64,000 nt of DNA. Origin: Bryobacterales bacterium (GTDB taxonomy: Bacteria; Acidobacteriota; Terriglobia; Bryobacterales; Bryobacteraceae). The notes under the pieces were generated by a model, which was given only the letters and a program-made list of their open reading frames with translations, was not told the DNA's origin and made no database searches. How positions within the stretch are numbered: the first letter of the stretch is position 1; each line of letters opens with the position of its first letter. Both the position numbers and the translations under genes were made by a program. This document shows, one piece after another, positions 1-64,000 of the stretch. Where the stretch lies: contig JADZBH010000041.1 of assembly GCA_020852175.1 (NCBI GenBank), positions 1 to 64,000 on the forward strand. Direction: 5' to 3'.

Positions 1-16
1 CCGCGCGGGCGTTCTC

Positions 17-25
17 TGTTACACT
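17..25 (+). promoter_or_regulatory. Candidate extended -10 promoter of purQ
   Basis: TGTTACACT has the TGnTAnnnT form. Its expected transcription start is about 7 nt before the purQ ATG. The -35 region lies outside the window. It belongs to a window-wide pattern of -10 boxes close to start codons. Confidence 0.4.
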
Positions 26-38
26 GAAGTTTCCTACC

Positions 39-719
39 ATGAAAGTCGGGGTCGTTGTCTTTCCAGGAAGTAATTGCGACCACGATGCCTGGTACGCCAT
101 CACGGCGAACTCCGGACACCAGGCTGAGTTCATCTGGCACGCCTCCCAATCCCTGAACAATTTGGATGCCGTTTGGCTGCCCGGCGGATTTAGCTATGGC
201 GACTACCTGCGGTGCGGTGCGATTGCGAAGTTTTCGCCCGTGCTCGAAGCGGTCCGGCGGTTTGCGCGGGAAGGCGGACTCGTCATCGGCGTCTGCAACG
301 GATTTCAGATTCTCACCGAGGCGGGCATTCTGCCGGGGGCATTGGTGCGCAACCGCGGCCTTCAGTTCATCTGCCGCGAAGAGGCGGTCGTGGCCTGCAC
401 CGCGGATTCCCCATTCACCTCGACGATGCGGAGCGGCGCCGTGCTGCGCATGCCGATCGCGCACGGCGAGGGTTGCTATGTGGCCGGCGAACGGACGCTG
501 GACGAATTGGAAGCCGAGGACCGCGTGGTATTCCGTTATGCCAGCAATCCCAACGGAAGCCTGCGCGATATCGCGGGCATTCTGAGCAAGGAGCGCAATG
601 TGCTGGGCATGATGCCGCACCCGGAACGGGCGATGGACCCTCTGATGGGCTCCACCGACGGGTTGGCCGTTCTTGAAAGCATGGCCGCCGCGGTGGAAGC
701 GCGGGCGATCCTGTCATGA
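39..719 (+). CDS. purQ: Phosphoribosylformylglycinamidine synthase subunit PurQ
   Basis: Glutaminase subunit of FGAM synthase. It releases ammonia from glutamine and passes it to PurL for step four of de novo purine synthesis in the cytoplasm. The 226 aa length is normal for the stand-alone subunit. The class I amidotransferase signature is clear: an N-terminal [12 protein letters not shown] segment, the nucleophile Cys in GVCNGFQIL and the catalytic His in MMPHPERA. The ATG follows a -10-like box with almost no leader and no obvious Shine-Dalgarno. The stop overlaps the purL start as ATGA, so the two subunits are probably translationally coupled. The third subunit, PurS, is not in the window and may lie just upstream. 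Confidence 0.97.
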
Positions 720-2992
720 GCGCCAGGACGCCGGCGCGTCCGGCACAGGAAGATCCCGCGTTCCACGGATTGACTCCGGAGGAGTACGCGCTCGCCGTCC
801 GGATTCTCGGCCGCAAGCCGAACGTCACCGAGATGGGCATTTTCGGCGTCATGTGGAGCGAGCACTGCTCCTACAAGACCTCGAAGGTTCATCTGAAGAA
901 ACTACCCACGCAGAGCGAACGGGTACTGGTCGGGCCGGGTGAAAACGCCGGCATCATCGACATCGGCGGCGGCTGGGCCATCGCCTTCAAGATTGAATCG
1001 CATAATCATCCGAGCTTCATCGAGCCCTTTCAGGGCGCGGCCACGGGCGTGGGCGGCATTCTGCGGGACATCTTCACGATGGGCGCGCGGCCAATCGCCG
1101 TGCTCGATGCTCTCCGCTTCGGGCCGTTGACGGCGGCTGAAGCGGGCAGTGAAGCCGTGGCGGCGCGCAACCGGCGCATCGTCAAGGGGGTGGTGAGCGG
1201 CATCGCCCACTATGGCAACTGTTTCGGCGTGCCTACGGTGGGCGGCGAGTGCATGTTCGACGCGAGCTACAGCGGCAACCCGCTGGTGAACGTCTTCGCG
1301 CTGGGCGTTTTCAAGCACGACGAAATCTTCTTTGGCAAGGCGACGGGCGTCGGCAATCCCGTGATCTATGTGGGCGCCAAGACGGGCCGCGACGGCATCA
1401 AGGGCGCGGCCATGGCCAGCGAAGTCTTCAAGGAGGACAGCAAGTCCAAGCGGCCGAACGTGCAGGTGGGCGACCCCTTCATGGAAAAGCTGCTGCTGGA
1501 AGCCTGTCTGGAGGCGATGAAAACGGGCGCCATTGTCGGCATTCAGGATATGGGGGCCGCCGGCCTCACCTGTTCCACCTGCGAGATGGGATCGCGCGCC
1601 GGTACGGGCATCGAAATCGAGCTGATGAAGGTGCCGCAGCGCGAAACCGGCATGACGCCGTACGAAATGATGCTCAGCGAATCGCAGGAGCGCATGCTGC
1701 TGGTGGCCGAAAAGGGCCGCGAGCAGGAGGTGTTCGACGTGTTCGCCAAATGGGGACTGGACGCCTCCACCATTGGCGAGGTGACCAACGACGGGCTGCT
1801 GCGCGTGAGGCACAACGGCACGGTGGTCGCCGAGATTCCCAATCGTGAACTGGCCGACGAGGCGCCGCGGTACAACCGGCCATACGATGTGCCGGCGTTC
1901 CGTTCGGCTCCGCTCGATGGTCCCGCGCTGGCCCCGCCGCCGGTGAGCTTCGATGACGCCCTGACGGCGTTGATGACCTCGCCAGACCTGTGCTCGAAGC
2001 GCTGGATCTGGCAGCAATACGACCACCAGGTCCGCACGAATACAGTGCTCGGGCCCGGAGCCGACGCGGCGGTTGTGCGCATCAAAGAGACAGGGACTTC
2101 CGTGGCGATGTCGGTGGATGGGAACGGCCGCTGGTGCATGCTCGATCCCCGCGAAGGGGCCAAGCACATGGTGGCCGAGTGCTGCCGCAACCTGGCTACC
2201 ACCGGGGCACTGCCAGTGGCCGCCACGAACAACCTGAATTTCGCCAACCCGGAGCGGCCCGAGATCATGCGCCAACTGGTGGAGGCCATCGAAGGCATGG
2301 CCGAGGCCTGCCGGTTCTTCGAGACGCCCATCACCGGCGGCAATGTGAGTCTCTACAACGAAACGCACGACGAAGCCGATCCGGACGTGAGCGTGCCGAT
2401 CTTTCCGACTCCCGTGCTGGGCATCGTCGGCCTGATGAAGACCGAAGCGCCGCCGGGCATTGCCTTCCGGGCTCCGGGCCGCGCGCTGGTGCTGGTGGGC
2501 GGGCTGGGCTTGTCCGACGCACGTCAGTTCGGCTCCTCGCAGTACGCCCGGCAGGTTCTCGGCTCCGTGTGGGGCCTGCCGCCAGCGCTCGACATGGCCT
2601 ATGAAAAGCGCGTGCACGAAGCCGTGCGCGAAATCGTCACAGCCGGGCTCGCCGAAAGCGCGCACGACGTGAGCGAAGGCGGATTGGCCGCGGCGCTGGC
2701 CGAGTGTTCGTTCGGACCGGCCGGCGTGGGCGCCGAGGTTGCGCTGGCCAGTTCGATGCGCGATGATTTCGTCTTGTTCCACGAAGGCCCCTCGCGGGTT
2801 CTCGTGTCCACAACCTCCCCCGAGGCCGTGCTGGCCGTGGCATCACGGCACGGCGTGGACGCCATTCAGGCCGGTGTAACGGCCGTTGGATCGCTGGCCG
2901 TCCGCGTCAATGGGCGCGTGGCCATCGATGTCAAGGTGGATGAGTTGCGGGAAGCCTGGGAATCGGCCCTGCCTGCTTTGTTGTCGAACTGA
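716..2992 (+). CDS. purL: Phosphoribosylformylglycinamidine synthase subunit PurL
   Basis: Synthetase subunit that converts FGAR, ATP and PurQ-derived ammonia to FGAM. At 758 aa it is the small PurL form that works with PurQ and PurS, not the fused form of about 1300 aa. Visible family segments are the N-terminal [14 protein letters not shown], the [24 protein letters not shown] substrate loop, [18 protein letters not shown] and the second-half [13 protein letters not shown]. It overlaps purQ by 4 nt and is followed by purF 25 nt later, which places it in one pur operon. Confidence 0.97.
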
Positions 2993-3017
2993 GTAGTCTG
3001 ACGGATGGGAGGCGCGG

Positions 3018-4429
<1,412 letters not shown>

Positions 4430-4433
<4 letters not shown>

Positions 4434-5632
4434 GCGCCACGCTGTCCGCTTCGGCGCGGTCGGTGGCTCATTCGCGCATTCGCGAACTGGCCGAGATCGC
4501 CATGACGATGGACGGCGTCTTCAAACTCTACTTCGGCGAATCGAACATACCCACTCCGGCCTTCATTCGCGACGCCGCCGCGCGCGCCATGAACGAAGGC
4601 TTCACCTACTACACCTCGAATGCCGGGCTGGACAGCACGCGGCAGGCCCTGGCCGCCTACTATGAGGCGAAGCACGGCGTTGCACTCGACCCTGCCCGCG
4701 AAATCGTCGTCACCGCCAGCGGCGTGCAGGCACTGAACGCCGCCATCCGCTGCGTGCTCGATCCAGGCGACGAAGCGGTGGTCCTCACGCCCGCCTGGCC
4801 CAACGGCGCCTCCATCGTGCAAATGTGCAACGCGGCGCCGGTGATGATGGCGCAACCGCTGGTCAAGGAACCCGGGGGCGGCACGCGCTACACCATCGAC
4901 TTCGACGCGCTCGAAGCGGCCATTACGCCGCGCACGCGTCTGTTGCTCTATACCTCGCCTTCCAATCCACTGGGCTGGGTGGCGACCGGGGACGAGCAGC
5001 GGAGGTTGCTCGAATTCACACGCCGCCACAAGCTCTGGCTGCTGGCCGACGAGGTGTATGAGCGGCTCTGGTACGATGGCCCCGCCCTGGGCGGCGTCGC
5101 GCCCAGCATACTCCGGCTGGCCACGCGCCAGGACAGCGTGATCGTGGCGCAGAGCTTCTCGAAAAGCTATTGCATGACCGGTTGGCGGCTCGGTTGGATC
5201 GCCGCCCGCGCCGACCTGGCCGCCCGCGCCCGAGAGTTGAATGAGTTCATCGTCTCCCACGCTCCCAGCTTCGGCCAGCGCGCCGCCGAAACGGCGCTCC
5301 GCGACGGCGAGCCCTTCATCGCCGGGATGCTCGAACAGTTCCGCGCCAACCGCGACTTCTGCCTCGATGTCCTGCGCCCCCTGCCAGGCGTCACCGTGCC
5401 GGAGCCGGGCGGGGCGTTCTATCTGTTCCCCCGCATCGACGGCCTTGCCGACAGCTTTGGTTTCTGCAAACGTCTGCTGGCTGAAACCAGGGTGGGGCTC
5501 GCCCCTGGCGTGGCCTTTGGCGCGGGCGGCGAAGGCAGCGTACGGCTCTGCTACGCGAGCGAACGCGGCATCGTGGAGCCCGCCATGGAACGGCTGGCGG
5601 CTTTCATCGCCCGCGGCGCATGGGATGGATAG
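4430..5632 (+). CDS. Pyridoxal phosphate aminotransferase, class I/II
   Basis: Fold-type I aminotransferase of 400 aa, probably transferring an amino group between an amino acid and a 2-oxo acid. The PLP lysine is in SFSKSYCMTGWRLGW, with ADEVYERLWYDG and TSPSNPLGW as cofactor and substrate segments. The start appears to be TTG at 4430, overlapping the purF stop by 4 nt; family alignment needs the RELAEIAMTMDG segment, so the internal ATG at 4502 would be too late. It is coupled to the pur genes, but the sequence does not fix the substrate. Aspartate, aromatic or alanine transaminase activities are all possible. Confidence 0.88.
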
Positions 5633-5672
5633 ATTAGCTGCAACCCGGACGACCGCCCGGAGGCCGAGGCGC

Positions 5673-5741
5673 TCAACCGCCGCCGATGCGGCTGATGAAC
5701 AGCAGCGCGGCCAGAATCAAAAGCCAGAAGATGTATTCCAC
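5673..5741 (-). CDS. Candidate 22-residue membrane microprotein
   Basis: A short reverse-strand frame begins at GTG with GGAAGGG five bases upstream. It would encode a single hydrophobic helix (FWLLILAALLFISR) ending in a Gly tail, then stop. It lies in the gap between the aminotransferase and the secreted unknown and is too short for the ORF track. I do not recognise it. Support is only the good ribosome site, the transmembrane-like composition and the absence of another gene here; a chance frame is quite possible. Confidence 0.35.
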   Translation of the reverse strand: MEYIFWLLILAALLFISRIGGG

Positions 5742-5769
5742 GTGGACCCTTCCTTCATTCAAGATGCAC

Positions 5770-5778
5770 TGCTATGCT
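5770..5778 (+). promoter_or_regulatory. Candidate extended -10 promoter
   Basis: TGCTATGCT matches TGnTAnnnT. It overlaps the annotated ATG at 5774, and its expected start of transcription is near 5785. If it is real, translation of the next gene must begin later, at the in-frame TTG at 5804. Confidence 0.3.
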
Positions 5779-6859
5779 GCGGGGTGACAGGATTTCTTTG
5801 CGTTTGATCACAACCCTCTTTCGACGCCCGGCCGCGCCCGGACGTGTATCCCTGGCGTGGCTGGCCTGCCTCGGACTCTCCAGTGCGGCCCTTCTCACGG
5901 GCCAGGGGCTTGTCGTGTTCGACGACGGCGACCAGGTGCGCATCAAAGGGGCCGTTTACGACGCCGCCATCGCCAAGAGCGGGTATGTCAGCGGCGTGGC
6001 GGGAGGCTCCTTCCTCGACCATAAGACCGGCTTCCGCGACGCGGGCTTCGGCCTTGCCGTCGTGGACTGGCTCGTCGAGCCCGGCTCGGACGAGCGGTAC
6101 CGCTCCTCGCTGCCGGAACAACTACTGTACAAATTCGGCGACCTCGTGCATGGCCGGATTCCCAAACGCATCGTCGAAGGTCCGCAAATCTGCACCCAGG
6201 CCCGCCGCCTCGATCCCAAGGTGACGCGAGGCGCGGACTTCGTCGCCGTTCAAACGCGCCACGAGTTCACCCAGGCCGCGCCAGGACGCCGCCCCGGTTC
6301 GGTTTGGGAGCAGACGCTGGTGTTCCCCGAGGGCAAGCGCTGGTTCTACGCCGCCGACACGGTGACGCTGGCCAACGACGGCGTGGGAACGGCGCTGCGC
6401 ATCGACATGCCAGGCCACATCCGGCATCGCGGCGGCGACCGGTTCGAGCGTATCTACCTGAGTTACGACGGCGTCTTCGCGAGCGACCAGTTCACGAAGG
6501 ACTTCGCGCCCGACGCGCGCTTCCGCTATGTCCGCAAGCCGGGCGAGCCGCCCAAGCGCTTCATCCGCGCCTACCGTCTTCGTGATCCGCGCACCGGCAA
6601 GCGAGGCCCCTGGCTGGCTGGTATGACGTTGAATCCCGAGGTGGTGAGCGAAGCCTGGTGCCATCAGCGCGGCTACGTCAGTATGATCCAGGAGGTAGGC
6701 GGGGGCGTCTACCGCCAGGGGGACCAGATCCGGGCCGCCTACCTGATCGGCTACTTCGATTCGCTCGAGGAGATGGACCGCACCTTCGACCGCGAAGCCG
6801 GTCCGGTGGCCATCGAAGTGAAGGGCGAAAGCTGGCGGCTGGTTAAGCCGGGCGGGTAA
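5774..6859 (+). CDS. Conserved secreted protein of unknown function
   Basis: Unknown product of up to 361 aa. A basic start and the hydrophobic run VSLAWLACLGLSSAALLTG look like a signal peptide, so the mature protein is probably extracytoplasmic. The body is rich in aromatic and beta-type segments (DFVAVQTRHEF, YLSYDGVFASDQF, PWLAGMTLNPEVVSEAWCHQRGYV) with no catalytic motif I can name. The start is uncertain: the ATG given here overlaps a candidate promoter, while the in-frame TTG at 5804 has AGGA upstream and keeps the signal peptide. The 3' end overlaps the convergent MscS gene by 17 nt. Confidence 0.7.
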   Translation: MLRGDRISLRLITTLFRRPAAPGRVSLAWLACLGLSSAALLTGQGLVVFDDGDQVRIKGAVYDAAIAKSGYVSGVAGGSFLDHKTGFRDAGFGLAVVDWLVEPGSDERYRSSLPEQLLYKFGDLVHGRIPKRIVEGPQICTQARRLDPKVTRGADFVAVQTRHEFTQAAPGRRPGSVWEQTLVFPEGKRWFYAADTVTLANDGVGTALRIDMPGHIRHRGGDRFERIYLSYDGVFASDQFTKDFAPDARFRYVRKPGEPPKRFIRAYRLRDPRTGKRGPWLAGMTLNPEVVSEAWCHQRGYVSMIQEVGGGVYRQGDQIRAAYLIGYFDSLEEMDRTFDREAGPVAIEVKGESWRLVKPGG

Positions 6860-7853
6860 GGTCCGCAGCGCTCGCGGCAGGAGCCGCGCGCACGCGCACG
6901 TCGCGCTGCGGGAACGGAATCTCGATGCCCGCCTCCTGAAATGCAGCGAATATCGCGAAGCGCAGGTCGCTGCGCAACAGTCCCGGCGAATGCGTGCGGG
7001 AGTTGGTCCAGACCAGCAACTCGAAGTCGAGCGAGCTTTCTCCGAACTCCTGGAAGAGCACGATCGGAGCGGGCTGCGCCAGCACGTCGGGGTGCCGAGA
7101 AGCGACCTGGATGAGGATGTCCCGCACGTTCGCGGGATCACTGTCATAGGAGACGCCGATCTTGACGCCCACCCGCACCTCGGCGTCGTTCGCCGTCCAG
7201 TTGATCACCTGGTTGTTGATGATGTCGTCGTTGGGCACCACGATGATGATGTTGTCGTTGGTGCGGATCCAGGTGCTGCGCGCGGCGATGCGTACCACGT
7301 CGCCGGCCAGGCCGCCCAACTCGATGCGGTCGCCCACCTGAATCGGCTGCTCCACCAGCAGCACGAGCCCCGAAATGAAGTTGTTGGCGATGTTCTGCAA
7401 CCCGAGGCCGACGCCGATGCCCACCGCGCCACCGATGAACGCCAGACTCTTGAAGTCGATGCCCAGCGACTCCAGTCCCACCGTCATGCCGAGCACGAAC
7501 ACCGCGTAGCCGAACACCCGTTCGATGGCGAACCGCTGCCCTTCGCTTAGTTGCACCTTTGTCAGGACGCGGTGGCGCAGGAAGGCGCTGCTGGCCCGCG
7601 AGATCAGCAGGATGAGCAGCAGAAAGAAGGTGGAGCGCAGGAAAAAGGCCGGACTGATGCTGGTTTGCCCGATGGTGAAGAACGGGCGCGCCAGAAACTC
7701 GCCCGCGTCGGCCAGCAGTCTTATCAGCCAGTTGCCGGGCAGCACCGCCGCCAACGCGCGTGCGGCGAAGAAGGGCAGGGCGAGCAGCACCAGGTACACC
7801 AGCAGCCGCCATCCGGGCGTGGGAAGTTTGTTGGGTTGGCGCCGTGTGGACAA
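6843..7853 (-). CDS. MscS-family mechanosensitive channel
   Basis: Small-conductance mechanosensitive channel family protein of 336 aa, expected in the inner membrane to relieve turgor on hypo-osmotic shock. There are hydrophobic segments near residues 15-35, 65-90 and 110-130. Next comes the pore-lining Gly/Ala-rich helix (FIGGAVGIGVGLGLQNIANNFISG), then the MscS beta domain (VGDRIELGGLAGDV, TNDNIIIVVPNDDIINNQVINW) and a cytoplasmic alpha/beta domain. The start appears to be TTG with a weak ribosome site. It lies 10 bp after the DUF3617-like gene on the same strand. Confidence 0.9.
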   Translation of the reverse strand: MSTRRQPNKLPTPGWRLLVYLVLLALPFFAARALAAVLPGNWLIRLLADAGEFLARPFFTIGQTSISPAFFLRSTFFLLLILLISRASSAFLRHRVLTKVQLSEGQRFAIERVFGYAVFVLGMTVGLESLGIDFKSLAFIGGAVGIGVGLGLQNIANNFISGLVLLVEQPIQVGDRIELGGLAGDVVRIAARSTWIRTNDNIIIVVPNDDIINNQVINWTANDAEVRVGVKIGVSYDSDPANVRDILIQVASRHPDVLAQPAPIVLFQEFGESSLDFELLVWTNSRTHSPGLLRSDLRFAIFAAFQEAGIEIPFPQRDVRVRAAPAASAADLTRPA

Positions 7854-7863
7854 GTTGATGCCG

Positions 7864-8499
7864 TTACGGGCACATCTTCTTCATCTGCGCCGTGGCCGCC
7901 TTCATCTGTTCCACACAGGCGGCTTTGTCGGCGCCCGCGGCGTGGGCGCAGGCCGCGGCAGGATCCATGCTCGCCAGTTGCGCCTTGATTTGCGCGCACT
8001 GAGGGCTGCTCGAATCCATCTGTAACACCGAGTTGGATTTGCACGCGCCGGCATAGCGGTAGCGCGCCTTGATCGTCGTTACCTTGCCGTCCTTGCCGGT
8101 AAGCGTGCTTGTGGTGAGGTAGGAATCCTTCGACTCCGCCGTAATCACCGCGTGCGATTTCGTTCCGTTGGGGCAGGATACCTGGACCTCAGCCGCGCTG
8201 GCCGTGTTTTTCAGGACCTTCACATCGCACTTTTCGCGCGGATTCGACGAGTTCTGCTTCATCTGATCGCCCATCTCCGCCGCGGCGTCCATGCAGACGC
8301 CCATGCCGGATGCCATCTTGGCGTGCTTCAGCATTTCCTTGTTCGAGGAATCGACCAGTTCCATCTTCCACAGCCCTTTGCCCGGCGGACGGCCGCCGAA
8401 CACGGCCAGCTTGGGAATGTCCTGCGCGAACAGACCGGAGACCAGCAGGCAGAGAACCGCCGGAACAGCGGTGGCTTTTGGAACGATACTTCGATACAT
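7864..8499 (-). CDS. DUF3617-like secreted protein
   Basis: Small exported protein of about 211 aa, function unknown. I chose the ATG at 8499 over the longer ORF because MYRSIVPKATAVPAVLCLLVSGLFAQ forms a signal peptide, and the upstream 39 codons look non-coding. After cleavage, the GKGLWKMELVDSS segment followed by paired cysteines (VCMDAAAEMGD, REKCDVKV, CPNGTKS, ARYRYAGACKS) resembles the DUF3617 family. The C-terminus is Cys/Ala-rich and ends in KKMCP. Disulphides in the periplasm are likely. Assignment to DUF3617 is by pattern only. Confidence 0.7.
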   Translation of the reverse strand: MYRSIVPKATAVPAVLCLLVSGLFAQDIPKLAVFGGRPPGKGLWKMELVDSSNKEMLKHAKMASGMGVCMDAAAEMGDQMKQNSSNPREKCDVKVLKNTASAAEVQVSCPNGTKSHAVITAESKDSYLTTSTLTGKDGKVTTIKARYRYAGACKSNSVLQMDSSSPQCAQIKAQLASMDPAAACAHAAGADKAACVEQMKAATAQMKKMCP

Positions 8500-8571
8500 A
8501 CGGCCAGAATGGCAGGCGCGGCACTCGGGTGCAACCGCCGGAACGTAACGGTCCGGCGCGGACTGCGTCGG

Positions 8572-8577
8572 TATAAT
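8572..8577 (+). promoter_or_regulatory. Consensus -10 box ahead of the ABC exporter operon
   Basis: A perfect TATAAT lies in the divergent gap between the DUF3617-like gene and the ABC ATPase. No good -35 hexamer is seen at 16-18 nt. It would give a leader of about 50 nt. Confidence 0.4.
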
Positions 8578-8634
8578 TGGTGCGGCGCGCCGCGCGGCTA
8601 GCATGACGGCGGCCATGGCGCACCCCCTGTCAGC

Positions 8635-9369
8635 ATGAACGAGTCAATGATCGAGGCCATCGGCCTCAGCAAGTTCTATGGAGATTTCGCGGCGACGCGG
8701 GAGGTGAGCTTCGCGATTCCGCGCGGCCAGGTGGTGGCGTTTCTGGGGCCGAACGGGGCGGGGAAGTCCACCACCATGAAAATGCTCACCGGTTACCTGG
8801 CCCCTAGCGAGGGCTCGGCGCGCATCGCCGGATTCGACGTGCTGGCGGAGCGCGAGCGGGCGGTCGCGCGCCTGGGCTACCTGCCGGAAAACGGACCACT
8901 CTATCCCGAGATGACCCCTCTCGGTTTGCTCCAGTTCTTCGGACGCGCGCGCGGAATGAAGCGGAAACGCTTGCGGGAACGGCTCGACGAAGTGGTGCGC
9001 CTGTGCGCGCTCGGCGAGGTTCTGGAAAAGGCGATCGGCAAGCTGTCGAAAGGGTATCGCCAGCGCGTGGGCATGGCGCAGGTGCTGTTGCATGAACCCG
9101 ACGTGCTGATCATGGACGAGCCGACCGCGGGGCTGGATCCGAACCAGATTCGCGACGTCCGCGCGCTGATCCGGGAACTCGGCAAGACCAAGACCGTGCT
9201 GCTGTCCACCCACATTCTGCAAGAGGTGGAAGCCGTGGCCGGCCGCGTGATCCTCATCAACGCAGGACGCGTGGTGTTCGACGGCACGCCCGGAGAACTC
9301 GCGGGCGGAGCAGGCATCGAGGAGGCGTTCCACCGCTTGACCGGGCCCGCCGCCGGGGTGACCGCCTGA
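8635..9369 (+). CDS. ABC transporter ATP-binding protein, GldA-like
   Basis: Cytoplasmic ATPase of an ABC-2 exporter, 244 aa. Walker A is GPNGAGKST, the signature is LSKGYRQRVGMAQ, Walker B is VLIMDEPTAGLDPNQ and the switch His is in LLSTHILQEVE. Its closest recognisable grouping is the GldA/NosF/CcmA type, which pairs with GldF/GldG membrane proteins. The next gene, overlapping by 1 nt, is exactly such a membrane protein. ATG at 8635 is taken as the start; ATG at 8647 is equally plausible. The substrate is unknown; in gliding Bacteroidetes the homologous complex is linked to surface gliding. Confidence 0.93.
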   Translation: MNESMIEAIGLSKFYGDFAATREVSFAIPRGQVVAFLGPNGAGKSTTMKMLTGYLAPSEGSARIAGFDVLAERERAVARLGYLPENGPLYPEMTPLGLLQFFGRARGMKRKRLRERLDEVVRLCALGEVLEKAIGKLSKGYRQRVGMAQVLLHEPDVLIMDEPTAGLDPNQIRDVRALIRELGKTKTVLLSTHILQEVEAVAGRVILINAGRVVFDGTPGELAGGAGIEEAFHRLTGPAAGVTA

Positions 9370-11963
9370 TGCGTTTCCATGCGGTGCGCGCCGTGGCCGC
9401 GCGCGAGTTCCACAGCTACTTCAGCTCGCCCGCCGGGTATGTCTTCATCACGCTGTTCGTCTTCGTCAGCGCCGTGGCCGCCTTCTGGCAGGAGCGCTTC
9501 TTTCAAAGCAACCTCGCCAATCTCGATCCTTTGAACGCCTGGTTCCCCTACCTGCTGATTTTTCTGGTTCCGTCCATCACCATGGGTCTCTGGGCGGAGG
9601 AGCGTAAACAGGGCACCGAGGAGCTGCTGCTTACGCTGCCCGCCCGCGGCGTGGAGATCGTGGCCGGCAAGTACGCCGCCGCGCTGGGCATTTATACAGT
9701 GGCGCTCATCTTTTCGCTCAGCCACGCCGTGGTGCTGATGTGGCTCGGCGCGCCCGATCCCGGCCTCTTGTTCTCCACCTACTTCGGCTACTGGCTGATG
9801 GGCGCGGCGCTGCTTCCGCTGGGCCTGCTGGCGTCGCAACTGACGGAAAACCTCACCGTGGCCTTCATTGGAGGCGCCGCTCTGTGTTCGCTGCCGGTGA
9901 TGTTCCAACATGCGGGCGCCGTGCTGCAGGGGCCTGTCCGGCCCGTATTGGAGCAGCTTTCCGCGCCCGAGCAACTGCGCGACCTCGCCTCGGGAATCGT
10001 TTCGTCCGGGCCGCTCGTCTATTGCGCGGCGCTGGCGGCGGCCGTGCTCTATCTTTGCGTCCGTCTTACTGAACGGCGGCGCTGGCGCACGCCCGCGCTG
10101 GGCCGCCATTATGCCGTGCGGACGCTGGCGCTGCTGGTGGCGGCGGGAGCGGCGTCCCTGATCGCCGCACGGTCCGGTGCGCGGCTCGATGTCACCAGCG
10201 AACAGATTCATTCGCTCGCTCCGGATACCGTGGAACTGCTGCGCGGCCTCGATTCCAGGCATCCCGTGATGATTCAGGCCTACATCAGTCCCGAAGCGCC
10301 GCGCAGCTACTCGGGCGTGCGGTCGGACCTGATTCGCACGCTCCGCGAGTTTGCCGCCGCCGGCCGCGACCGCATTCAACCCCGTATCGTGGAGACGGTT
10401 AAGTACTCGCCCGAAGCCCGTGAGGCGCGGGAGCGCTATGGCATCCTTCCCTTCCGCGTGCCCGCCGCCGAGGAGAGCGCCTCCGCCGCCAATGAGATCT
10501 TCCTGGGCCTGGTATTCACTTGCGGCGCCGAGGAGTTCGTCATTCCTTTCTTCGATCGCGGGCTTCCCGTCGAATATGAGCTGATGCGCAGCATCCGCGT
10601 GGTGTCGCGCGCCAGCCGCAAGCGCGTCGGCATCCTGCAGACGGAAGCGAAGCTGTTTGGCGGCTTCGATTTCCAAACACGCCAGAACGCGCAGGACTGG
10701 TCGATCGTGCAGGAGTTGCGGAAACAATATGAGGTGGTGCGCGTGGCGCCGGAGGCCGAATACCCCGCCAATCTCGACGTGCTGGTGGCCGCGCACCCCA
10801 CCACTCTCGATGCGCCGCAATTGGCCCGCCTCACCGCGTATGTAAAAACGGGGAAGCCCGTGTTCGTGCTGGTCGACCCAATGCCCGCCTTCAACATCAA
10901 CCTCGCCCCCGCCGCTGGCGAATCCTCCTGGGACGTGCGCGCTCTCATGACCGCGCTCGGCGTGGAATGGGCGCAGAACCGCATCGCCTGGGACAAGTAC
11001 AACCCGCACCCGCAACTGGGCGAACTCCCGCCCGAGGTGGTGTTTGTCGGCGCGGGGAATGGCGCCTCGATGCCGTTTCAGCAGAAGGCCGCCCTCACCG
11101 CCGGCCTGCAGGAACTGGTGCTGCTCTATCCGGGCGTGTTGAAAGCGAAATCGAAAGCCGCCATCCCGCTGCTCACCACGGGGACCGGCTCGGGCACGCT
11201 GCGCTTCGATCAACTCGTCGAAACCACCATGATGGGCCGCTCCATCGTGCGCGGCCTGCCGCACACGCCGGACAAAGGGGAGCATGTGCTGGCCTACCGC
11301 GTGAAGGACGCCGCGCGGAACGCGGTCGTCATCGCCGACGTTGACGTCATGGGCGAGGAGTTTTTCGAGCTGCGCCGCCGGGGCGTGGAAACGCTCAACC
11401 TGGACAACGTGACCTTCGTGTTGAACGCCATCGACGAACTGGCTGGCGGCACGAGCTTCATTGCCCTTCGCAACCGCCGTCCGAAACATCGCACGCTGGA
11501 ACTGGTGGAGGCGCGTACGCGCGTGTATGAAGAGAAACGCGCCGCGGATTCGCGCGACGCGGCCGTGCTGGCCGAACGCCGCCTGCAAGAGGCGCAGGCC
11601 CGTCTGGATGCGGCCGTTGCCACCGTCCGCGCCCGCGCCGACCTCGACGATCAGGCCAGGCAGATCATGATCTCGAACCTGCAAACAGCCGAAACCCGCC
11701 GCTTGCAGGTGGCGCGGCAGAATATTCAGGACGAGCGCGAAAGGCAGATGGAAGATGCCCGCGTGGGAATGGAGTCCAGCGTCCGGCGGATTCAGAACAC
11801 CATCAAGTTGCTCGCCGTCGGCCTTCCTCCCGTGCCCGCCTTCCTGCTCTTCCTTCTGATGAGCCTGCGCAAATTGCGCCGCGAGCGGATGCGGATCGCG
11901 CCGGAGCGCTTGTTGAGCGCTGCCCCGCCCCCAACGCCGCCCGCGGAAGGGGGGGCCGCATGA
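9369..11963 (+). CDS. ABC-2 permease fused to GldG-like auxiliary domain
   Basis: An 864 aa membrane protein that combines two subunits usually encoded separately. Residues 1-240 form an ABC-2 permease (GldF-like; FHSYFSSPAGYVFITLFVFVSA, then about six hydrophobic segments). After a further helix, residues 265-700 form the extracytoplasmic GldG/ABC_transp_aux domain (LDVTSEQIHSLAPDTVELL, VFVLVDPMPAFNI). A charged coiled coil at about 700-800 (EARTRVYEEKRAADSRD) leads to a last helix (LLAVGLPPVPAFLLFLLMSL). It overlaps the ATPase gene by 1 nt and the DUF4340 gene by 4 nt, so the three form one exporter operon. Confidence 0.9.
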   Translation: MRFHAVRAVAAREFHSYFSSPAGYVFITLFVFVSAVAAFWQERFFQSNLANLDPLNAWFPYLLIFLVPSITMGLWAEERKQGTEELLLTLPARGVEIVAGKYAAALGIYTVALIFSLSHAVVLMWLGAPDPGLLFSTYFGYWLMGAALLPLGLLASQLTENLTVAFIGGAALCSLPVMFQHAGAVLQGPVRPVLEQLSAPEQLRDLASGIVSSGPLVYCAALAAAVLYLCVRLTERRRWRTPALGRHYAVRTLALLVAAGAASLIAARSGARLDVTSEQIHSLAPDTVELLRGLDSRHPVMIQAYISPEAPRSYSGVRSDLIRTLREFAAAGRDRIQPRIVETVKYSPEAREARERYGILPFRVPAAEESASAANEIFLGLVFTCGAEEFVIPFFDRGLPVEYELMRSIRVVSRASRKRVGILQTEAKLFGGFDFQTRQNAQDWSIVQELRKQYEVVRVAPEAEYPANLDVLVAAHPTTLDAPQLARLTAYVKTGKPVFVLVDPMPAFNINLAPAAGESSWDVRALMTALGVEWAQNRIAWDKYNPHPQLGELPPEVVFVGAGNGASMPFQQKAALTAGLQELVLLYPGVLKAKSKAAIPLLTTGTGSGTLRFDQLVETTMMGRSIVRGLPHTPDKGEHVLAYRVKDAARNAVVIADVDVMGEEFFELRRRGVETLNLDNVTFVLNAIDELAGGTSFIALRNRRPKHRTLELVEARTRVYEEKRAADSRDAAVLAERRLQEAQARLDAAVATVRARADLDDQARQIMISNLQTAETRRLQVARQNIQDERERQMEDARVGMESSVRRIQNTIKLLAVGLPPVPAFLLFLLMSLRKLRRERMRIAPERLLSAAPPPTPPAEGGAA

Positions 11964-13177
11964 AGAACCAGTGGGCCATCACGTTTGCCTTCGCTGCCGC
12001 CGCGGCCGCGCTGGTGGCCGTGGCCGCACGCGTACAGCCGGAAACCTACCAGGCCGCCATTTTCAGCGACCAGGGCGAGGATCTCTTCCCAGCTCTTACC
12101 GGGGCCAACGCTGTACAGTCCATCGAAATCGTCGATTACAATGCCGATCAGGCCGTCGCCCGTCCGTTGAAAGTGGAGTTGCGCAAGGGCCGCTGGGTGC
12201 TCGCTTCCCACGGCGATTACCCGGCGGAAGCGCGCGACCGTCTGGCTCAAACCGCCGGCGCGCTGGTGGGATTGAAGAAGGACGCCGTGGCGAGCGACCG
12301 TTGGGATGACCAGGCGCAGTACGGCGTCATCGACCCTCTCGACCAGAAGAACCCGAGCCTCACTGGCCGGGGCAAGCGTGTCACCCTGCTCGGCGCCCAC
12401 GGTACGAAACTCGCTGAGATTGTTTTGGGAACCGCCGTGCCCAACCGTAGCGGTTACCGCTATGCCCGCATTCCCGGCCAGAAACGCATCTACGCCGTCC
12501 AAACGGCGGCGGACCCTTCGGCGCGCTTCGAGGATTGGGTGGAGGCCGATCTGTTGCATGTGGACGCGGGCGGCATCTCCCGCCTCATCGTGAACAGCTA
12601 CACGATCGACGAAATGACGGGCACGCTGGCCCATGTGCGCCGCCGCGTGATGACGCCCAACGGCGAGAACTGGGACGCAGCCGCGCGAAGCGCCGCGCAA
12701 ACGCTGGCCGGGTTGCGCGTGGCGGGCGCGCGCGCCAAACCAAAGCTGCTCGCCGAACAGTTGCGCACGCGGCAACTGGCGCTCTCGCTGGAAACCGTGA
12801 TGAGCCTGCGCGCGCGCGGCTTCTTCATCCTCCCCAACGGCCAACTGCTGGCCAATGCCGGCGAAGCCGTGGTGGAAACCACGCAAGGTTTCGTCTATAC
12901 CCTGCGCTTCGGCGAGGTGGCCGGCTCCAGCCTGGACGGCGAACCGGGACAGACTCCGGCCGCCGTGGCCGTCCAGTCCGGAGGCGACCGCTTCCTCTTT
13001 GTCACGGTGAGTTCGCGCAACCCCGCCACGGAGGCCCGCGCCAAGGCGCTCGATTCCAAGTTCGCCGATTGGTACTACATCATCGCCGGGAAGGATTTCG
13101 CCAACATCATGAAGGCCGCTCCGGCGGGCAGCGAGGTTCCCCGCGCTCCAAGGCCCGCCGCGGCAAGCCAGCCCTAG
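11960..13177 (+). CDS. DUF4340-domain membrane-anchored protein
   Basis: A 405 aa protein with an N-terminal signal anchor (WAITFAFAAAAAALVAVAA) and a large exported part carrying the DUF4340 pattern: VVDYNADQ-like strands, RWVLASHGDYPAEARDRLAQTAGALVGLKKD and YGVIDP. DUF4340 proteins regularly follow GldF/GldG-type ABC genes, and here the start overlaps the permease stop as ATGA. It probably acts as an extracytoplasmic accessory subunit of that exporter. Biochemical function is unknown. The C-terminus is rich in Pro and Ala. Confidence 0.85.
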   Translation: MKNQWAITFAFAAAAAALVAVAARVQPETYQAAIFSDQGEDLFPALTGANAVQSIEIVDYNADQAVARPLKVELRKGRWVLASHGDYPAEARDRLAQTAGALVGLKKDAVASDRWDDQAQYGVIDPLDQKNPSLTGRGKRVTLLGAHGTKLAEIVLGTAVPNRSGYRYARIPGQKRIYAVQTAADPSARFEDWVEADLLHVDAGGISRLIVNSYTIDEMTGTLAHVRRRVMTPNGENWDAAARSAAQTLAGLRVAGARAKPKLLAEQLRTRQLALSLETVMSLRARGFFILPNGQLLANAGEAVVETTQGFVYTLRFGEVAGSSLDGEPGQTPAAVAVQSGGDRFLFVTVSSRNPATEARAKALDSKFADWYYIIAGKDFANIMKAAPAGSEVPRAPRPAAASQP

Positions 13178-13187
13178 GCCGCCGGGG

Positions 13188-13193
13188 TATGCT
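13188..13193 (+). promoter_or_regulatory. Candidate -10 box of tRNA-Arg
   Basis: TATGCT ends 12 nt before the mature tRNA 5' end. No convincing -35 is seen. The position fits a very short 5' trailer on the precursor tRNA. Confidence 0.4.
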
Positions 13194-13205
13194 GAATAAG
13201 CATGT

Positions 13206-13282
13206 GGGCGCGTAGCGCAATTGGATAGAGCATCAGCCTTCGAAGCTGAGGGTTACAGGTTCGAGTCCTGTCGCGCCTACCA
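13206..13282 (+). tRNA. tRNA-Arg (anticodon TCG)
   Basis: The cloverleaf folds by hand. The acceptor is GGGCGCG with CGCGCCT (G1 pairs U72), the anticodon stem TCAGC/GCTGA with loop CTTCGAA, and the T stem ACAGG/CCTGT with loop TTCGAGT. The discriminator is A and CCA is encoded. Loop positions 34-36 read TCG, so it decodes CGA and probably CGG arginine codons. The D stem GCGC/GAGC has one G-A mismatch. It stands alone between the exporter operon and the molybdenum enzyme. Confidence 0.97.
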
Positions 13283-13308
13283 CATCCGGCCGCGGGCCCT
13301 CGCGGCGT

Positions 13309-13314
13309 TACCAT
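13309..13314 (+). promoter_or_regulatory. Candidate -10 box of the molybdopterin oxidoreductase
   Basis: TACCAT is placed so that transcription would start at the A of the ATG at 13321. No Shine-Dalgarno is present. This fits the leaderless pattern seen at other genes here. Confidence 0.35.
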
Positions 13315-13320
13315 AATCCT

Positions 13321-15387
13321 ATGTCTTCCATCGCGCCTGGGACGCGGGTTTCGACGTGTGCGCTGGACTGTCCGGACGCCTGCTCGATTCTGGTGGCTAT
13401 AGACGCCAACGGCCGTGCCACGAGCCTGCGTGGCAATCCCGATCACCCTGTCACGCGCGGCTTCCTGTGCGGCAAAGTGGCCCAGTATCTCGAGCGGCAG
13501 TATCATCCGGACCGCCTGCGCCACCCCCTGCGCCGCGTGGGCGCCAAGGGCGAGGGGCGTTTTGAACGGATCGGTTGGGATTCCGCGCTGGACGAGATCG
13601 CCGGGCGCCTTTCGGCCATCGCTCGCGAGCACGGTCCGGAAGCCGTGCTGCCTTACAGCTATGGCGGCTCCATGGGTCTGTTGCAGGGCAATGGAATGGA
13701 CCGCCGCTTCTTCCACCGCTTCGGAGCGTCCCGGCTCGACCGCACCATCTGCTCAGCCGCCGGAACCGCCGGTCTCAATCAAACCACCGGTTACCGCTAT
13801 GGCACCGAACCGGAGCAGTTCGCCCACTCCAAGCTCATTCTGGCCTGGGGCGCGAACATTCACGGCACCAACGTCCATCTGTGGCCCTTCATCGTGGAGG
13901 CCCGCCGCCGCGGAGCGCGCCTCTACACGATCGACCCCGTCCTGCGGCGCACGGGTCGCCTCGCCGACAAACATTTCTTCGTGAACCCCGGTTCGGACCT
14001 CGCGCTGGCGCTCGGCATGGCTCACGTCATCATCGGCGAACGTCTCCACGACGCGGAGTACGTCGCCCGTTACACCACGAACTTCGATCGCCTGAAGACC
14101 ACCGCCGCGCGCTATACGCCCGAGCATACCGAAGCGCTCACCGGCATTCCGAGCGAAGACGTCATCGCCCTGGCCCGTGACTACGCCACCACCCGCCCGG
14201 CCGTGATTCGCCTGAACTACGGCGCTTCCCGCAACGAACGCGGCGGCATGGCCTTCTCCGCTGTCTCCATGTTGCCCGCCCTCACCGGTTCCTGGAAAGA
14301 GGTGGGCGGAGGCTTGCAGGCCAGCGTCTCCCAGGCGCACCACTTCGACCGCGCCGCCATCGAGCGCGCCGATCTCCAAATGCAATCTCCCCTCGGCCGC
14401 CCGGCGCGCCTGGTAAACATGATCACGCTGGGCCATGCGCTCACGGAACTGAAAAATCCGCCCGTGAAGTCGCTCTTCGTGTATTGCTCCAATCCCGCCG
14501 CCGTGGCTCCCAACCAAAGCGCCGTGCGCCGCGGCCTGCGCCGGGACGATCTGTTCACCGTCGTTCACGAACAGTTTCAAACCGACACCGCCGACTTCGC
14601 CGACATCCTGCTGCCGGCCACGACGTTTCTGGAACATACGGACCTCTACGGCTCCTACGGCCACCTGCACGTCCAGATGGCGCGCCCGGCGCTGGAACCC
14701 GAAGGCGAGGCCCGCTCCAACGTCCAACTCTTCCGCGCGCTGGCGGAACGGCTCGGTTTCGATGATCCGGCATTTCGCGACACCGAGGACGATATGCTCC
14801 GCGCCGCTCTGGCCAGCGGTCACGAATTTCTGAACGGCATCACGCTCGGCACGCTGGAAGAGCGCCACCACATACGGTTGAACGTCGCGCCCGGAGGCCA
14901 GCCCTTCCTTCCGTTCGCCGAAGGCAACTTCGGCTCGCCCGGAGGCAGGTGCGACCTCGCTCCCGAAGGCATGGACTACACGCCTCCCATTGAATCGCGC
15001 CACGGCGACGCAGCTCTTGGCCGCCGCTTCCCGCTGGAACTTGTCTCGCCCAAGAACGACGACAGCATGAACTCCACGTTCGGCTACCGGGCCGGGGTCG
15101 ATGAACAAACCTCGCGGTTGTGGATGCACGCCGCCGACGCCGAGGCGCGGGATATTCACGAGGGCGACCTCGTGCGCGTGTTCAATGAACGGGGCTCCAT
15201 GCGGCTCACCGCCAGCGTCAACGGACACGTCCGCCTGGGAGCCGTGTGCGCTCCCAGCGTCCGCATGCCGCGCATGGCGCCCGACGGCAGTTCGACCAAC
15301 TTTCTCACCTCCGAACGCCTCAGCGACATTGGCGGCGGCGCCACTTTCTATAGCTGTCTGGTACAAGTAGAGAGATGCGGAGACTGA
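13321..15387 (+). CDS. Molybdopterin oxidoreductase of the DMSO reductase family
   Basis: A 688 aa molybdenum/tungsten bis-MGD enzyme. An N-terminal [4Fe-4S] motif (CALDCPDACSI with GFLCGK) is followed by the MGD-binding catalytic region (SYGGSMGLLQGNGMD, TICSAAGTAGLNQTTG, LAWGANIHGTNVHLWPF, DPVLRRTG, NPGSDLALALGMAHVI). The C-terminal dinucleotide domain carries ELVSPKNDDSMNSTFG and VRVFNERGSM. The Mo ligand is probably in the ICSAAG segment. No Tat signal is present, so it should be cytoplasmic. No electron-transfer subunit is adjacent. Substrate is unknown; formate dehydrogenase-like is one possibility. The stop overlaps the next gene by 13 nt. Confidence 0.88.
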   Translation: MSSIAPGTRVSTCALDCPDACSILVAIDANGRATSLRGNPDHPVTRGFLCGKVAQYLERQYHPDRLRHPLRRVGAKGEGRFERIGWDSALDEIAGRLSAIAREHGPEAVLPYSYGGSMGLLQGNGMDRRFFHRFGASRLDRTICSAAGTAGLNQTTGYRYGTEPEQFAHSKLILAWGANIHGTNVHLWPFIVEARRRGARLYTIDPVLRRTGRLADKHFFVNPGSDLALALGMAHVIIGERLHDAEYVARYTTNFDRLKTTAARYTPEHTEALTGIPSEDVIALARDYATTRPAVIRLNYGASRNERGGMAFSAVSMLPALTGSWKEVGGGLQASVSQAHHFDRAAIERADLQMQSPLGRPARLVNMITLGHALTELKNPPVKSLFVYCSNPAAVAPNQSAVRRGLRRDDLFTVVHEQFQTDTADFADILLPATTFLEHTDLYGSYGHLHVQMARPALEPEGEARSNVQLFRALAERLGFDDPAFRDTEDDMLRAALASGHEFLNGITLGTLEERHHIRLNVAPGGQPFLPFAEGNFGSPGGRCDLAPEGMDYTPPIESRHGDAALGRRFPLELVSPKNDDSMNSTFGYRAGVDEQTSRLWMHAADAEARDIHEGDLVRVFNERGSMRLTASVNGHVRLGAVCAPSVRMPRMAPDGSSTNFLTSERLSDIGGGATFYSCLVQVERCGD

Positions 15388-15902
15388 CCCTGCTTGCCGC
15401 CGCGGCCCTCGTGCTCGCCGCCACGCCCGCCTGCAAACGCCAAACGGCCAAGGTGGAAACCATCGAGAATGAACAGCCGCAACTGGCTTCGGCCGTAAGC
15501 GCGGGCGATCCGGCTCACGCCGTCCAGTTCGTGCAAGGCTTTTATGACATCGAACAGGGTTCGTGGCGGTGGACGCGTGGCAAGTTCTCTATCACGCTGC
15601 AGGCTCCCGCCGGCGCCGCACAAAAGGGCGCGGCGCTCGAACTGAAGTTTTCCCTGCCCGAAGCCGTGGTGAAGAAAGTGGGACCGGTGGCGCTCTCGGC
15701 CGTGTTCGACGGCAACCCGCTTCCACCGGAAAAATATGACAAGGACGGCGAACATGTCTTCCAGCGCGATATCCCCGCGGGCCTCTTCCGCGGTCCTTCG
15801 GTGAACATCGAGTTCTCGCTCGATAAGTTCCTCGCCGCCGGCGCCGTCGAGGAGCGCGAACTCGGCATCATCGTCCAGTCCGCCGCCCTCATGGCGAAAT
15901 AG
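15375..15902 (+). CDS. Lipoprotein with a beta-sandwich-like domain
   Basis: A 175 aa unknown. A signal peptide ends in the lipobox ATPAC (Cys near residue 20), so the protein is probably membrane-anchored. The mature part holds a pattern GFYDIEQGSWRWTRGKFSITL, FDGNPLPPEKY and EERELGIIVQSAAL. The same order of motifs (GWYPAEGGYRWMAK, DGQVYPPVTV, DGRELGLAFGNFAL) forms the C-terminus of the next gene, so the two share a domain. It overlaps the molybdenum enzyme gene by 13 nt and lies 13 nt before the membrane protein gene. Function not recognised. Confidence 0.75.
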   Translation: MRRLTLLAAAALVLAATPACKRQTAKVETIENEQPQLASAVSAGDPAHAVQFVQGFYDIEQGSWRWTRGKFSITLQAPAGAAQKGAALELKFSLPEAVVKKVGPVALSAVFDGNPLPPEKYDKDGEHVFQRDIPAGLFRGPSVNIEFSLDKFLAAGAVEERELGIIVQSAALMAK

Positions 15903-15915
15903 GCCGCGGCCGCCA

Positions 15916-17790
15916 ATGTCCCGCTCAAGATTTTCCGCCCTCTGGCTGGCCGCCTCGCTGTTTTGCCTCTGGCTCTACTGGCCGGGCATGAAGGCATGGT
16001 TCCAGCAGGACGACTTCGCCTGGCTCGGCCTGGGACTGCACGTTCACACGCCCGCCGAACTTTTGAACGCCCTGTTCGCGCCCAAAGCCCAGGGCACCAT
16101 CCGCCCGTGGAGCGAGCGCGCCTTCTTCATGAGCTTCTTCGCCCTGTTCGGGCTCGACGCGCTTCCCTACCGCATCCTTGTCTTCGCCACACAGTTGGCG
16201 AACCTCGGCCTGTTGATCGCCATCGCCCGCCGCGTCACCGGCTCCACGATGGCGGCCGCGCTGGCGCCCCTGTTCTGGACCGCCAACTCCGCCCTCGGCC
16301 TGCCCATGAGTTGGACCTCGGCCTACAACCAGATTCTCTGCGCCACCTTCCTGCTGGGAGCCTTTTACTGTCTGCTGCGATGGATCGAATCCGGCTCCTG
16401 GCGCTGGTATGCCGCGCAATGGACCGTCTTCCTGCTCGGCTTCGGCGCCCTGGAAATCAACGTCGTGTACCCCGCCATCGCCGCCGCCTACGCTTTGCTT
16501 GCCTCGCGCCGCCACTTCCTGCACACGCTGCCCCTGTTCGCCGCCTCGGGAGCCTACGCCCTGCTCCACCGTGCGCTCGCGCCCGGCACGCGCGAAGGTC
16601 CCTACGCGATGCGCTTCGACGGCTCCATCCTGTCCACGCTGGCCACCTACTGGTATGGCGGCTTCGGCTCCATGCGCCTGGCTTCGCTGGAGGTTCCGCC
16701 TTGGCTGAGCGCCCTGGGGCTGGCCGCGCCCTGGATTCTTTCGCTCGCAATGGCCCTCTTCCTCGGCCTCCGCCTGCGCCGGGGCCAATGGGCCGTTCTG
16801 TGGCCGCTCGCCTGGTTCCTGGCCGTAATCGGGCCGGTCTTGCCCCTGCGCGACCACATTTCGGACTATTACAACGCCATTCCCACCCTCGGTCTTGCCC
16901 TGCTCGGGGGCTGGGCCTTTACGGCCGCCTGGAATGCACACTTGGCAGGCAAGGCCGCCGCCGTCTTCTGCGCCGCTCTCTACCTGGCCACCTCCGCCCC
17001 CGTGGCCCGCGCCACGGTTCGCTACAATTTCGAGCGCTCCCGCGCCGTGCGCGACCTTGTGCTCGGCGTCGCCCGGGCCCACGAAATCCATCCCGGGAAG
17101 GTCATTCTGTTGAATGGCGTCGGCACTGACCGCTTCTGGGCCGGAATGAATGATAAGCCCTTCCGCCTGCTGGGGATCGACGACGTCTGGCTGACGCCTG
17201 GATCGGAGAATACCATCCAGGCCTTTCCCGCGCTGGGCGATGTGAGCCAGTTTGTCTATCCTGCGGCGGCCACACTGCGTGCCCTGCGTCAAAAACAGGC
17301 GGTTGTGTACGAAGCGGGCGGACCGCGCCTGCGAAATGTCACGCAAACGTATGCAAACATGGCGCCGCTGCGTCTGAAAGCCACACTTCCCGGGCACATC
17401 GACGCAGGAAATCCGGCGTTTGCCGAGCAGTTAGGCGATGGCTGGTACCCGGCCGAGGGTGGTTACCGGTGGATGGCCAAGCGGGCATCTCTCAGGCTGG
17501 GAGTTGCTTCATCTACCGGGCTACGCCTCTTTCTGAAAGGATTTTGTCCTGCGACGCAACTTTCCAAGGGGCCTCTGCATCTACAGATATTCATTGACGG
17601 GCAAGTTTACCCGCCAGTGACAGTGAGTCGGCCAGATGAAGAGTTTTCGTTTTCCTTCACCCTTCCTGCCGTATTGAAAAATAAAGACTTTGTAGAAGTG
17701 GTGCTAGAGGTGGATCGGACGGTTGTCCCGCCTGCCGATGGCCGCGAACTTGGGTTAGCGTTTGGTAATTTTGCGCTACGACGTCTGTAA
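15916..17790 (+). CDS. GT-C-like polytopic membrane protein with C-terminal beta domain
   Basis: A 624 aa inner-membrane protein. Residues 1-350 hold about ten hydrophobic helices, with an Asp pair in the first outside loop (WFQQDDFAWLG), a position where GT-C glycosyltransferases carry their catalytic Asp. This suggests a polyprenyl-sugar-dependent transferase or a related oligosaccharide enzyme. The last 110 residues form a soluble beta-type domain resembling the upstream lipoprotein. The 3' third is visibly poorer in G+C and uses rarer codons than the first two thirds, and the shift continues into the gap downstream. Family membership is inferred from topology, not from a firm motif. Confidence 0.7.
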   Translation: MSRSRFSALWLAASLFCLWLYWPGMKAWFQQDDFAWLGLGLHVHTPAELLNALFAPKAQGTIRPWSERAFFMSFFALFGLDALPYRILVFATQLANLGLLIAIARRVTGSTMAAALAPLFWTANSALGLPMSWTSAYNQILCATFLLGAFYCLLRWIESGSWRWYAAQWTVFLLGFGALEINVVYPAIAAAYALLASRRHFLHTLPLFAASGAYALLHRALAPGTREGPYAMRFDGSILSTLATYWYGGFGSMRLASLEVPPWLSALGLAAPWILSLAMALFLGLRLRRGQWAVLWPLAWFLAVIGPVLPLRDHISDYYNAIPTLGLALLGGWAFTAAWNAHLAGKAAAVFCAALYLATSAPVARATVRYNFERSRAVRDLVLGVARAHEIHPGKVILLNGVGTDRFWAGMNDKPFRLLGIDDVWLTPGSENTIQAFPALGDVSQFVYPAAATLRALRQKQAVVYEAGGPRLRNVTQTYANMAPLRLKATLPGHIDAGNPAFAEQLGDGWYPAEGGYRWMAKRASLRLGVASSTGLRLFLKGFCPATQLSKGPLHLQIFIDGQVYPPVTVSRPDEEFSFSFTLPAVLKNKDFVEVVLEVDRTVVPPADGRELGLAFGNFALRRL

Positions 17791-18358
17791 TCGAGTGCTT
17801 TGATCCACTTTTTCCGCAGCTATCGCTTCTAGTGTAAGAGGTTGTTCGCTTGGGCGACTCTGCAAGGGAAGTCACAAACAACCGAAATTGTGAGAGAGGG
17901 ATGACTGGCTCCACAAACTGGATGTAAAGTTGCGGAAACCGGAAACCGCAGTGAGAATTCTTCGTCATTACAGTGTTACCACATAATGATGGATCCGGGA
18001 TCTGACGATAAGAAGGTGTTGCGGCGGCAGGTTCCCAATCGACGGAACTGGCCCGGCGGCGATGGATTGGGAGGCCGTGGATAGATTGGAACTAAAATTG
18101 CTATCAAAAGTGCTCCTCGCTGTGCTATCATCTGCGGTGGCCCAGCGAAACCGTTTCTGTCCACTCAATGGCGGTAGCAGAAAATTTTAGTACGGTTCGC
18201 TCAGAAGTTGAAACTTTTTTGACGCCGTATCGTCTACTAAGTGTCGAGAACGACAAAGTTTGAAGGTAACTAGGAACAGATTGACGGGCGCTGATAGACA
18301 GGGTCCCAGACAAGCAGTCAGTGACTGGTAAAACAAAAGAAAAATAGGAGAAGCAGCC
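17791..18358. other. 568-bp gene-free region of lower G+C
   Basis: No convincing gene on either strand. Short frames exist (for example a 32-codon frame at 17986) but have no ribosome site or recognisable product. The stretch is clearly more AT-rich than its neighbours and continues a composition change that begins inside the upstream gene near 17,350. It probably carries the promoter and control region of the DksA-like gene. A 13-bp palindrome lies near its 3' end. It may also be degraded former coding sequence. Confidence 0.6.
18315..18327. promoter_or_regulatory. 13-bp palindrome upstream of the dksA-like gene
   Basis: CAGTCAGTGACTG is a perfect inverted repeat around one central base, 31 bp before the start codon. 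Its position suits an operator or an mRNA hairpin near the ribosome site. No known regulator is assigned. Confidence 0.35.
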
Positions 18359-18745
18359 ATGACGAAAGCTGAAGTGAACAAGTATAAGCAAATCCTGGAA
18401 ACGAAGAAGGCCGAATTGGCCCACGTCCTCCGGAACCGTGAGGCCATCGCGATCGAGAAGAGCCCGGACGCCTTGGACGAGGTACAACACGCCGCTGAGC
18501 GTGAACTCGCCATTCGCAATCTGGATCGCGAGTCCGGCCTGCTGCGCCAGGTGAAACTCGCACTGACCCGCATCGAGGACGGCTCCTACGGAGTGTGCCT
18601 CCACTGCGAGGAGGAGATCAATCCCAAACGGCTCGCCGCGGTACCGTGGGCGCCCTATTGCATTACCTGCCAGGAAATGGCCGACCGCCGTCAGGAAGAG
18701 GGAGACAACTCCGAAATCTTCGACGACGCGCTCGCCGCCGCCTGA
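18359..18745 (+). CDS. DksA/TraR-family zinc-finger transcription factor
   Basis: A 128 aa protein expected to bind the secondary channel of RNA polymerase and modulate initiation, as DksA does with ppGpp. An N-terminal charged coiled coil (KYKQILETKKAELAHVLRNREAIAIEK) is followed by the C4 zinc finger CLHCEEEINPKRLAAVPWAPYCITC. The coiled-coil tip does not clearly keep the DxxDxA motif of E. coli DksA; EKSPDALDE lies in that area, so activity may differ. AGGAG sits 8 nt before the ATG. A strong hairpin terminator follows, making it monocistronic. Confidence 0.9.
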   Translation: MTKAEVNKYKQILETKKAELAHVLRNREAIAIEKSPDALDEVQHAAERELAIRNLDRESGLLRQVKLALTRIEDGSYGVCLHCEEEINPKRLAAVPWAPYCITCQEMADRRQEEGDNSEIFDDALAAA

Positions 18746-18765
18746 TCCAGACGCAACCTTTCATG

Positions 18766-18798
18766 GGGCTCCTGCCACGAGGGCAGGAGCCCTTCTTT
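18766..18798 (+). terminator. Rho-independent terminator after the dksA-like gene
   Basis: An 11-bp perfect stem, GGGCTCCTGCC with GGCAGGAGCCC, has a 5-nt ACGAG loop and is followed by TTCTTT. It starts 20 nt after the stop codon. The T run is on the + strand side only, so it serves the dksA-like gene and not the convergent pgeF. Confidence 0.85.
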
Positions 18799-18800
18799 CA

Positions 18801-19466
18801 TTACTTCACGCGAATCCCGCTCTCCATGCGGCTGGACGTTGCGTCTCGCCGGAAGCTATGGAAACGCTCCGGGTCGCAGTGTGTGCAGAGACTTGCGCGT
18901 GCCACCCGGCCGGCATCCACGCCCGCGCCAGCCAGTTGCCGTGCCACGGCTTCTTCCAGGTCCACCGTCGTTCTGCGGTCCAGGTCGTCACGCTCTGGAA
19001 ACACACCTCGAAATTCGACCGCCACTTCGGGACCCACTTCGAAACAACACACGCCGATACCAGGACCGATGGCCGCTTGCACATCGCCGGGATCGGTTCC
19101 GAACTCAACGCCCATGCGCCGTACCGTCGCCGCCGCCAGTTCCAGCCGTGTGCCCCTCCAGCCGCAATGTACGGCCGCTACCACCCGCCGCCGTTCGTCC
19201 GCCAGCAGCACAGGCAGGCAATCGGCCGTCCGGATACGGATCCACAACCCGGCCCGGCGGGCCACCAGGGCATCGCCTTCGCACAGTCGCGCCCCAGGCG
19301 CTTCGGCGCGCACGATCACGGAGCCGTGCACCTGTTTAAGATCCGCGGAGAACTCCGCCGGCAGCCACCCTTCGCTCCTCCGCGTACCGAACCCATGCTC
19401 CAACCACTCCAGCCGCTCCCACTCCACGCACCGGAGCACGCCGGATTCGTCCAATCGGAAGGCCAA
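18801..19466 (-). CDS. pgeF: PgeF/YfiH-family multicopper oxidase-like protein
   Basis: A 221 aa member of the YfiH family, described as peptidoglycan editing factor and as a purine nucleoside-processing or polyphenol oxidase-like enzyme. The three metal-site segments are present: the His of LKQVHGS, the Cys of RTADCLPVLLAD and the His of VVAAVHCGWRGT. The C-terminal AAIGPGIGVCCFEVG and ASLCTHCDPERFHSFRRD segments are also typical. It follows nuoB by 7 bp on the same strand and is probably cotranscribed with it. Physiological role here is uncertain. Confidence 0.92.
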   Translation of the reverse strand: MAFRLDESGVLRCVEWERLEWLEHGFGTRRSEGWLPAEFSADLKQVHGSVIVRAEAPGARLCEGDALVARRAGLWIRIRTADCLPVLLADERRRVVAAVHCGWRGTRLELAAATVRRMGVEFGTDPGDVQAAIGPGIGVCCFEVGPEVAVEFRGVFPERDDLDRRTTVDLEEAVARQLAGAGVDAGRVARASLCTHCDPERFHSFRRDATSSRMESGIRVK

Positions 19467-19473
19467 GCCGCCG

Positions 19474-20076
19474 TTACCTTGTCTTTGGCGCCGTGCCGGG
19501 GTTGATCTCGATGAACTCCGGAGCCGGGTTTCTCGTCTGCGAGATCATAATCTGCTTCTTGAAGTCCTCCAGCATCGATTCGTCCAGACGCACCTCGGTC
19601 GGCCTCTTCACCAGTGTCGTCATCGCGTCGATCTTGTCCTGTAGCTTCATGAGCGCGTAGAACAGGTTCTCCGGACGCGGCGGACAGCCCGTGACGTACA
19701 CATCCACGGGTACGATCTTGTCCACCCCCTGCAGCGTCGCATAGGTGTTGAACGGCCCGCCCACGCTCGAACAGGCGCCCATCGAGATGCACCACTTCGG
19801 ATCGGGCATCTGATCCCAGATGCGTTTCAGCACGGGGGCCATTTTGAGCGTCACCGTCCCGGCCACGATCATGAGGTCGCTTTGCCGGGGGCTCGGCCGG
19901 AACACTTCGGCCCCGAACCGGGCAATGTCGAACCGTGAGGTGGACGAGGCGATCATCTCAATCGCGCAGCAGGCCAGCCCGAACGTCAGCGGCCAGAGAG
20001 ACGATTTTCTCGTCCAATTGAACACATAATCGACCGAAGTGGTGATGAAGTTCTGCTCAAAGCGGTTTTGGAGCAC
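19474..20076 (-). CDS. nuoB: NADH-quinone oxidoreductase subunit B
   Basis: The 200 aa subunit of respiratory complex I that holds cluster N2 next to the quinone site. Ligands are visible: the tandem Cys of [10 protein letters not shown], the Cys of [10 protein letters not shown] and the Cys of VTGCPPRPE. The start is GTG with GGAGAG upstream. About 35 residues follow the conserved core ([18 protein letters not shown]), a moderate C-terminal extension. No other nuo gene is in the window, so it is separated from the rest of the complex or is a second copy. Confidence 0.96.
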
Positions 20077-20139
20077 AGTCCTGGACTCTCCACGCCCATC
20101 GTAGCACCCCGGGCGCCAAAGCCCGCATCGCAGGCTTCC

Positions 20140-21075
20140 TCAACTCGTGCGGTACCACGCCAGCGTGCGCCGGAGGCCCTCTTCGAGAGAAAACTTCGGC
20201 GCGTGGCCCAATTCGGTGACCGCCGCCGCGGTGTCCGCCTGGGAATCGCGCACATCACCCGCGCGCGGTGGCCCATACCGTGCGGGAATCGACACACCCT
20301 CGATCTTCTGCAACGTCTCCCACACTTCGGCCAGAGTGTAGCGGTTTCCGTTGCCGGCGTTGAACATGCGTCCGCTCACGCCAGGCGTCCGCGATGCCTT
20401 CAGGCACAGCGACGCCACGTCCTCCACATAAGTGAAGTCGCGCGACTGGTTGCCGTCGCCAAACAGCGTCGGCGGCGTGCCTTCCAGCAGGCATTTCATA
20501 AAGATGGAAATGACGCCCGAATAGGGGCTGCTGGGATCCTGGCGCGGACCGTACACGTTGAAATAGCGCAGCGCCACGGTCTCCAGGCCGAAGCAGGAGG
20601 AAAACACCCGCGCATAGTGCTCGCCCATCAGCTTCTGCGCCGCATAGGGACTGAGCGGATCGGGCCGCATCGCCTCGGTCTTCGGCAGCACCTCGGTGTC
20701 GCCGTAGGCCGACGAAGAGGCCGCGTACACAACCCGTCCCACTTTGCCGTCCGCGCAGGCGCGAAACACCTCGAACGTGCCGTTGATATTCACATCGTGC
20801 GAAGGCAGGGGATCGGCGATCGATTTGGGCACAGAGGGGATAGCCGCCAGATGGAACACGCGTGCAGCCCCCTTCACCACCGGCGCCACGGCTTTGTAGT
20901 CGCGTATGTCCACGCGGTGCAGGTCCACGTGGCTGCTCACTTCGGCGAGGTTCGACTCCTTGCCCGACAGCAACGTGTCGATCACGGCCACGCGCGGCGC
21001 GCCCTCCTCCAGCAGCGCCCGCACCAGGGCCGAGCCGATGAACCCAGCGCCCCCGGTCACCACTACATGACTCAT
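20140..21075 (-). CDS. NAD-dependent sugar-nucleotide epimerase/dehydratase
   Basis: A 311 aa short-chain extended enzyme acting on a nucleotide sugar. The Rossmann motif is GGAGFIGS, the catalytic Tyr/Lys pair is in SPYAAQKLMGE, and SSSAYGD supplies the Ser/Thr. RYFNVYGPRQDPSSPYSGVI resembles UDP-GlcNAc/UDP-Glc 4-epimerases. It probably feeds cell-surface polysaccharide synthesis. The ATG overlaps the stop of the upstream isomerase gene as ATGA, so both are coupled. The exact sugar cannot be read from sequence. Confidence 0.88.
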   Translation of the reverse strand: MSHVVVTGGAGFIGSALVRALLEEGAPRVAVIDTLLSGKESNLAEVSSHVDLHRVDIRDYKAVAPVVKGAARVFHLAAIPSVPKSIADPLPSHDVNINGTFEVFRACADGKVGRVVYAASSSAYGDTEVLPKTEAMRPDPLSPYAAQKLMGEHYARVFSSCFGLETVALRYFNVYGPRQDPSSPYSGVISIFMKCLLEGTPPTLFGDGNQSRDFTYVEDVASLCLKASRTPGVSGRMFNAGNGNRYTLAEVWETLQKIEGVSIPARYGPPRAGDVRDSQADTAAAVTELGHAPKFSLEEGLRRTLAWYRTS

Positions 21076-21917
21076 AGTTTTCCGATCTCCCCCTCGAGAT
21101 AGCGCAGCGATTCGTTGGCGATCCGCTCGCCGCCAGGCTCAAACAGAAAGGCCTCCAGAGAAACCCAACCCGTGTACTGTCTGGCTGCCAGCGTGCGCAG
21201 CAACGGCTTGAAATCGTAGTCTCCCGTGCCGCAATGGCCCCCGTCGATCTCGTTCACGTGGATGTGCCGGATCTTGTCAAAATACCGCGCGGCTACCTCG
21301 GCGTGCGGTTCGGTTTCATCCAGTGCATTGTGCGTGTCGAACATCGTCTGAACGGCCGGCGAGCCGATGCTATCGACAATCTCCACCGCCGCCGCCACCG
21401 TATTCACGATGTTGCTCTGGTTCTTCGGCAGAGCCTCCACCAGCAATGTCACTCCCCGGGCCTCGGCGTGTGGCGCCACGCCGGCGAAGCCGTCGCGGAA
21501 CCGTTTCGCCGCTTCTTCAATCGTCACTCCTGGCAGAGCCTCGCGCTGTTTGGGCGAGCCGAACACCAGCACGCGCCGCCCGTTGTGGCCCTCGTCGATG
21601 TCGGCGCACAAATCCACGAGGTCGTGAATGTGCCGCCAGCTTTTCTCGCGTAAAACCGTGTCTGAGGTGGTTACATGCAGCCCCTTGGGCGCCACCATCA
21701 GCCAGTGCAGGCCGACGAATTCCAACCCCTCGTCGCGCATGATGCGCGACACCTCTTTGCGCCGCGCCGGGGGAAGGGCGGCCGGCTGCTCGCTGAGGGT
21801 GAACGGGGCGATCTCCAACCCCTCGTACCCTGCCCGCTTCACCGCTTTACAGGTGGCCGAAAACTCCCAGTCAACGAAACATTCATTGCAAATAGCGTGC
21901 CGGAATCGGTAAGCCAT
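21072..21917 (-). CDS. Sugar phosphate isomerase/epimerase (TIM barrel)
   Basis: A 281 aa xylose-isomerase-like TIM barrel. Probable divalent-metal ligands are the Glu of LLVEALPKN, the Asp/His of MFDTHNA, the His of RHIHVNEID and the Glu of VSLEAF. Family members isomerise or epimerise sugars or inositol derivatives. A TACACT -10 box places transcription start at the ATG, with no Shine-Dalgarno. It is coupled to the epimerase downstream. Substrate unknown. Confidence 0.85.
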   Translation of the reverse strand: MAYRFRHAICNECFVDWEFSATCKAVKRAGYEGLEIAPFTLSEQPAALPPARRKEVSRIMRDEGLEFVGLHWLMVAPKGLHVTTSDTVLREKSWRHIHDLVDLCADIDEGHNGRRVLVFGSPKQREALPGVTIEEAAKRFRDGFAGVAPHAEARGVTLLVEALPKNQSNIVNTVAAAVEIVDSIGSPAVQTMFDTHNALDETEPHAEVAARYFDKIRHIHVNEIDGGHCGTGDYDFKPLLRTLAARQYTGWVSLEAFLFEPGGERIANESLRYLEGEIGKL

Positions 21918-21925
21918 GAACTACC

Positions 21926-21931
21926 AGTGTA
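21926..21931 (-). promoter_or_regulatory. Candidate -10 box of the isomerase gene
   Basis: On the reverse strand TACACT ends 8 nt before the ATG at 21917, predicting a leaderless message. Confidence 0.4.
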
Positions 21932-21999
21932 GCCTTCCATGGCGGAAATTCTCCGTGCCGGAATGCTCAGGCGATTCAGCCAGTGCGCCGTCGTAGTCC

Positions 22000-22254
22000 C
22001 TACTCCTCGAACGAGCGGTAGCCAACCGGTTCGCCGTCGAGAAGCTTACGCGGAATCAGAAGCGCCACGCCAGCGCCTGCCAGCGCCCACGCCGCCGTTC
22101 CGGGGAGCGTGCCCTTGTATTCGAGTCCGCCCAGCCACGATGCGGACTCAGCCGGGGCGGTTACGCCGCCCACCCAATCGATCATGGCCGCTCCCGCCGG
22201 CACAGCCAAACCCAAGGCCACGGCCAGCGAACAAAGCGATAGCGCTCGTCGCAT
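22000..22254 (-). CDS. Small exported membrane protein, unknown
   Basis: An 84 aa product starting at the ATG at 22254, which has GGAGGAG at ideal spacing; the longer ORF start is less likely. It has a signal-like N-terminus (RRALSLCSLAVALGLAVPAGA) and a second hydrophobic stretch near the C-terminus (AAWALAGAGVALLIP) followed by RK and an acidic tail. The layout resembles small anchored or sorted surface proteins, but it lacks a PEP-CTERM or LPXTG motif. Not recognised. It stands alone between the isomerase operon and serC. Confidence 0.6.
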   Translation of the reverse strand: MRRALSLCSLAVALGLAVPAGAAMIDWVGGVTAPAESASWLGGLEYKGTLPGTAAWALAGAGVALLIPRKLLDGEPVGYRSFEE

Positions 22255-22370
22255 GAGATTCTCCTCCACCTATGAATCACAGTGCAGCTAGGCTTGAGTC
22301 GCTCTCGGCTGCGTACGGTTGTAATTCAGCGTAAGACGGGGCGGGGGGAATCTACGATTGGCCGTTTACC

Positions 22371-23522
22371 TTAGAAGCTCTTCTGAATCTCCCTGTAAGC
22401 CCAATCAAGCCAAGGGGTGAGTGCCGCCAGGTCGGAGGTTTCCACGGTGGCTCCCCCCCAGATTCGGAATCCGGTGGGAGCATCGCGGTAGGCGCCGATG
22501 TCATACGCCGCGCCTTCCTTATCGAGAAGGCTGACGATCGACTTGGCGTGTTTGGCCTGGTCGCCGGCGGACAGAGCGTTGAACTTCGGATCCTTTACTT
22601 TCAAGCAGATGGAGGTGTTCGAGCGCGTCGCTGTATCTTCAGCCAGGAACGCCGCCCAGTCCGATGCGGCCACCCAATCCTCGATCACCTTCAGGTTGGC
22701 TCGTGAACGCGCCAGCAAGCCGGGCAGGCCGCCCACGCTTTCGGCCCACTTCAGGCCGTCCAGGGCGTCCTCCACACAGAGCATGGAGGGGGTATTGATC
22801 GTCTCCCCCTCGAAGATGCCGCCGATCAGTTTGCCGCTCTTGCTCATCGCGAAGATTTTGGGCAGCGGCCACGGTGCGGCGTAGCTCTCCAGACGATGCA
22901 CGGCGCGCGGGCTCAAGGCAATCATGCCGTGACCGCCTTCGCCGCCCAGCACCTTCTGCCATGACCAGGTGACCACATCCAGCTTTTCCCAGGGCATCTC
23001 CATGGCGAAGACGGCCGAGGTGGCATCGCAAATCGACAGCCCCTGCCGCCCGTCGTCAATCCAGCCGCCGTTGGGCACGCGTACGCCCGAGGTGGTGCCG
23101 TTCCAGGTAAACACGGTGTCGCGCGACCAGTCGGCCTGGCCGAGGTCGGGCAATGCGCCGTAGCCGGCTTTGAACACGCGCAAGTCGGCCAGTTTCAACT
23201 GGTTCTTGCAGTCGGCCGCCCAGCCGCTGCCGAAGCTCTCCCAGCAGAACACGTCCACGCCGCGTTCGCCCAGCATCGACCACAGCGCCATCTCGATGGC
23301 GCCGGTGTCCGAGGCGGGCACGATGCCCAGAACATAATCGGACGGCATGCCAAGCACCTTTTTGCTTCGCTCGATCACCTCGGCCAGTTTGGCCTTGCCG
23401 ATCCTGGCGCGGTGCGAGCGGCCGGTGGCCGCTCCTTTCAGGGCATCCACCGACCAGCCAGGACGTTTGGCACAGGGACCGGAAGAAAAACAGGGATTTT
23501 GAGGGAGTATTGTCGGCTTCAT
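22371..23522 (-). CDS. serC: Phosphoserine aminotransferase
   Basis: PLP enzyme that converts 3-phosphohydroxypyruvate to phosphoserine in serine synthesis, 383 aa from the chosen start. [23 protein letters not shown] is the family N-terminus; the longer ORF adds 66 codons that collide with the divergent lut promoter. The PLP lysine is in [12 protein letters not shown]. The sequence belongs to the alphaproteobacterial/archaeal SerC type, judging by [10 protein letters not shown] and [16 protein letters not shown] box lies 16 nt before the start. Confidence 0.94.
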
Positions 23523-23538
23523 GCTGAGGTGAACTTTT

Positions 23539-23544
23539 ATTCTA
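23539..23544 (-). promoter_or_regulatory. Candidate -10 box of serC
   Basis: Reverse-strand TAGAAT predicts transcription start about 9 nt before the ATG at 23522. This supports that start over the longer ORF. Confidence 0.45.
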
Positions 23545-23634
23545 CCGGACGCGGGCCGGCTCCCCGGCTTCACCGTTCCGGCTTCGTCATTAAGTTGGAC
23601 CGCCGCCGCGCGGACGGCCATTCCTGCCTCCGAG

Positions 23635-23643
23635 TGGTAGAAT
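23635..23643 (+). promoter_or_regulatory. Extended -10 promoter of the lut operon
   Basis: TGGTAGAAT is a near-ideal TGnTAnnnT element. Transcription would start about 3 nt before the ATG at 23653, so the GTG at 23647 is an unlikely start. Confidence 0.5.
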
Positions 23644-23652
23644 TCGGTGTTC

Positions 23653-24375
23653 ATGCCGAGGGTCACCCTATTCGTTACCTGCATCGTTGACCAGTTGTTT
23701 CCCCAGGTCGGCCTTGCCATGGCCGACGTCCTTGAACGTCTCGGCTACCAGATCGACTTCCCCGAAGCGCAAACCTGCTGTGGCCAACCGGCCTTCAATA
23801 GCGGCTTTTGGGAGGAGGCGCGCGGCGTGGCCCGCCACTTCCTGGACACCTTCGAGGGCGATGGTCCCATCGTGGTCCCTTCGGGCTCCTGCTCCGCGAT
23901 GTGCAGCCATCATTATGCCGATCTCTTCCAGGACGACCCGGCCCAAATGGCCCGCGTCAAGGCCATCTCGTCCCGCGTGTACGAGTTTTCGCGCTTCCTG
24001 ACAGAGGTCGTCCAGGTGGATGATCTGGGCGCCAGTTTCCCCCACACGGTCACCTACCACGACTCCTGCCACGCGCTCCGCGAGTTGAAAATCAAGGCAG
24101 GCCCCCGGCAGTTGCTTTCCAAGGTCCGCGGGCTCACGCTCAAGGAGATGGACGCCGCCGAGGAGTGCTGCGGCTTCGGAGGCACCTTCAGCGTCAAGTT
24201 CCCCAACGTCTCCGGCGGCATGGCGCAAACCAAGCTCGACAGCATCCTGCGCACCGGGGCGTCACACATCGTCTCCATCGATTCGAGTTGCCTGATGCAA
24301 CTGCAGGGCGTCATCTCCCGCCAGGAACTGCCGCTCAAGACCATCCATCTCGCCGAAGTTCTCGCCAGCCGGTAA
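23653..24375 (+). CDS. lutA: Lactate utilization protein A (Fe-S oxidoreductase)
   Basis: A 240 aa subunit of the LutABC L-lactate dehydrogenase complex (YkgEFG in E. coli). Two CCG domains carry the iron-sulphur ligands: CIVDQLFP with [11 protein letters not shown], and [11 protein letters not shown] with [16 protein letters not shown]. The start at 23653 is preferred because a -10 box lies just upstream. It is followed by lutB after 3 bp and lutC, giving the standard operon for growth on L-lactate. Confidence 0.94.
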
Positions 24376-24378
24376 GCC

Positions 24379-25818
24379 ATGAATCCGATCCCCGTTGACG
24401 CCATCAAATCGACGCTTTCCGACGCCCGGCTGCAGAACGCGATTTACTCCTCCACCGCGCGGCTCATGGACAAGCGCGCCCACGCCATCGCGCCCGATGC
24501 CATCGACGATTTCCAGGGTCTCCGCACGCAGGCCAACGCCATCAAGCGCCATGCCATAGACAACCTCGACTACTACCTGGAACAGCTCGAACAGAACGTG
24601 ATCGCCCGGGGAGGGAAGGTCGTCTGGTGCCGCGATGCCGGCGAGGCCATCCAGTTCGTGCTCCAGCTATCGCGCGAGAAGGGCGTGAAGCGCATCGTCA
24701 AGTCGAAGTCGATGACCACCGAGGAGATCGACCTCAACGAGCATCTTGAACATGGCGGGATCGAGGTCGTGGAGACCGATCTCGGCGAATACATTCTGCA
24801 ACTGGCTCACGAAAAGCCGTACCACATCGTCGCCCCGGCTTTGCACAAGACGCGCTACGACGTGGCCGACATCTTCACCGAAACGCTTAAGGTGGAGCGT
24901 GTCGAGGAGCCGGAGCAACAGACGCAGGTGGCGCGCCGCGTGCTGCGCGAAAAGTTCATCACGGCCGATCTGGGCATCACGGGAGCGAACTTTCTCATCG
25001 CCGACTCCGGGGCCATCGTGCTGGTGGAAAACGAAGGCAATGCGCGGTTGTCCAGTTCCGCGCCCCGCATTCAAATCGCCATCGCGGGGCTTGAGAAGAT
25101 CATTCCCCGCGCCCAGGATCTGGCCACCTTCCTGAAGGTGCTGGGCCGCAGCGCCACCGGGCAGCCACTTACCGTCTACACCTCGTTTCTGAGCGGTCCG
25201 CGCCGTCCCGGAGAAATCGACGGTCCCGAGGAGTTCTATCTTGTCCTGATGGACAACGGCCGTACGCGGCTGCTGGCCGATGAAGGCAAGCGCCAGTCGC
25301 TGTACTGCATCCGCTGCGGCGCCTGTCTCAATCACTGCCCTGTGTACCGGAAGATCGGCGGCCACAACTATCCGTGGGTCTATTCGGGACCGATCGGCGC
25401 CATCATTTCGCCCCAATTCCATGGCGTCACCCAGGACCCCTGGCTGCCGTTCGCTTCCAGCCTGTGCGGCGCCTGCTCTGAAGTCTGTCCGGTGAAGATC
25501 GATATTCCCCAGGTTCTGCTTGAACTGCGCGCCGACATCACCCATGCCAAGCGTAAAGAAGGCGCGGGCCAGTGGGAGCGCCGGGCCTTCCGCCTGTTCT
25601 CCTACGTCATGCGGCGGCCCAGACTGTATGAAATGGCCGCGGCCATGGCCTCCAGCGTCTTTCCAGGGAGCCGGGGTGCCTGGTTGCGTTCGCTGCCACG
25701 GTTGCTGCGGCTGCCGCCCGTCATGGGCTGGCTCAGCCATCGGGACCTGCCGCCGCCCCCGGAGCGTAGCTTCCGCGCCCTCTGGCGGGAACGCCAGCGC
25801 GCCAAGGGGGGGAATTGA
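24379..25818 (+). CDS. lutB: Lactate utilization protein B (iron-sulphur)
   Basis: The 479 aa central subunit of the LutABC complex. An LUD-type N-terminal domain is followed by two [4Fe-4S] motifs, CIRCGACLNHCPVYRKIGG at about residue 310 and CGACSEVCPVKIDIP at about 365, and a C-terminal helical domain. Cytoplasmic, passing lactate electrons onward. Length and motif order are typical. It sits between lutA and lutC; its stop overlaps or closely abuts lutC. Confidence 0.95.
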   Translation: MNPIPVDAIKSTLSDARLQNAIYSSTARLMDKRAHAIAPDAIDDFQGLRTQANAIKRHAIDNLDYYLEQLEQNVIARGGKVVWCRDAGEAIQFVLQLSREKGVKRIVKSKSMTTEEIDLNEHLEHGGIEVVETDLGEYILQLAHEKPYHIVAPALHKTRYDVADIFTETLKVERVEEPEQQTQVARRVLREKFITADLGITGANFLIADSGAIVLVENEGNARLSSSAPRIQIAIAGLEKIIPRAQDLATFLKVLGRSATGQPLTVYTSFLSGPRRPGEIDGPEEFYLVLMDNGRTRLLADEGKRQSLYCIRCGACLNHCPVYRKIGGHNYPWVYSGPIGAIISPQFHGVTQDPWLPFASSLCGACSEVCPVKIDIPQVLLELRADITHAKRKEGAGQWERRAFRLFSYVMRRPRLYEMAAAMASSVFPGSRGAWLRSLPRLLRLPPVMGWLSHRDLPPPPERSFRALWRERQRAKGGN

Positions 25819-25820
25819 AC

Positions 25821-26459
25821 ATGTCCGCACGCGAAGAGATTCTGACGCGCATCCGCGCATCGCTGGGGCGCGCGAACTCGACGGGCGCGCCCGCCGGATT
25901 GCCGCCCTCGCGCATCGTCATTCCCGACGTGCCCCTGGAACGGCGCATCGAAAAGTTCACCGCCGCGCTGGAGAAACTGAACGGCAAGGTTCACCGCGCC
26001 TCCTCGCGCGACGATGCCCGGGACTATGTGGAACGCCTGCTGCATGGACGCACGGCCGTCACGTCGAACGCGCCGTTCGTGGCCGAATGCGGCGTCCTGA
26101 CCCTGCCCAACGTGAAGCCGGGCGGTTCGGACCCCCTGCCGCTGCGCGGCATGTGCGCCACGCTCGATGCCGGCATCACCTCGGCCGACTATGCGCTGTC
26201 CGACACCGGTTCGCTCGTCATGCTCTCCTCGAACGAGGAGGCGCGCATGGTGTCCCTGCTACCGCCGCTGCACGTCGCGCTTGTACCGCTGGACCGTCTG
26301 CTCACGGGCCTCGACGAACTCTACTCGATTCTCCCGGTTCCCAGCGACCGCACCAGTTCCATGGTCTTCATCACCGGCCCCAGCCGCACCGCCGACATCG
26401 AACAGATCCTCGTCCGCGGCGTTCACGGTCCCGGTGAGATCCATGTTGTACTGGTATAG
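25821..26459 (+). CDS. lutC: Lactate utilization protein C (LUD domain)
   Basis: A 212 aa LUD-domain subunit of the lactate oxidase complex (YkgG). It starts SAREEILTRIRASLGR and contains GITSADYALSDTGSLVMLSSNEEARMVSLLPPLHVAL and the C-terminal TGPSRTADIEQILVRGVHGPGEIHVVL, all diagnostic. ATG at 25821 has a purine-rich site upstream; TTG at 25815 is a possible alternative. The stop is followed immediately, with no gap, by the ATG of an outer-membrane barrel gene. Confidence 0.94.
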   Translation: MSAREEILTRIRASLGRANSTGAPAGLPPSRIVIPDVPLERRIEKFTAALEKLNGKVHRASSRDDARDYVERLLHGRTAVTSNAPFVAECGVLTLPNVKPGGSDPLPLRGMCATLDAGITSADYALSDTGSLVMLSSNEEARMVSLLPPLHVALVPLDRLLTGLDELYSILPVPSDRTSSMVFITGPSRTADIEQILVRGVHGPGEIHVVLV

Positions 26460-27068
26460 ATGAGATCAACGGTCCTTTCCCTTCTCACCGTCCTCCTCGT
26501 CCCAGCCGCTCTCCCCGTTTCGGCGCAGGTCTTCGAAGTGGGATTTCATGGGGGCGTTTCGCGGCTGTCGTCCCGCAACATCGGCTCGGTTCAGGGCGCC
26601 GCGGCGGGCGATCCGCGCCAGGATGCGGAGTTAAAGGATGGCTGGCGCTTCGGCGTGCGGGCCACGCTCAACTCCGGCCGCTTCACCGGGTATGAGTTCG
26701 GCTACGCTTACAACCGCACGAAATTGACGCTTGGCGGCAAGGACGCCGGAGGCATGGCGATCCACCAGGGCCTGTTCAACTACCTGCTGTACGCCACTCC
26801 CGAGGGCAAGCGCATCCGTCCGTTCGTCACAGGCGGCGGAAATTTTTCGAACTTCATTCCGCCCGGCGCCTCGGTCACCAGCGGTGGCGGCGACAACAAG
26901 TTTGGCGTCAACTATGGTGGCGGCATCAAGGTGATCGCCACCGACAAACTGCTCTTTCGTGTCGATGTGCGCCAGTATGTCACCGGCAAACCGTTCGATC
27001 TGGTCGGAGCGTCCGGCGCCTTGAAGCAGTTGGAAATCTCCGCCGGTGTCAGTTTCTACATGAACTAA
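26460..27068 (+). CDS. Outer membrane beta-barrel protein
   Basis: A 202 aa protein with a signal peptide (VLSLLTVLLVPAALPVSAQ) and alternating strands typical of small OmpA-like or OmpW-like eight-strand barrels (FEVGFHGGVSRLS, FGVRATLNSGRFTGYEFGYAYNRT, LFNYLLYATPE, FGVNYGGGIKVIA, FRVDVRQYV). The last residues ISAGVSFYMN end near an aromatic, as barrels do. It directly abuts lutC and overlaps the aldo/keto reductase by 1 nt. Whether it has any link to lactate use is unknown. Confidence 0.75.
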   Translation: MRSTVLSLLTVLLVPAALPVSAQVFEVGFHGGVSRLSSRNIGSVQGAAAGDPRQDAELKDGWRFGVRATLNSGRFTGYEFGYAYNRTKLTLGGKDAGGMAIHQGLFNYLLYATPEGKRIRPFVTGGGNFSNFIPPGASVTSGGGDNKFGVNYGGGIKVIATDKLLFRVDVRQYVTGKPFDLVGASGALKQLEISAGVSFYMN

Positions 27069-28102
27069 TGCTTACGCCCGGATTCGCCACACCGGAAGGC
27101 ACCGCCCGCTTCGCGGACCGGTTCGCCGAGGCGCGCGCCCACGGTTTCTATCGCACCGTGGCCGGCCTGCGGCTTTCGACGCTCGGCATTGGCTCCTATC
27201 TCGGAGCCAAGGACGAGGCCACCAGCCAGGGATACGAAGCCGCCGCCACCGCGGCCCTCTCCGGCGGTATCAATTTCCTCGATACCTCGCTGAACTATCG
27301 CCATCAGCACTCCGAGCGCGACTTCGGCGCCGCGCTGGCCCGCCTGATGGAAAAAGGGCTGCTGGCCCGCGACGAATTCGCCCTTTGCACCAAGGCCGGC
27401 TTTCTGGTACCCGGCGCGCTGCCCGGCCAGCCGGCCGAATCGCTTGAAATCGCCGGCGGCAACCACTGCCTGCACCCGGATTTTCTCGAACACCAGCTTG
27501 CCGCCAGCCGCGAGAATCTCGGGTTGGAAACCATCGACGTCTTCTATCTGCACAACCCCGAGACGCAACTGCCCCTCATGTCCGAAGCGGCCTTCCACGA
27601 ACGCATGGCCCGCGCCATCGCCAAGTGCGAGGAGTTCGCCAGCCGCGGCTGGATCCGCTTTTATGGCACGGCAACCTGGAGCGGCTACCGTAAACAGTTG
27701 AGCGAAGACGGCGGACTGAACCTGGAACGCCTGCTTGGGCTGGCGCGGGAGGCGGGCGGCGAGGCGCACCGTTTCCGTTTCGTGCAACTGCCGTTGAACC
27801 TCGGCATGTGCGAGGCGTTGTCGAACAGCTTTCTGCTCGGACTTCCCGAGATGGGCGTTCATGGCATCGCCAGCGCCACGCTGTTGCAATCGCGCCTGGC
27901 CAGCGGACTGCCCGCCGGGCTGTCGCATGTTCTCCGAGGTCCCGTCACCGACGCGCAGCTCGCCATTCAGTTCGCGCGTTCCGCCCCCGGCATCGATATC
28001 GCCCTGGTGGGCATGTCGCGCATGGCCCATGTGCGCGAAAACCTGGGCGTCGCGGCCTTCCCTCCGGCCACGCGCTCCGAATTCGACCGCGTCTTTGAAT
28101 AG
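27068..28102 (+). CDS. Aldo/keto reductase
   Basis: A 344 aa NADPH-dependent oxidoreductase with a TIM-barrel fold. Catalytic residues can be placed as Asp in FLDTSLNY, Tyr in the same segment, Lys in FALCTKAGF and His in FYLHNPETQ; VGMSRMAHVRENL near the end binds the cofactor phosphate. A 50-residue insertion after strand three (VPGALPGQPAESLEIAGGNHCLHPD) is longer than in most family members. Substrate unknown. It overlaps the barrel gene by 1 nt and precedes the UvrC-like gene by 4 nt. Confidence 0.85.
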   Translation: MLTPGFATPEGTARFADRFAEARAHGFYRTVAGLRLSTLGIGSYLGAKDEATSQGYEAAATAALSGGINFLDTSLNYRHQHSERDFGAALARLMEKGLLARDEFALCTKAGFLVPGALPGQPAESLEIAGGNHCLHPDFLEHQLAASRENLGLETIDVFYLHNPETQLPLMSEAAFHERMARAIAKCEEFASRGWIRFYGTATWSGYRKQLSEDGGLNLERLLGLAREAGGEAHRFRFVQLPLNLGMCEALSNSFLLGLPEMGVHGIASATLLQSRLASGLPAGLSHVLRGPVTDAQLAIQFARSAPGIDIALVGMSRMAHVRENLGVAAFPPATRSEFDRVFE

Positions 28103-28106
28103 CGCC

Positions 28107-29270
28107 ATGCAGCTTCGTGAACCCGACCTCTGGCAGCGAGGCGCCGGTCCCGGGCTCGACGAATGGCTCTCCGCCATGCCCAACGTGCCGGCCGTCTTTC
28201 TGGTGCACGCCGCACCCCAGGGCAGGGATGCGGGTCCTCCTTATCTCGGCAGGACCGGGCTTGTCCGCCGCCGCCTGCTCCGCCTGCTCGGCGAACGCAA
28301 GCAGGCCAGCCGCATGCTTCACCTCCGCGACATCGCCCAGAGCATCGAGGTATGGCGCACGGCGTCCGCCATCGAGACGGCGCTGATCAGCTATACGCTC
28401 GCCCGCCGCCACTTCCCGGATACCTACTCGCGCCTCCTGCGTCTGCCCAAGCCGCCATATGTGAAGCTGATTTTGTCGAACGCCTTTCCGCGCACCATGG
28501 TCACCACGCGGCTCGGGGGACGTTCGCGCTACTTCGGCCCGTTCCGCACGCGCTCCGCCGCCGACGCCTTCGAAAAGGCATTCCTCGATCTGTTCCAACT
28601 TCGCCGCTGCCAGGAGGATCTGGAGCCTTCGCCCAGCCACCCCGGCTGCATCTACGGCGAAATGCACATGTGCCTCCGCCCCTGCCAGGACGCCGTTTCG
28701 CGCGAGGAGTACGCGAGCGAAACCGGCCGTGTCGAGGAGTTCCTCCGCACCTCCGGCCACTCACTCGTGGAAGCCGCGCGGACTTCGCGCGACCGTCTGA
28801 GCGAGGCTCTGCACTTCGAGGAGGCCGCCCGCGCGCACGCCATGCTCGACAAGATTCAGGGCATCGTCCGGCTGGCAGGCGATCTTGCCGCCGACGTGGA
28901 CTCGTTGCACGGCGTCGCCATCACGCGCAGCCCCGTCTATGATGAGGTGCTGCTGTGGTTCCTGCTGCGCGGCTGCTGGCAACCGCCCCGCCCTTTCGCG
29001 TTGAACGCCAGCATCGAAGGCCGTCCGGTGCCCATGGACGCGCGCCTGCGCGAGATCGCCGCCACGCTGCCCGGCACGCTCACGCTGCGTGACCGCCAGG
29101 ACCACCTGGCCATCCTCAGCCGTTGGTTCTTCTCCCACTGGCGCGACGGCGAATGGCTGCCTTTCGCTTCGCTCGAAGCCCTGCCCTTCCGCAAGCTCAC
29201 CAACGCCATCCACCGCGTGGCGGCGGGCAAGGAGGGCACGCCCGCTCAGGGCATCCTGCCGCTCGCATAG
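28107..29270 (+). CDS. UvrC-like GIY-YIG/UVR protein lacking the C-terminal nuclease
   Basis: A 387 aa homologue of the N-terminal half of UvrC, read from the ATG at 28107. The GIY-YIG region is divergent (VPAVFLVHA, YLGRTGLVRRRL) but keeps the Arg and the Glu of SAIETALISYTLARRHFP. Then come the UvrC Cys-rich segment (SRYFGPFRTRS, LRRCQEDL, GCIYGEMHMCLRPC) and a UVR-type helix (EALHFEEAARAHAMLDKIQ). The RNase H-like endonuclease and HhH domains of full UvrC (about 600 aa) are absent, replaced by an unrelated C-terminus. It may make one incision like Cho, or be regulatory. Confidence 0.8.
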   Translation: MQLREPDLWQRGAGPGLDEWLSAMPNVPAVFLVHAAPQGRDAGPPYLGRTGLVRRRLLRLLGERKQASRMLHLRDIAQSIEVWRTASAIETALISYTLARRHFPDTYSRLLRLPKPPYVKLILSNAFPRTMVTTRLGGRSRYFGPFRTRSAADAFEKAFLDLFQLRRCQEDLEPSPSHPGCIYGEMHMCLRPCQDAVSREEYASETGRVEEFLRTSGHSLVEAARTSRDRLSEALHFEEAARAHAMLDKIQGIVRLAGDLAADVDSLHGVAITRSPVYDEVLLWFLLRGCWQPPRPFALNASIEGRPVPMDARLREIAATLPGTLTLRDRQDHLAILSRWFFSHWRDGEWLPFASLEALPFRKLTNAIHRVAAGKEGTPAQGILPLA

Positions 29271-29281
29271 TCCCGCCGCGC

Positions 29282-29290
29282 TGGTAGCAT
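29282..29290 (+). promoter_or_regulatory. Candidate extended -10 promoter
   Basis: TGGTAGCAT predicts transcription starting exactly at the ATG at 29297. It also marks the end of the upstream lut-to-uvrC-like unit. Confidence 0.45.
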
Positions 29291-29296
29291 CGGAAA

Positions 29297-29968
29297 ATGC
29301 ACTCCTCGGGCGCGCAGCCGGCGCAGGGCCGGGCCTCGATCTTCGTTCCGGTTGAGTTGCAGGAGCGGGGCTTCCTCGAAAACCCGCTCTTTCGTGAGCT
29401 TCACGACCGTGCCATCGTCCGCACCGGCGATGGCCTCCGTTTGATCCACCCGTGGATCCGGTGGCAGGATTTTTCGGCCCAGCTCGATTGCATCGCCTAT
29501 GCCGACCGTTCGCTGCGCGCGCTGCCTTCGGGACGCGCCATGAACCCCCGGCATGTGACGCCGGGCCGCCTCTACACGATCAGCGCCGTCATCCTTGCGC
29601 ATGCACTCGGCACGAACATCGCCGCATGGCTTGGCGAAACCCTTGTGCCCGGCGCCGCTGGCGAACGCCACTTCCTGAACCCCGGCTTTTGCGAGGAACT
29701 TGCCCGTCTCCACCCCGCCGCCAGCGAACCATTACAACAATACGCGCCGTTCGTGCGCGACATGGAGCATCATCGCGGCCTGTGGATGCATGCCACGCCG
29801 GATGACGCGCCGGGCCGTCCGGAAGCCCCCCTGGAGAAGCCTCCGGAGGAAACGGAGGATATGGTCCGCTCGCGTCCTGCCGCCGGAGCATTCACCGCGG
29901 AGGTGTTCCGCCAGGCTTCCGGGTTCTATCTGGACTGGCTCGGCTTCTCGCTCCGGCATGTGAAGTAG
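29297..29968 (+). CDS. Hypothetical protein
   Basis: A 223 aa protein I cannot assign. There is no signal peptide or membrane segment. Notable pieces are IFVPVELQERGFLENPLF, a Trp-rich HPWIRWQDFSAQLD, a His/Cys-containing middle (ILAHALGTNIAAWLGETL, FLNPGFCEELARLHP) and an acidic proline-rich stretch (EKPPEETED). It has its own -10 box and no Shine-Dalgarno. Base composition matches neighbours, so it looks like a native gene. Confidence 0.6.
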   Translation: MHSSGAQPAQGRASIFVPVELQERGFLENPLFRELHDRAIVRTGDGLRLIHPWIRWQDFSAQLDCIAYADRSLRALPSGRAMNPRHVTPGRLYTISAVILAHALGTNIAAWLGETLVPGAAGERHFLNPGFCEELARLHPAASEPLQQYAPFVRDMEHHRGLWMHATPDDAPGRPEAPLEKPPEETEDMVRSRPAAGAFTAEVFRQASGFYLDWLGFSLRHVK

Positions 29969-30040
29969 CGCCGCGCGCCAGAACCGGCATCCTGGAATCG
30001 CGTGATTGACCGCCGCCCAGCCGCGTCATATGCTCGGCGG

Positions 30041-30607
30041 GTGCCCCACATTCCCATCCCGGGCGGCCTTCCCGGCATCCGCGGCCTGATGGCCTTCCGT
30101 CCCGAGAGCGCCAAACCTCTGAACGAACTCGTCGATGTACTACTGCGCAGCGAAAGTACGCTCACGCAGGCCGAGCGCGAACTGATCGCCACCTTCGTCT
30201 CGGCGTCCAACGATTGCACCTATTGCCAGACCATCCACGGCGCCATTGCCGCGCACGATCTGGGAGGCGACGGCGCGTTGGTGGAGCAGGTGAAGCGCGA
30301 TCCCGAATCGGCGCCCATCCAGCCGAAGCTCAAGGCGCTGCTCGCCATCGCCGCCAAGGTGCGCCTCGGCGGGCGCGAGGTCGCCGGCGGCGACATCGCA
30401 CGCGCCCGCGGCGAGGGCGCCACCGATCTGGAAATCCACGACACCGTTTTGATCGCCGCGGCCTTCTGCATGTTCAACCGTTATGTCGACGGCCTGGCCA
30501 CCATCGCTCCGTCCGATCCCGAGTTCTACCGAACGCGCGCGGAATCCATCAGCCGCGATGGTTACTCGCGGGTGAACGCGGAGTTTCAAGCCACGCGCGA
30601 CCGCTAA
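30041..30607 (+). CDS. AhpD-like peroxidase-related protein (carboxymuconolactone decarboxylase family)
   Basis: A 188 aa all-helical protein. The GTG at 30041 is preferred because VPHIPIPGGLPGIRGLMAFRPE is the usual N-terminus of this group; the longer ORF adds 13 unlikely residues. The redox motif CTYCQTIHG gives the CxxC and His of AhpD-type alkylhydroperoxidases, followed by the conserved helices AKVRLGGREV and EIHDTVLIAAAFCMFNRYVDGL. Probable role is peroxide defence with a lipoyl or thiol partner. Its 3' end overlaps a convergent gene of the same superfamily by 4 nt. Confidence 0.85.
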   Translation: MPHIPIPGGLPGIRGLMAFRPESAKPLNELVDVLLRSESTLTQAERELIATFVSASNDCTYCQTIHGAIAAHDLGGDGALVEQVKRDPESAPIQPKLKALLAIAAKVRLGGREVAGGDIARARGEGATDLEIHDTVLIAAAFCMFNRYVDGLATIAPSDPEFYRTRAESISRDGYSRVNAEFQATRDR

Positions 30608-31200
30608 TCGCGAACGTAGCCCTTGGCGATCAGCCGGCCCTGCCAGCGGTGCATCTCATCGGACATCGCCGGCACGCCCGAACCCGAAATCCAGCGGTTA
30701 TAGAAGTTGAACAGAGCGCAGGTGGTGATGGTGTAATAGATCGCCTCGTCGTCCCATCCCGCCTCGCGCAACGGCTCCATGTCGGCGGCCGACACCTCGT
30801 GCGAGGCGTGCGTCAGCTTCTTCACGAAGCGCAGCAGCAGCTTCTCCGGGGGCGCCAGCGGCGCACTCTCCGGGTCGTTCAGCACCTGCTCCACCAGTTC
30901 GTGGCTTTCCAGCAACTCGCCCGCCGCGGCCGCGTGCGCCTTGGTGCAAAAGGCGCACTGGTTCAGCCGCGACGTGTAGGCGGCCACGAGTTCGCGCAAC
31001 CCCGGCGAAATTGTCGCCGGCGTCCGCAGCAGGCCGTTCGTGAAGCGGGCCAAGTGGCTCGTGTGGTCTTCGCCGAAAGCGAAAAGATCCCAGATCTTCG
31101 GATACTCGGGGTGTTCGGATTTGGTCTTCTCGATCACCCCCTCGTAGACGCCTCCCGGCTTGGCGCGCTCCTCGATGGCCGGAATGTAGAGTCTTTTCAT
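30604..31200 (-). CDS. Carboxymuconolactone decarboxylase-family (AhpD-like) protein
   Basis: A 198 aa AhpD-like protein with the CxxC motif in NQCAFCTKAHAAAAGE and the helix DDEAIYYTITTCALFNFYNRWISG. A strong GGAGGA precedes the ATG. It converges on and overlaps by 4 nt the other AhpD-like gene, so the two related genes lie tail to tail. The Lys-Ala-His pattern after CxxC is typical of peroxidase-related members. Substrate and reductant unknown. Confidence 0.85.
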   Translation of the reverse strand: MKRLYIPAIEERAKPGGVYEGVIEKTKSEHPEYPKIWDLFAFGEDHTSHLARFTNGLLRTPATISPGLRELVAAYTSRLNQCAFCTKAHAAAAGELLESHELVEQVLNDPESAPLAPPEKLLLRFVKKLTHASHEVSAADMEPLREAGWDDEAIYYTITTCALFNFYNRWISGSGVPAMSDEMHRWQGRLIAKGYVRD

Positions 31201-31228
31201 GCGGGTGTTCCTCCTGACGGGACGCTGC

Positions 31229-34200
31229 TCAAAAGATCACTTTCAAGGCGAGTTGCAGCAGCCGCGCCTGGCTCGCCGTGAGAATCCGCCCGAAGTTCGG
31301 CGAGGCGAGATCGGCGATGGGCAGTCCGAAGTTGGCGTGGTTGGCTACGTTGAAGGCTTCGGCGCGGAACTGCAAGCGCGCGCTCTCCGAGAGCCGGAAG
31401 TCCTTCATCAGGGAAAGATCGGCATTGAAGAAGCCAGGTCCGCGCGCGATGTTGCGTCCCGCGTTGCCGAATCTGCCCGCTTCGGCCGGGGCCTGCAAGC
31501 GGCGGAACGCTCCGCGTCCCAGCCACGATTCCACGGTGCGCGCCCCGGTATTGGGATCGCCCACCAGGTCCGGACGGCTCGCGGCATACCCTGAAATCGG
31601 CGGGCTCGTGGCCTGAAGCGCCACGTTGGCCGTGTCGTACACGGTGAACGGCGTACCGGTGTTCGCCGTGAGGATGCCGTTCACCTGCCAGCCCGCCGCG
31701 ACGGTTCGTTTCCAGCCCGCCAGTTGCTTGCCGAAAGGCAGTTCCCACAGGCCGCTCGCCACCAGGCGGTGGCGCGCGTCGAACAGCGACACGCCGCGCT
31801 CGGCGTTGAGGTCGAACGGATTCTGCGCAAGGTCGTTTTCGCCCGCCAGCGCCTGCGCCGACGTGATGTTCAGGTTCATGCCCGACAGGTAGTCGATGGA
31901 CTTGGAAAACCAATAGGACACGTTGAAGGCATAACCCGCCGCATAGCGGCGCGACACGCTGAACTGCGCCGCATGGTAGCTGGAATTCAGACCGTACATG
32001 AGCGTCGCCGCCGTGGCCAGCCGGCAGGCGGCGCCATCGGCCGGGCAGCCGGCGTGAATGCGGCGGCGGTCGGCATTGCCCGAGGTGGCTCCCGGCGCGT
32101 ACACCGACGGGTTGCGCTCCACCGTTCGCGGCAGACGCGTGCCCTTGGTTCCCACATAGCGGCCTTCCAGAACAAAACCGCGTCCGATGCCGCGCTGGAT
32201 GGAAAAGTTCCAGTTCTGCGCGTACGGCGGCCGCGCCTCCGGGGCCATCGCCAGCATGGTGGTGGGGCGGGCGAAGCTGCCGATTTCGGGGAGCGGTCCG
32301 GTTGCATAGGGGTTCTGGAAATTCACGTTGCCCGCCTTCTGCACGAACTGCACCCATGGCACGGCGCTTACGGCGAAGGTCGCGCCCACGTTAGCTCCGT
32401 TGGAGAACGGGTCATAAAACATGCCGTAGCCCGCGCGCACGGACCATTGCCCGTTGCCCGCCGGATCCCACGCCAGGCCCACGCGAGGCATCAGCGCCTT
32501 GTAGTAGTTCCGGGCTATGCCATCGCCCACTCCCTCATCGCCGGGGAAGAGAATACCCACCGGCGCGTCGGGCCGCACCGTCGATTGCACGCCGGGCACA
32601 AAACCGTTCAACCGTCCGCGAACCTCGCTGAAAGGGTTCACTGCCTCCCAGCGCATGCCGTAGTTCACCGTCAACCGCCGGTTCACGCGCCACTCGTCCT
32701 GCGCGAACGCCACGGCGCCCCAGTTGCGCAAGCCCCGTCCGAAGTCGCCCAGGCCCTGGAAGAAGATCTGGGGCGCGCCCAGCAGCAGGTTGGCGAACGC
32801 GTCGCTGGTGGGCGCCGCCGGAGTGAAGATCATCAGCCCATTGGGCACCGTCGCCTGAAACACGTTCAACTGGTTCCGCCGGAAACCGCCGCCTACCTTG
32901 AACGAATGCTCTCCGCGGAACCACGACAGGCTGTCGGATGCCTCGTAAGTGTTCTGCGCCGTCGTGCGCGGGCCGCTTTGCGCTCCGCCGATGGGCGAGT
33001 ATCCGGCGACGTTGAAGTATGGCGGACCCTGGCCCAACGCCGAAGCCGAGTCGTAAGCGAAGCCTAACTCGCGGGGCGAGGTCCGGTTCAGCCGTGCATC
33101 GAAGAAGAACTCATAGCGGAAGAACGAGAGACGGGCCGTGTTCGTCATGGCCGGAGACACGATGCGCGTGTGAGACAGCACCGCCGAATTGGCGGTCAGG
33201 TCATCGCGCGTGGGGAAGCCCGGCACAGGCGCCCCGCGCACGGAGATGGGGTTCACGTTGTGCCCCTTCGAATAGGAGTAGCGGGCGAAGAAGCGGTCGC
33301 GCTCCGAACGGTTGAAATCCACGCGTCCGCCCGCCTGGTTGCTCAGGTTCTCCATCACCACGGTCGTCGAACTCACCGAAGGCGCGATATTCCCATCCGG
33401 GTACAACGCCACGATGCGGCCCGAAAGCGGATGAAACATGCTCTCCGGAATCTGATTTCCCGGAAATGGCGCCCCCCCGGCGGCATTGTTCCGCAGGGGA
33501 TTCGGCAAGCCGGAAAAGTCGCCCCGCCGTTGCGCCGCCGTCGGAACCGCCGCCGATTGGGTGAAGCCCTGCCGGTTGCGGAAGCCCTCGTAATAGCCGA
33601 ACACGAACAGCCGGTCGCGCACGAGGGGAGCTCCCACCGTGCCGCCGAACTGATTCTGTTTCAGAGGCTCCACGCCGCGCGAAAAGAAGTTGCGCGCATC
33701 CATGTGGTCATTGCGGAAGAACTCATACAGAGTTCCGTGCGCCTGGTTGCCGCCGCCCTTGGTCACCACGCTCGTCGTCGAACCCGAATAACCGCCATAC
33801 TCCGGAGGTGCCGTGTGCGTGAGAATGCGGAACTCCAGAATCGAATCCACGGGAATCTTCAGCGCGTAGCCGCCATCCACGCGGTTGTTGATTTCCGAGC
33901 CGTCCAGCAGATAGTTGTTCGACTCCGGCCTCTGCCCGTTCACCGCGTAGGCCTGGCCTTCGCGCAGCGTGCCGCCGATCTTCAATACTCCCGAGGTCAC
34001 CGGAGCCACGCCGGTTTGCAGCAACCCCAGTTGGGTGAAGTTGCGCCCGTTCAGCGGCAGGTCGAGCACCTCGCGGCCGCTCACAGTCTTGCCTAACGTA
34101 TTCGTCGAAGTGTCCACATGGGGCGCATCGCCTTCCACCGTCACCGTGGCGGCCACGGCGGCAAGGTCCAGGCGCACATCCACGCGCGAGGTCTGGCTGG

Positions 34201-34492
34201 CCTGAATCACGATGGGTTCCTGCGTGAACCGCGAAAAGCCCGCCGCCTCCACCGTCAGGGTATATTCGCCCGCCGGCAGCGGAGCCAGGCGGTACAACCC
34301 GTTATCCGTGGTTTTTTGTGAGAGTGTGAACCCGGTTTGCGCGTGGCGCGCGGTTACCGCGGCGCCTCGGATGGCCCCGCCGGAACTGTCTCTGGCCTGC
34401 CCTTCCAATGCCCCCGCCGGGTCTTGCGCGCACAGGCGCCCGGCGGCGGCAAACACAACGAGGCCCAGTATAATTCGATGTGATTGCGTCAT
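31229..34492 (-). CDS. TonB-dependent receptor, Oar-like with carboxypeptidase regulatory-like domain
   Basis: A 1087 aa outer-membrane transporter or adhesin. The start chosen is the ATG at 34492, giving signal peptide SHRIILGLVVFAAAGRLCAQ; the longer ORF adds 20 residues before it. Domains in order: a carboxypeptidase regulatory-like fold (GALEGQARDSSGGAIRGAAVTARH, YTLTVEAAGFSRF, about 22-105), a plug (TVSGREVLDLPLNGRNFTQL, about 125-240), then a 22-strand-type barrel ending AQLQLALKVIF-like with a terminal Phe. Such receptors are strongly expanded in Acidobacteria. No substrate gene is adjacent. Confidence 0.92.
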   Translation of the reverse strand: MTQSHRIILGLVVFAAAGRLCAQDPAGALEGQARDSSGGAIRGAAVTARHAQTGFTLSQKTTDNGLYRLAPLPAGEYTLTVEAAGFSRFTQEPIVIQASQTSRVDVRLDLAAVAATVTVEGDAPHVDTSTNTLGKTVSGREVLDLPLNGRNFTQLGLLQTGVAPVTSGVLKIGGTLREGQAYAVNGQRPESNNYLLDGSEINNRVDGGYALKIPVDSILEFRILTHTAPPEYGGYSGSTTSVVTKGGGNQAHGTLYEFFRNDHMDARNFFSRGVEPLKQNQFGGTVGAPLVRDRLFVFGYYEGFRNRQGFTQSAAVPTAAQRRGDFSGLPNPLRNNAAGGAPFPGNQIPESMFHPLSGRIVALYPDGNIAPSVSSTTVVMENLSNQAGGRVDFNRSERDRFFARYSYSKGHNVNPISVRGAPVPGFPTRDDLTANSAVLSHTRIVSPAMTNTARLSFFRYEFFFDARLNRTSPRELGFAYDSASALGQGPPYFNVAGYSPIGGAQSGPRTTAQNTYEASDSLSWFRGEHSFKVGGGFRRNQLNVFQATVPNGLMIFTPAAPTSDAFANLLLGAPQIFFQGLGDFGRGLRNWGAVAFAQDEWRVNRRLTVNYGMRWEAVNPFSEVRGRLNGFVPGVQSTVRPDAPVGILFPGDEGVGDGIARNYYKALMPRVGLAWDPAGNGQWSVRAGYGMFYDPFSNGANVGATFAVSAVPWVQFVQKAGNVNFQNPYATGPLPEIGSFARPTTMLAMAPEARPPYAQNWNFSIQRGIGRGFVLEGRYVGTKGTRLPRTVERNPSVYAPGATSGNADRRRIHAGCPADGAACRLATAATLMYGLNSSYHAAQFSVSRRYAAGYAFNVSYWFSKSIDYLSGMNLNITSAQALAGENDLAQNPFDLNAERGVSLFDARHRLVASGLWELPFGKQLAGWKRTVAAGWQVNGILTANTGTPFTVYDTANVALQATSPPISGYAASRPDLVGDPNTGARTVESWLGRGAFRRLQAPAEAGRFGNAGRNIARGPGFFNADLSLMKDFRLSESARLQFRAEAFNVANHANFGLPIADLASPNFGRILTASQARLLQLALKVIF

Positions 34493-34578
34493 AGCAGCGA
34501 ATCCATGAATGGTACGGATTGCGCCGCCCGCCAGACAATAATGGGAACGCATTAGCGCCCCGTCGCGACGAGTTTAAT

Positions 34579-35505
34579 TTACAAACTTCCGCGCGGAGCA
34601 CCCTTCGTTTTCTCGAGATAGACGTCTTTCACCTGTCCGGCCCACGGGCTGCCCACCCAGTTCCGCGCCCGGGCCGAAAGCTTTCCGGCGGCGATCTGCT
34701 CCGGCGTCTTGCCCGCTTTCACGCCCGCCTCAACCAGCGCATTCAACTCCCGCATGAACGCCAGTTCGCCTTCCAGGATCTCCATGCCGCCGGCCGGCCC
34801 ATGCCCCGGCAGCACATGCCGCGGCTTCAATTTCATCGCCGACTCGACCACCTTCGGCCAGTTGCCCGCGTGCGCGTCGCCCAGGTAGTTGTAGGGGCCG
34901 TTGGTCGCCGCGTCGCCCGTGCACAGCACGCCTTCCTTGGGCAGCCAGGCGAAGCCGTCGCCCTTGGTGTGCGCCCAGCCGAAGTGGTGAAACTCCAGCC
35001 GGCGCGTTCCATCGTCCATCACGTGCGGGTTTTTCGAGAACACCGTTTTCGGAGGTTCCGCCGTGTCCAACTTCAATTCGGCCACGTCATTGCGGCTTTT
35101 GGCCGCGCTTTGCCAGGCTTTCGGCTCGCGGAGCTTCATCATCTCCACCACGCCGGGGAACCCCATGGTCACGGCGCCGTTGCGCGTCCAAAAGGCATTG
35201 CCGTAGGCGTGGTCGCCGTGATGGTGGGTGTCGAAGACATAGCGCACCGGCTTGGTCGATACCTTCCGCGCATCGGCCAGCGCCAGTTTGGCTCCGCTGG
35301 GGAAGTTGGCGTCCACGATCACAAGGTAGTCCTTCATCTCGATGATCACGTTGTTGCAGTGGCCCATCGCGTCGATTTCGCCTTCGCGGAACCACACGCC
35401 TTTGACAATTTCCTTCACCGTGCCGGGCTGTGCCTCGGACACCGTCGTGAAGAACGCCCCGGCCAGCAGGGCCGCGAACGTGACGCAGAGCAGGGAACGC
35501 CGCAT
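34579..35505 (-). CDS. Secreted MBL-fold metallo-hydrolase
   Basis: A 308 aa metallo-beta-lactamase-fold enzyme with a signal peptide (LLCVTFAALLAGAFFTTVSEA). The zinc ligands are in order: DTHHHGDHAYG, the His of GWAHTKGDG, the Asp of LCTGDAATNG and the His of VLPGHGPAGG. It is probably a periplasmic hydrolase; lactonase or other ester substrates are possible and a true beta-lactamase role cannot be inferred. A perfect TATAAT 8 nt before the ATG lies within the end of the upstream aldo/keto reductase gene. Confidence 0.88.
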   Translation of the reverse strand: MRRSLLCVTFAALLAGAFFTTVSEAQPGTVKEIVKGVWFREGEIDAMGHCNNVIIEMKDYLVIVDANFPSGAKLALADARKVSTKPVRYVFDTHHHGDHAYGNAFWTRNGAVTMGFPGVVEMMKLREPKAWQSAAKSRNDVAELKLDTAEPPKTVFSKNPHVMDDGTRRLEFHHFGWAHTKGDGFAWLPKEGVLCTGDAATNGPYNYLGDAHAGNWPKVVESAMKLKPRHVLPGHGPAGGMEILEGELAFMRELNALVEAGVKAGKTPEQIAAGKLSARARNWVGSPWAGQVKDVYLEKTKGAPRGSL

Positions 35506-35507
35506 GG

Positions 35508-36476
35508 CTAGCGATTATACTTCGGCTGCGGGCCGCGCACACGCAGCCAGATTTCGTCGCAGCGCTTCACTACCTCTTCGCTCAGTGGACCCTCTTCGGC
35601 CGCGTCCAGGTTGGCAGTCAACTGATCCAGCCGGCTCGCGCCCAGCAACACGCACGCCGTCGAGGTGTGATGCAGCAGCCAGTTCAACGACAAGCTGATG
35701 AGAGACCGTCCCGCCTCCCCGGCCAGCGCGCGCAACTCGTCCACGGCATCGAAATACGCGGGATGCCAGTAACGGTCCATGTACATCCGGTTGCCGTCGA
35801 ACCGCGTGCCGGGCGCCGGACGCTCCCGCTGCTGCTTGCCTGTCAGCAAACCGCCCGCCAGAGGATTGTAGGCGACAAGGGCCAGTTCGTACTTCGACGC
35901 CATCGGCACGAACTCCTGCTCCAGTCCGCGCGCCACCACGTTGTACATCATCTGCGCCGCGGCCACCGGCGCATAGCCCTGCTCGCCCGTGATCCGGAAC
36001 GCTTCCAGCGTCTGCCAGGCCGCGTAATTCGATAGCGCCGGATAGAGTACCTTCCCCTGCCGCACCAACGTATCCATTGCCTCCAGCGACTCCTCGAGGG
36101 CCACTGAGTTGTCCGGCATGTGCATGTAATAAAGGTCGAGATAATCCGTCCGTAAACGGCGCAGCGACTGCTCGGCGTTGTGCAGGATCGCCGCGCGCGA
36201 AAGCCCCGATTCCAGCGGCCCGTCCCCCATTTTCCCGCGCACCTTGCTGGCCAGCACCACGTCCTGCCGGCGTCCGGCAAGCAGACTCCCCAGCATCTCC
36301 TCGGCCTTGCCCGCGTTGTACACGTTCGCCGTATCCAGGAACGTGATGCCCCGTTCCAGGCAGGTGTCCAGAATCCGCGCCGCCTCTTCCTCCATCGTCT
36401 GGCCGCCAAAAGTCATGTTGCCGAAGGCCAGACGCGACACGGTCAACTCGGTACGGGGAAGGGGAATTGTCTGCAT
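35508..36476 (-). CDS. Aldo/keto reductase
   Basis: A 322 aa AKR with Asp and Tyr in ITFLDTANVYNAGKAEE, Lys in VVLASKVRGK and His in YYMHMPDNS. The cofactor segment is TACVLLGASRLDQLTANL. It is the second, unrelated-subgroup AKR in the window and closer to YghZ/Tas-like reductases. A TATGCT box 10 nt before the ATG suggests a nearly leaderless mRNA. It lies 2 bp before the MBL gene on the same strand, but that gene has its own -10 box. Confidence 0.9.
   Translation of the reverse strand: MQTIPLPRTELTVSRLAFGNMTFGGQTMEEEAARILDTCLERGITFLDTANVYNAGKAEEMLGSLLAGRRQDVVLASKVRGKMGDGPLESGLSRAAILHNAEQSLRRLRTDYLDLYYMHMPDNSVALEESLEAMDTLVRQGKVLYPALSNYAAWQTLEAFRITGEQGYAPVAAAQMMYNVVARGLEQEFVPMASKYELALVAYNPLAGGLLTGKQQRERPAPGTRFDGNRMYMDRYWHPAYFDAVDELRALAGEAGRSLISLSLNWLLHHTSTACVLLGASRLDQLTANLDAAEEGPLSEEVVKRCDEIWLRVRGPQPKYNR
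35514..35519 (-). promoter_or_regulatory. Consensus -10 box of the MBL hydrolase gene
   Basis: Reverse-strand TATAAT lies 8 nt before the ATG at 35505, inside the last codons of the aldo/keto reductase gene. Expected transcription start is 2 nt before the ATG. Confidence 0.5.
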
Positions 36477-36486
36477 ACGCTAGGCC

Positions 36487-36492
36487 AGCATA
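36487..36492 (-). promoter_or_regulatory. Candidate -10 box of the aldo/keto reductase gene
   Basis: Reverse-strand TATGCT lies 10 nt before the ATG at 36476, and the predicted leader is about 4 nt. Confidence 0.4.
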
Positions 36493-36520
36493 ACGCACGC
36501 CGGAGCCCCGCTCCGGGTTG

Positions 36521-36529
36521 TGCTATCGT
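36521..36529 (+). promoter_or_regulatory. Candidate extended -10 promoter of the NHL protein
   Basis: TGCTATCGT fits TGnTAnnnT and overlaps the GTG start at 36520 of the longer ORF. It therefore favours the ATG at 36541, with a leader of about 5 nt. Confidence 0.4.
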
Positions 36530-36540
36530 TCTTTCCTATC

Positions 36541-37533
36541 ATGTTCCGCCGTGCCATCCTGTTTTCTTTCGCTTGGCTTCCGGCACTTTCCGCCGCCCAT
36601 ATCGAGTTGGTCGCCGGAGGCGGTGACGCCCAGCCCGGTGCGCCTCCCCTGGCGCTGCGGCTCGTCGAACCCTTCGGCGTCGAATACGATACGGCGGGCA
36701 ACTGGTACATCGTCGAACTAGCCGGAAACCGCCTCATCAAGGTGACCCCGCGCGGGGAAACCTCGTTGCTGGCCTCCTCCGAACTGAAGGAACCCCACGG
36801 CATCGCCATCACGCGCGAAGGCCGCCTGTTCATCGCCGATACGCACAACAACCGCGTCGGCCTTATCACCCTGCGCAGTAACGCCCTCACCTCCTTCGCC
36901 GGCACAGGAACTCCGGGGTACTCGGGCGACGGCGGACCGGCCAACGCCGCCGCTTTCCGCGGAGTCTTCGCGATCGCACTCGATCCGGCGCAGCGCAACC
37001 TCTACATCGCTGATCTCTCCAACCGGCGCATTCGCCGCATCGACCTCTCCAGCAACCTTGTCACCACGGCCGCGGGCAATGGCGGTAAGGGCGTCCCCAC
37101 CGATGGCTCCATGGCCGCGGAAAGCCCACTCACCGACCCCCGAGCCGTGGCCGCCGATTCCCACGGCAACATTTACGTGCTGGAACGCGGCGGGAACGCA
37201 CTGCGGCGCGTCGATCCAAACGGGCGCATCCGCACCCTGATCGCCCCAGGCCAGTTCACCCCCAACCTGAACGGCCCGAAGCATCTTTGCACCGACCGCC
37301 AGGGCCGGGTCATCATCGCCGATGCGGAAAATAACCTCGTTCGCCTCTACGACCCCGCCAACGGCTCCCTCCGGCCCCTGGCCGGAACCGGCAAACCCGG
37401 CATTACCGTGGTGGCCAACGACCCTCTACGCACGGAGTTGAACCGGCCGCATGGGGTCACCCTCGCGCCCGATGGCGCATTGATTATTTCCGACAGCTAT
37501 AACCACCGCATTCTCCGGCTCACCGGCTATTGA
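36541..37533 (+). CDS. Secreted NHL-repeat beta-propeller
   Basis: A 330 aa exported protein with signal peptide FRRAILFSFAWLPALSAA. The rest is NHL repeats, probably one six-bladed propeller: GVEYDTAGNWYIVELAGNRLIKV, GIAITREGRLFIADTHNNRVGLI, FAIALDPAQRNLYIADLSNRRIRRI, AVAADSHGNIYVLERGGNALRRV, HLCTDRQGRVIIADAENNLVRLY and GVTLAPDGALIISDSYNHRILRL. Such propellers bind ligands or act as extracellular enzymes; no catalytic residue can be named. Monocistronic on this strand. Confidence 0.88.
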   Translation: MFRRAILFSFAWLPALSAAHIELVAGGGDAQPGAPPLALRLVEPFGVEYDTAGNWYIVELAGNRLIKVTPRGETSLLASSELKEPHGIAITREGRLFIADTHNNRVGLITLRSNALTSFAGTGTPGYSGDGGPANAAAFRGVFAIALDPAQRNLYIADLSNRRIRRIDLSSNLVTTAAGNGGKGVPTDGSMAAESPLTDPRAVAADSHGNIYVLERGGNALRRVDPNGRIRTLIAPGQFTPNLNGPKHLCTDRQGRVIIADAENNLVRLYDPANGSLRPLAGTGKPGITVVANDPLRTELNRPHGVTLAPDGALIISDSYNHRILRLTGY

Positions 37534-37588
37534 TTTTCACGACAGCCTGCCGTATTTTGCAACATTCCGGCTAAGCGGCTGACCACGC

Positions 37589-37612
37589 GGCGCTTAGCTG
37601 TTCAATAGCGCC
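37589..37612. repeat. Inverted repeat upstream of the redox module
   Basis: GGCGCT and AGCGCC form a perfect 6-bp inverted repeat with a 12-nt spacer. It is about 100 bp upstream of a sigma-54-like element, a usual distance for enhancer-binding protein sites. Confidence 0.3.
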
Positions 37613-37633
37613 TGCGCCTGCCGGATTCCTCCA

Positions 37634-37648
37634 CGGCGATTTTCGCCG
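37634..37648. repeat. Short perfect inverted repeat upstream of the redox module
   Basis: CGGCGA-TTT-TCGCCG is a perfect 6-bp inverted repeat with a 3-nt centre. There is no T run after it, so it is not a terminator. It could be an activator site or simply a chance GC-rich palindrome. Confidence 0.3.
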
Positions 37649-37711
37649 CGTCCCTGCTGTACATCCACACAAAGCACACGGAATCAGATACTTGCCCATG
37701 TGATGGCGAAG

Positions 37712-37726
37712 TGGCCCCCCGATTGT
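37712..37726 (+). promoter_or_regulatory. Possible sigma-54 promoter of the redox module
   Basis: TGGCCC-N5-TTGT keeps the GG-N10 spacing of a -24/-12 element but has GT in place of the invariant GC. Expected start of transcription is near 37738, 18 nt before the ATG. The module encodes its own sigma-54 activator, which raises the prior. Confidence 0.3.
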
Positions 37727-37755
37727 CCTTACAAAGGACGGAAGGAAGGTTCATC

Positions 37756-38475
37756 ATGACCGTCATTTTGGTGCTTCTCACGTTCGCGGCTTTCATTCTT
37801 CTGGACTGGATCCTGGAGGAAAAACCTGTTGTCACTCCAATGCCCGAGGTAGCGGCGACCCACGCAAGAGTCACGCCGCTGCTGGATTCTGTCGAGGGTT
37901 TCCACACTCCGGCCAATGTGCGCTATCACCCAGGACACACCTGGATTCTGCGTGAGCGCAAGGGCTATGCCCGCGTTGGCATGGACGAGTTCGCCGCTGC
38001 TTTGAGCGGCGGCATCGAGCGCTTGGAACTCCCCCGTTCCGGCCAATGGATCCGCCAGGGACAGCGTGTGATCGCCGTCACGCGTCAGGGCGAACGGGTG
38101 GAACTGGTATCCCCCACCGAGGGCGAAGTAGTCGAAATCAACGAAGAGGTTCTCCGCAACCCGGCGCTGCTCCGTCAGCAACCGTATGAAAAGGGATGGC
38201 TCTTTGCCGTTCACGTGCCGGATGAGGAATCCACGTCGCGCAACCTGGTGCCCACGAATCTTGTGCGCGCCTGGATGAGCGAAGCCGTCCACGCAGTGTA
38301 CGCGCTCCAACCGCAGGCCGCCGGAGCCATCGCCGCCGATGGCGCCAGGCCCGCGGCTGACCTGCTGGCGAACCTGCCGGAGATTCCCTGGCAGTCCAAC
38401 GCCGCGGAGTTCTTCCTCACCCGAAACCACGAAAAACCGGCTGCGGCCGGCATGGCCCGCGAATTGCAGTCCTAA
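37756..38475 (+). CDS. Membrane-anchored glycine cleavage H-like protein without the lipoyl lysine
   Basis: A 239 aa protein. The ATG at 37756 has GGAAGG upstream. One membrane helix (VILVLLTFAAFILLDWIL) is followed by a GcvH-like fold: YHPGHTWILRERKGYARVGMDEFA, LPRSGQWIRQGQ, SPTEGEVVEINEEVLRNPALLRQQPYEKGWLFAV. In GcvH the lipoyl Lys lies in ESVKA before this last stretch; here the aligned residues are TRQGE, so the Lys is Gly. It therefore should not be lipoylated and is unlikely to work in glycine cleavage. Being first in a ferredoxin/NrfD cluster, it is probably a structural or redox-partner subunit. Function is not known to me. Confidence 0.75.
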   Translation: MTVILVLLTFAAFILLDWILEEKPVVTPMPEVAATHARVTPLLDSVEGFHTPANVRYHPGHTWILRERKGYARVGMDEFAAALSGGIERLELPRSGQWIRQGQRVIAVTRQGERVELVSPTEGEVVEINEEVLRNPALLRQQPYEKGWLFAVHVPDEESTSRNLVPTNLVRAWMSEAVHAVYALQPQAAGAIAADGARPAADLLANLPEIPWQSNAAEFFLTRNHEKPAAAGMARELQS

Positions 38476-38502
38476 GTGCGTGCAGCGTGAAAGGACACAG
38501 AC

Positions 38503-39261
38503 ATGGCAAACGCGCTGCTGTATGACAGCACACTTTGTGTGGGATGCAAAGCCTGCGAAACGGCCTGTGCCGGGCGTTGGAAGCTTCCCTACAACGAGAA
38601 GATCGCCGAAGAGCAAACGCTTTCGGACCACAAACTCACCGTGGTGCAGACGCACGGCGAGAGCTTCGCCCGGCGCATGTGCATGCACTGCGCCGAGCCC
38701 ACCTGCGCCAGTGTCTGTCCGGTTGGCGCATTCACCAAGACGGCGCTCGGCCCGGTTGTCTACGACGCCTCCAAGTGCATCGGCTGCCGCTATTGCATGT
38801 TCGCTTGTCCCTTCCAGGCGCCGGTGTATGAATGGGGCTCCACGGCCCCCAAGGTCAGGAAGTGCGACCAGTGCCATGACCGCCAGATGGCGGGCAAAGT
38901 CACCGCATGCACGGAGGCCTGCCCCACTGGCGCCACCCTTAGCGGCGACCGTGACGCCATGATCGCCGAGGCCCGCAAACGCATCGCCGAAAACCCGGCC
39001 GGCTACTACCCGCGCATCTACGGGATTCAGGAAGCCGGCGGAACGGGAATGCTGCTGCTGAGCAAGGTCCCGTTCGAGCAGTTGGGGATGCCGAAGAACC
39101 TGCCGGACAGACCTCTGCCGCCGCTCACCTGGAACGTGCTCTCGTTCGTGCCGGACATCGCCTCGGTGGGTTCGGTTCTTCTGGGCGGTGTCTATTGGCT
39201 GACTCACCGCCGGGAGGCCGTGGCTCAAGCCGAGGACAGGCCACAAGGGGGCGTGTCATGA
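38503..39261 (+). CDS. HybA/NrfC-like ferredoxin with C-terminal membrane helix
   Basis: A 252 aa electron-transfer subunit with four [4Fe-4S] motifs: CVGCKACETAC, CMHCAEPTCASVC, CIGCRYCMFAC and CDQCHDRQMAGKVTACTEAC (16 Cys). A C-terminal helix (IASVGSVLLGGVYWL) anchors it, as in HybA. No Tat or Sec signal precedes the first cluster, so the clusters may face the cytoplasm unless a partner exports it. It overlaps the NrfD gene as ATGA. No catalytic hydrogenase or molybdenum subunit is encoded next to it. Confidence 0.9.
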   Translation: MANALLYDSTLCVGCKACETACAGRWKLPYNEKIAEEQTLSDHKLTVVQTHGESFARRMCMHCAEPTCASVCPVGAFTKTALGPVVYDASKCIGCRYCMFACPFQAPVYEWGSTAPKVRKCDQCHDRQMAGKVTACTEACPTGATLSGDRDAMIAEARKRIAENPAGYYPRIYGIQEAGGTGMLLLSKVPFEQLGMPKNLPDRPLPPLTWNVLSFVPDIASVGSVLLGGVYWLTHRREAVAQAEDRPQGGVS

Positions 39262-40424
39262 CCACGGCCGCGTTGCCCCTTCCCCGGCTGGACGCTCTGA
39301 GGCGGCGCATCTCCATCTGGCGCGTGATTTTCTACGCCATCATGAGCGCCGCTCTGTATACAACCTATCTGCGCGTCTTCCACGGCCTTGGCTCGGTCAC
39401 CAACCTCTCCGACCAGTTCCCGTGGGGCATCTGGATCGGGTTCGACGTGCTGTGCGGCGTCGGCCTGGCCGCCGGCGGCTTCACCCTGGTCGCCATTGTC
39501 CACATCTTCCACATCAAACGCTACGAGCCCATCCTGCGGCCGGCCATACTGACGGCCTTCCTGGGTTATCTGCTGGTCGTCGTCGCCCTGATGTTCGACC
39601 TCGGCCGTCCGGACCGCATCTGGCATCCGCTGGTCATGTGGAACCCCCGCTCCGTGATGTTCGAGGTGGCCTGGTGCGTGATGCTGTACAACACCGTGCT
39701 CGCTCTTGAATTCGCACCCGTCGTGTTTGAGCGCATGCAGTGGCGGCGCCCGATGAGGATGATCCAGTTCATCTCGCCGCCGCTGGTCATCGCCGGCGTC
39801 ATTCTCTCCACGCTGCACCAGTCCTCGCTCGGCTCGCTGTATCTGATCGTGCCGTCGAAACTCCACCCGCTGTGGTACTCGCCTCTGCTGCCGCTGCTGT
39901 TCTACATCTCGGCCATTTCGGTCGGCCTGGCCATGACGATTTTTGAAAGCTGGCACTCCGCGCGCGCGTTCGGCAAGCAACTGGAGTGGCCCCTGCTGAT
40001 GGGCCTTGGCCGCCTGCTGGCGGTTGTTCTGAGCGTCTTCCTGGTGATGCGTCTCATGGACCTGTCGCGCCGCCACGCGCTCTCCCTCGCCCTGGAACCC
40101 CGCATCGAGGTCTATCTGTTCTACGTCGAGATGCTCCTCATGGCCGCGCCCGTCCTGATTCTCTTTTCCGGCGCGACAGCCACCCGGCCCCGTCTGCTCT
40201 ATCTCTGCTCGGTGTCGGCGATCCTCGGGTTCATCGCCAACCGCCTGAACGTCAGCGTCACCGGAATTCAGGCCGTCACCGGCGCCACCTATGTGCCTCG
40301 CTGGACCGAGATCGCCATTACGCTGGGACTGGTCGCGGCGGGCTTCGCCATCTTCCGTCTGGCGGCCAAACACCTGCCTCTGTTTGAACATACGCCGCCG
40401 GGTCCGGTCCGGGAGAGTACATGA
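39258..40424 (+). CDS. NrfD/HybB-family quinone-interacting membrane protein
   Basis: A 388 aa integral membrane protein with about ten hydrophobic helices. The ATG at 39258 overlaps the ferredoxin stop; the longer ORF adds 21 unlikely residues. HybB-like features include VFHGLGSVTNLSDQFPWGIWIGFDVLCGVGLAAGGFTL, the VALMFDLGRPDRIWHPLVMWNPRSVMFEVAWCVMLY stretch and HQSSLGSLYLIVPSKLHPLWYSPLLPLLFY. Family members exchange electrons between a ferredoxin subunit and menaquinone. It overlaps the histidine kinase gene as ATGA, an unusual direct coupling of a redox enzyme to its sensor. Confidence 0.92.
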   Translation: MTTAALPLPRLDALRRRISIWRVIFYAIMSAALYTTYLRVFHGLGSVTNLSDQFPWGIWIGFDVLCGVGLAAGGFTLVAIVHIFHIKRYEPILRPAILTAFLGYLLVVVALMFDLGRPDRIWHPLVMWNPRSVMFEVAWCVMLYNTVLALEFAPVVFERMQWRRPMRMIQFISPPLVIAGVILSTLHQSSLGSLYLIVPSKLHPLWYSPLLPLLFYISAISVGLAMTIFESWHSARAFGKQLEWPLLMGLGRLLAVVLSVFLVMRLMDLSRRHALSLALEPRIEVYLFYVEMLLMAAPVLILFSGATATRPRLLYLCSVSAILGFIANRLNVSVTGIQAVTGATYVPRWTEIAITLGLVAAGFAIFRLAAKHLPLFEHTPPGPVREST

Positions 40425-42061
40425 AGGCGCTGGAGACGTGGTCCCCTCGCGGATGGCTGCCGGGCCTGGCCGGCAAGCTGGCGGTGAGCCTTGTGCTCAG
40501 CCTGGCGGCCATTCTCCTCGTCTTCAGCATGCTGAATTTGCGCATCCAGCGGCGGCAGTCCGAGGATCTTGTTCTGCGCAGCGCCTTGCGCGTGACCGCG
40601 CTTATCCAGCGCAGCACCCGCTATCAGATGCTGCACAACGACCGGGACGCGCTGCACCAGGTCCTCAAGGACATCGGCGAGGAGAACGGCATCTCGCACG
40701 TCCGGCTGTTCAACCGCGATGGCGCCATCCGGATCGCCGCTGGCAAAGGCCCAGGCACGCCACCGGCGCCGGTCATCGACCAGGAGAATCCCAAGCCCAG
40801 TTGGCGCATTGTTCCTTCCCGGGATGGACCTTCCCCCTCGGGGCGGCAACTGAACGTTGTCCGTCCCATTCCCAACGAGGCCTCCTGCTCCAACGCCGCC
40901 TGCCACGCCCACCCGGCGTCCCACAAGGTTCTGGGCGTCATCGACGCTCATCTTTCGTTAGCCGAAGTCGATGCCCAGATCGCCGAGCACCAGAATCTGC
41001 TCGCCCGTTTCAGTCTCACCGCCATCGCCCTTCTGTGCGCCATCAGTCTCCTGTTCATTTGGCGCGTCGTCTACCGCCCGGTGCGCGCCCTACGGGTGGG
41101 CACGGCCCGCGTCGCCTCGGGCGACCTTGCCTACCGGATTCCGGAATCTTCGCGCGATGAACTGGGAGCGCTGGCGCATTCGTTCAATCACATGACCGCG
41201 GAGTTGCAGGATGCCCGCGAGGAGATCACCTCCTGGGCCCACACGCTCGAACAGCGCGTCGATGCCAAGACGCGCGAACTGGAACGCGCCCGCCGTTCGC
41301 TCGCCGCCACCGAAACCATGGCTTCGCTCGGTAAAATCTCCGCCGCCGTCGCCCACGAGGTGAACAACCCGCTGTTTGGCATCCTCACTTACGCCCGCCT
41401 GGCGCTGCGCGACAACGAAAATACGCCGGGGCAGGAGAAAACCGTGGAGCGCCTCCGCGTGATTGAACGCGAAAGCCGCCGTTGCGGCGACATCATCCGC
41501 AACCTGCTCAACTTCGCCCGGCCCCGGCAGCCCTCCCGCCAACCCACGGACCTCGCCTCGCTCGCCTCCCATGCGCTGGCTCTGCTGAAGCACCCGTTCG
41601 AGCTGCAGAACGTTGCCGTGGAACAGTCCTTCCCGCCGGATCTGCCCGCCGTGCGCTGCGACCCCGCTCAGATCCAGCAGGTGTTCGTCGCCCTTCTCGT
41701 GAACGCTGGCGAGGCCATGCGCGGCGGCGAAGGCTCCATCCACATGGCCGCCGAACATCGCGGCGACGAGGTGGACATCCGCATCGCCGACACCGGGCCG
41801 GGCATTCCCGCGGCCGTCCTTCCGCACATTTTCGAGCCCTTCTACACCACCAAGGCCGAAGCGCAAGGAACCGGACTCGGCCTAGCCGTTGCCCGCAGCA
41901 TCGTCGAACAACACGGCGGCAGCCTGTCCGCCGCCAACCGCGCCCAGGGCGGGGCCGAATTCCTCATCCGCCTGCCGGTCGCGCCTCCCGATCTCCCCAC
42001 GGTGGGCGCGGCCCCTGACGAACGCTCTGCTTTCGAGGAGACCTTCCATGGAAAACAATAG
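40421..42061 (+). CDS. Sensor histidine kinase with a haem-type CX4CH motif
   Basis: A 546 aa membrane kinase. TM1 at about 18-40, an extracytoplasmic sensor region at about 41-190, TM2 at about 193-213, HAMP (YRPVRALRVGTARVASGDLAYRIP), a coiled coil, HisKA with His in AVAHEVNNPLFGILTYARL (about 310) and HATPase (NAGEAM, ADTGPGIP, GTGLGLAVARSIVEQHGG). Near residue 156 the sensor has CSNAACHAHP, a CX4CH motif of the kind that attaches haem c in tetrahaem cytochromes. Haem or redox sensing is therefore likely. It overlaps its response regulator by 14 nt and the NrfD gene by 4 nt. Confidence 0.92.
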   Translation: MKALETWSPRGWLPGLAGKLAVSLVLSLAAILLVFSMLNLRIQRRQSEDLVLRSALRVTALIQRSTRYQMLHNDRDALHQVLKDIGEENGISHVRLFNRDGAIRIAAGKGPGTPPAPVIDQENPKPSWRIVPSRDGPSPSGRQLNVVRPIPNEASCSNAACHAHPASHKVLGVIDAHLSLAEVDAQIAEHQNLLARFSLTAIALLCAISLLFIWRVVYRPVRALRVGTARVASGDLAYRIPESSRDELGALAHSFNHMTAELQDAREEITSWAHTLEQRVDAKTRELERARRSLAATETMASLGKISAAVAHEVNNPLFGILTYARLALRDNENTPGQEKTVERLRVIERESRRCGDIIRNLLNFARPRQPSRQPTDLASLASHALALLKHPFELQNVAVEQSFPPDLPAVRCDPAQIQQVFVALLVNAGEAMRGGEGSIHMAAEHRGDEVDIRIADTGPGIPAAVLPHIFEPFYTTKAEAQGTGLGLAVARSIVEQHGGSLSAANRAQGGAEFLIRLPVAPPDLPTVGAAPDERSAFEETFHGKQ

Positions 42062-43403
42062 ACTGCGCATCCTGATCGTCGACGACGAGGCCGTTGTCCG
42101 CGAATCGCTCACGCAGTGGTTCATGGCCGAAGGCTATGACGTCTGGGCCGTGCCGGGCGGAGCCGAGGCCCTGCGTCTTCTCCAGGACCGCGCCGCCGAC
42201 CTTGCCCTGCTCGATATCAAGATGCCCGGCATGGACGGCATGGAACTCCAGGCGCGTCTCCGCGAGATCGACCCCGAGCTCACCGTCATCATCATGACCG
42301 GCTTTGCCAGCGTCGAAACCGCCATCCGCGGCCTGAAACAAGGCGCCTGGGACTACCTCACCAAGCCCATCGACCCGGACCAGCTCTCCCATGCCGTCTC
42401 CAAGGCGCTCGAACACCGGCAGGCCCGACGGGAGTTGCGCCGTCTTCGCGAGAGCCTCGAAGAGATGGCCCCGCGCGTCGAAATGGTGGGCAACAGCCCG
42501 GCCATGCGCCGGGTCATGGAGCTGGTGGACACGGTGGCCGCCACCGACGCCACCGTGCTGATCACCGGCGAAAGCGGCACGGGCAAGGAGGTGATCGCCC
42601 GCTCCATCCACGCCGCCAGTCCGCGCCGCCACATGCCCATGGTGACCATTCACTGCGGCGCCCTCACCGAAACCCTGCTTGAAAGCGAGTTGTTTGGCCA
42701 CGAGCGAGGCGCTTTCACGGGAGCCCAGTTCCGCAAGAAAGGGAAGTTCGAGGTGGCCGACGGCGGCACGGTCTTCCTGGATGAGATCAGCGACATCAGC
42801 CTGAAGACGCAAACCGACCTGCTCCGCGTGCTTCAGGAAAAAGAGATCGTACGCGTGGGCGGCACCCACGCCTTGCGCGTCGATTTCCGGTGTATCGCCG
42901 CCACGAATAGAAGGCTGGAGGATCTTGTGCAGGCCGGCGCCTTCCGCCCTGACCTCTATTACCGTCTCCACGTCGTCACCATCGACATGCCCCCGCTCCG
43001 TAACCGCCGAGAGGACATTCCCCTGCTGGTGGCCCACTTCCTGCGCAAGTTTTCCGTCGCCATGAACCTGCCGGAAACCCCGCGACTGCGCCCGGAAGCC
43101 ATGGACGCCCTGCTGCGCTACAACTGGCCGGGCAACGTCCGCGAACTGGAGAACGCCATCGAGCGCGCCCTGGTCGTGGGCCGCGGGCAGGAGATCGGGC
43201 CGTCTCACTTCGCCCTGAGTCCGGCACAGAACGGCGCCAGCGGCTGCGCCTCCCACCAGACCATGACGCTGGACGAGGTGGAGCGCGTTCACATTGAACG
43301 GGTCGTGAAAGATGCCAACAACAACTATTCGCGGGCCGCGCGCATACTCGGCATCGACCGTTCCACCTTGTACAACAAGCTGCGCCGTTATGGAACAAAA
43401 TGA
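42048..43403 (+). CDS. Sigma-54-dependent response regulator, NtrC family
   Basis: A 451 aa activator. REC domain with the phospho-acceptor Asp in LLDIKMPGMDG (about 54), AAA+ domain with Walker A GESGTGKE and the sigma-54 contact loop GAFTGA (about 221), LDEISDISLKTQ as Walker B, RYNWPGNVRELENAIERA, and a Fis-type helix-turn-helix at the end (NNYSRAARILGIDRSTLYNKLRRYG). Start at ATG 42048 with GAGGAG; the longer ORF lies inside the kinase. It is paired with the haem-motif kinase. Likely targets are sigma-54 promoters nearby, including that before the propionate operon. Confidence 0.95.
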   Translation: MENNRLRILIVDDEAVVRESLTQWFMAEGYDVWAVPGGAEALRLLQDRAADLALLDIKMPGMDGMELQARLREIDPELTVIIMTGFASVETAIRGLKQGAWDYLTKPIDPDQLSHAVSKALEHRQARRELRRLRESLEEMAPRVEMVGNSPAMRRVMELVDTVAATDATVLITGESGTGKEVIARSIHAASPRRHMPMVTIHCGALTETLLESELFGHERGAFTGAQFRKKGKFEVADGGTVFLDEISDISLKTQTDLLRVLQEKEIVRVGGTHALRVDFRCIAATNRRLEDLVQAGAFRPDLYYRLHVVTIDMPPLRNRREDIPLLVAHFLRKFSVAMNLPETPRLRPEAMDALLRYNWPGNVRELENAIERALVVGRGQEIGPSHFALSPAQNGASGCASHQTMTLDEVERVHIERVVKDANNNYSRAARILGIDRSTLYNKLRRYGTK

Positions 43404-43978
43404 CGCCGGGGATCTCCCTCGTCCGGCTGGGCGACGGCGTGGACCCGGGTCTCCTCGCGCCGTTGCCTGCTGCCCTGACGTCGATTCTGCACATTCCTTG
43501 CTCGATAGAATCTGAAATATTAGATATTTCCCCGGCCTTCGATGCCGACCGCCGTCAATACCGCGTGGACCGGATCTTACAGCTCCTGTGCGACGGCATA
43601 CACCACCGGGGCGGTGTGCGCAGGTTGGGTGTGGCGGCGCATGATCTCTTCCTTCCCGTTCTCACGCATGTCTTCGGCGCGGGCCAGCTTGCGGGCTCCT
43701 GCGCCGTTGTTTCCCTTTACCGCTTGCGCGAGGAAATCTATGGCCTGGCTGAGTCGCGGCCCCTTCTGGAGGAGCGTCTCCTCAAGGAATCGCTGCATGA
43801 ACTCGGACATACGTCCGGTCTTCGCCATTGCGACGCCTGGCAATGTGTCATGTCTTCCAGCAATAGCGTGGAACTGGTTGACTTGAAATCGGCAAGGTAT
43901 TGCGTCCGTTGCCAAACATCTTTACAACGCACACTGCATGGACACGGCAGTCTCCGCTCCTCGGACCCGGCATCATGA
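43400..43978 (+). CDS. amzA: Archaemetzincin (peptidase M54)
   Basis: A 192 aa metalloprotease-like protein. Near residue 133 it carries the full archaemetzincin signature HELGHTSGLRHCDAWQCVM, followed by VELVDLKSARYCVRC; the three His and Glu form the catalytic zinc site and the four Cys a second structural zinc. No signal peptide, so cytoplasmic. The start overlaps the response regulator as ATGA, making it the last gene of the redox/two-component cluster. Physiological substrates of this family in bacteria are not established; its coupling to a signalling operon is unusual. Confidence 0.93.
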   Translation: MTPGISLVRLGDGVDPGLLAPLPAALTSILHIPCSIESEILDISPAFDADRRQYRVDRILQLLCDGIHHRGGVRRLGVAAHDLFLPVLTHVFGAGQLAGSCAVVSLYRLREEIYGLAESRPLLEERLLKESLHELGHTSGLRHCDAWQCVMSSSNSVELVDLKSARYCVRCQTSLQRTLHGHGSLRSSDPAS

Positions 43979-44000
43979 GCCCATGCCAGTAATGCTGCAA

Positions 44001-44017
44001 TTGGCATCAATCGTGCA
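44001..44017 (+). promoter_or_regulatory. Sigma-54 promoter of the Wood-Werkman operon
   Basis: TTGGCAT-N5-GTGCA matches the -24/-12 consensus (TGGCAC-N5-TTGC) with the exact GG-N10-GC spacing; GG is at 44003-44004 and GC at 44015-44016. Transcription should start near 44028. That leaves a 25-nt leader before the ATG at 44053 and makes the earlier ATG at 44035 unlikely. A NtrC-type activator is encoded two genes upstream. Confidence 0.65.
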
Positions 44018-44052
44018 CCGGTACGATGTAAAGGGTGCATGGTCTGAGTCAA

Positions 44053-45570
44053 ATGACACAACAAAATCCAAGAAAAATCGAGGTCACCGAATTAGTTCTG
44101 CGCGATGCGCATCAGAGCCTGCTGGCCACGCGCATGGCGACCGAAGATATGATTCCGGCGTGCGAGGATATCGACAAGGCCGGGTATTGGTCCGTGGAGT
44201 GCTGGGGCGGGGCCACGTTCGACTCCTGTATCCGCTTCCTGAATGAGGACCCTTGGGAGCGCCTTCGCACCTTCCGGAAACTGCTGCCCAATTCCCGCCT
44301 GCAAATGTTGTTGCGGGGGCAGAATCTTTTGGGATACCGCCACTACGAAGACACCGTTGTCGATCGCTTCGTCGAAAAGGCCGCCGAAAACGGCATGGAT
44401 GTTTTCCGCGTGTTCGACGCGTTGAATGACGTGCGCAACGTACGCCGCGCCATCCGCGCCGTGAAACGGACCGGCAAACACGCCCAGGGCACCATCTGTT
44501 ACACCATCTCGCCCCTGCACACCGTGCAGGGTTATGTCGAGTTGGCGGAAAAGCTGGTGGACATGGGTTGCGACTCTCTCTGCATCAAGGACATGGCCGC
44601 CCTGCTGAAGCCGCAACCGGCTTACGACATTGTGAGCGCCATCAAGGAATCCCTGGGCGAGGCGGTGCGCGTCCACGTCCATGTGCATGCCACCACCGGC
44701 GTCACGCTGGTCAGCCTGATGAAGGCCATCGAAGCGGGCGCCGACGCCGTCGATACTTCCATTAGCGCGCTCAGCCTCGGCCCGGGCCACAACCCCACCG
44801 AAAGCCTGGTGGAGATGTTGGAGGATACCGGTTACACCACCGGTCTCGACATGGAGCGGCTGCTCCGGATCAAGGATCATTTCGCGAAAATCCGCCCACG
44901 CTACGCGGAGTTTCTTTCCAACATCACGGGAGTGGAGACCGAGATCTTCCAGTCGCAGATACCGGGCGGCATGATCTCCAACATGGAAAGCCAGCTCAAA
45001 CAACAGGGCGCCGCGGACCGCATCAGGGAAGTGCTTGCCGAGGTGCCCCGTGTGCGCGCCGATGCCGGCTATCCGCCGCTGGTGACGCCATCGAGCCAGA
45101 TCGTGGGCACGCAGGCCGTCTTCAACGTCCTGATGGGCCGTTACAAGGTGCTTACGGGCGAGTTCGCCGACCTGATGCTTGGCTACTACGGCGAAACCAT
45201 CGGGCCGCGGAACCCCGAGGTGATCTCGCTGGCTGGCGCCCACGCCAAGAAACCCTCCATCACCCAGCGTCCGGCCGACCTGCTCACGCCTGAATGGGAC
45301 CAGTTGCGCGCCGGGGCGCTGGCGCTGGAAGGCTGCAACGGCAGCGACGAGGACGTGCTCACGCACTCCATGTTTCCTCAGGTCGCTCCGCGCTTCTTCA
45401 AGACTCGCGCCCAGGGACCGAAGAACGTGGGACGCGACCCGCGGGCGGCCGCCGCTCCGCAGCCCGCCTCCGGTGCGCCTGCCCCGGGACAGACGCCCGT
45501 CCGCACGCCCATCACCTATGAAGTGAAACTGGACGGCCGGACGCACACCGTCACCGTCACACCGGCTTAG
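44053..45570 (+). CDS. Transcarboxylase 5S subunit
   Basis: A 505 aa biotin-dependent carboxyltransferase that moves the carboxyl group between carboxybiotin and pyruvate/oxaloacetate. The sequence closely follows the Propionibacterium methylmalonyl-CoA carboxytransferase 5S subunit (RDAHQSLLATRMA, YWSVECWGGATFDSCIRFLNEDPWERLR, QMLLRGQNLLGYRHY). Metal ligands are Asp of LRDAHQ, the carbamylated Lys of CIKDMAALLKP and His of VHVHATTG. A C-terminal tail (PITYEVKLDGRTHTVTVTPA) matches the 5S end. The start at 44053 is chosen from the sigma-54 start site. No biotin carboxylase gene is in the operon, which fits a transcarboxylase. Confidence 0.94.
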   Translation: MTQQNPRKIEVTELVLRDAHQSLLATRMATEDMIPACEDIDKAGYWSVECWGGATFDSCIRFLNEDPWERLRTFRKLLPNSRLQMLLRGQNLLGYRHYEDTVVDRFVEKAAENGMDVFRVFDALNDVRNVRRAIRAVKRTGKHAQGTICYTISPLHTVQGYVELAEKLVDMGCDSLCIKDMAALLKPQPAYDIVSAIKESLGEAVRVHVHVHATTGVTLVSLMKAIEAGADAVDTSISALSLGPGHNPTESLVEMLEDTGYTTGLDMERLLRIKDHFAKIRPRYAEFLSNITGVETEIFQSQIPGGMISNMESQLKQQGAADRIREVLAEVPRVRADAGYPPLVTPSSQIVGTQAVFNVLMGRYKVLTGEFADLMLGYYGETIGPRNPEVISLAGAHAKKPSITQRPADLLTPEWDQLRAGALALEGCNGSDEDVLTHSMFPQVAPRFFKTRAQGPKNVGRDPRAAAAPQPASGAPAPGQTPVRTPITYEVKLDGRTHTVTVTPA

Positions 45571-45615
45571 AGCCGGCCGCCCTTCGCCCTCGGATTGTGG
45601 AAACGGGAGACAACT

Positions 45616-47163
45616 ATGCCCACGATGGATGAACGATTGGAACAGTTGCGCACGCGCCGTGCCGCCTTGCAGGCCGGCGGCGGCGAGGAAAAGCTGGACA
45701 AGCTCCGCGCCCAGGGCAAACAGACCGCCCGCGAGCGTATCGAGGCTCTCCTCGACCCCAACAGCTTCCAGGAAACCGGACTCTTCGCCCAGCACCGCGC
45801 CACCCTGTTCGGCATGGCGGGCAAGGAGATGGCCGCCGACGGCGTCGTTACCGGCGCGGGAACCGTGGCCGGGCGTCTGATTCACCTGGCCAGCCAGGAT
45901 TTCTCCGTGGCCGGAGGCTCGGCCGGCGAGGTCCACTCGATGAAGGTCGCCGACACCATGCAGCAGTCGCTGAAGACCGGCACGCCGTTCGTGTTCATCA
46001 ACGACTCCGGCGGCGCGCGCGTGCAGGAGGGCATCGACTCGCTGTCCGGTTACGGCAAGGTGTTCCACACGAACGTCATGCTGAGCGGCGTCGTACCTCA
46101 GATCTCGCTCATCTGCGGCCCGTGCGCGGGAGGCGCCGCCTACAGCCCGGCGCTCACCGACTTCATCATTCAAACCCGCAAAGCCCAGATGTTCATCACG
46201 GGACCCGGCGTCATCAAACAGGTCACCGGCGAGAACGTCACCGCCGAGCAACTCGGCGGCCCCGACGCTCATATGGTCCACTCGGGCGTGATTCACTTCA
46301 TCGCCGAGGACGACGCCGAGGCCGCGCTGCTCTGCCAGAAACTGCTCAGCTTCCTGCCCTCGAATAATCTCGAGGACCCGCCCGAGTTCCCCACCGACGG
46401 CAACGTCGATCCGAACGAGGCGCTGAACACCCTGGTGCCCATCGAAGGGAAACAGGCCTATGATGTCCGCGACGTCATCGTGAACATCGTGGACTCAGGC
46501 GACTTCCTGGAAGTGCAGTCCGGCTACGCTCCCAACATCGTCATCGGGTTTGCCCGCATTCTCGGCCGCACCGTAGGCCTCGTCGGCAACCAGCCCAAGG
46601 TGAACGCCGGCGTGCTCGACATCAACGCCTCGAACAAGGCGTCCCGCTTCATCCGCTTCTGCAACGCGTTCAATATTCCGCTGGTCACCTTCGTGGATGT
46701 CCCCGGCTTTCTGCCCGGCGTGCAGCAGGAGTACGGCGGCATTATCCGCCACGGAGCCAAGATGCTGTTTGCCTACTCGGCCGCCACGGTCCCCAAGGTG
46801 ACCATTATTCTGCGCAAGGCTTTCGGAGGCGCTTACCTGGCCATGTGCGGCAAGGACCTGGGCGCCGACCGCGTCTTCGCCTGGCCCGCGGCCGAGGTGG
46901 CCGTCATGGGCGCCGAGGGCGCCGCCGAGATTGTCTTCAAGCGGGAAATCGATGCCGCCGTGGATAAGGCCGCCAAGCGCCGGGAAATGATCGAGGAGTA
47001 CCGGGAGGCGTTTTCCACGCCCTATGTCGCCGCCGGACGCCGTCTGGTCGATGACATCATAGAACCCGCCGGCACGCGCCGCGTCATTGCCCGGACACTC
47101 GAATACCTGCACACGAAGCGCGAACTGCGGCCGTCCAAGAAGCACGGCCTCATCCCGCTCTAA
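45616..47163 (+). CDS. Transcarboxylase 12S subunit (acyl-CoA carboxyltransferase)
   Basis: A 515 aa crotonase-fold carboxyltransferase acting on methylmalonyl-CoA/propionyl-CoA. Two oxyanion regions are clear: FINDSGGARVQEGIDSLSGYG with GPCAGGAAYSPALTDF, and VPGFLPGVQQEYGGIIRHGAKMLFAYSAATVPKVTIILRKAFGGAYLAM. ATG 45616 has GGGAGA upstream. In the transcarboxylase it pairs with 5S through the biotin carrier. The same family serves propionyl-CoA carboxylase, so PccB is the alternative; the 5S neighbour argues for transcarboxylase. Confidence 0.94.
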   Translation: MPTMDERLEQLRTRRAALQAGGGEEKLDKLRAQGKQTARERIEALLDPNSFQETGLFAQHRATLFGMAGKEMAADGVVTGAGTVAGRLIHLASQDFSVAGGSAGEVHSMKVADTMQQSLKTGTPFVFINDSGGARVQEGIDSLSGYGKVFHTNVMLSGVVPQISLICGPCAGGAAYSPALTDFIIQTRKAQMFITGPGVIKQVTGENVTAEQLGGPDAHMVHSGVIHFIAEDDAEAALLCQKLLSFLPSNNLEDPPEFPTDGNVDPNEALNTLVPIEGKQAYDVRDVIVNIVDSGDFLEVQSGYAPNIVIGFARILGRTVGLVGNQPKVNAGVLDINASNKASRFIRFCNAFNIPLVTFVDVPGFLPGVQQEYGGIIRHGAKMLFAYSAATVPKVTIILRKAFGGAYLAMCGKDLGADRVFAWPAAEVAVMGAEGAAEIVFKREIDAAVDKAAKRREMIEEYREAFSTPYVAAGRRLVDDIIEPAGTRRVIARTLEYLHTKRELRPSKKHGLIPL

Positions 47164-47172
47164 GGAGACGCC

Positions 47173-47508
47173 ATGGCATCGGAACTGCGATTGGAATGTA
47201 AGTTTCAAATGGCGGAGATGGAGGCCCAGATCCATGATCTGAAGGCGAAGATCGAGGCTCTGGAGCGCCGGTTCGCCGCGGCATCCGCCGCCACCCCTCC
47301 GGCCGCCAGGGCAACGCCGGCTCCGAAAGCCGCTCCCCCGCCGCCGGGCATTCCGGAGGAGGTTTTGCTCGCTATCTCGGCCGCCGTCGCCGCCTTCCTC
47401 GGCAAGCGCGGACACATCCGCCAGATCCGTCTGGCGAGTTCCCCGGCCTGGGCTCAGCAGGGGCGCGCCTCCATCCAGGCCTCACACGGCATCGTCGTGC
47501 AACGTTAG
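47173..47508 (+). CDS. Small carboxyltransferase subunit, OadG-like but soluble
   Basis: A 111 aa protein. An N-terminal coiled coil (LECKFQMAEMEAQIHDLKAKIEALERRFAAA) and a Pro/Ala linker are followed by EEVLLAISAAVAAFLGKRGHIRQIRL and WAQQGRASIQASH. That C-terminal block resembles the tail of gamma/delta small subunits of sodium-pump decarboxylases, but the N-terminal membrane helix of OadG is missing. It probably bridges subunits of the transcarboxylase. It lies 9 bp after the 12S gene and 12 bp before the carrier gene. Confidence 0.7.
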   Translation: MASELRLECKFQMAEMEAQIHDLKAKIEALERRFAAASAATPPAARATPAPKAAPPPPGIPEEVLLAISAAVAAFLGKRGHIRQIRLASSPAWAQQGRASIQASHGIVVQR

Positions 47509-47520
47509 CGGAGATTGAAC

Positions 47521-47898
47521 ATGAAACTGAAAGTTACGGTGGATGGCAAGACCTACGAGGTGGACGTGGAGGTGGCCGAGGATCCTCACCCGGCGCCGGC
47601 CGCCTACATGACTCAGCCCGCCCCCGTGCGGGTGCCCGCCGCCGGAGCGCCGCCCGTGCCGCCCGCCCCCTCGCCGGAGGATGGCGGCAAGGTGTGCCGC
47701 AGTCCCATCTCGGGTATCGTCGTCAAGATCAGCGCCCAGCCCGGCCAGCAGATTCAGCCCGGCGACATCCTGATTGTCCTGGAGGCCATGAAGATGGAGA
47801 CCAACATCACCGCGCCCGTGGCCGGCAAGGTCGCCGCCATCAAGGTGAACGTAGGCGACAATGTCCAAAGCGGGCAGGTGGTCGTCGAATGCGAATAG
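47521..47898 (+). CDS. Biotinyl carrier protein (transcarboxylase 1.3S)
   Basis: A 125 aa carrier. It opens with KLKVTVDGKTYEVDVE, has an Ala/Pro-rich flexible linker, and ends in a biotinyl domain with the biotinylated Lys in LEAMKMETNITAPVAGKV. It shuttles carboxyl groups between the 5S and 12S active sites. The ATG at 47521 is preferred to the TTG at 47515. Length matches the Propionibacterium 1.3S subunit. Confidence 0.95.
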   Translation: MKLKVTVDGKTYEVDVEVAEDPHPAPAAYMTQPAPVRVPAAGAPPVPPAPSPEDGGKVCRSPISGIVVKISAQPGQQIQPGDILIVLEAMKMETNITAPVAGKVAAIKVNVGDNVQSGQVVVECE

Positions 47899-47915
47899 TG
47901 GCGGAGGAACGTACG

Positions 47916-48374
47916 ATGACACAGGAACTCTCACAAGTCCCCGGTTTTCTCTGCGTGGACCATGTCGCCGTCGCCGTCAAACCCGGTGAATTGGAGCAGC
48001 ATGTGGCTGCCTATAAGACCATGGGCTTCACCGAGATCCACCGCGAGGAGGTTCTCGGCAAGGATCAGGTGCGCGAAGTGCTGCTCCGTATCGGCGATGG
48101 TCCGAACCTGATCCAACTGCTCGAGCCGCTCACGCCTGAATCGCCCGTCTCCAGGCAAATTGAAAAGTCCGGGGGCCGCGGCGGCTTCGCCCACGTCGCT
48201 TTTCGCGTGGCCGGCATTCAGGCCGCCTTCGACCACCTGAAGGCCAACGGTTTTCAAATCCTCGACGACGCCCCGCGCCCCGGCTCGCGCGGCACCACCG
48301 TCTTCTTCGTGCATCCGAAGACGACGGCCCAGGCGGCGTTCGGCTACCTGATTGAAGTGGTGCAGGAGGGCTGA
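47916..48374 (+). CDS. mce: Methylmalonyl-CoA epimerase
   Basis: A 152 aa vicinal-oxygen-chelate enzyme interconverting (S)- and (R)-methylmalonyl-CoA. Metal ligands fit His of CVDHVAVAV, Gln of NLIQLLEP, His of GFAHVAFRV and Glu of [13 protein letters not shown] precedes the ATG. It links the transcarboxylase product to the mutase encoded 2 bp downstream. HGTTVFF-type C-terminal loops are as usual for the family. Confidence 0.93.
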
Positions 48375-48376
48375 CC

Positions 48377-51122
<2,746 letters not shown>

Positions 51123-51139
<17 letters not shown>

Positions 51140-52172
51140 GCCGGCGGCGCGGTTTCCCCGCCGCCGCCTGACGGTGGAGCAGTATGTCGAGGGCGTCCTG
51201 TCGGCCAACCGCGCCGTGCTGGCGCGCGCCATCACGGTGATTGAAAGCGATCATCCGGACGATGGCGGCCTTGCCGCCGACATTCTGGACGCCATCCTGC
51301 CGCACACCGGCAACTCGCGCCGGATTGGAATCACAGGCGTTCCGGGCGCAGGCAAGAGTACCTTTCTCGACACGCTCGGCATGCACCTGATTCGCGATCA
51401 TGGCGAAAAGCTGGCCGTGCTCAGCGTCGATCCCTCCAGCCCCGTTTCCGGCGGCAGCATCCTCGGCGACAAGACGCGCATGGAACGGCTCTCCGCCGAG
51501 GACAACGCCTTCATCCGCCCCTCTCCGTCGCGCGGCTTTCTCGGCGGCGTCGCCCGCCGCACGCGCGAAACCATGCTGCTGTGCGAAGCCGCCGGCTACC
51601 GCAACGTGCTGGTGGAAACGGTGGGCGTCGGACAGTCGGAAACCGCCGTCCGGTCGATGACCGATTTCTTCCTGTTGCTGATGCTCCCCGGAGCGGGCGA
51701 CGAATTGCAGGGGATTAAGCGAGGCATTCTCGAAATGGTGGATGGCATGGCGATCAACAAAGCCGATGGCGACAACGCCGCGCGCGCCGCGCGGGCCCGC
51801 GCCGACTATGCGAGCGCTCTGCATCTGTTCCCTCCGGCGCCAGGCGGCTGGACGCCCCGCGTGCTCTCATGCAGCGCCCGCACCGGCGAAGGCATCGCCG
51901 AAGTTTGGCAGAGCGTGCTTGACCACGGCGAACTGATGGTCCGGCAAGGGCTGATGGCGGCGCGGCGCCGCGAGCAGTCGCTCGCCTGGATGCGCGAGTT
52001 GATCTCGATTGGCCTCGAGGAAGAGTTTCATCGCGACGCCGGAATGCAGCGGCGATTGCCCGAACTGGAGGGGGAGGTGCGTTCGGGCGCCACCACTCCG
52101 TTCGCCGCCGCCCGGACGCTGCTGCGCGAGTTTCATTCGCTTCATACGTCATCCCCCCCGTCAAAGGAGTAG
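51123..52172 (+). CDS. meaB: Methylmalonyl-CoA mutase-associated GTPase MeaB
   Basis: A 349 aa G3E-type GTPase that loads cobalamin into the mutase and protects it from inactivation. Walker [39 protein letters not shown] and the guanine motif NKADGD are all present. GTG start, overlapping the mutase gene by 17 nt. The C-terminal helices mediate dimerisation in MeaB. Its place between mutase and CoA-transferase is standard for propionate operons. Confidence 0.95.
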
Positions 52173-52175
52173 CGC

Positions 52176-53687
52176 ATGTCATTCCCGTTTCCCGTACTTA
52201 CCCCGGAGGAGGCGGCCGAACTCATCGACGATGGCGCCACCATCGGCTTCAGCGGCTTCACGCCGGCCGGCGCGGCCAAGGCCATTCCCGTCGCCATCGC
52301 GAACAAGGCCGAGCGCCTTCATGCGGCCGGCCAGCCCTTCGCCATCCGCGTGCTCACCGGCGCCTCCACCGGCCGGAGCCTCGACGGCGCGCTCGCCAAG
52401 GCCAACGCCATCAGCTTCCGCACGCCATACCAGTCCGACCCCACGCTGCGCAAGCAGATCAATTCCGGACAGGTCCACTTTCTCGACATGCACCTTTCCG
52501 TGCTGCCGCAGCAGGTTCGATACGGCTTCCTGGGCAACGTGAACTGGGCCATTCTGGAGGCCTGCGACATCACGCACGGCGGCGGCATCGTATTGACCAC
52601 ATCGGTTGGCGTCTCCAATACCTACGCGCACCGCGCCGAACGCGTCCTGATCGAGCTGAACCGGCGCCACCCGGCGCAACTTCTCGGCATGCACGACATC
52701 TTCGAACCCGCCGACCCGCCCGCCCGGAATGAAATTCCCATCTACAACGTCGATGACCGTATCGGCTCGCCCGTCCTGGTGATCGACCCCAGGAAAATCG
52801 CCGGAGTCGTCTTCACAGACGCCGACGACGAGGCCAGCCCTTTCGCCGACGCCACGCCGGTCACCGAGAAGATCGGCCAGAACGTCGCCGAATTCCTGGT
52901 GGCGGAAATGCGCGCCGGCCGCATCCCGAAAACCTTTCTGCCCTTGCAATCCGGCGTGGGCGATATCGCCAACGCGGTGCTTGGCGCGCTCGGCGCCCAC
53001 CCCGAGGTGCCCGATTTCGAGATGTACACCGAGGTTCTCCAGGATTCCGTCATGGATCTGCTCGAATCCGGCCGCTGCCGGTTCGCCTCGACGTGCGCCC
53101 TCACGCTCAGCCCCGAGAAGAACGCCCAGTTCCACGGCAACCTCGATTTCTTCCGCTCCCGGATTCTGATGCGCCCGCAGGAGATCACCAACCACCCGGA
53201 ACTGGTCCGGCGGCTCGGCATCATCTCCATGAACACGGCGATTGAAATGGACCTGGGCGGCAACGTGAACTCGACTCACGTCATGGGCAAGACGATGATG
53301 AACGGCATTGGCGGCTCCGGCGATTTCACGCGCAACGCCTACGTCTCCATCTTCAGTTGCCCCTCCACGCAAAAGAACGGCAAGATCTCCACCATCGTGC
53401 CGCTGTGCTCGCACATCGACCATAACGAACACTCCGTGCAGATTGTCGCCACCGAATACGGTGTGGCCGATCTGCGCGGCAAGGACCCGCACGAGCGCGC
53501 CGGCCTCATCATCGAGAACTGCGCACACCCGGATTTCCGCGACCAGCTCCGCGGCTACATGCGCCTGCTCCGCAGCGACACCCACGAGCCGTTCAGCCTG
53601 ACCGGCGCTTTCGCCATGCACCGGCACTTCCTGGAAACCGGGGATATGCGCGGCGTCGACTGGCCCGCCTGGAAGGAACGCCGGTAG
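52176..53687 (+). CDS. Succinate/propionyl-CoA CoA-transferase (acetyl-CoA hydrolase family)
   Basis: A 503 aa class I CoA-transferase of the Cat1/AarC/ScpC group. The conserved Glu expected to form the acyl-CoA intermediate is in ISMNTAIEMDLGGNVNSTHVMG, followed by MNGIGGSGDFTRNAY and EYGVADLRGKDPHERA. AAAGGAG precedes the ATG. In this operon it most likely transfers CoA from propionyl-CoA to succinate, releasing propionate and closing the Wood-Werkman cycle. Acetate as the acyl partner is the alternative. Confidence 0.92.
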   Translation: MSFPFPVLTPEEAAELIDDGATIGFSGFTPAGAAKAIPVAIANKAERLHAAGQPFAIRVLTGASTGRSLDGALAKANAISFRTPYQSDPTLRKQINSGQVHFLDMHLSVLPQQVRYGFLGNVNWAILEACDITHGGGIVLTTSVGVSNTYAHRAERVLIELNRRHPAQLLGMHDIFEPADPPARNEIPIYNVDDRIGSPVLVIDPRKIAGVVFTDADDEASPFADATPVTEKIGQNVAEFLVAEMRAGRIPKTFLPLQSGVGDIANAVLGALGAHPEVPDFEMYTEVLQDSVMDLLESGRCRFASTCALTLSPEKNAQFHGNLDFFRSRILMRPQEITNHPELVRRLGIISMNTAIEMDLGGNVNSTHVMGKTMMNGIGGSGDFTRNAYVSIFSCPSTQKNGKISTIVPLCSHIDHNEHSVQIVATEYGVADLRGKDPHERAGLIIENCAHPDFRDQLRGYMRLLRSDTHEPFSLTGAFAMHRHFLETGDMRGVDWPAWKERR

Positions 53688-53717
53688 ACGCGCCGCGCCA
53701 CACCCTTCCAGCGCATA

Positions 53718-53723
53718 TAGAAT
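53718..53723 (+). promoter_or_regulatory. Candidate -10 box of the PSD1 gene
   Basis: TAGAAT lies 7 nt before the ATG at 53731, predicting a leaderless mRNA and a separate unit from the propionate operon. Confidence 0.4.
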
Positions 53724-53730
53724 AAGGGGC

Positions 53731-56688
53731 ATGCGTTCCGCTGGCGTTGTCCTGGGTATCTGCGCGCTTTCTCTCAATGCGGCCGAACGCCCCGTGGAAT
53801 TCAACCGCGACGTCCGCCCCATCCTCTCGGACAACTGCTTCACCTGCCACGGACCCGACGCCAAGACGAAGAACATTCCGCTTCGTCTCGACCAGGAAGC
53901 CGCGGCGAAGGCCGATTTGGGCGCCGGCCGCCACGCCATCGTCGAAGGCTCGCCCGAGCAGAGCGAAGTCATACGCCGCATCACCACGGAGAGCAAGGCC
54001 AAACGCATGCCTCCGGTGTATACGGGCCACTCCATCGCCACTCGCGAACTGGAGATTCTGAAGTCCTGGATCGCTTCGGGAGCCAAGTGGGAAAAGCACT
54101 GGTCCTTCACCCCTCCTCAATCGCCGGCCCTGCCGCGGGTGAGCACGCCCGCATGGGTCCGCAACCCCATCGACGCCTTTATCCTGGAACGCCTGGACCG
54201 GGAAGGGTTGAAACCTTCGCCGGAAGCCTCGCCGGAGACTCTGCTGCGGCGGGCCTCGCTCGATCTCACCGGTCTGCCGCCCACGCCCGCGGAGATCGAC
54301 GCCTTCCTTTCCGACCGTTCGCCCAAAGCCTACGAGCGCGCCGTGGACCGTCTGCTCGCCTCGCCCCGCTACGCCGAGCGCATGGCCTACCGCTGGCTCG
54401 ACTATGCCCGCTATTCCGACACCAACGGCTACCAGTTCGACGGCGAGCGTTCCATGTGGCGCTGGCGTGATTGGGTGATCGACGCCTTCGACCGCGACAT
54501 GCCGTACAACCAGTTCGCCATCGAGCAGATCGCCGGCGACATGTTGCCCAACGCGACCGCGGCACAAAGGACCGCCACCGGCTTCAACCGCAACCATCGC
54601 GGCAACTCCGAGTTCGGCATCATCGCCGAGGAGTACGCCGTCGAGTATGTCGTGGACCGCGTCGAAACCACGTCCGCCGTCTTTCTCGGCCTCACGCTCG
54701 GTTGCGCCCGCTGCCACAACCATAAGTACGACCCCATTACGCAGAAGGAGTTCTACCAGGTCTACGCCTACTTCAACAACGTGCCCGAGCATGGACGCGC
54801 CATGAAGTACGGCAATTCGCCGCCGGTGATCGCCGCTCCCACCGCCGCGCAGCAGGCCGAAGCCCGGGCGATCGACGCGAAGATCGCCGCGCTGCAATCG
54901 GCCATCGGCGCCCGCGCTGCCCATACGCGCGCCGGGATGGAGTCCTGGCGGCGCACGGTTGCCGGATCGCAAACCTCGTGGCCGCTGGCTTCCGGCCTGG
55001 AAGGCGATCTTTCGAAGATCCTCTATGACATCGATGACCGCTTCACGGTGTCGGCGCGCATCCAGTCCGCCGCCGTGCCGCACGGGGCGGTCTGGAGCCG
55101 CATGAGCAACTCACCGCGCGGCCGCGGCTTCGGCCTCTATGCGAAGCAGGGAAAACTGCACGTCCACATCACCAGCGACTACGATGACGACGGCATCCGC
55201 CTGAACTCGAAGACGGCGCTTGCGGCGGGGCGCTCCTACAACGTGCTGCTCACCTACAGCGGCTCGCGAATGGCCGAGGGCATTCATGTGTACGTCGATG
55301 GCGCCGAAGTGGAGATGGAGGCCGAACTCGATTCCCTCTACCGCCCGTTGGGCAATGCCGGCAAGGCATTCAAGGAGCCTTTCCGCGTCGGCGAGGGAGG
55401 CGGCCCGGAGAACAGGTTCAACGGCTCGGTCACCGGCGTCTCCGTCTACTCGCGCGTGCTCAACGGTGATGAGATCACGGCCCTGGCCTCGACTGGTCCC
55501 TCGCTGCTCTACTATCTCGATCACGCCGCCGCGCCGGAGGTGCGCGCCGAATGGGCATCGCTGTCCGCTCTCCGCCGGCAGAGGGAAGCGCTGGAGCGTT
55601 CGTTCCCCACCGTCATGGTGATGGCCGAACGCGGCGAACGACGTCCCACGCACATCCTGAACCGCGGCCAGTACGATAAGCCGGGAGAGGTGGTGGAACC
55701 GGGCGTCCCGGCGCAACTGCATCCGCTGCCCGCTGGAGCGCCGAACAACCGGCTCGGTTTCGCGCGATGGCTCGTGGACCCCGGCAATCCGCTCACCGCG
55801 CGTGTCGCCGTGAACCGCTTTTGGCAGATGATGTTCGGCGTGGGTCTCGTGAAGACCGTCGAGGATTTTGGCCTGCAAGGCGAATGGCCCTCCCACCCCG
55901 CCCTGCTGGACTGGCTGGCCACCGAGTTCGTCCGCTCGGGATGGGACACGAAGGCGCTGCTGAAGACGATGGTCACCAGCGCCGCCTACCGGCAAAGCTC
56001 AGCCGCCACGCACGAGCTGCTTCAGCGCGATCCCGAGAACCGGCTGCTGGCCCGCGGCGCACGGTTCCGGCTGCCCGCGGAAGCCGTTCGCGACGGGGCG
56101 CTGGCCATCTCCGGGCTGCTGGACGGCCGCACAGGCGGCCCCTCCGTGAAGCCCTACCAGCCCGACGGCCTGTGGAAGGAACTCACCATGCAGGACATGG
56201 ACTATGTGCAGTCGCATGGGCCTGACCTCTACCGGCGCTCGCTTTACACCTTCTGGAAACGCACGGTGGCCCCGCCCATGCTGGCCAATTTCGACGCCGC
56301 CAACCGCGAATCCTGCGTCGTCCGCGAAAGCCGCACGAACACGCCTCTTCAGGCATTGAACCTGATGAACGATGTTCAGTTCGTCGAGGCCGCGCGCCTG
56401 CTGGGCCAGCGGATGATGCGTGAGAGCGGCGCGACGCCTTCCGAACGCCTGCGTTACGGCTTCCGGCTGGCCACGGGCCGCCTGCCCAGCGCGAAGGAAG
56501 CGGAGGTGCTTTCGGGCAGCCTCAGCTATCATCTCGACTATTTCGCCGGCAACGCCACGCGCATCGACGAGTTCCTGGCGCAGGGCGAAACCAGGCCCGA
56601 CCCGGCTTTGGACCGGCGCGAACTCGCCGCCTATGGCGCCGTCGGCAGTCTGCTGCTGAATCTCGATGAAACGGTGACCCGCCCATGA
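53731..56688 (+). CDS. PSCyt1/DUF1549/LamG/DUF1553 exported cytochrome-like protein
   Basis: A 985 aa secreted protein. A signal peptide is followed by a planctomycete-type cytochrome c motif ([16 protein letters not shown], haem CxxCH near residue 35), then DUF1549 ([65 protein letters not shown] with another CxxCH), a concanavalin/LamG-like insert (about 420-600) and DUF1553 ([37 protein letters not shown]). Such proteins pair with DUF1501 partners, encoded here with an ATGA overlap. Substrate unknown; polysaccharide or sulphated-glycan use is often proposed. Confidence 0.9.
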
Positions 56689-58121
56689 ACCCGCTTGACC
56701 AGGCCCGCCTTTCCATCACGCGCCGCCACTTTTTCGCGCGGACGGCCACCGGCCTCGGCGCGGCCGCTCTTGGGTCGTTGTTCGCCGCGGACGGTCCCAA
56801 ATCCGCGGGCGCCTTGCCCGGCCTGCCGCACTTCGCGCCCAAGGCCAAACGCGTCATCTACCTGTTCCAGCACGGCGCGCCGTCGCAGCTTGACCTGTTC
56901 GACCACAAGCCTGCCTTGGCAGGGGCGCGCGGCAAGGACCTGCCCGCCACCATCCGCATGGGCCAGCGCCTCACCGGCATGACGGCCTACCAGGCGAGCT
57001 TCCCCGTGGCTCCCTCCATCTTCCAGTTCGCCCAACATGGCCAGAGCGGCTCCTGGTTCAGTGAACTGATTCCGCACACGGCGCGCGTGGCCGACGATCT
57101 GTGCATCATCAAGACCCTTCACACCGAGGCGATCAACCACGACCCCGCCGTGACGTTCTTCCAGACCGGCTTCCAGCTTGCCGGACGCCCCTCGATGGGC
57201 GCCTGGGCCAGCTACGGTCTGGGCAGCGAAAACCAGGACCTGCCCGCCTTTGTCGTGATGGTGTCGCAAGGCACGGGCAACGCGCAGGCGCTTGCCGACC
57301 GCGCCTGGGGCAGCGGCTTTCTTCCCAGCAAGTATCAGGGCGTGAAGTTTCGCGCCGGCGGCGATCCCGTGCTGTATCTTTCCAACCCGCCTGGCTACGA
57401 GAGCCCGGCGCGGCGCCGTTATCTGGACGATCTCGCCTCTCTGAACGAGATGAGCCAGCGCGAGTTGCACGACCCGGAAATCGCCACGCGCATCGCGCAA
57501 TACGAGATGGCTTTCCGCATGCAAACCTCGGTGCCCGAACTCACCGATCTGACCAAGGAGCCCGAGGCCACCTTCGAGATGTACGGACCCGACTCGCGCA
57601 AGCCGGGCAGCTACGCCGCCAACTGCATCCTGGCCCGCCGCATGGCCGAGCGCGGCGTCCGCTTCATCCAACTGTTCCATCGCGGATGGGATCAGCACGG
57701 CAACTTGCCCCGCGAAATCCGCCAGCAGTGCCAGCAGACAGACCAGCCATCGGCCGCTCTGGTGCGGGACCTGAAGCAGCGCGGTCTGCTCGATGACACG
57801 CTCGTCGTGTGGGGAGGCGAGTTTGGGCGCACCGTCTATTCACAGGGCACGCTGACGGAAACCAATTACGGCCGCGACCATCATCCGCGCTGCTTCACCA
57901 TGTGGCTGGCGGGCGGCGGCATCAAGCCGGGCATCAGCTATGGGGAGACCGACGACTTCAGCTACAACATCGCCGAGAATCCCATGGAGATTTACGATCT
58001 TCATGCCACGATGATGCACCTGCTGGGCGTCGATCACACCAGACTCACTTACAAGTTTCAAGGACGCCACTACCGGCTCACCGACGTGCATGGCCGCGTC
58101 GTGCGCGACATCGTCAGCTAG
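56685..58121 (+). CDS. DUF1501 sulfatase-like protein with Tat signal
   Basis: A 478 aa exported protein. The twin-arginine signal [25 protein letters not shown] targets it for folded export. The core has the alkaline-phosphatase-like fold segments of DUF1501: [54 protein letters not shown] and [20 protein letters not shown]. It overlaps the PSD1 gene by 4 nt and presumably works with it outside the cytoplasm. The tail overlaps the convergent methyltransferase by 4 nt. Confidence 0.9.
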
Positions 58122-58819
58122 CCCTCGGGCTCCCTTTCCTTCCGCGCCCGGCAGACAAAGCCCAACGTGAAGCCGCGGCGGGTGTCGAAGACATCCAGCA
58201 ACGGCAGCACAAGCACCCAACCGGCCAGCCCCGCCAGCGCCAGGGCGTTCAGAGGGAACGGCAACATGCGCGGGGCATGCGCCAACCTGCGCGCGAGCAG
58301 ACGGAAAAATCCGCCCACCGGTTCGATTTCAATTCCGCCGAAGCCGGCCTGCTCCAGCAGCAGCCGCAAGCCATAGCGCGTGAAGCGCCAGTAGTCGTGC
58401 GGCTGTTGGTGCTCCTCCCACTCGTGGGGAGCCACTAGCAGCAGCGTGCCGCCCAAACGCAAGGTACGGCTCAACTCGCACACGACGCGCGCCGGGTTCT
58501 TCACATGCTCCAGCGTCACCACGTTCAGGCACGCATCGAAGCGGCCTGAGGAGAACGGCAGGCGCTCGAGGTCGCCCAAGCAGTCCAGTTCCGCGTAGTT
58601 CCACGCCGCATCGCCAATGCCCAGGTCGATGGCCGTGTAGCGGTGCGAGGAAAAGTGCCGGGCGTATTGCCCTTCGCCGGCTCCGGCGTCCAGCACGCGC
58701 GCTCCGGCGGGCAGACCGGAGGCAAGGCGCGCCACCTCGTCCTCGATCACCGATTCGAAGTGGAGAATCCACCGGCGCAGTGGCGCGGGCAGGTAACGCG
58801 CGGGCGAGCCGTTTTTCAT
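58118..58819 (-). CDS. SAM-dependent methyltransferase, class I
   Basis: A 233 aa methyltransferase. Motif I is [15 protein letters not shown], the acidic residue follows in [10 protein letters not shown], and [16 protein letters not shown] is motif IV. A hydrophobic stretch near the C-terminus ([21 protein letters not shown]) suggests membrane association. It lies 7 bp downstream of another methyltransferase and a GT2 gene, so a role in surface glycan or lipid modification is likely. Substrate unknown. Confidence 0.85.
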
Positions 58820-58826
58820 CGCTGCC

Positions 58827-59777
58827 TCACGCCTTCTTGCGCGAATCGATCATCACGGTCGAGCCGGCGTGGCAGGCGGCCTCAAGCAGCGTGAACGGCA
58901 CGCTGGCCGCCACCAGCCCCAGATAGGCAAGGTCCTTGGCCATGCGCGTTCCCGGCGTCTCGGCCATGGCGCGTATGCGCCGCGCCATGGGGTCCAGCGA
59001 TGGCGCCAGGCTCGATGCCAGACCGGCCGGGTTGTCCCGCAGGGAAAAATATTTCGTCCGCTCCACGTGGAAGCCGCAACGGTCCAGCAGGATCTCCAGG
59101 TCGTGCGCGCGATAGTTGATCAGGTGCCGGGGGATGTCCACGCCGTTCCAATTTTCGCCCAGCAACAGAAACTGCCAGCAGGCCGCGTTCGGCACTTGCA
59201 CCACGAGACGCCCGCCCGGCCGCAACAGTTGATGCGCCGCCTCCAGGTAGCCCACCGGGTCGAACAGATGCTCGATCACATGGAACATGGTCACCGCGGC
59301 GAAGCTCTCCGGGGCGAAGGGCGCCTGCGTCAGGTTTCCGCACACGGCCGGCACATGATTTTGATTCCACGCCGCGCCCGCCGCTCCCAGAGCGAAGTCC
59401 AAACCCACCACGGGATGCCCCTTTTCGTTCAGCATTCGCAGGAACAGCCCGCCGCCGCAGCCCACATCCAGCACCGGGCCTTCCACGGCCGACTCCCGCA
59501 GCGCCCGCGCCACGAAGTTCACATGGTCGCGCAGCACGAAGCGCCGGTAGGTCTCCTCCAGGCGCGACACCGTATCCTGTTCGGGCACGAACCAGTAGTC
59601 GCCGGGATAGTACCGCCGCAGATCGGAAGGCGAAGGCCATGGGTGCAGGCGGATCAGCAAGCATGCCTGGCACTCCACCACCTGAAACACGCTGTCCGTG
59701 GTACCGTACAGCCGGTCGGAGCCTTCCAAAAGAATCAGCGCCTGCTCGTGACCGCATGCCGGGCAAGTGTCGCGCAC
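58827..59777 (-). CDS. SAM-dependent methyltransferase with N-terminal zinc-finger-like segment
   Basis: A 316 aa methyltransferase from the proposed GTG at 59777. CPACGH and CQACLLIRLHPWP form a CxxC pair typical of methyltransferases in polysaccharide clusters. Then come VLDVGCGGGLFLRML (motif I), FAAVTMFHVIEHLFDP and GGRLVVQVPN. The ORF track extends 105 codons upstream through the glycosyltransferase gene; that part looks non-coding. The chosen start lies 36 nt downstream of the GT2 stop. It probably methylates a sugar or lipid carrier. Confidence 0.82.
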   Translation of the reverse strand: MRDTCPACGHEQALILLEGSDRLYGTTDSVFQVVECQACLLIRLHPWPSPSDLRRYYPGDYWFVPEQDTVSRLEETYRRFVLRDHVNFVARALRESAVEGPVLDVGCGGGLFLRMLNEKGHPVVGLDFALGAAGAAWNQNHVPAVCGNLTQAPFAPESFAAVTMFHVIEHLFDPVGYLEAAHQLLRPGGRLVVQVPNAACWQFLLLGENWNGVDIPRHLINYRAHDLEILLDRCGFHVERTKYFSLRDNPAGLASSLAPSLDPMARRIRAMAETPGTRMAKDLAYLGLVAASVPFTLLEAACHAGSTVMIDSRKKA

Positions 59778-59812
59778 CGTATCGGCGGAGGCCGCCTGAG
59801 GCGGAGACGCCG

Positions 59813-60889
59813 CTAATTCGACTGTTCGCTCAGCTCCCGCAGGGTGATCCGGTACCGCCACAGCAACCGGATAATCTCGCCGCTGGACAGCTTCCGGAGC
59901 GGGGTCAACTTCCGGCGCTTGGCGAACATCCGGGGCAGCATCCACAGAGCCTGCCAGTCGGCTTTGGCCATCGTCCACAACACTCGCAGTTTCGCGCCGG
60001 GTCCAGGAAACCGGTTGACTTCCCCCTTGTTGCGCAGCGCCGCCAGAGCCCCGGCGGCGAGCCTTGCGAGATAAAACACGCCGTTTAGCCACACCAGCCT
60101 CCAGGGAAACAGTTTCGCCACCAGCAAGACACGATTTCGTTCAATCAATTCCAGACGGCGCAGATTGGCCAGCCCCAGTGTGGCGCCCCGGTGGTGCCGC
60201 ACGACGGCCGCAGGGACATAAACACAGCCACAACCGGCTATTCTAGCGCGCAACCCCAGTTCGGCGTCGTCGGCGTAGGCGAAGAAGTCCTCGTCAAAGC
60301 CGCCGATCTCCTCGATCATTCGCCGCCGGTACAGGCACGCGCAGCCGTCCGGCCACAACGCCTCTCCCGGTTCATCATACTGTCCGAGGTCCAACTCGCC
60401 CGTGCCTCTCCCCCGGTTCTGCCCGTCCAGATAAATTAAATGTCCTACCTTGTCGATCCGTTCCGGGGTTTCCCAGACGAGAATTTTCGACGCCGCCATG
60501 CCCGCGCCGGGCTCGGCTTCGAGCGCCGCGCACAGGGCCGCCAGCCAGCCCGGTTCGGCCTCGGCGTCGTTGTTCAGCAGAGCGATGTAGGGCGAGGCGG
60601 CCGCCTCCATCCCCTGATTGTTGGCCTCGCAGAAGCCCAGGTTCCGCTGGTTCCGAATGACGCGCAGACGGAATGCCGGCGAGCCGCCAAACTCCCGGTC
60701 GGCCATTTCGACGCTGCCGTCGGTACTGCCGTTGTCCACGAGTACTACGTCAAAACGTTCCGATACCCCCATTTGCGCCGCGAGGGACTGAAGACAGGCT
60801 CGCAATAAATTGCAGCGATTCCAATTGACGACGACCACCGTGACGAAAGGGGCGGGCAGGGGAGGGGGAATCTGGCGCTCCGGCGGCAC
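59813..60889 (-). CDS. Glycosyltransferase family 2
   Basis: A 358 aa GT-A enzyme. It starts near VTVVVVNWNRCNLLRACLQSL, with VDNGSTDGS, RNLGFCEANNQGMEAA, the DxD-type LLNNDAEAEPGWL and FFAYADDAELGLRARIAG. It resembles rhamnosyl/WcaA-like transferases of cell-surface polysaccharides. The GTG at 60889 is the best start; the longer ORF runs through the divergent RodZ-like gene. A C-terminal hydrophobic part (LVWLNGVFYLARLAAGALAAL) suggests peripheral membrane binding. Operon with the two methyltransferases. Confidence 0.88.
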   Translation of the reverse strand: MPPERQIPPPLPAPFVTVVVVNWNRCNLLRACLQSLAAQMGVSERFDVVLVDNGSTDGSVEMADREFGGSPAFRLRVIRNQRNLGFCEANNQGMEAAASPYIALLNNDAEAEPGWLAALCAALEAEPGAGMAASKILVWETPERIDKVGHLIYLDGQNRGRGTGELDLGQYDEPGEALWPDGCACLYRRRMIEEIGGFDEDFFAYADDAELGLRARIAGCGCVYVPAAVVRHHRGATLGLANLRRLELIERNRVLLVAKLFPWRLVWLNGVFYLARLAAGALAALRNKGEVNRFPGPGAKLRVLWTMAKADWQALWMLPRMFAKRRKLTPLRKLSSGEIIRLLWRYRITLRELSEQSN

Positions 60890-60913
60890 TCGCCTCGCAT
60901 TATACCGTTGCGG

Positions 60914-60919
60914 TACAAT
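60914..60919 (+). promoter_or_regulatory. Candidate -10 box of the RodZ-like gene
   Basis: TACAAT lies 9 nt before the ATG at 60929; the predicted leader is about 3 nt. Confidence 0.35.
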
Positions 60920-60928
60920 CAGGTGGCT

Positions 60929-61810
60929 ATGTTCGGAATCGGCGAGCAACTCCGACAGGCGCGGCTGGCCAGGGGGGTTGATCTCCAGGAGATCGCCCGC
61001 GAGACGCGCATCAGTTCCCGGTACTTGGAAGCCCTGGAGCAAGAGGAGTTTTCCGTGCTGCCCGGGGTCCTGTTCGCGCGCAACTTCGCGCGCCAGTACG
61101 CGGCCCACGTCGGCCTGGATCCTTCCGCGATCGAGAAAAACCTGGAACAGGCGTTCCCAAAGGAACCCGATCCGGTGCTGGAACAGATCGCCACGCAGCG
61201 CGGCCCCATACATTTGCAGCCGCTGCGAGACTCCTTTTTATTCGACAGCTCTACCTGGCGCCGCGCGCGCTGGTCGGCCGTGGCGCTGGTTGCCGTCGTG
61301 GGCGCCTGCTCGGCCGTCTATATGGGTTGGCAGGAAATGACCGGCATCTTCGCCGAGGCCCGCACGGCCGCCCGTGTGCAGCAGGCGGCTCCGGCGGCGC
61401 CAGTCGCGGCGCCCTCGGAGACTCCGCCCGCGAACCAGTCCGTGACCGTGGCCAACGCCTCGTCCGGCGAAGAGGCCCCCGCCGATGGGGGGATTACGAT
61501 TTCGGCTGACGGCATGGCCGTTCAGGTGGTGGCCAGCGAACCTACCTGGGTCTCCATGTCGGCCAACGGCAAGCAGATTTTTTCGGGCATTCTCGAACCC
61601 AACCAGCGCAAGCTGGTGTCTGGGGTCGCGCGCGCCAAACTCGTCGTGGGCAACGCAGGCGGCATCGAGATCCTCACCAACGGCAAGTCGATCGGCCCCA
61701 TCGGTCCATCCGGCCAGGTGCGCGTGGTGATTCTCTCTCCCGATGGGCCGCAGATTCTGCGAAAGGTGAAGACGGCCGAGTCCGATTCCAACACGGCGTC
61801 CACGGACTGA
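60929..61810 (+). CDS. RodZ-like helix-turn-helix membrane protein
   Basis: A 293 aa protein. An N-terminal Xre-type HTH (GEQLRQARLARGVDLQEIARETRISSRYLEALEQEEFSVLPG) is followed by one membrane helix (SAVALVAVVGACSAVYMGW, about 113-132), an Ala/Pro-rich linker and a DUF4115-like beta domain (VQVVASEPTWVSMSANGKQIFSGIL, VVGNAGGIEILTNGKSIGPIG). This is the RodZ layout, a partner of MreB in rod shape. No mre gene is nearby. The AGGTGG before the ATG may be a weak ribosome site. Confidence 0.85.
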   Translation: MFGIGEQLRQARLARGVDLQEIARETRISSRYLEALEQEEFSVLPGVLFARNFARQYAAHVGLDPSAIEKNLEQAFPKEPDPVLEQIATQRGPIHLQPLRDSFLFDSSTWRRARWSAVALVAVVGACSAVYMGWQEMTGIFAEARTAARVQQAAPAAPVAAPSETPPANQSVTVANASSGEEAPADGGITISADGMAVQVVASEPTWVSMSANGKQIFSGILEPNQRKLVSGVARAKLVVGNAGGIEILTNGKSIGPIGPSGQVRVVILSPDGPQILRKVKTAESDSNTASTD

Positions 61811-61831
61811 CGCGAGCGCCTTCGTGCCGCG

Positions 61832-62521
61832 CTAGTTCGCCGCCCGCTTCATGGATGCCTGTTTTTCCAAGGCCCGCCGCGCGTTTTCCTTCATCGCCAG
61901 CATCTCAGCCCGTTGCTGCTTCCGTTCCATGCGCAGAAGATCGCGCCGGCTCCGCGACTTCACTTCCTGGTCCACCATCCGCCAGAATTTCAGGAAGTAC
62001 ATCACCGCCGACACCACCGAGAAGAACACCACCACCCACATTCCGCCCATCGCGTAAGGCTGGATAGCCGGGTTGCGGATGCCGAGCATCACGAGCGAAA
62101 TCGAGATCACCTGCGCCACCATCTTCGTCTTGCCCAGGTCGCTCGCCTTGATCGTGTAGCCCGCCGAGGCGGCGATGGATCGCAAGCCGGTGACGGCGAA
62201 TTCGCGGCCGATGATGAGAATCGCCATCCACCCGGCCAGCGCTCTCACCTGTACCAGTGAGATGAGCGCCGCCGACACAAGCAGTTTGTCGGCGATCGGA
62301 TCCAACAACGTTCCTACCGTCGTCACCTGCTTCCAGCGCCGCGCCAGGTAGCCGTCCAGCAGGTCAGTGGCCGCCGCGAACAGGAAGATGGCCAGAGCCA
62401 CGAACTCGTTGTGGATGATCCTCTCTCCGATACCGATGCCCCAGCTATCCTGCACCAGCGCGGCCACCAGAAGCGGCACGAAGAAGATGCGCATGAGCGT
62501 AAGCAGATTCGGAAGGTTCAT
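61832..62521 (-). CDS. pgsA: CDP-diacylglycerol-glycerol-3-phosphate 3-phosphatidyltransferase
   Basis: A 229 aa membrane enzyme making phosphatidylglycerol phosphate. The CDP-alcohol phosphotransferase signature is complete in DLLDGYLARRW and GTLLDPIADKLL. About five hydrophobic helices are seen, and MNLPNLLTLMRIFFVPLLVA is the family N-terminus, which fixes the start at 62521 with AAAGGGA upstream. A basic C-terminal tail (RSRRDLLRMERKQQRAEM) is longer than in E. coli. It lies 11 bp after hflX on the same strand. Confidence 0.94.
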   Translation of the reverse strand: MNLPNLLTLMRIFFVPLLVAALVQDSWGIGIGERIIHNEFVALAIFLFAAATDLLDGYLARRWKQVTTVGTLLDPIADKLLVSAALISLVQVRALAGWMAILIIGREFAVTGLRSIAASAGYTIKASDLGKTKMVAQVISISLVMLGIRNPAIQPYAMGGMWVVVFFSVVSAVMYFLKFWRMVDQEVKSRSRRDLLRMERKQQRAEMLAMKENARRALEKQASMKRAAN

Positions 62522-62532
62522 TCCCTTTTCAA

Positions 62533-63807
62533 CTATATCAGCGGCGTTGCCGGAAGGGTCCCTCGTTTCGCATACTGCTGTAACCGCCGCTGGATGGACT
62601 GTGGCAGGTCGGCGCGCACCCACACGCCGCTTTCGTCATACCGGATCTCCCGGGGCCGGCCGTACTCGTGGATCATGTGCAGCGCCGCGCCTTCGCCCGC
62701 CGGCAGGTGCAGGCGCATCTCGGATACAGGGTCCAGGTCGAGCATGCCGTCCATCAGCGCGGCGATCCGCTCCAGACCCTCGCCCGTCCGTGCCGATGCG
62801 GGCGTCATCTGGTGCAGATCCAGCGCCGGACCGCCTCCGCCCCGCTGCGCCGCCAGCCGCCGCCCCAGCGCCTCGGCCATGGCTGTTGCTTCCTGGGGTG
62901 GAAGCAGGTCCGTCTTGTTCAGTACAACCAGTTGCGGCGTGGAAGCCGCGCCAATCTCGGCCAACACCTCCAGCACATGCGAGAAATGCGTTTCGGCGTA
63001 GGGTGAGGCCGCGTCCACGACATGCAGCAGCAACGCCGCTTCGGACACCTCTTCCAGCGTGGCGCGAAACGCCTTCACCAGCGTCGTGGGCAGGTTGCGG
63101 ATGAACCCCACCGTGTCGCTCAACAGGGCGCGCCGCCGCGACGGGAGGGCCATCTGCCGCACCGTCGGATCGAGCGTGGCGAACATCTTCGCGTCGGCCA
63201 GCACGCCCGCTCCCGTCAGCCGGTTGAACAATGACGACTTCCCGGCATTGGTGTAGCCAACCAGCGCCACAGTCGCCAGCGGCACGCTCTCGCGCTTTTT
63301 CCGCTGGATGGTCCGCGTCGAACGCACCGTCCGCAACTGACGCTCGATTTTGCTGATGCGCGTCCAGATGCGCCGCCGGTCGGTCTCCAGCTTGGTTTCG
63401 CCGGGGCCGCGCGTGCCAATGCCGCCTCCCAGCCGCGACATGGCCGCCCCGCGTCCGGTCAGCCGCGGCAGCAGATAGTTCAACTGTGCCAGTTCCACCT
63501 GCAACTGCCCCTCGCGCGTGCGTGCGCGGCGGGCGAAGATGTCCAGGATCAGTTGCGTGCGATCCAGCACCTTGCACTGCAATTCGCGCTCCAGGTTGCG
63601 GATTTGCGGGCCGGTCAGGTCGCGATCGAAGAGAATGAGGCTGGCCTCGGAGGCTGCCGCCAGTTCAGCGAGTTCGGCCACTTTGCCCGCGCCGATCAGC
63701 GTGGCCGGATCGGGCGCGGGACGGGTTTGCAGAATCCGGTCCAACACCTCGGCCCCGGCGCTTTCGGCGAGTACGGCCAATTCTTCCAGGGATTCGGCCG
63801 CGGTCAC
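62533..63807 (-). CDS. hflX: GTPase HflX
   Basis: Ribosome-associated GTPase that splits or rescues stalled 70S ribosomes. At least 424 aa: HflX N-domain (LIGAGKVAELAELAAA, VLDRTQLILDIFARRARTREGQLQVELAQLNYLLPRL, GGGIGTRGPGETKLETDRR), then the G domain (GYTNAGKSSLFNRLTG, DTVGFIRNLPTTLV, NKTDLL). The GTG at 63807 is the first standard start, yet in-frame codons before it read ERALLVGLDT, a usual HflX N-terminal segment, with no ATG/GTG/TTG. The true start may be a CTG at 63906. Confidence 0.93.
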   Translation of the reverse strand: MTAAESLEELAVLAESAGAEVLDRILQTRPAPDPATLIGAGKVAELAELAAASEASLILFDRDLTGPQIRNLERELQCKVLDRTQLILDIFARRARTREGQLQVELAQLNYLLPRLTGRGAAMSRLGGGIGTRGPGETKLETDRRRIWTRISKIERQLRTVRSTRTIQRKKRESVPLATVALVGYTNAGKSSLFNRLTGAGVLADAKMFATLDPTVRQMALPSRRRALLSDTVGFIRNLPTTLVKAFRATLEEVSEAALLLHVVDAASPYAETHFSHVLEVLAEIGAASTPQLVVLNKTDLLPPQEATAMAEALGRRLAAQRGGGGPALDLHQMTPASARTGEGLERIAALMDGMLDLDPVSEMRLHLPAGEGAALHMIHEYGRPREIRYDESGVWVRADLPQSIQRRLQQYAKRGTLPATPLI

Positions 63808-63907
63808 CGGTTCGTGGTGGGGGGCGGAGGTTTTGGACGCTGTGCGCGACGGCGTGTCCAGTCCGACGAGCAGGGCGCGCTCGCGCCCGATCGCAGTGGT
63901 ATCCAGA

Positions 63908-64000
63908 TCAGTTCTCGCTGGCGTCGGAGGCTGAAACTCCTACCGCCTGTCCGGGCACGCCAGGCTGTGACGCACCGTGATGCGGTCCGCCCGAGTGGTG
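63908..64000 (-). CDS. 3' end of an upstream gene, cut by the window edge
   Basis: The last 30 codons of a reverse-strand frame run in from beyond the window and end in TGA at 63908. The residues are His/Gly/Ser-rich (HHSGGPHHGASQPGVPGQ) and look like a disordered C-terminal tail. hfq often precedes hflX and can have such a tail, so hfq is a guess only. The frame is different from that of hflX. Confidence 0.4.
   Translation of the reverse strand, partial: HHSGGPHHGASQPGVPGQAVGVSASDASEN

Follow-up and report, generated by a model that had tools for sequence, protein, structure and literature searches.

Positions 44001-44017 on the forward strand of the window, the stretch of 64,000 nucleotides analyzed here, probably represent a working, genus-specific sigma-54 promoter which drives a Wood-Werkman operon. 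Sigma-54 RNA polymerase would bind the -24/-12 elements and start transcription near 44028 as soon as an active enhancer-binding protein is available. The adjacent NtrC-type regulator would activate its own redox module by means of operators at 37528-37564 and a promoter at 37712; the candidate activator of the operon's first gene, encoding the 5S subunit of methylmalonyl-CoA carboxytransferase, is either this regulator acting through unrecognized sites or another of the about 14 activators of the genome. A first-pass annotation had proposed a sigma-54 promoter before the propionate operon with the neighboring regulator as its switch; the promoter very probably stands, whereas the switch is not supported.

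The site reads TTGGCAT (44001-44007), a spacer of five nucleotides (CAATC), and GTGCA (44013-44017); its core motif at 44002-44017 is TGGCATCAATCGTGCA. GG at 44003-44004 and GC at 44015-44016 are separated by exactly ten nucleotides, which is the GG-N10-GC arrangement of a sigma-54 dependent promoter. The site lies within the 74 nt that separate the archaemetzincin gene (43400-43978) from the 5S start codon ATG at 44053, and 35 bases intervene between 44017 and this ATG; coordinates and spacing had been given correctly in the first-pass annotation. The label near-consensus used there is fair, as 10 of the 12 specified positions of the extended consensus TGGCAYRN4TTGCW match. The site resembles sigma-54 (RpoN) promoters (consensus TGGCACR-N4-TTGCW) in the invariant GG-N10-GC, the TGGCA -24 element, the short distance to the gene, and a genome encoding both sigma-54 and activators, but differs from them by C at -20 (for R) and G at -15 (for T). 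The resulting CGTGC version of the -12 element, unlike the RpoN consensus, is shared with flagellar and redox-module promoters of the lineage. The predicted transcription start lies at 44028 (+ strand), 12 nt past the C in the GC of the -12 element. The in-frame codon GTG at 44035 provides an alternative 5S start, yet it is located merely 7 nt past this position. An inverted repeat TGCACC/GGTGCA (entry 43690-43703 and 44014-44039) extends across the -12 element and the leader in the window; among inverted repeats sought in the 5S upstream region, none was both convincing and conserved.

The significance of the match was examined by several scans. A consensus scan of the window with up to three mismatches yielded 191 matches with 220 expected; it was rejected as proof of the site because there was no excess over shuffled sequence. 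With a position matrix, which is approximate since its frequencies were rounded from a published compilation, the site scored 13.2 of 19. Scores as high were found at four places in 128 kb (both strands) as compared to about 1.6 expected in first-order Markov sequence. Genome-wide, TGGCAYN6TGCW occurred 39 times and the reversed-pattern control also 39 times; hence, this count was discarded as support. When the best-scoring sites of the genome were compared with the positions of predicted genes, those scoring at least 16 were mostly intergenic, some of them located before flagellar rod and hook-associated genes, and those scoring 12.5-16 were mostly within genes. The canonical sites before flagellar genes indicate that sigma-54 is in use in this genome, which carries rpoN (PF00309, E 8.8e-14). 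By score alone the 5S site is unremarkable. Other genomic sites with similar scores lie mostly within genes and are for the most part chance matches; judged by these scans, the site is unconvincing from one genome alone. Conservation in relatives lifts it above chance.

The window's genome (G000) was compared with two relatives of the genus, G001 and G002. Both are syntenic with the window over the whole region, with a nucleotide identity of 86% for G001 and 75-77% for G002. Alignment of the 74-nt gap across the genus was poor outside the promoter and the ribosome-binding region (window, TTGGCATCAATCGTGCACC; G001, ATGGCATCAATCGTGCACC; G002, TTGGCCCCGTTCGTGCACC). At the equivalent place within this diverged intergenic DNA, TGGCATCAATCGTGCACC was found in G001 and TTGGCCCCGTTCGTGCACC in G002. 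Identity to G002 was 15/19 in the site, 9/23 upstream, and 18/33 downstream. Given the flanking identity to G002, the chance of 15/19 is 0.006 and that of all nine key positions being kept is 0.0014; the comparison with G001 is weakly informative, and the three species, few as they are, have one shared ancestry. Both relatives retain the -24 and -12 elements, and the spacer letters change at a fixed length, as a sigma-54 promoter would predict.

A search with the pattern TGGCNNCNNTCGTGCACC revealed one further exact match in G002, TTGGCCCCATTCGTGCACC, located 19 nt upstream of the start codon for a FlgF-like flagellar rod protein (L295:9783-10557) and differing from the 5S site of the same genome by one base in 19. 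Orthologous flgF promoters are found at the corresponding place in the window's genome (TGGCACACCGCGTGCT) and in G001 (TGGCACGCCGCGTGCT), and a CGTGC -12 element precedes flgF in all three genomes. Flagellar genes are classic sigma-54 targets; therefore, the sigma-54 of this lineage apparently accepts the CGTGC form.

Furthermore, 123 regions upstream of 5S orthologues from the family and beyond were scanned, some of them representing the same genome twice. Contig identities with named records (G028, CALDSU010000002; G014, JADZCI010000194; G009, JACTMJ010000006) suggest that the family is Bryobacteraceae (Acidobacteriota). The site at -50/-51 from the ATG was present in 3/3 genus members and in 0/32 other family members, and among all 123 regions it was limited to the three genus members. 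A family-wide 5S promoter was thus rejected; elsewhere, a strong sigma-54-like site was seen only in G211 of another genus (L218), where TGGCATAAGACATGCT lies at -222 from 5S. A sigma-54 site following amzA was likewise rejected as a family feature, being absent in 27 relatives outside the genus.

The genes downstream of the site are all encoded on the forward strand. The first one (44053-45570) encodes the 5S subunit and scored 965 bits with NF008984 (cut-off 827). It is followed by genes for a carboxyltransferase 12S-like subunit (45595-47163; PF01039, 620 bits; TIGR01117-like, under the cut-off of that model), a small ORF matching no Pfam family (47173-47508), a biotin carboxyl carrier protein (47515-47898; PF00364), a glyoxalase-fold protein that is likely methylmalonyl-CoA epimerase (47694-48374; PF13669), methylmalonyl-CoA mutase (48377-51139; NF006944, 1330 bits, cut-off 876), the GTPase MeaB (51123-52172; PF03308), and an acetyl-CoA hydrolase/CoA transferase (52176-53687; PF02550, PF13336). 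The epimerase-like domain begins at residue 89; hence, the true start of this gene is presumably further in than 47694. Genes for 5S, 12S, biotin carrier, epimerase, and mutase together identify a Wood-Werkman (transcarboxylase/methylmalonyl-CoA) operon, in agreement with the earlier designation as a propionate operon. A PSCyt1/PSD1 and DUF1501 gene pair is located immediately past the CoA transferase gene, at 53731-58121.

If the promoter works, a central fermentation or propionate pathway would be under sigma-54 control in Acidobacteriota. Sigma-54 control of propionate catabolism is known from PrpR, which acts on the methylcitrate pathway. Both systems have a propionate-related operon under sigma-54 in common, but the pathway here is the Wood-Werkman/methylmalonyl-CoA route, and the neighboring activator is a two-component regulator reaching 314 of the 499 bits needed for TIGR02329, i.e. 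it is not PrpR. No prior report on sigma-54 control of transcarboxylase or methylmalonyl-CoA operons was found in the literature searched, which was covered in part. Syntrophobacter encodes many sigma-54 activators, and the available portion of the source does not tie its propionate genes to a particular one (PMC3570798).

The regulator gene (42048-43403, + strand) encodes a receiver domain with its aspartate (PF00072), an AAA+ domain with Walker A/B and GAFTGA motifs (PF00158), and a Fis-type HTH (PF02954), as is characteristic for NtrC-family sigma-54 activators. GAFTGA and the recognition helix are conserved in relatives, the helix DR(S/T)TLYNKLRRYG being near-identical across the family; the earlier assignment as a sigma-54 activator is supported. 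Altogether, 13 full-length PF00158 activators and one fragment are encoded in the genome. The protein resembles NtrC, AtoC, and ZraR in its domains and, as predicted here, in having palindromic operators placed 80-180 nt ahead of sigma-54 promoters. It remained under the cut-off of every curated equivalog (AtoC 456 of 714, ZraR 438 of 760) and was therefore filed under none of them. A further difference from these systems is the partner kinase with its periplasmic heme-type motifs.

This membrane sensor histidine kinase (40421-42061, + strand; HAMP, HisKA, HATPase_c) carries the periplasmic motif CSNAACH, a c-type-heme-like CX4CH, which is retained in nearly all relatives; most of their kinases contain a second motif, CXXCH, which was lost in the window's genus. 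The genes located upstream, also on the + strand, encode a membrane-anchored GcvH-like protein (37756-38475; PF01597, family-wide synteny), a HmcB/HybA-like Fe-S protein (38503-39261; best NCBIfam match HmcB, under the model cut-off), and a HmcC/HybB-like NrfD-family membrane protein (39195-40424; PF03916, best NCBIfam match HmcC, under cut-off). Archaemetzincin (peptidase M54, amzA; 43400-43978, + strand; PF07998) is encoded by a gene overlapping that of the regulator. In the Hmc/HybAB membrane redox complexes, HmcB and HmcC are the closest counterparts of the Fe-S and NrfD-family subunits, with all subunits under the equivalog cut-offs; in contrast to those complexes, the module here also includes a heme-motif kinase with its NtrC-type regulator, an archaemetzincin, and a GcvH-like membrane protein. 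On account of the CX4CH motif and the Fe-S and NrfD-family partners, it is plausible that the kinase senses a heme-based redox signal, and the earlier description of a redox two-component system is plausible to the same extent.

The order GcvH-like, HmcB-like Fe-S, HmcC-like NrfD, heme-motif kinase, regulator, archaemetzincin was found in relatives, and in 20 of them the regulator remains with the redox module and not with 5S. Regulator gene and amzA are adjacent in all 30 family amzA loci examined; they are located beside 5S only in the window's genus.

DNA upstream of redox-module promoters from 20 genomes was analyzed by expectation-maximization with a palindrome constraint. This de novo analysis yielded a putative operator ahead of the GcvH-like gene, TGTTGAAA-n-TTTCAACA, and we infer that this palindrome is the operator of the regulator. 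The best three matches in the window (37890-37906, 37528-37544, and 37548-37564) all fall where the redox module begins. Ranked second and third in the whole window, the latter two constitute predicted response-regulator operators at 37528-37564. Additionally, a sigma-54 promoter matching TGGC(A/C)(T/C)-N6/7-GTG(C/T)C precedes the GcvH-like gene in nearly all relatives; by expectation, about 4.5% of equally long stretches would contain such a pattern. With a lineage promoter matrix derived from 17 relatives that do not belong to the genus, the site at 37712-37727 (+ strand), likely the regulator's own target, ranked first in 128 kb (19.4 vs. 14.3 for the next). The segment 37528-37727, with the two predicted operators and this lineage-type promoter (TGGCCCCCCGATTGTC), carries the window's stronger regulatory signal. 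As synteny, operator, and lineage promoter all coincide at the redox module, the comparative evidence assigns the regulator there and not to 5S; judged from these sequences, the regulator probably governs the redox operon to which it belongs. More broadly, a testable regulon emerges, consisting of a family-wide module, a defined operator motif and promoter, and an uncharacterized two-component system with heme motifs. A second sigma-54-like site, TGGCCCGCGAATTGCA, was observed at 38453-38468 (+ strand; score 15.1) still inside the GcvH-like gene at its 3' end and 34 nt ahead of the Fe-S gene. It is identical in the three genus members, which is ambiguous because the site is located in coding DNA; similar TGG...ATTGC(A/T) sites occur between the GcvH-like and Fe-S genes in several relatives.

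The regulator could still affect the 5S operon through unrecognized sites or by read-through, or another activator could be responsible. Read-through, by which a regulator-driven redox transcript from the GcvH-like gene to amzA would extend into 5S, is considered less likely than not; it needs no operator at 5S and is compatible with other routes. The kinase, regulator, and amzA genes overlap, the gap to 5S is 74 nt, and no terminator-like site was detected on the + strand in 43703-45700 by a scan that is blind to Rho-dependent ends. If such a transcript served 5S, however, a conserved promoter of its own within the gap would be needless.

Direct activation of the 5S promoter by the adjacent regulator, bound upstream of 44000, would mean that a redox signal turns on Wood-Werkman metabolism, as had been proposed in the first-pass annotation. 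This link is consistent with an adjacency conserved in the genus, with a promoter confined to that genus in which the 5S operon adjoins the regulator, and with the heme-type motifs of the kinase. Of the 21 regulators mapped in Desulfovibrio vulgaris, 7 target adjacent operons and 8 bind ahead of their own gene or operon (PMC3333781); neither outcome would thus be unusual here. The best operator score was 15.6 upstream of the redox module as compared to 0.8 upstream of 5S, where no match to TGTTGAAA-n-TTTCAACA was found and the best score equals the median of random 210-nt stretches. Furthermore, the regulator is part of the redox module in all relatives examined. The lineage redox-promoter matrix placed the 5S site at rank 17, i.e. 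outside the redox-promoter subtype, and a 5S promoter copied from that of the redox module was rejected on this basis. Direct activation is therefore regarded as rather unlikely, and the proposal that the two-component system switches on the Wood-Werkman operon was not upheld. A sigma-54 match beside an activator gene is insufficient to show that this activator uses the match.

Tentatively, the two systems may be connected by regulon capture: a heme-sensing system which elsewhere controls its own redox module only would have gained control of propionate metabolism after the Wood-Werkman operon had moved adjacent to it in this genus. The new sigma-54 promoter, read-through, or both would have provided the route, and the periplasmic redox state would thereby be coupled to fermentation.

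The conserved block before 5S might also be a chance match or another element, e.g. an operator around the palindromic GTGCAC, with GG-N10-GC being incidental. Similar scores are common by chance in 5 Mb and few species could be compared, but TTGGC is kept along with GTGCACC around a spacer altered at constant length, and the same pairing of elements recurs at flgF; this explanation is accordingly considered improbable. A sigma-70 type promoter with TTGGCA (44001-44006) as the -35 element, a 5/6 match to TTGACA, is very unlikely, because an acceptable -10 element is absent at a distance of 16-18 nt, no -10 element is conserved, the hexamer changes to ATGGCA in G001 and TTGGCC in G002, and no sigma-70-like site was found at the stated threshold within 36.4-45.7 kb.

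A look-alike of the 5S site, TGGCATCCTTCGTGCACC, was observed in the same genome on a 3.2-kb contig (L246:2220-2237). It lies about 25 nt before an ORF for a small membrane protein, with a frameshifted sigma-54 activator fragment about 1.4 kb ahead of it.
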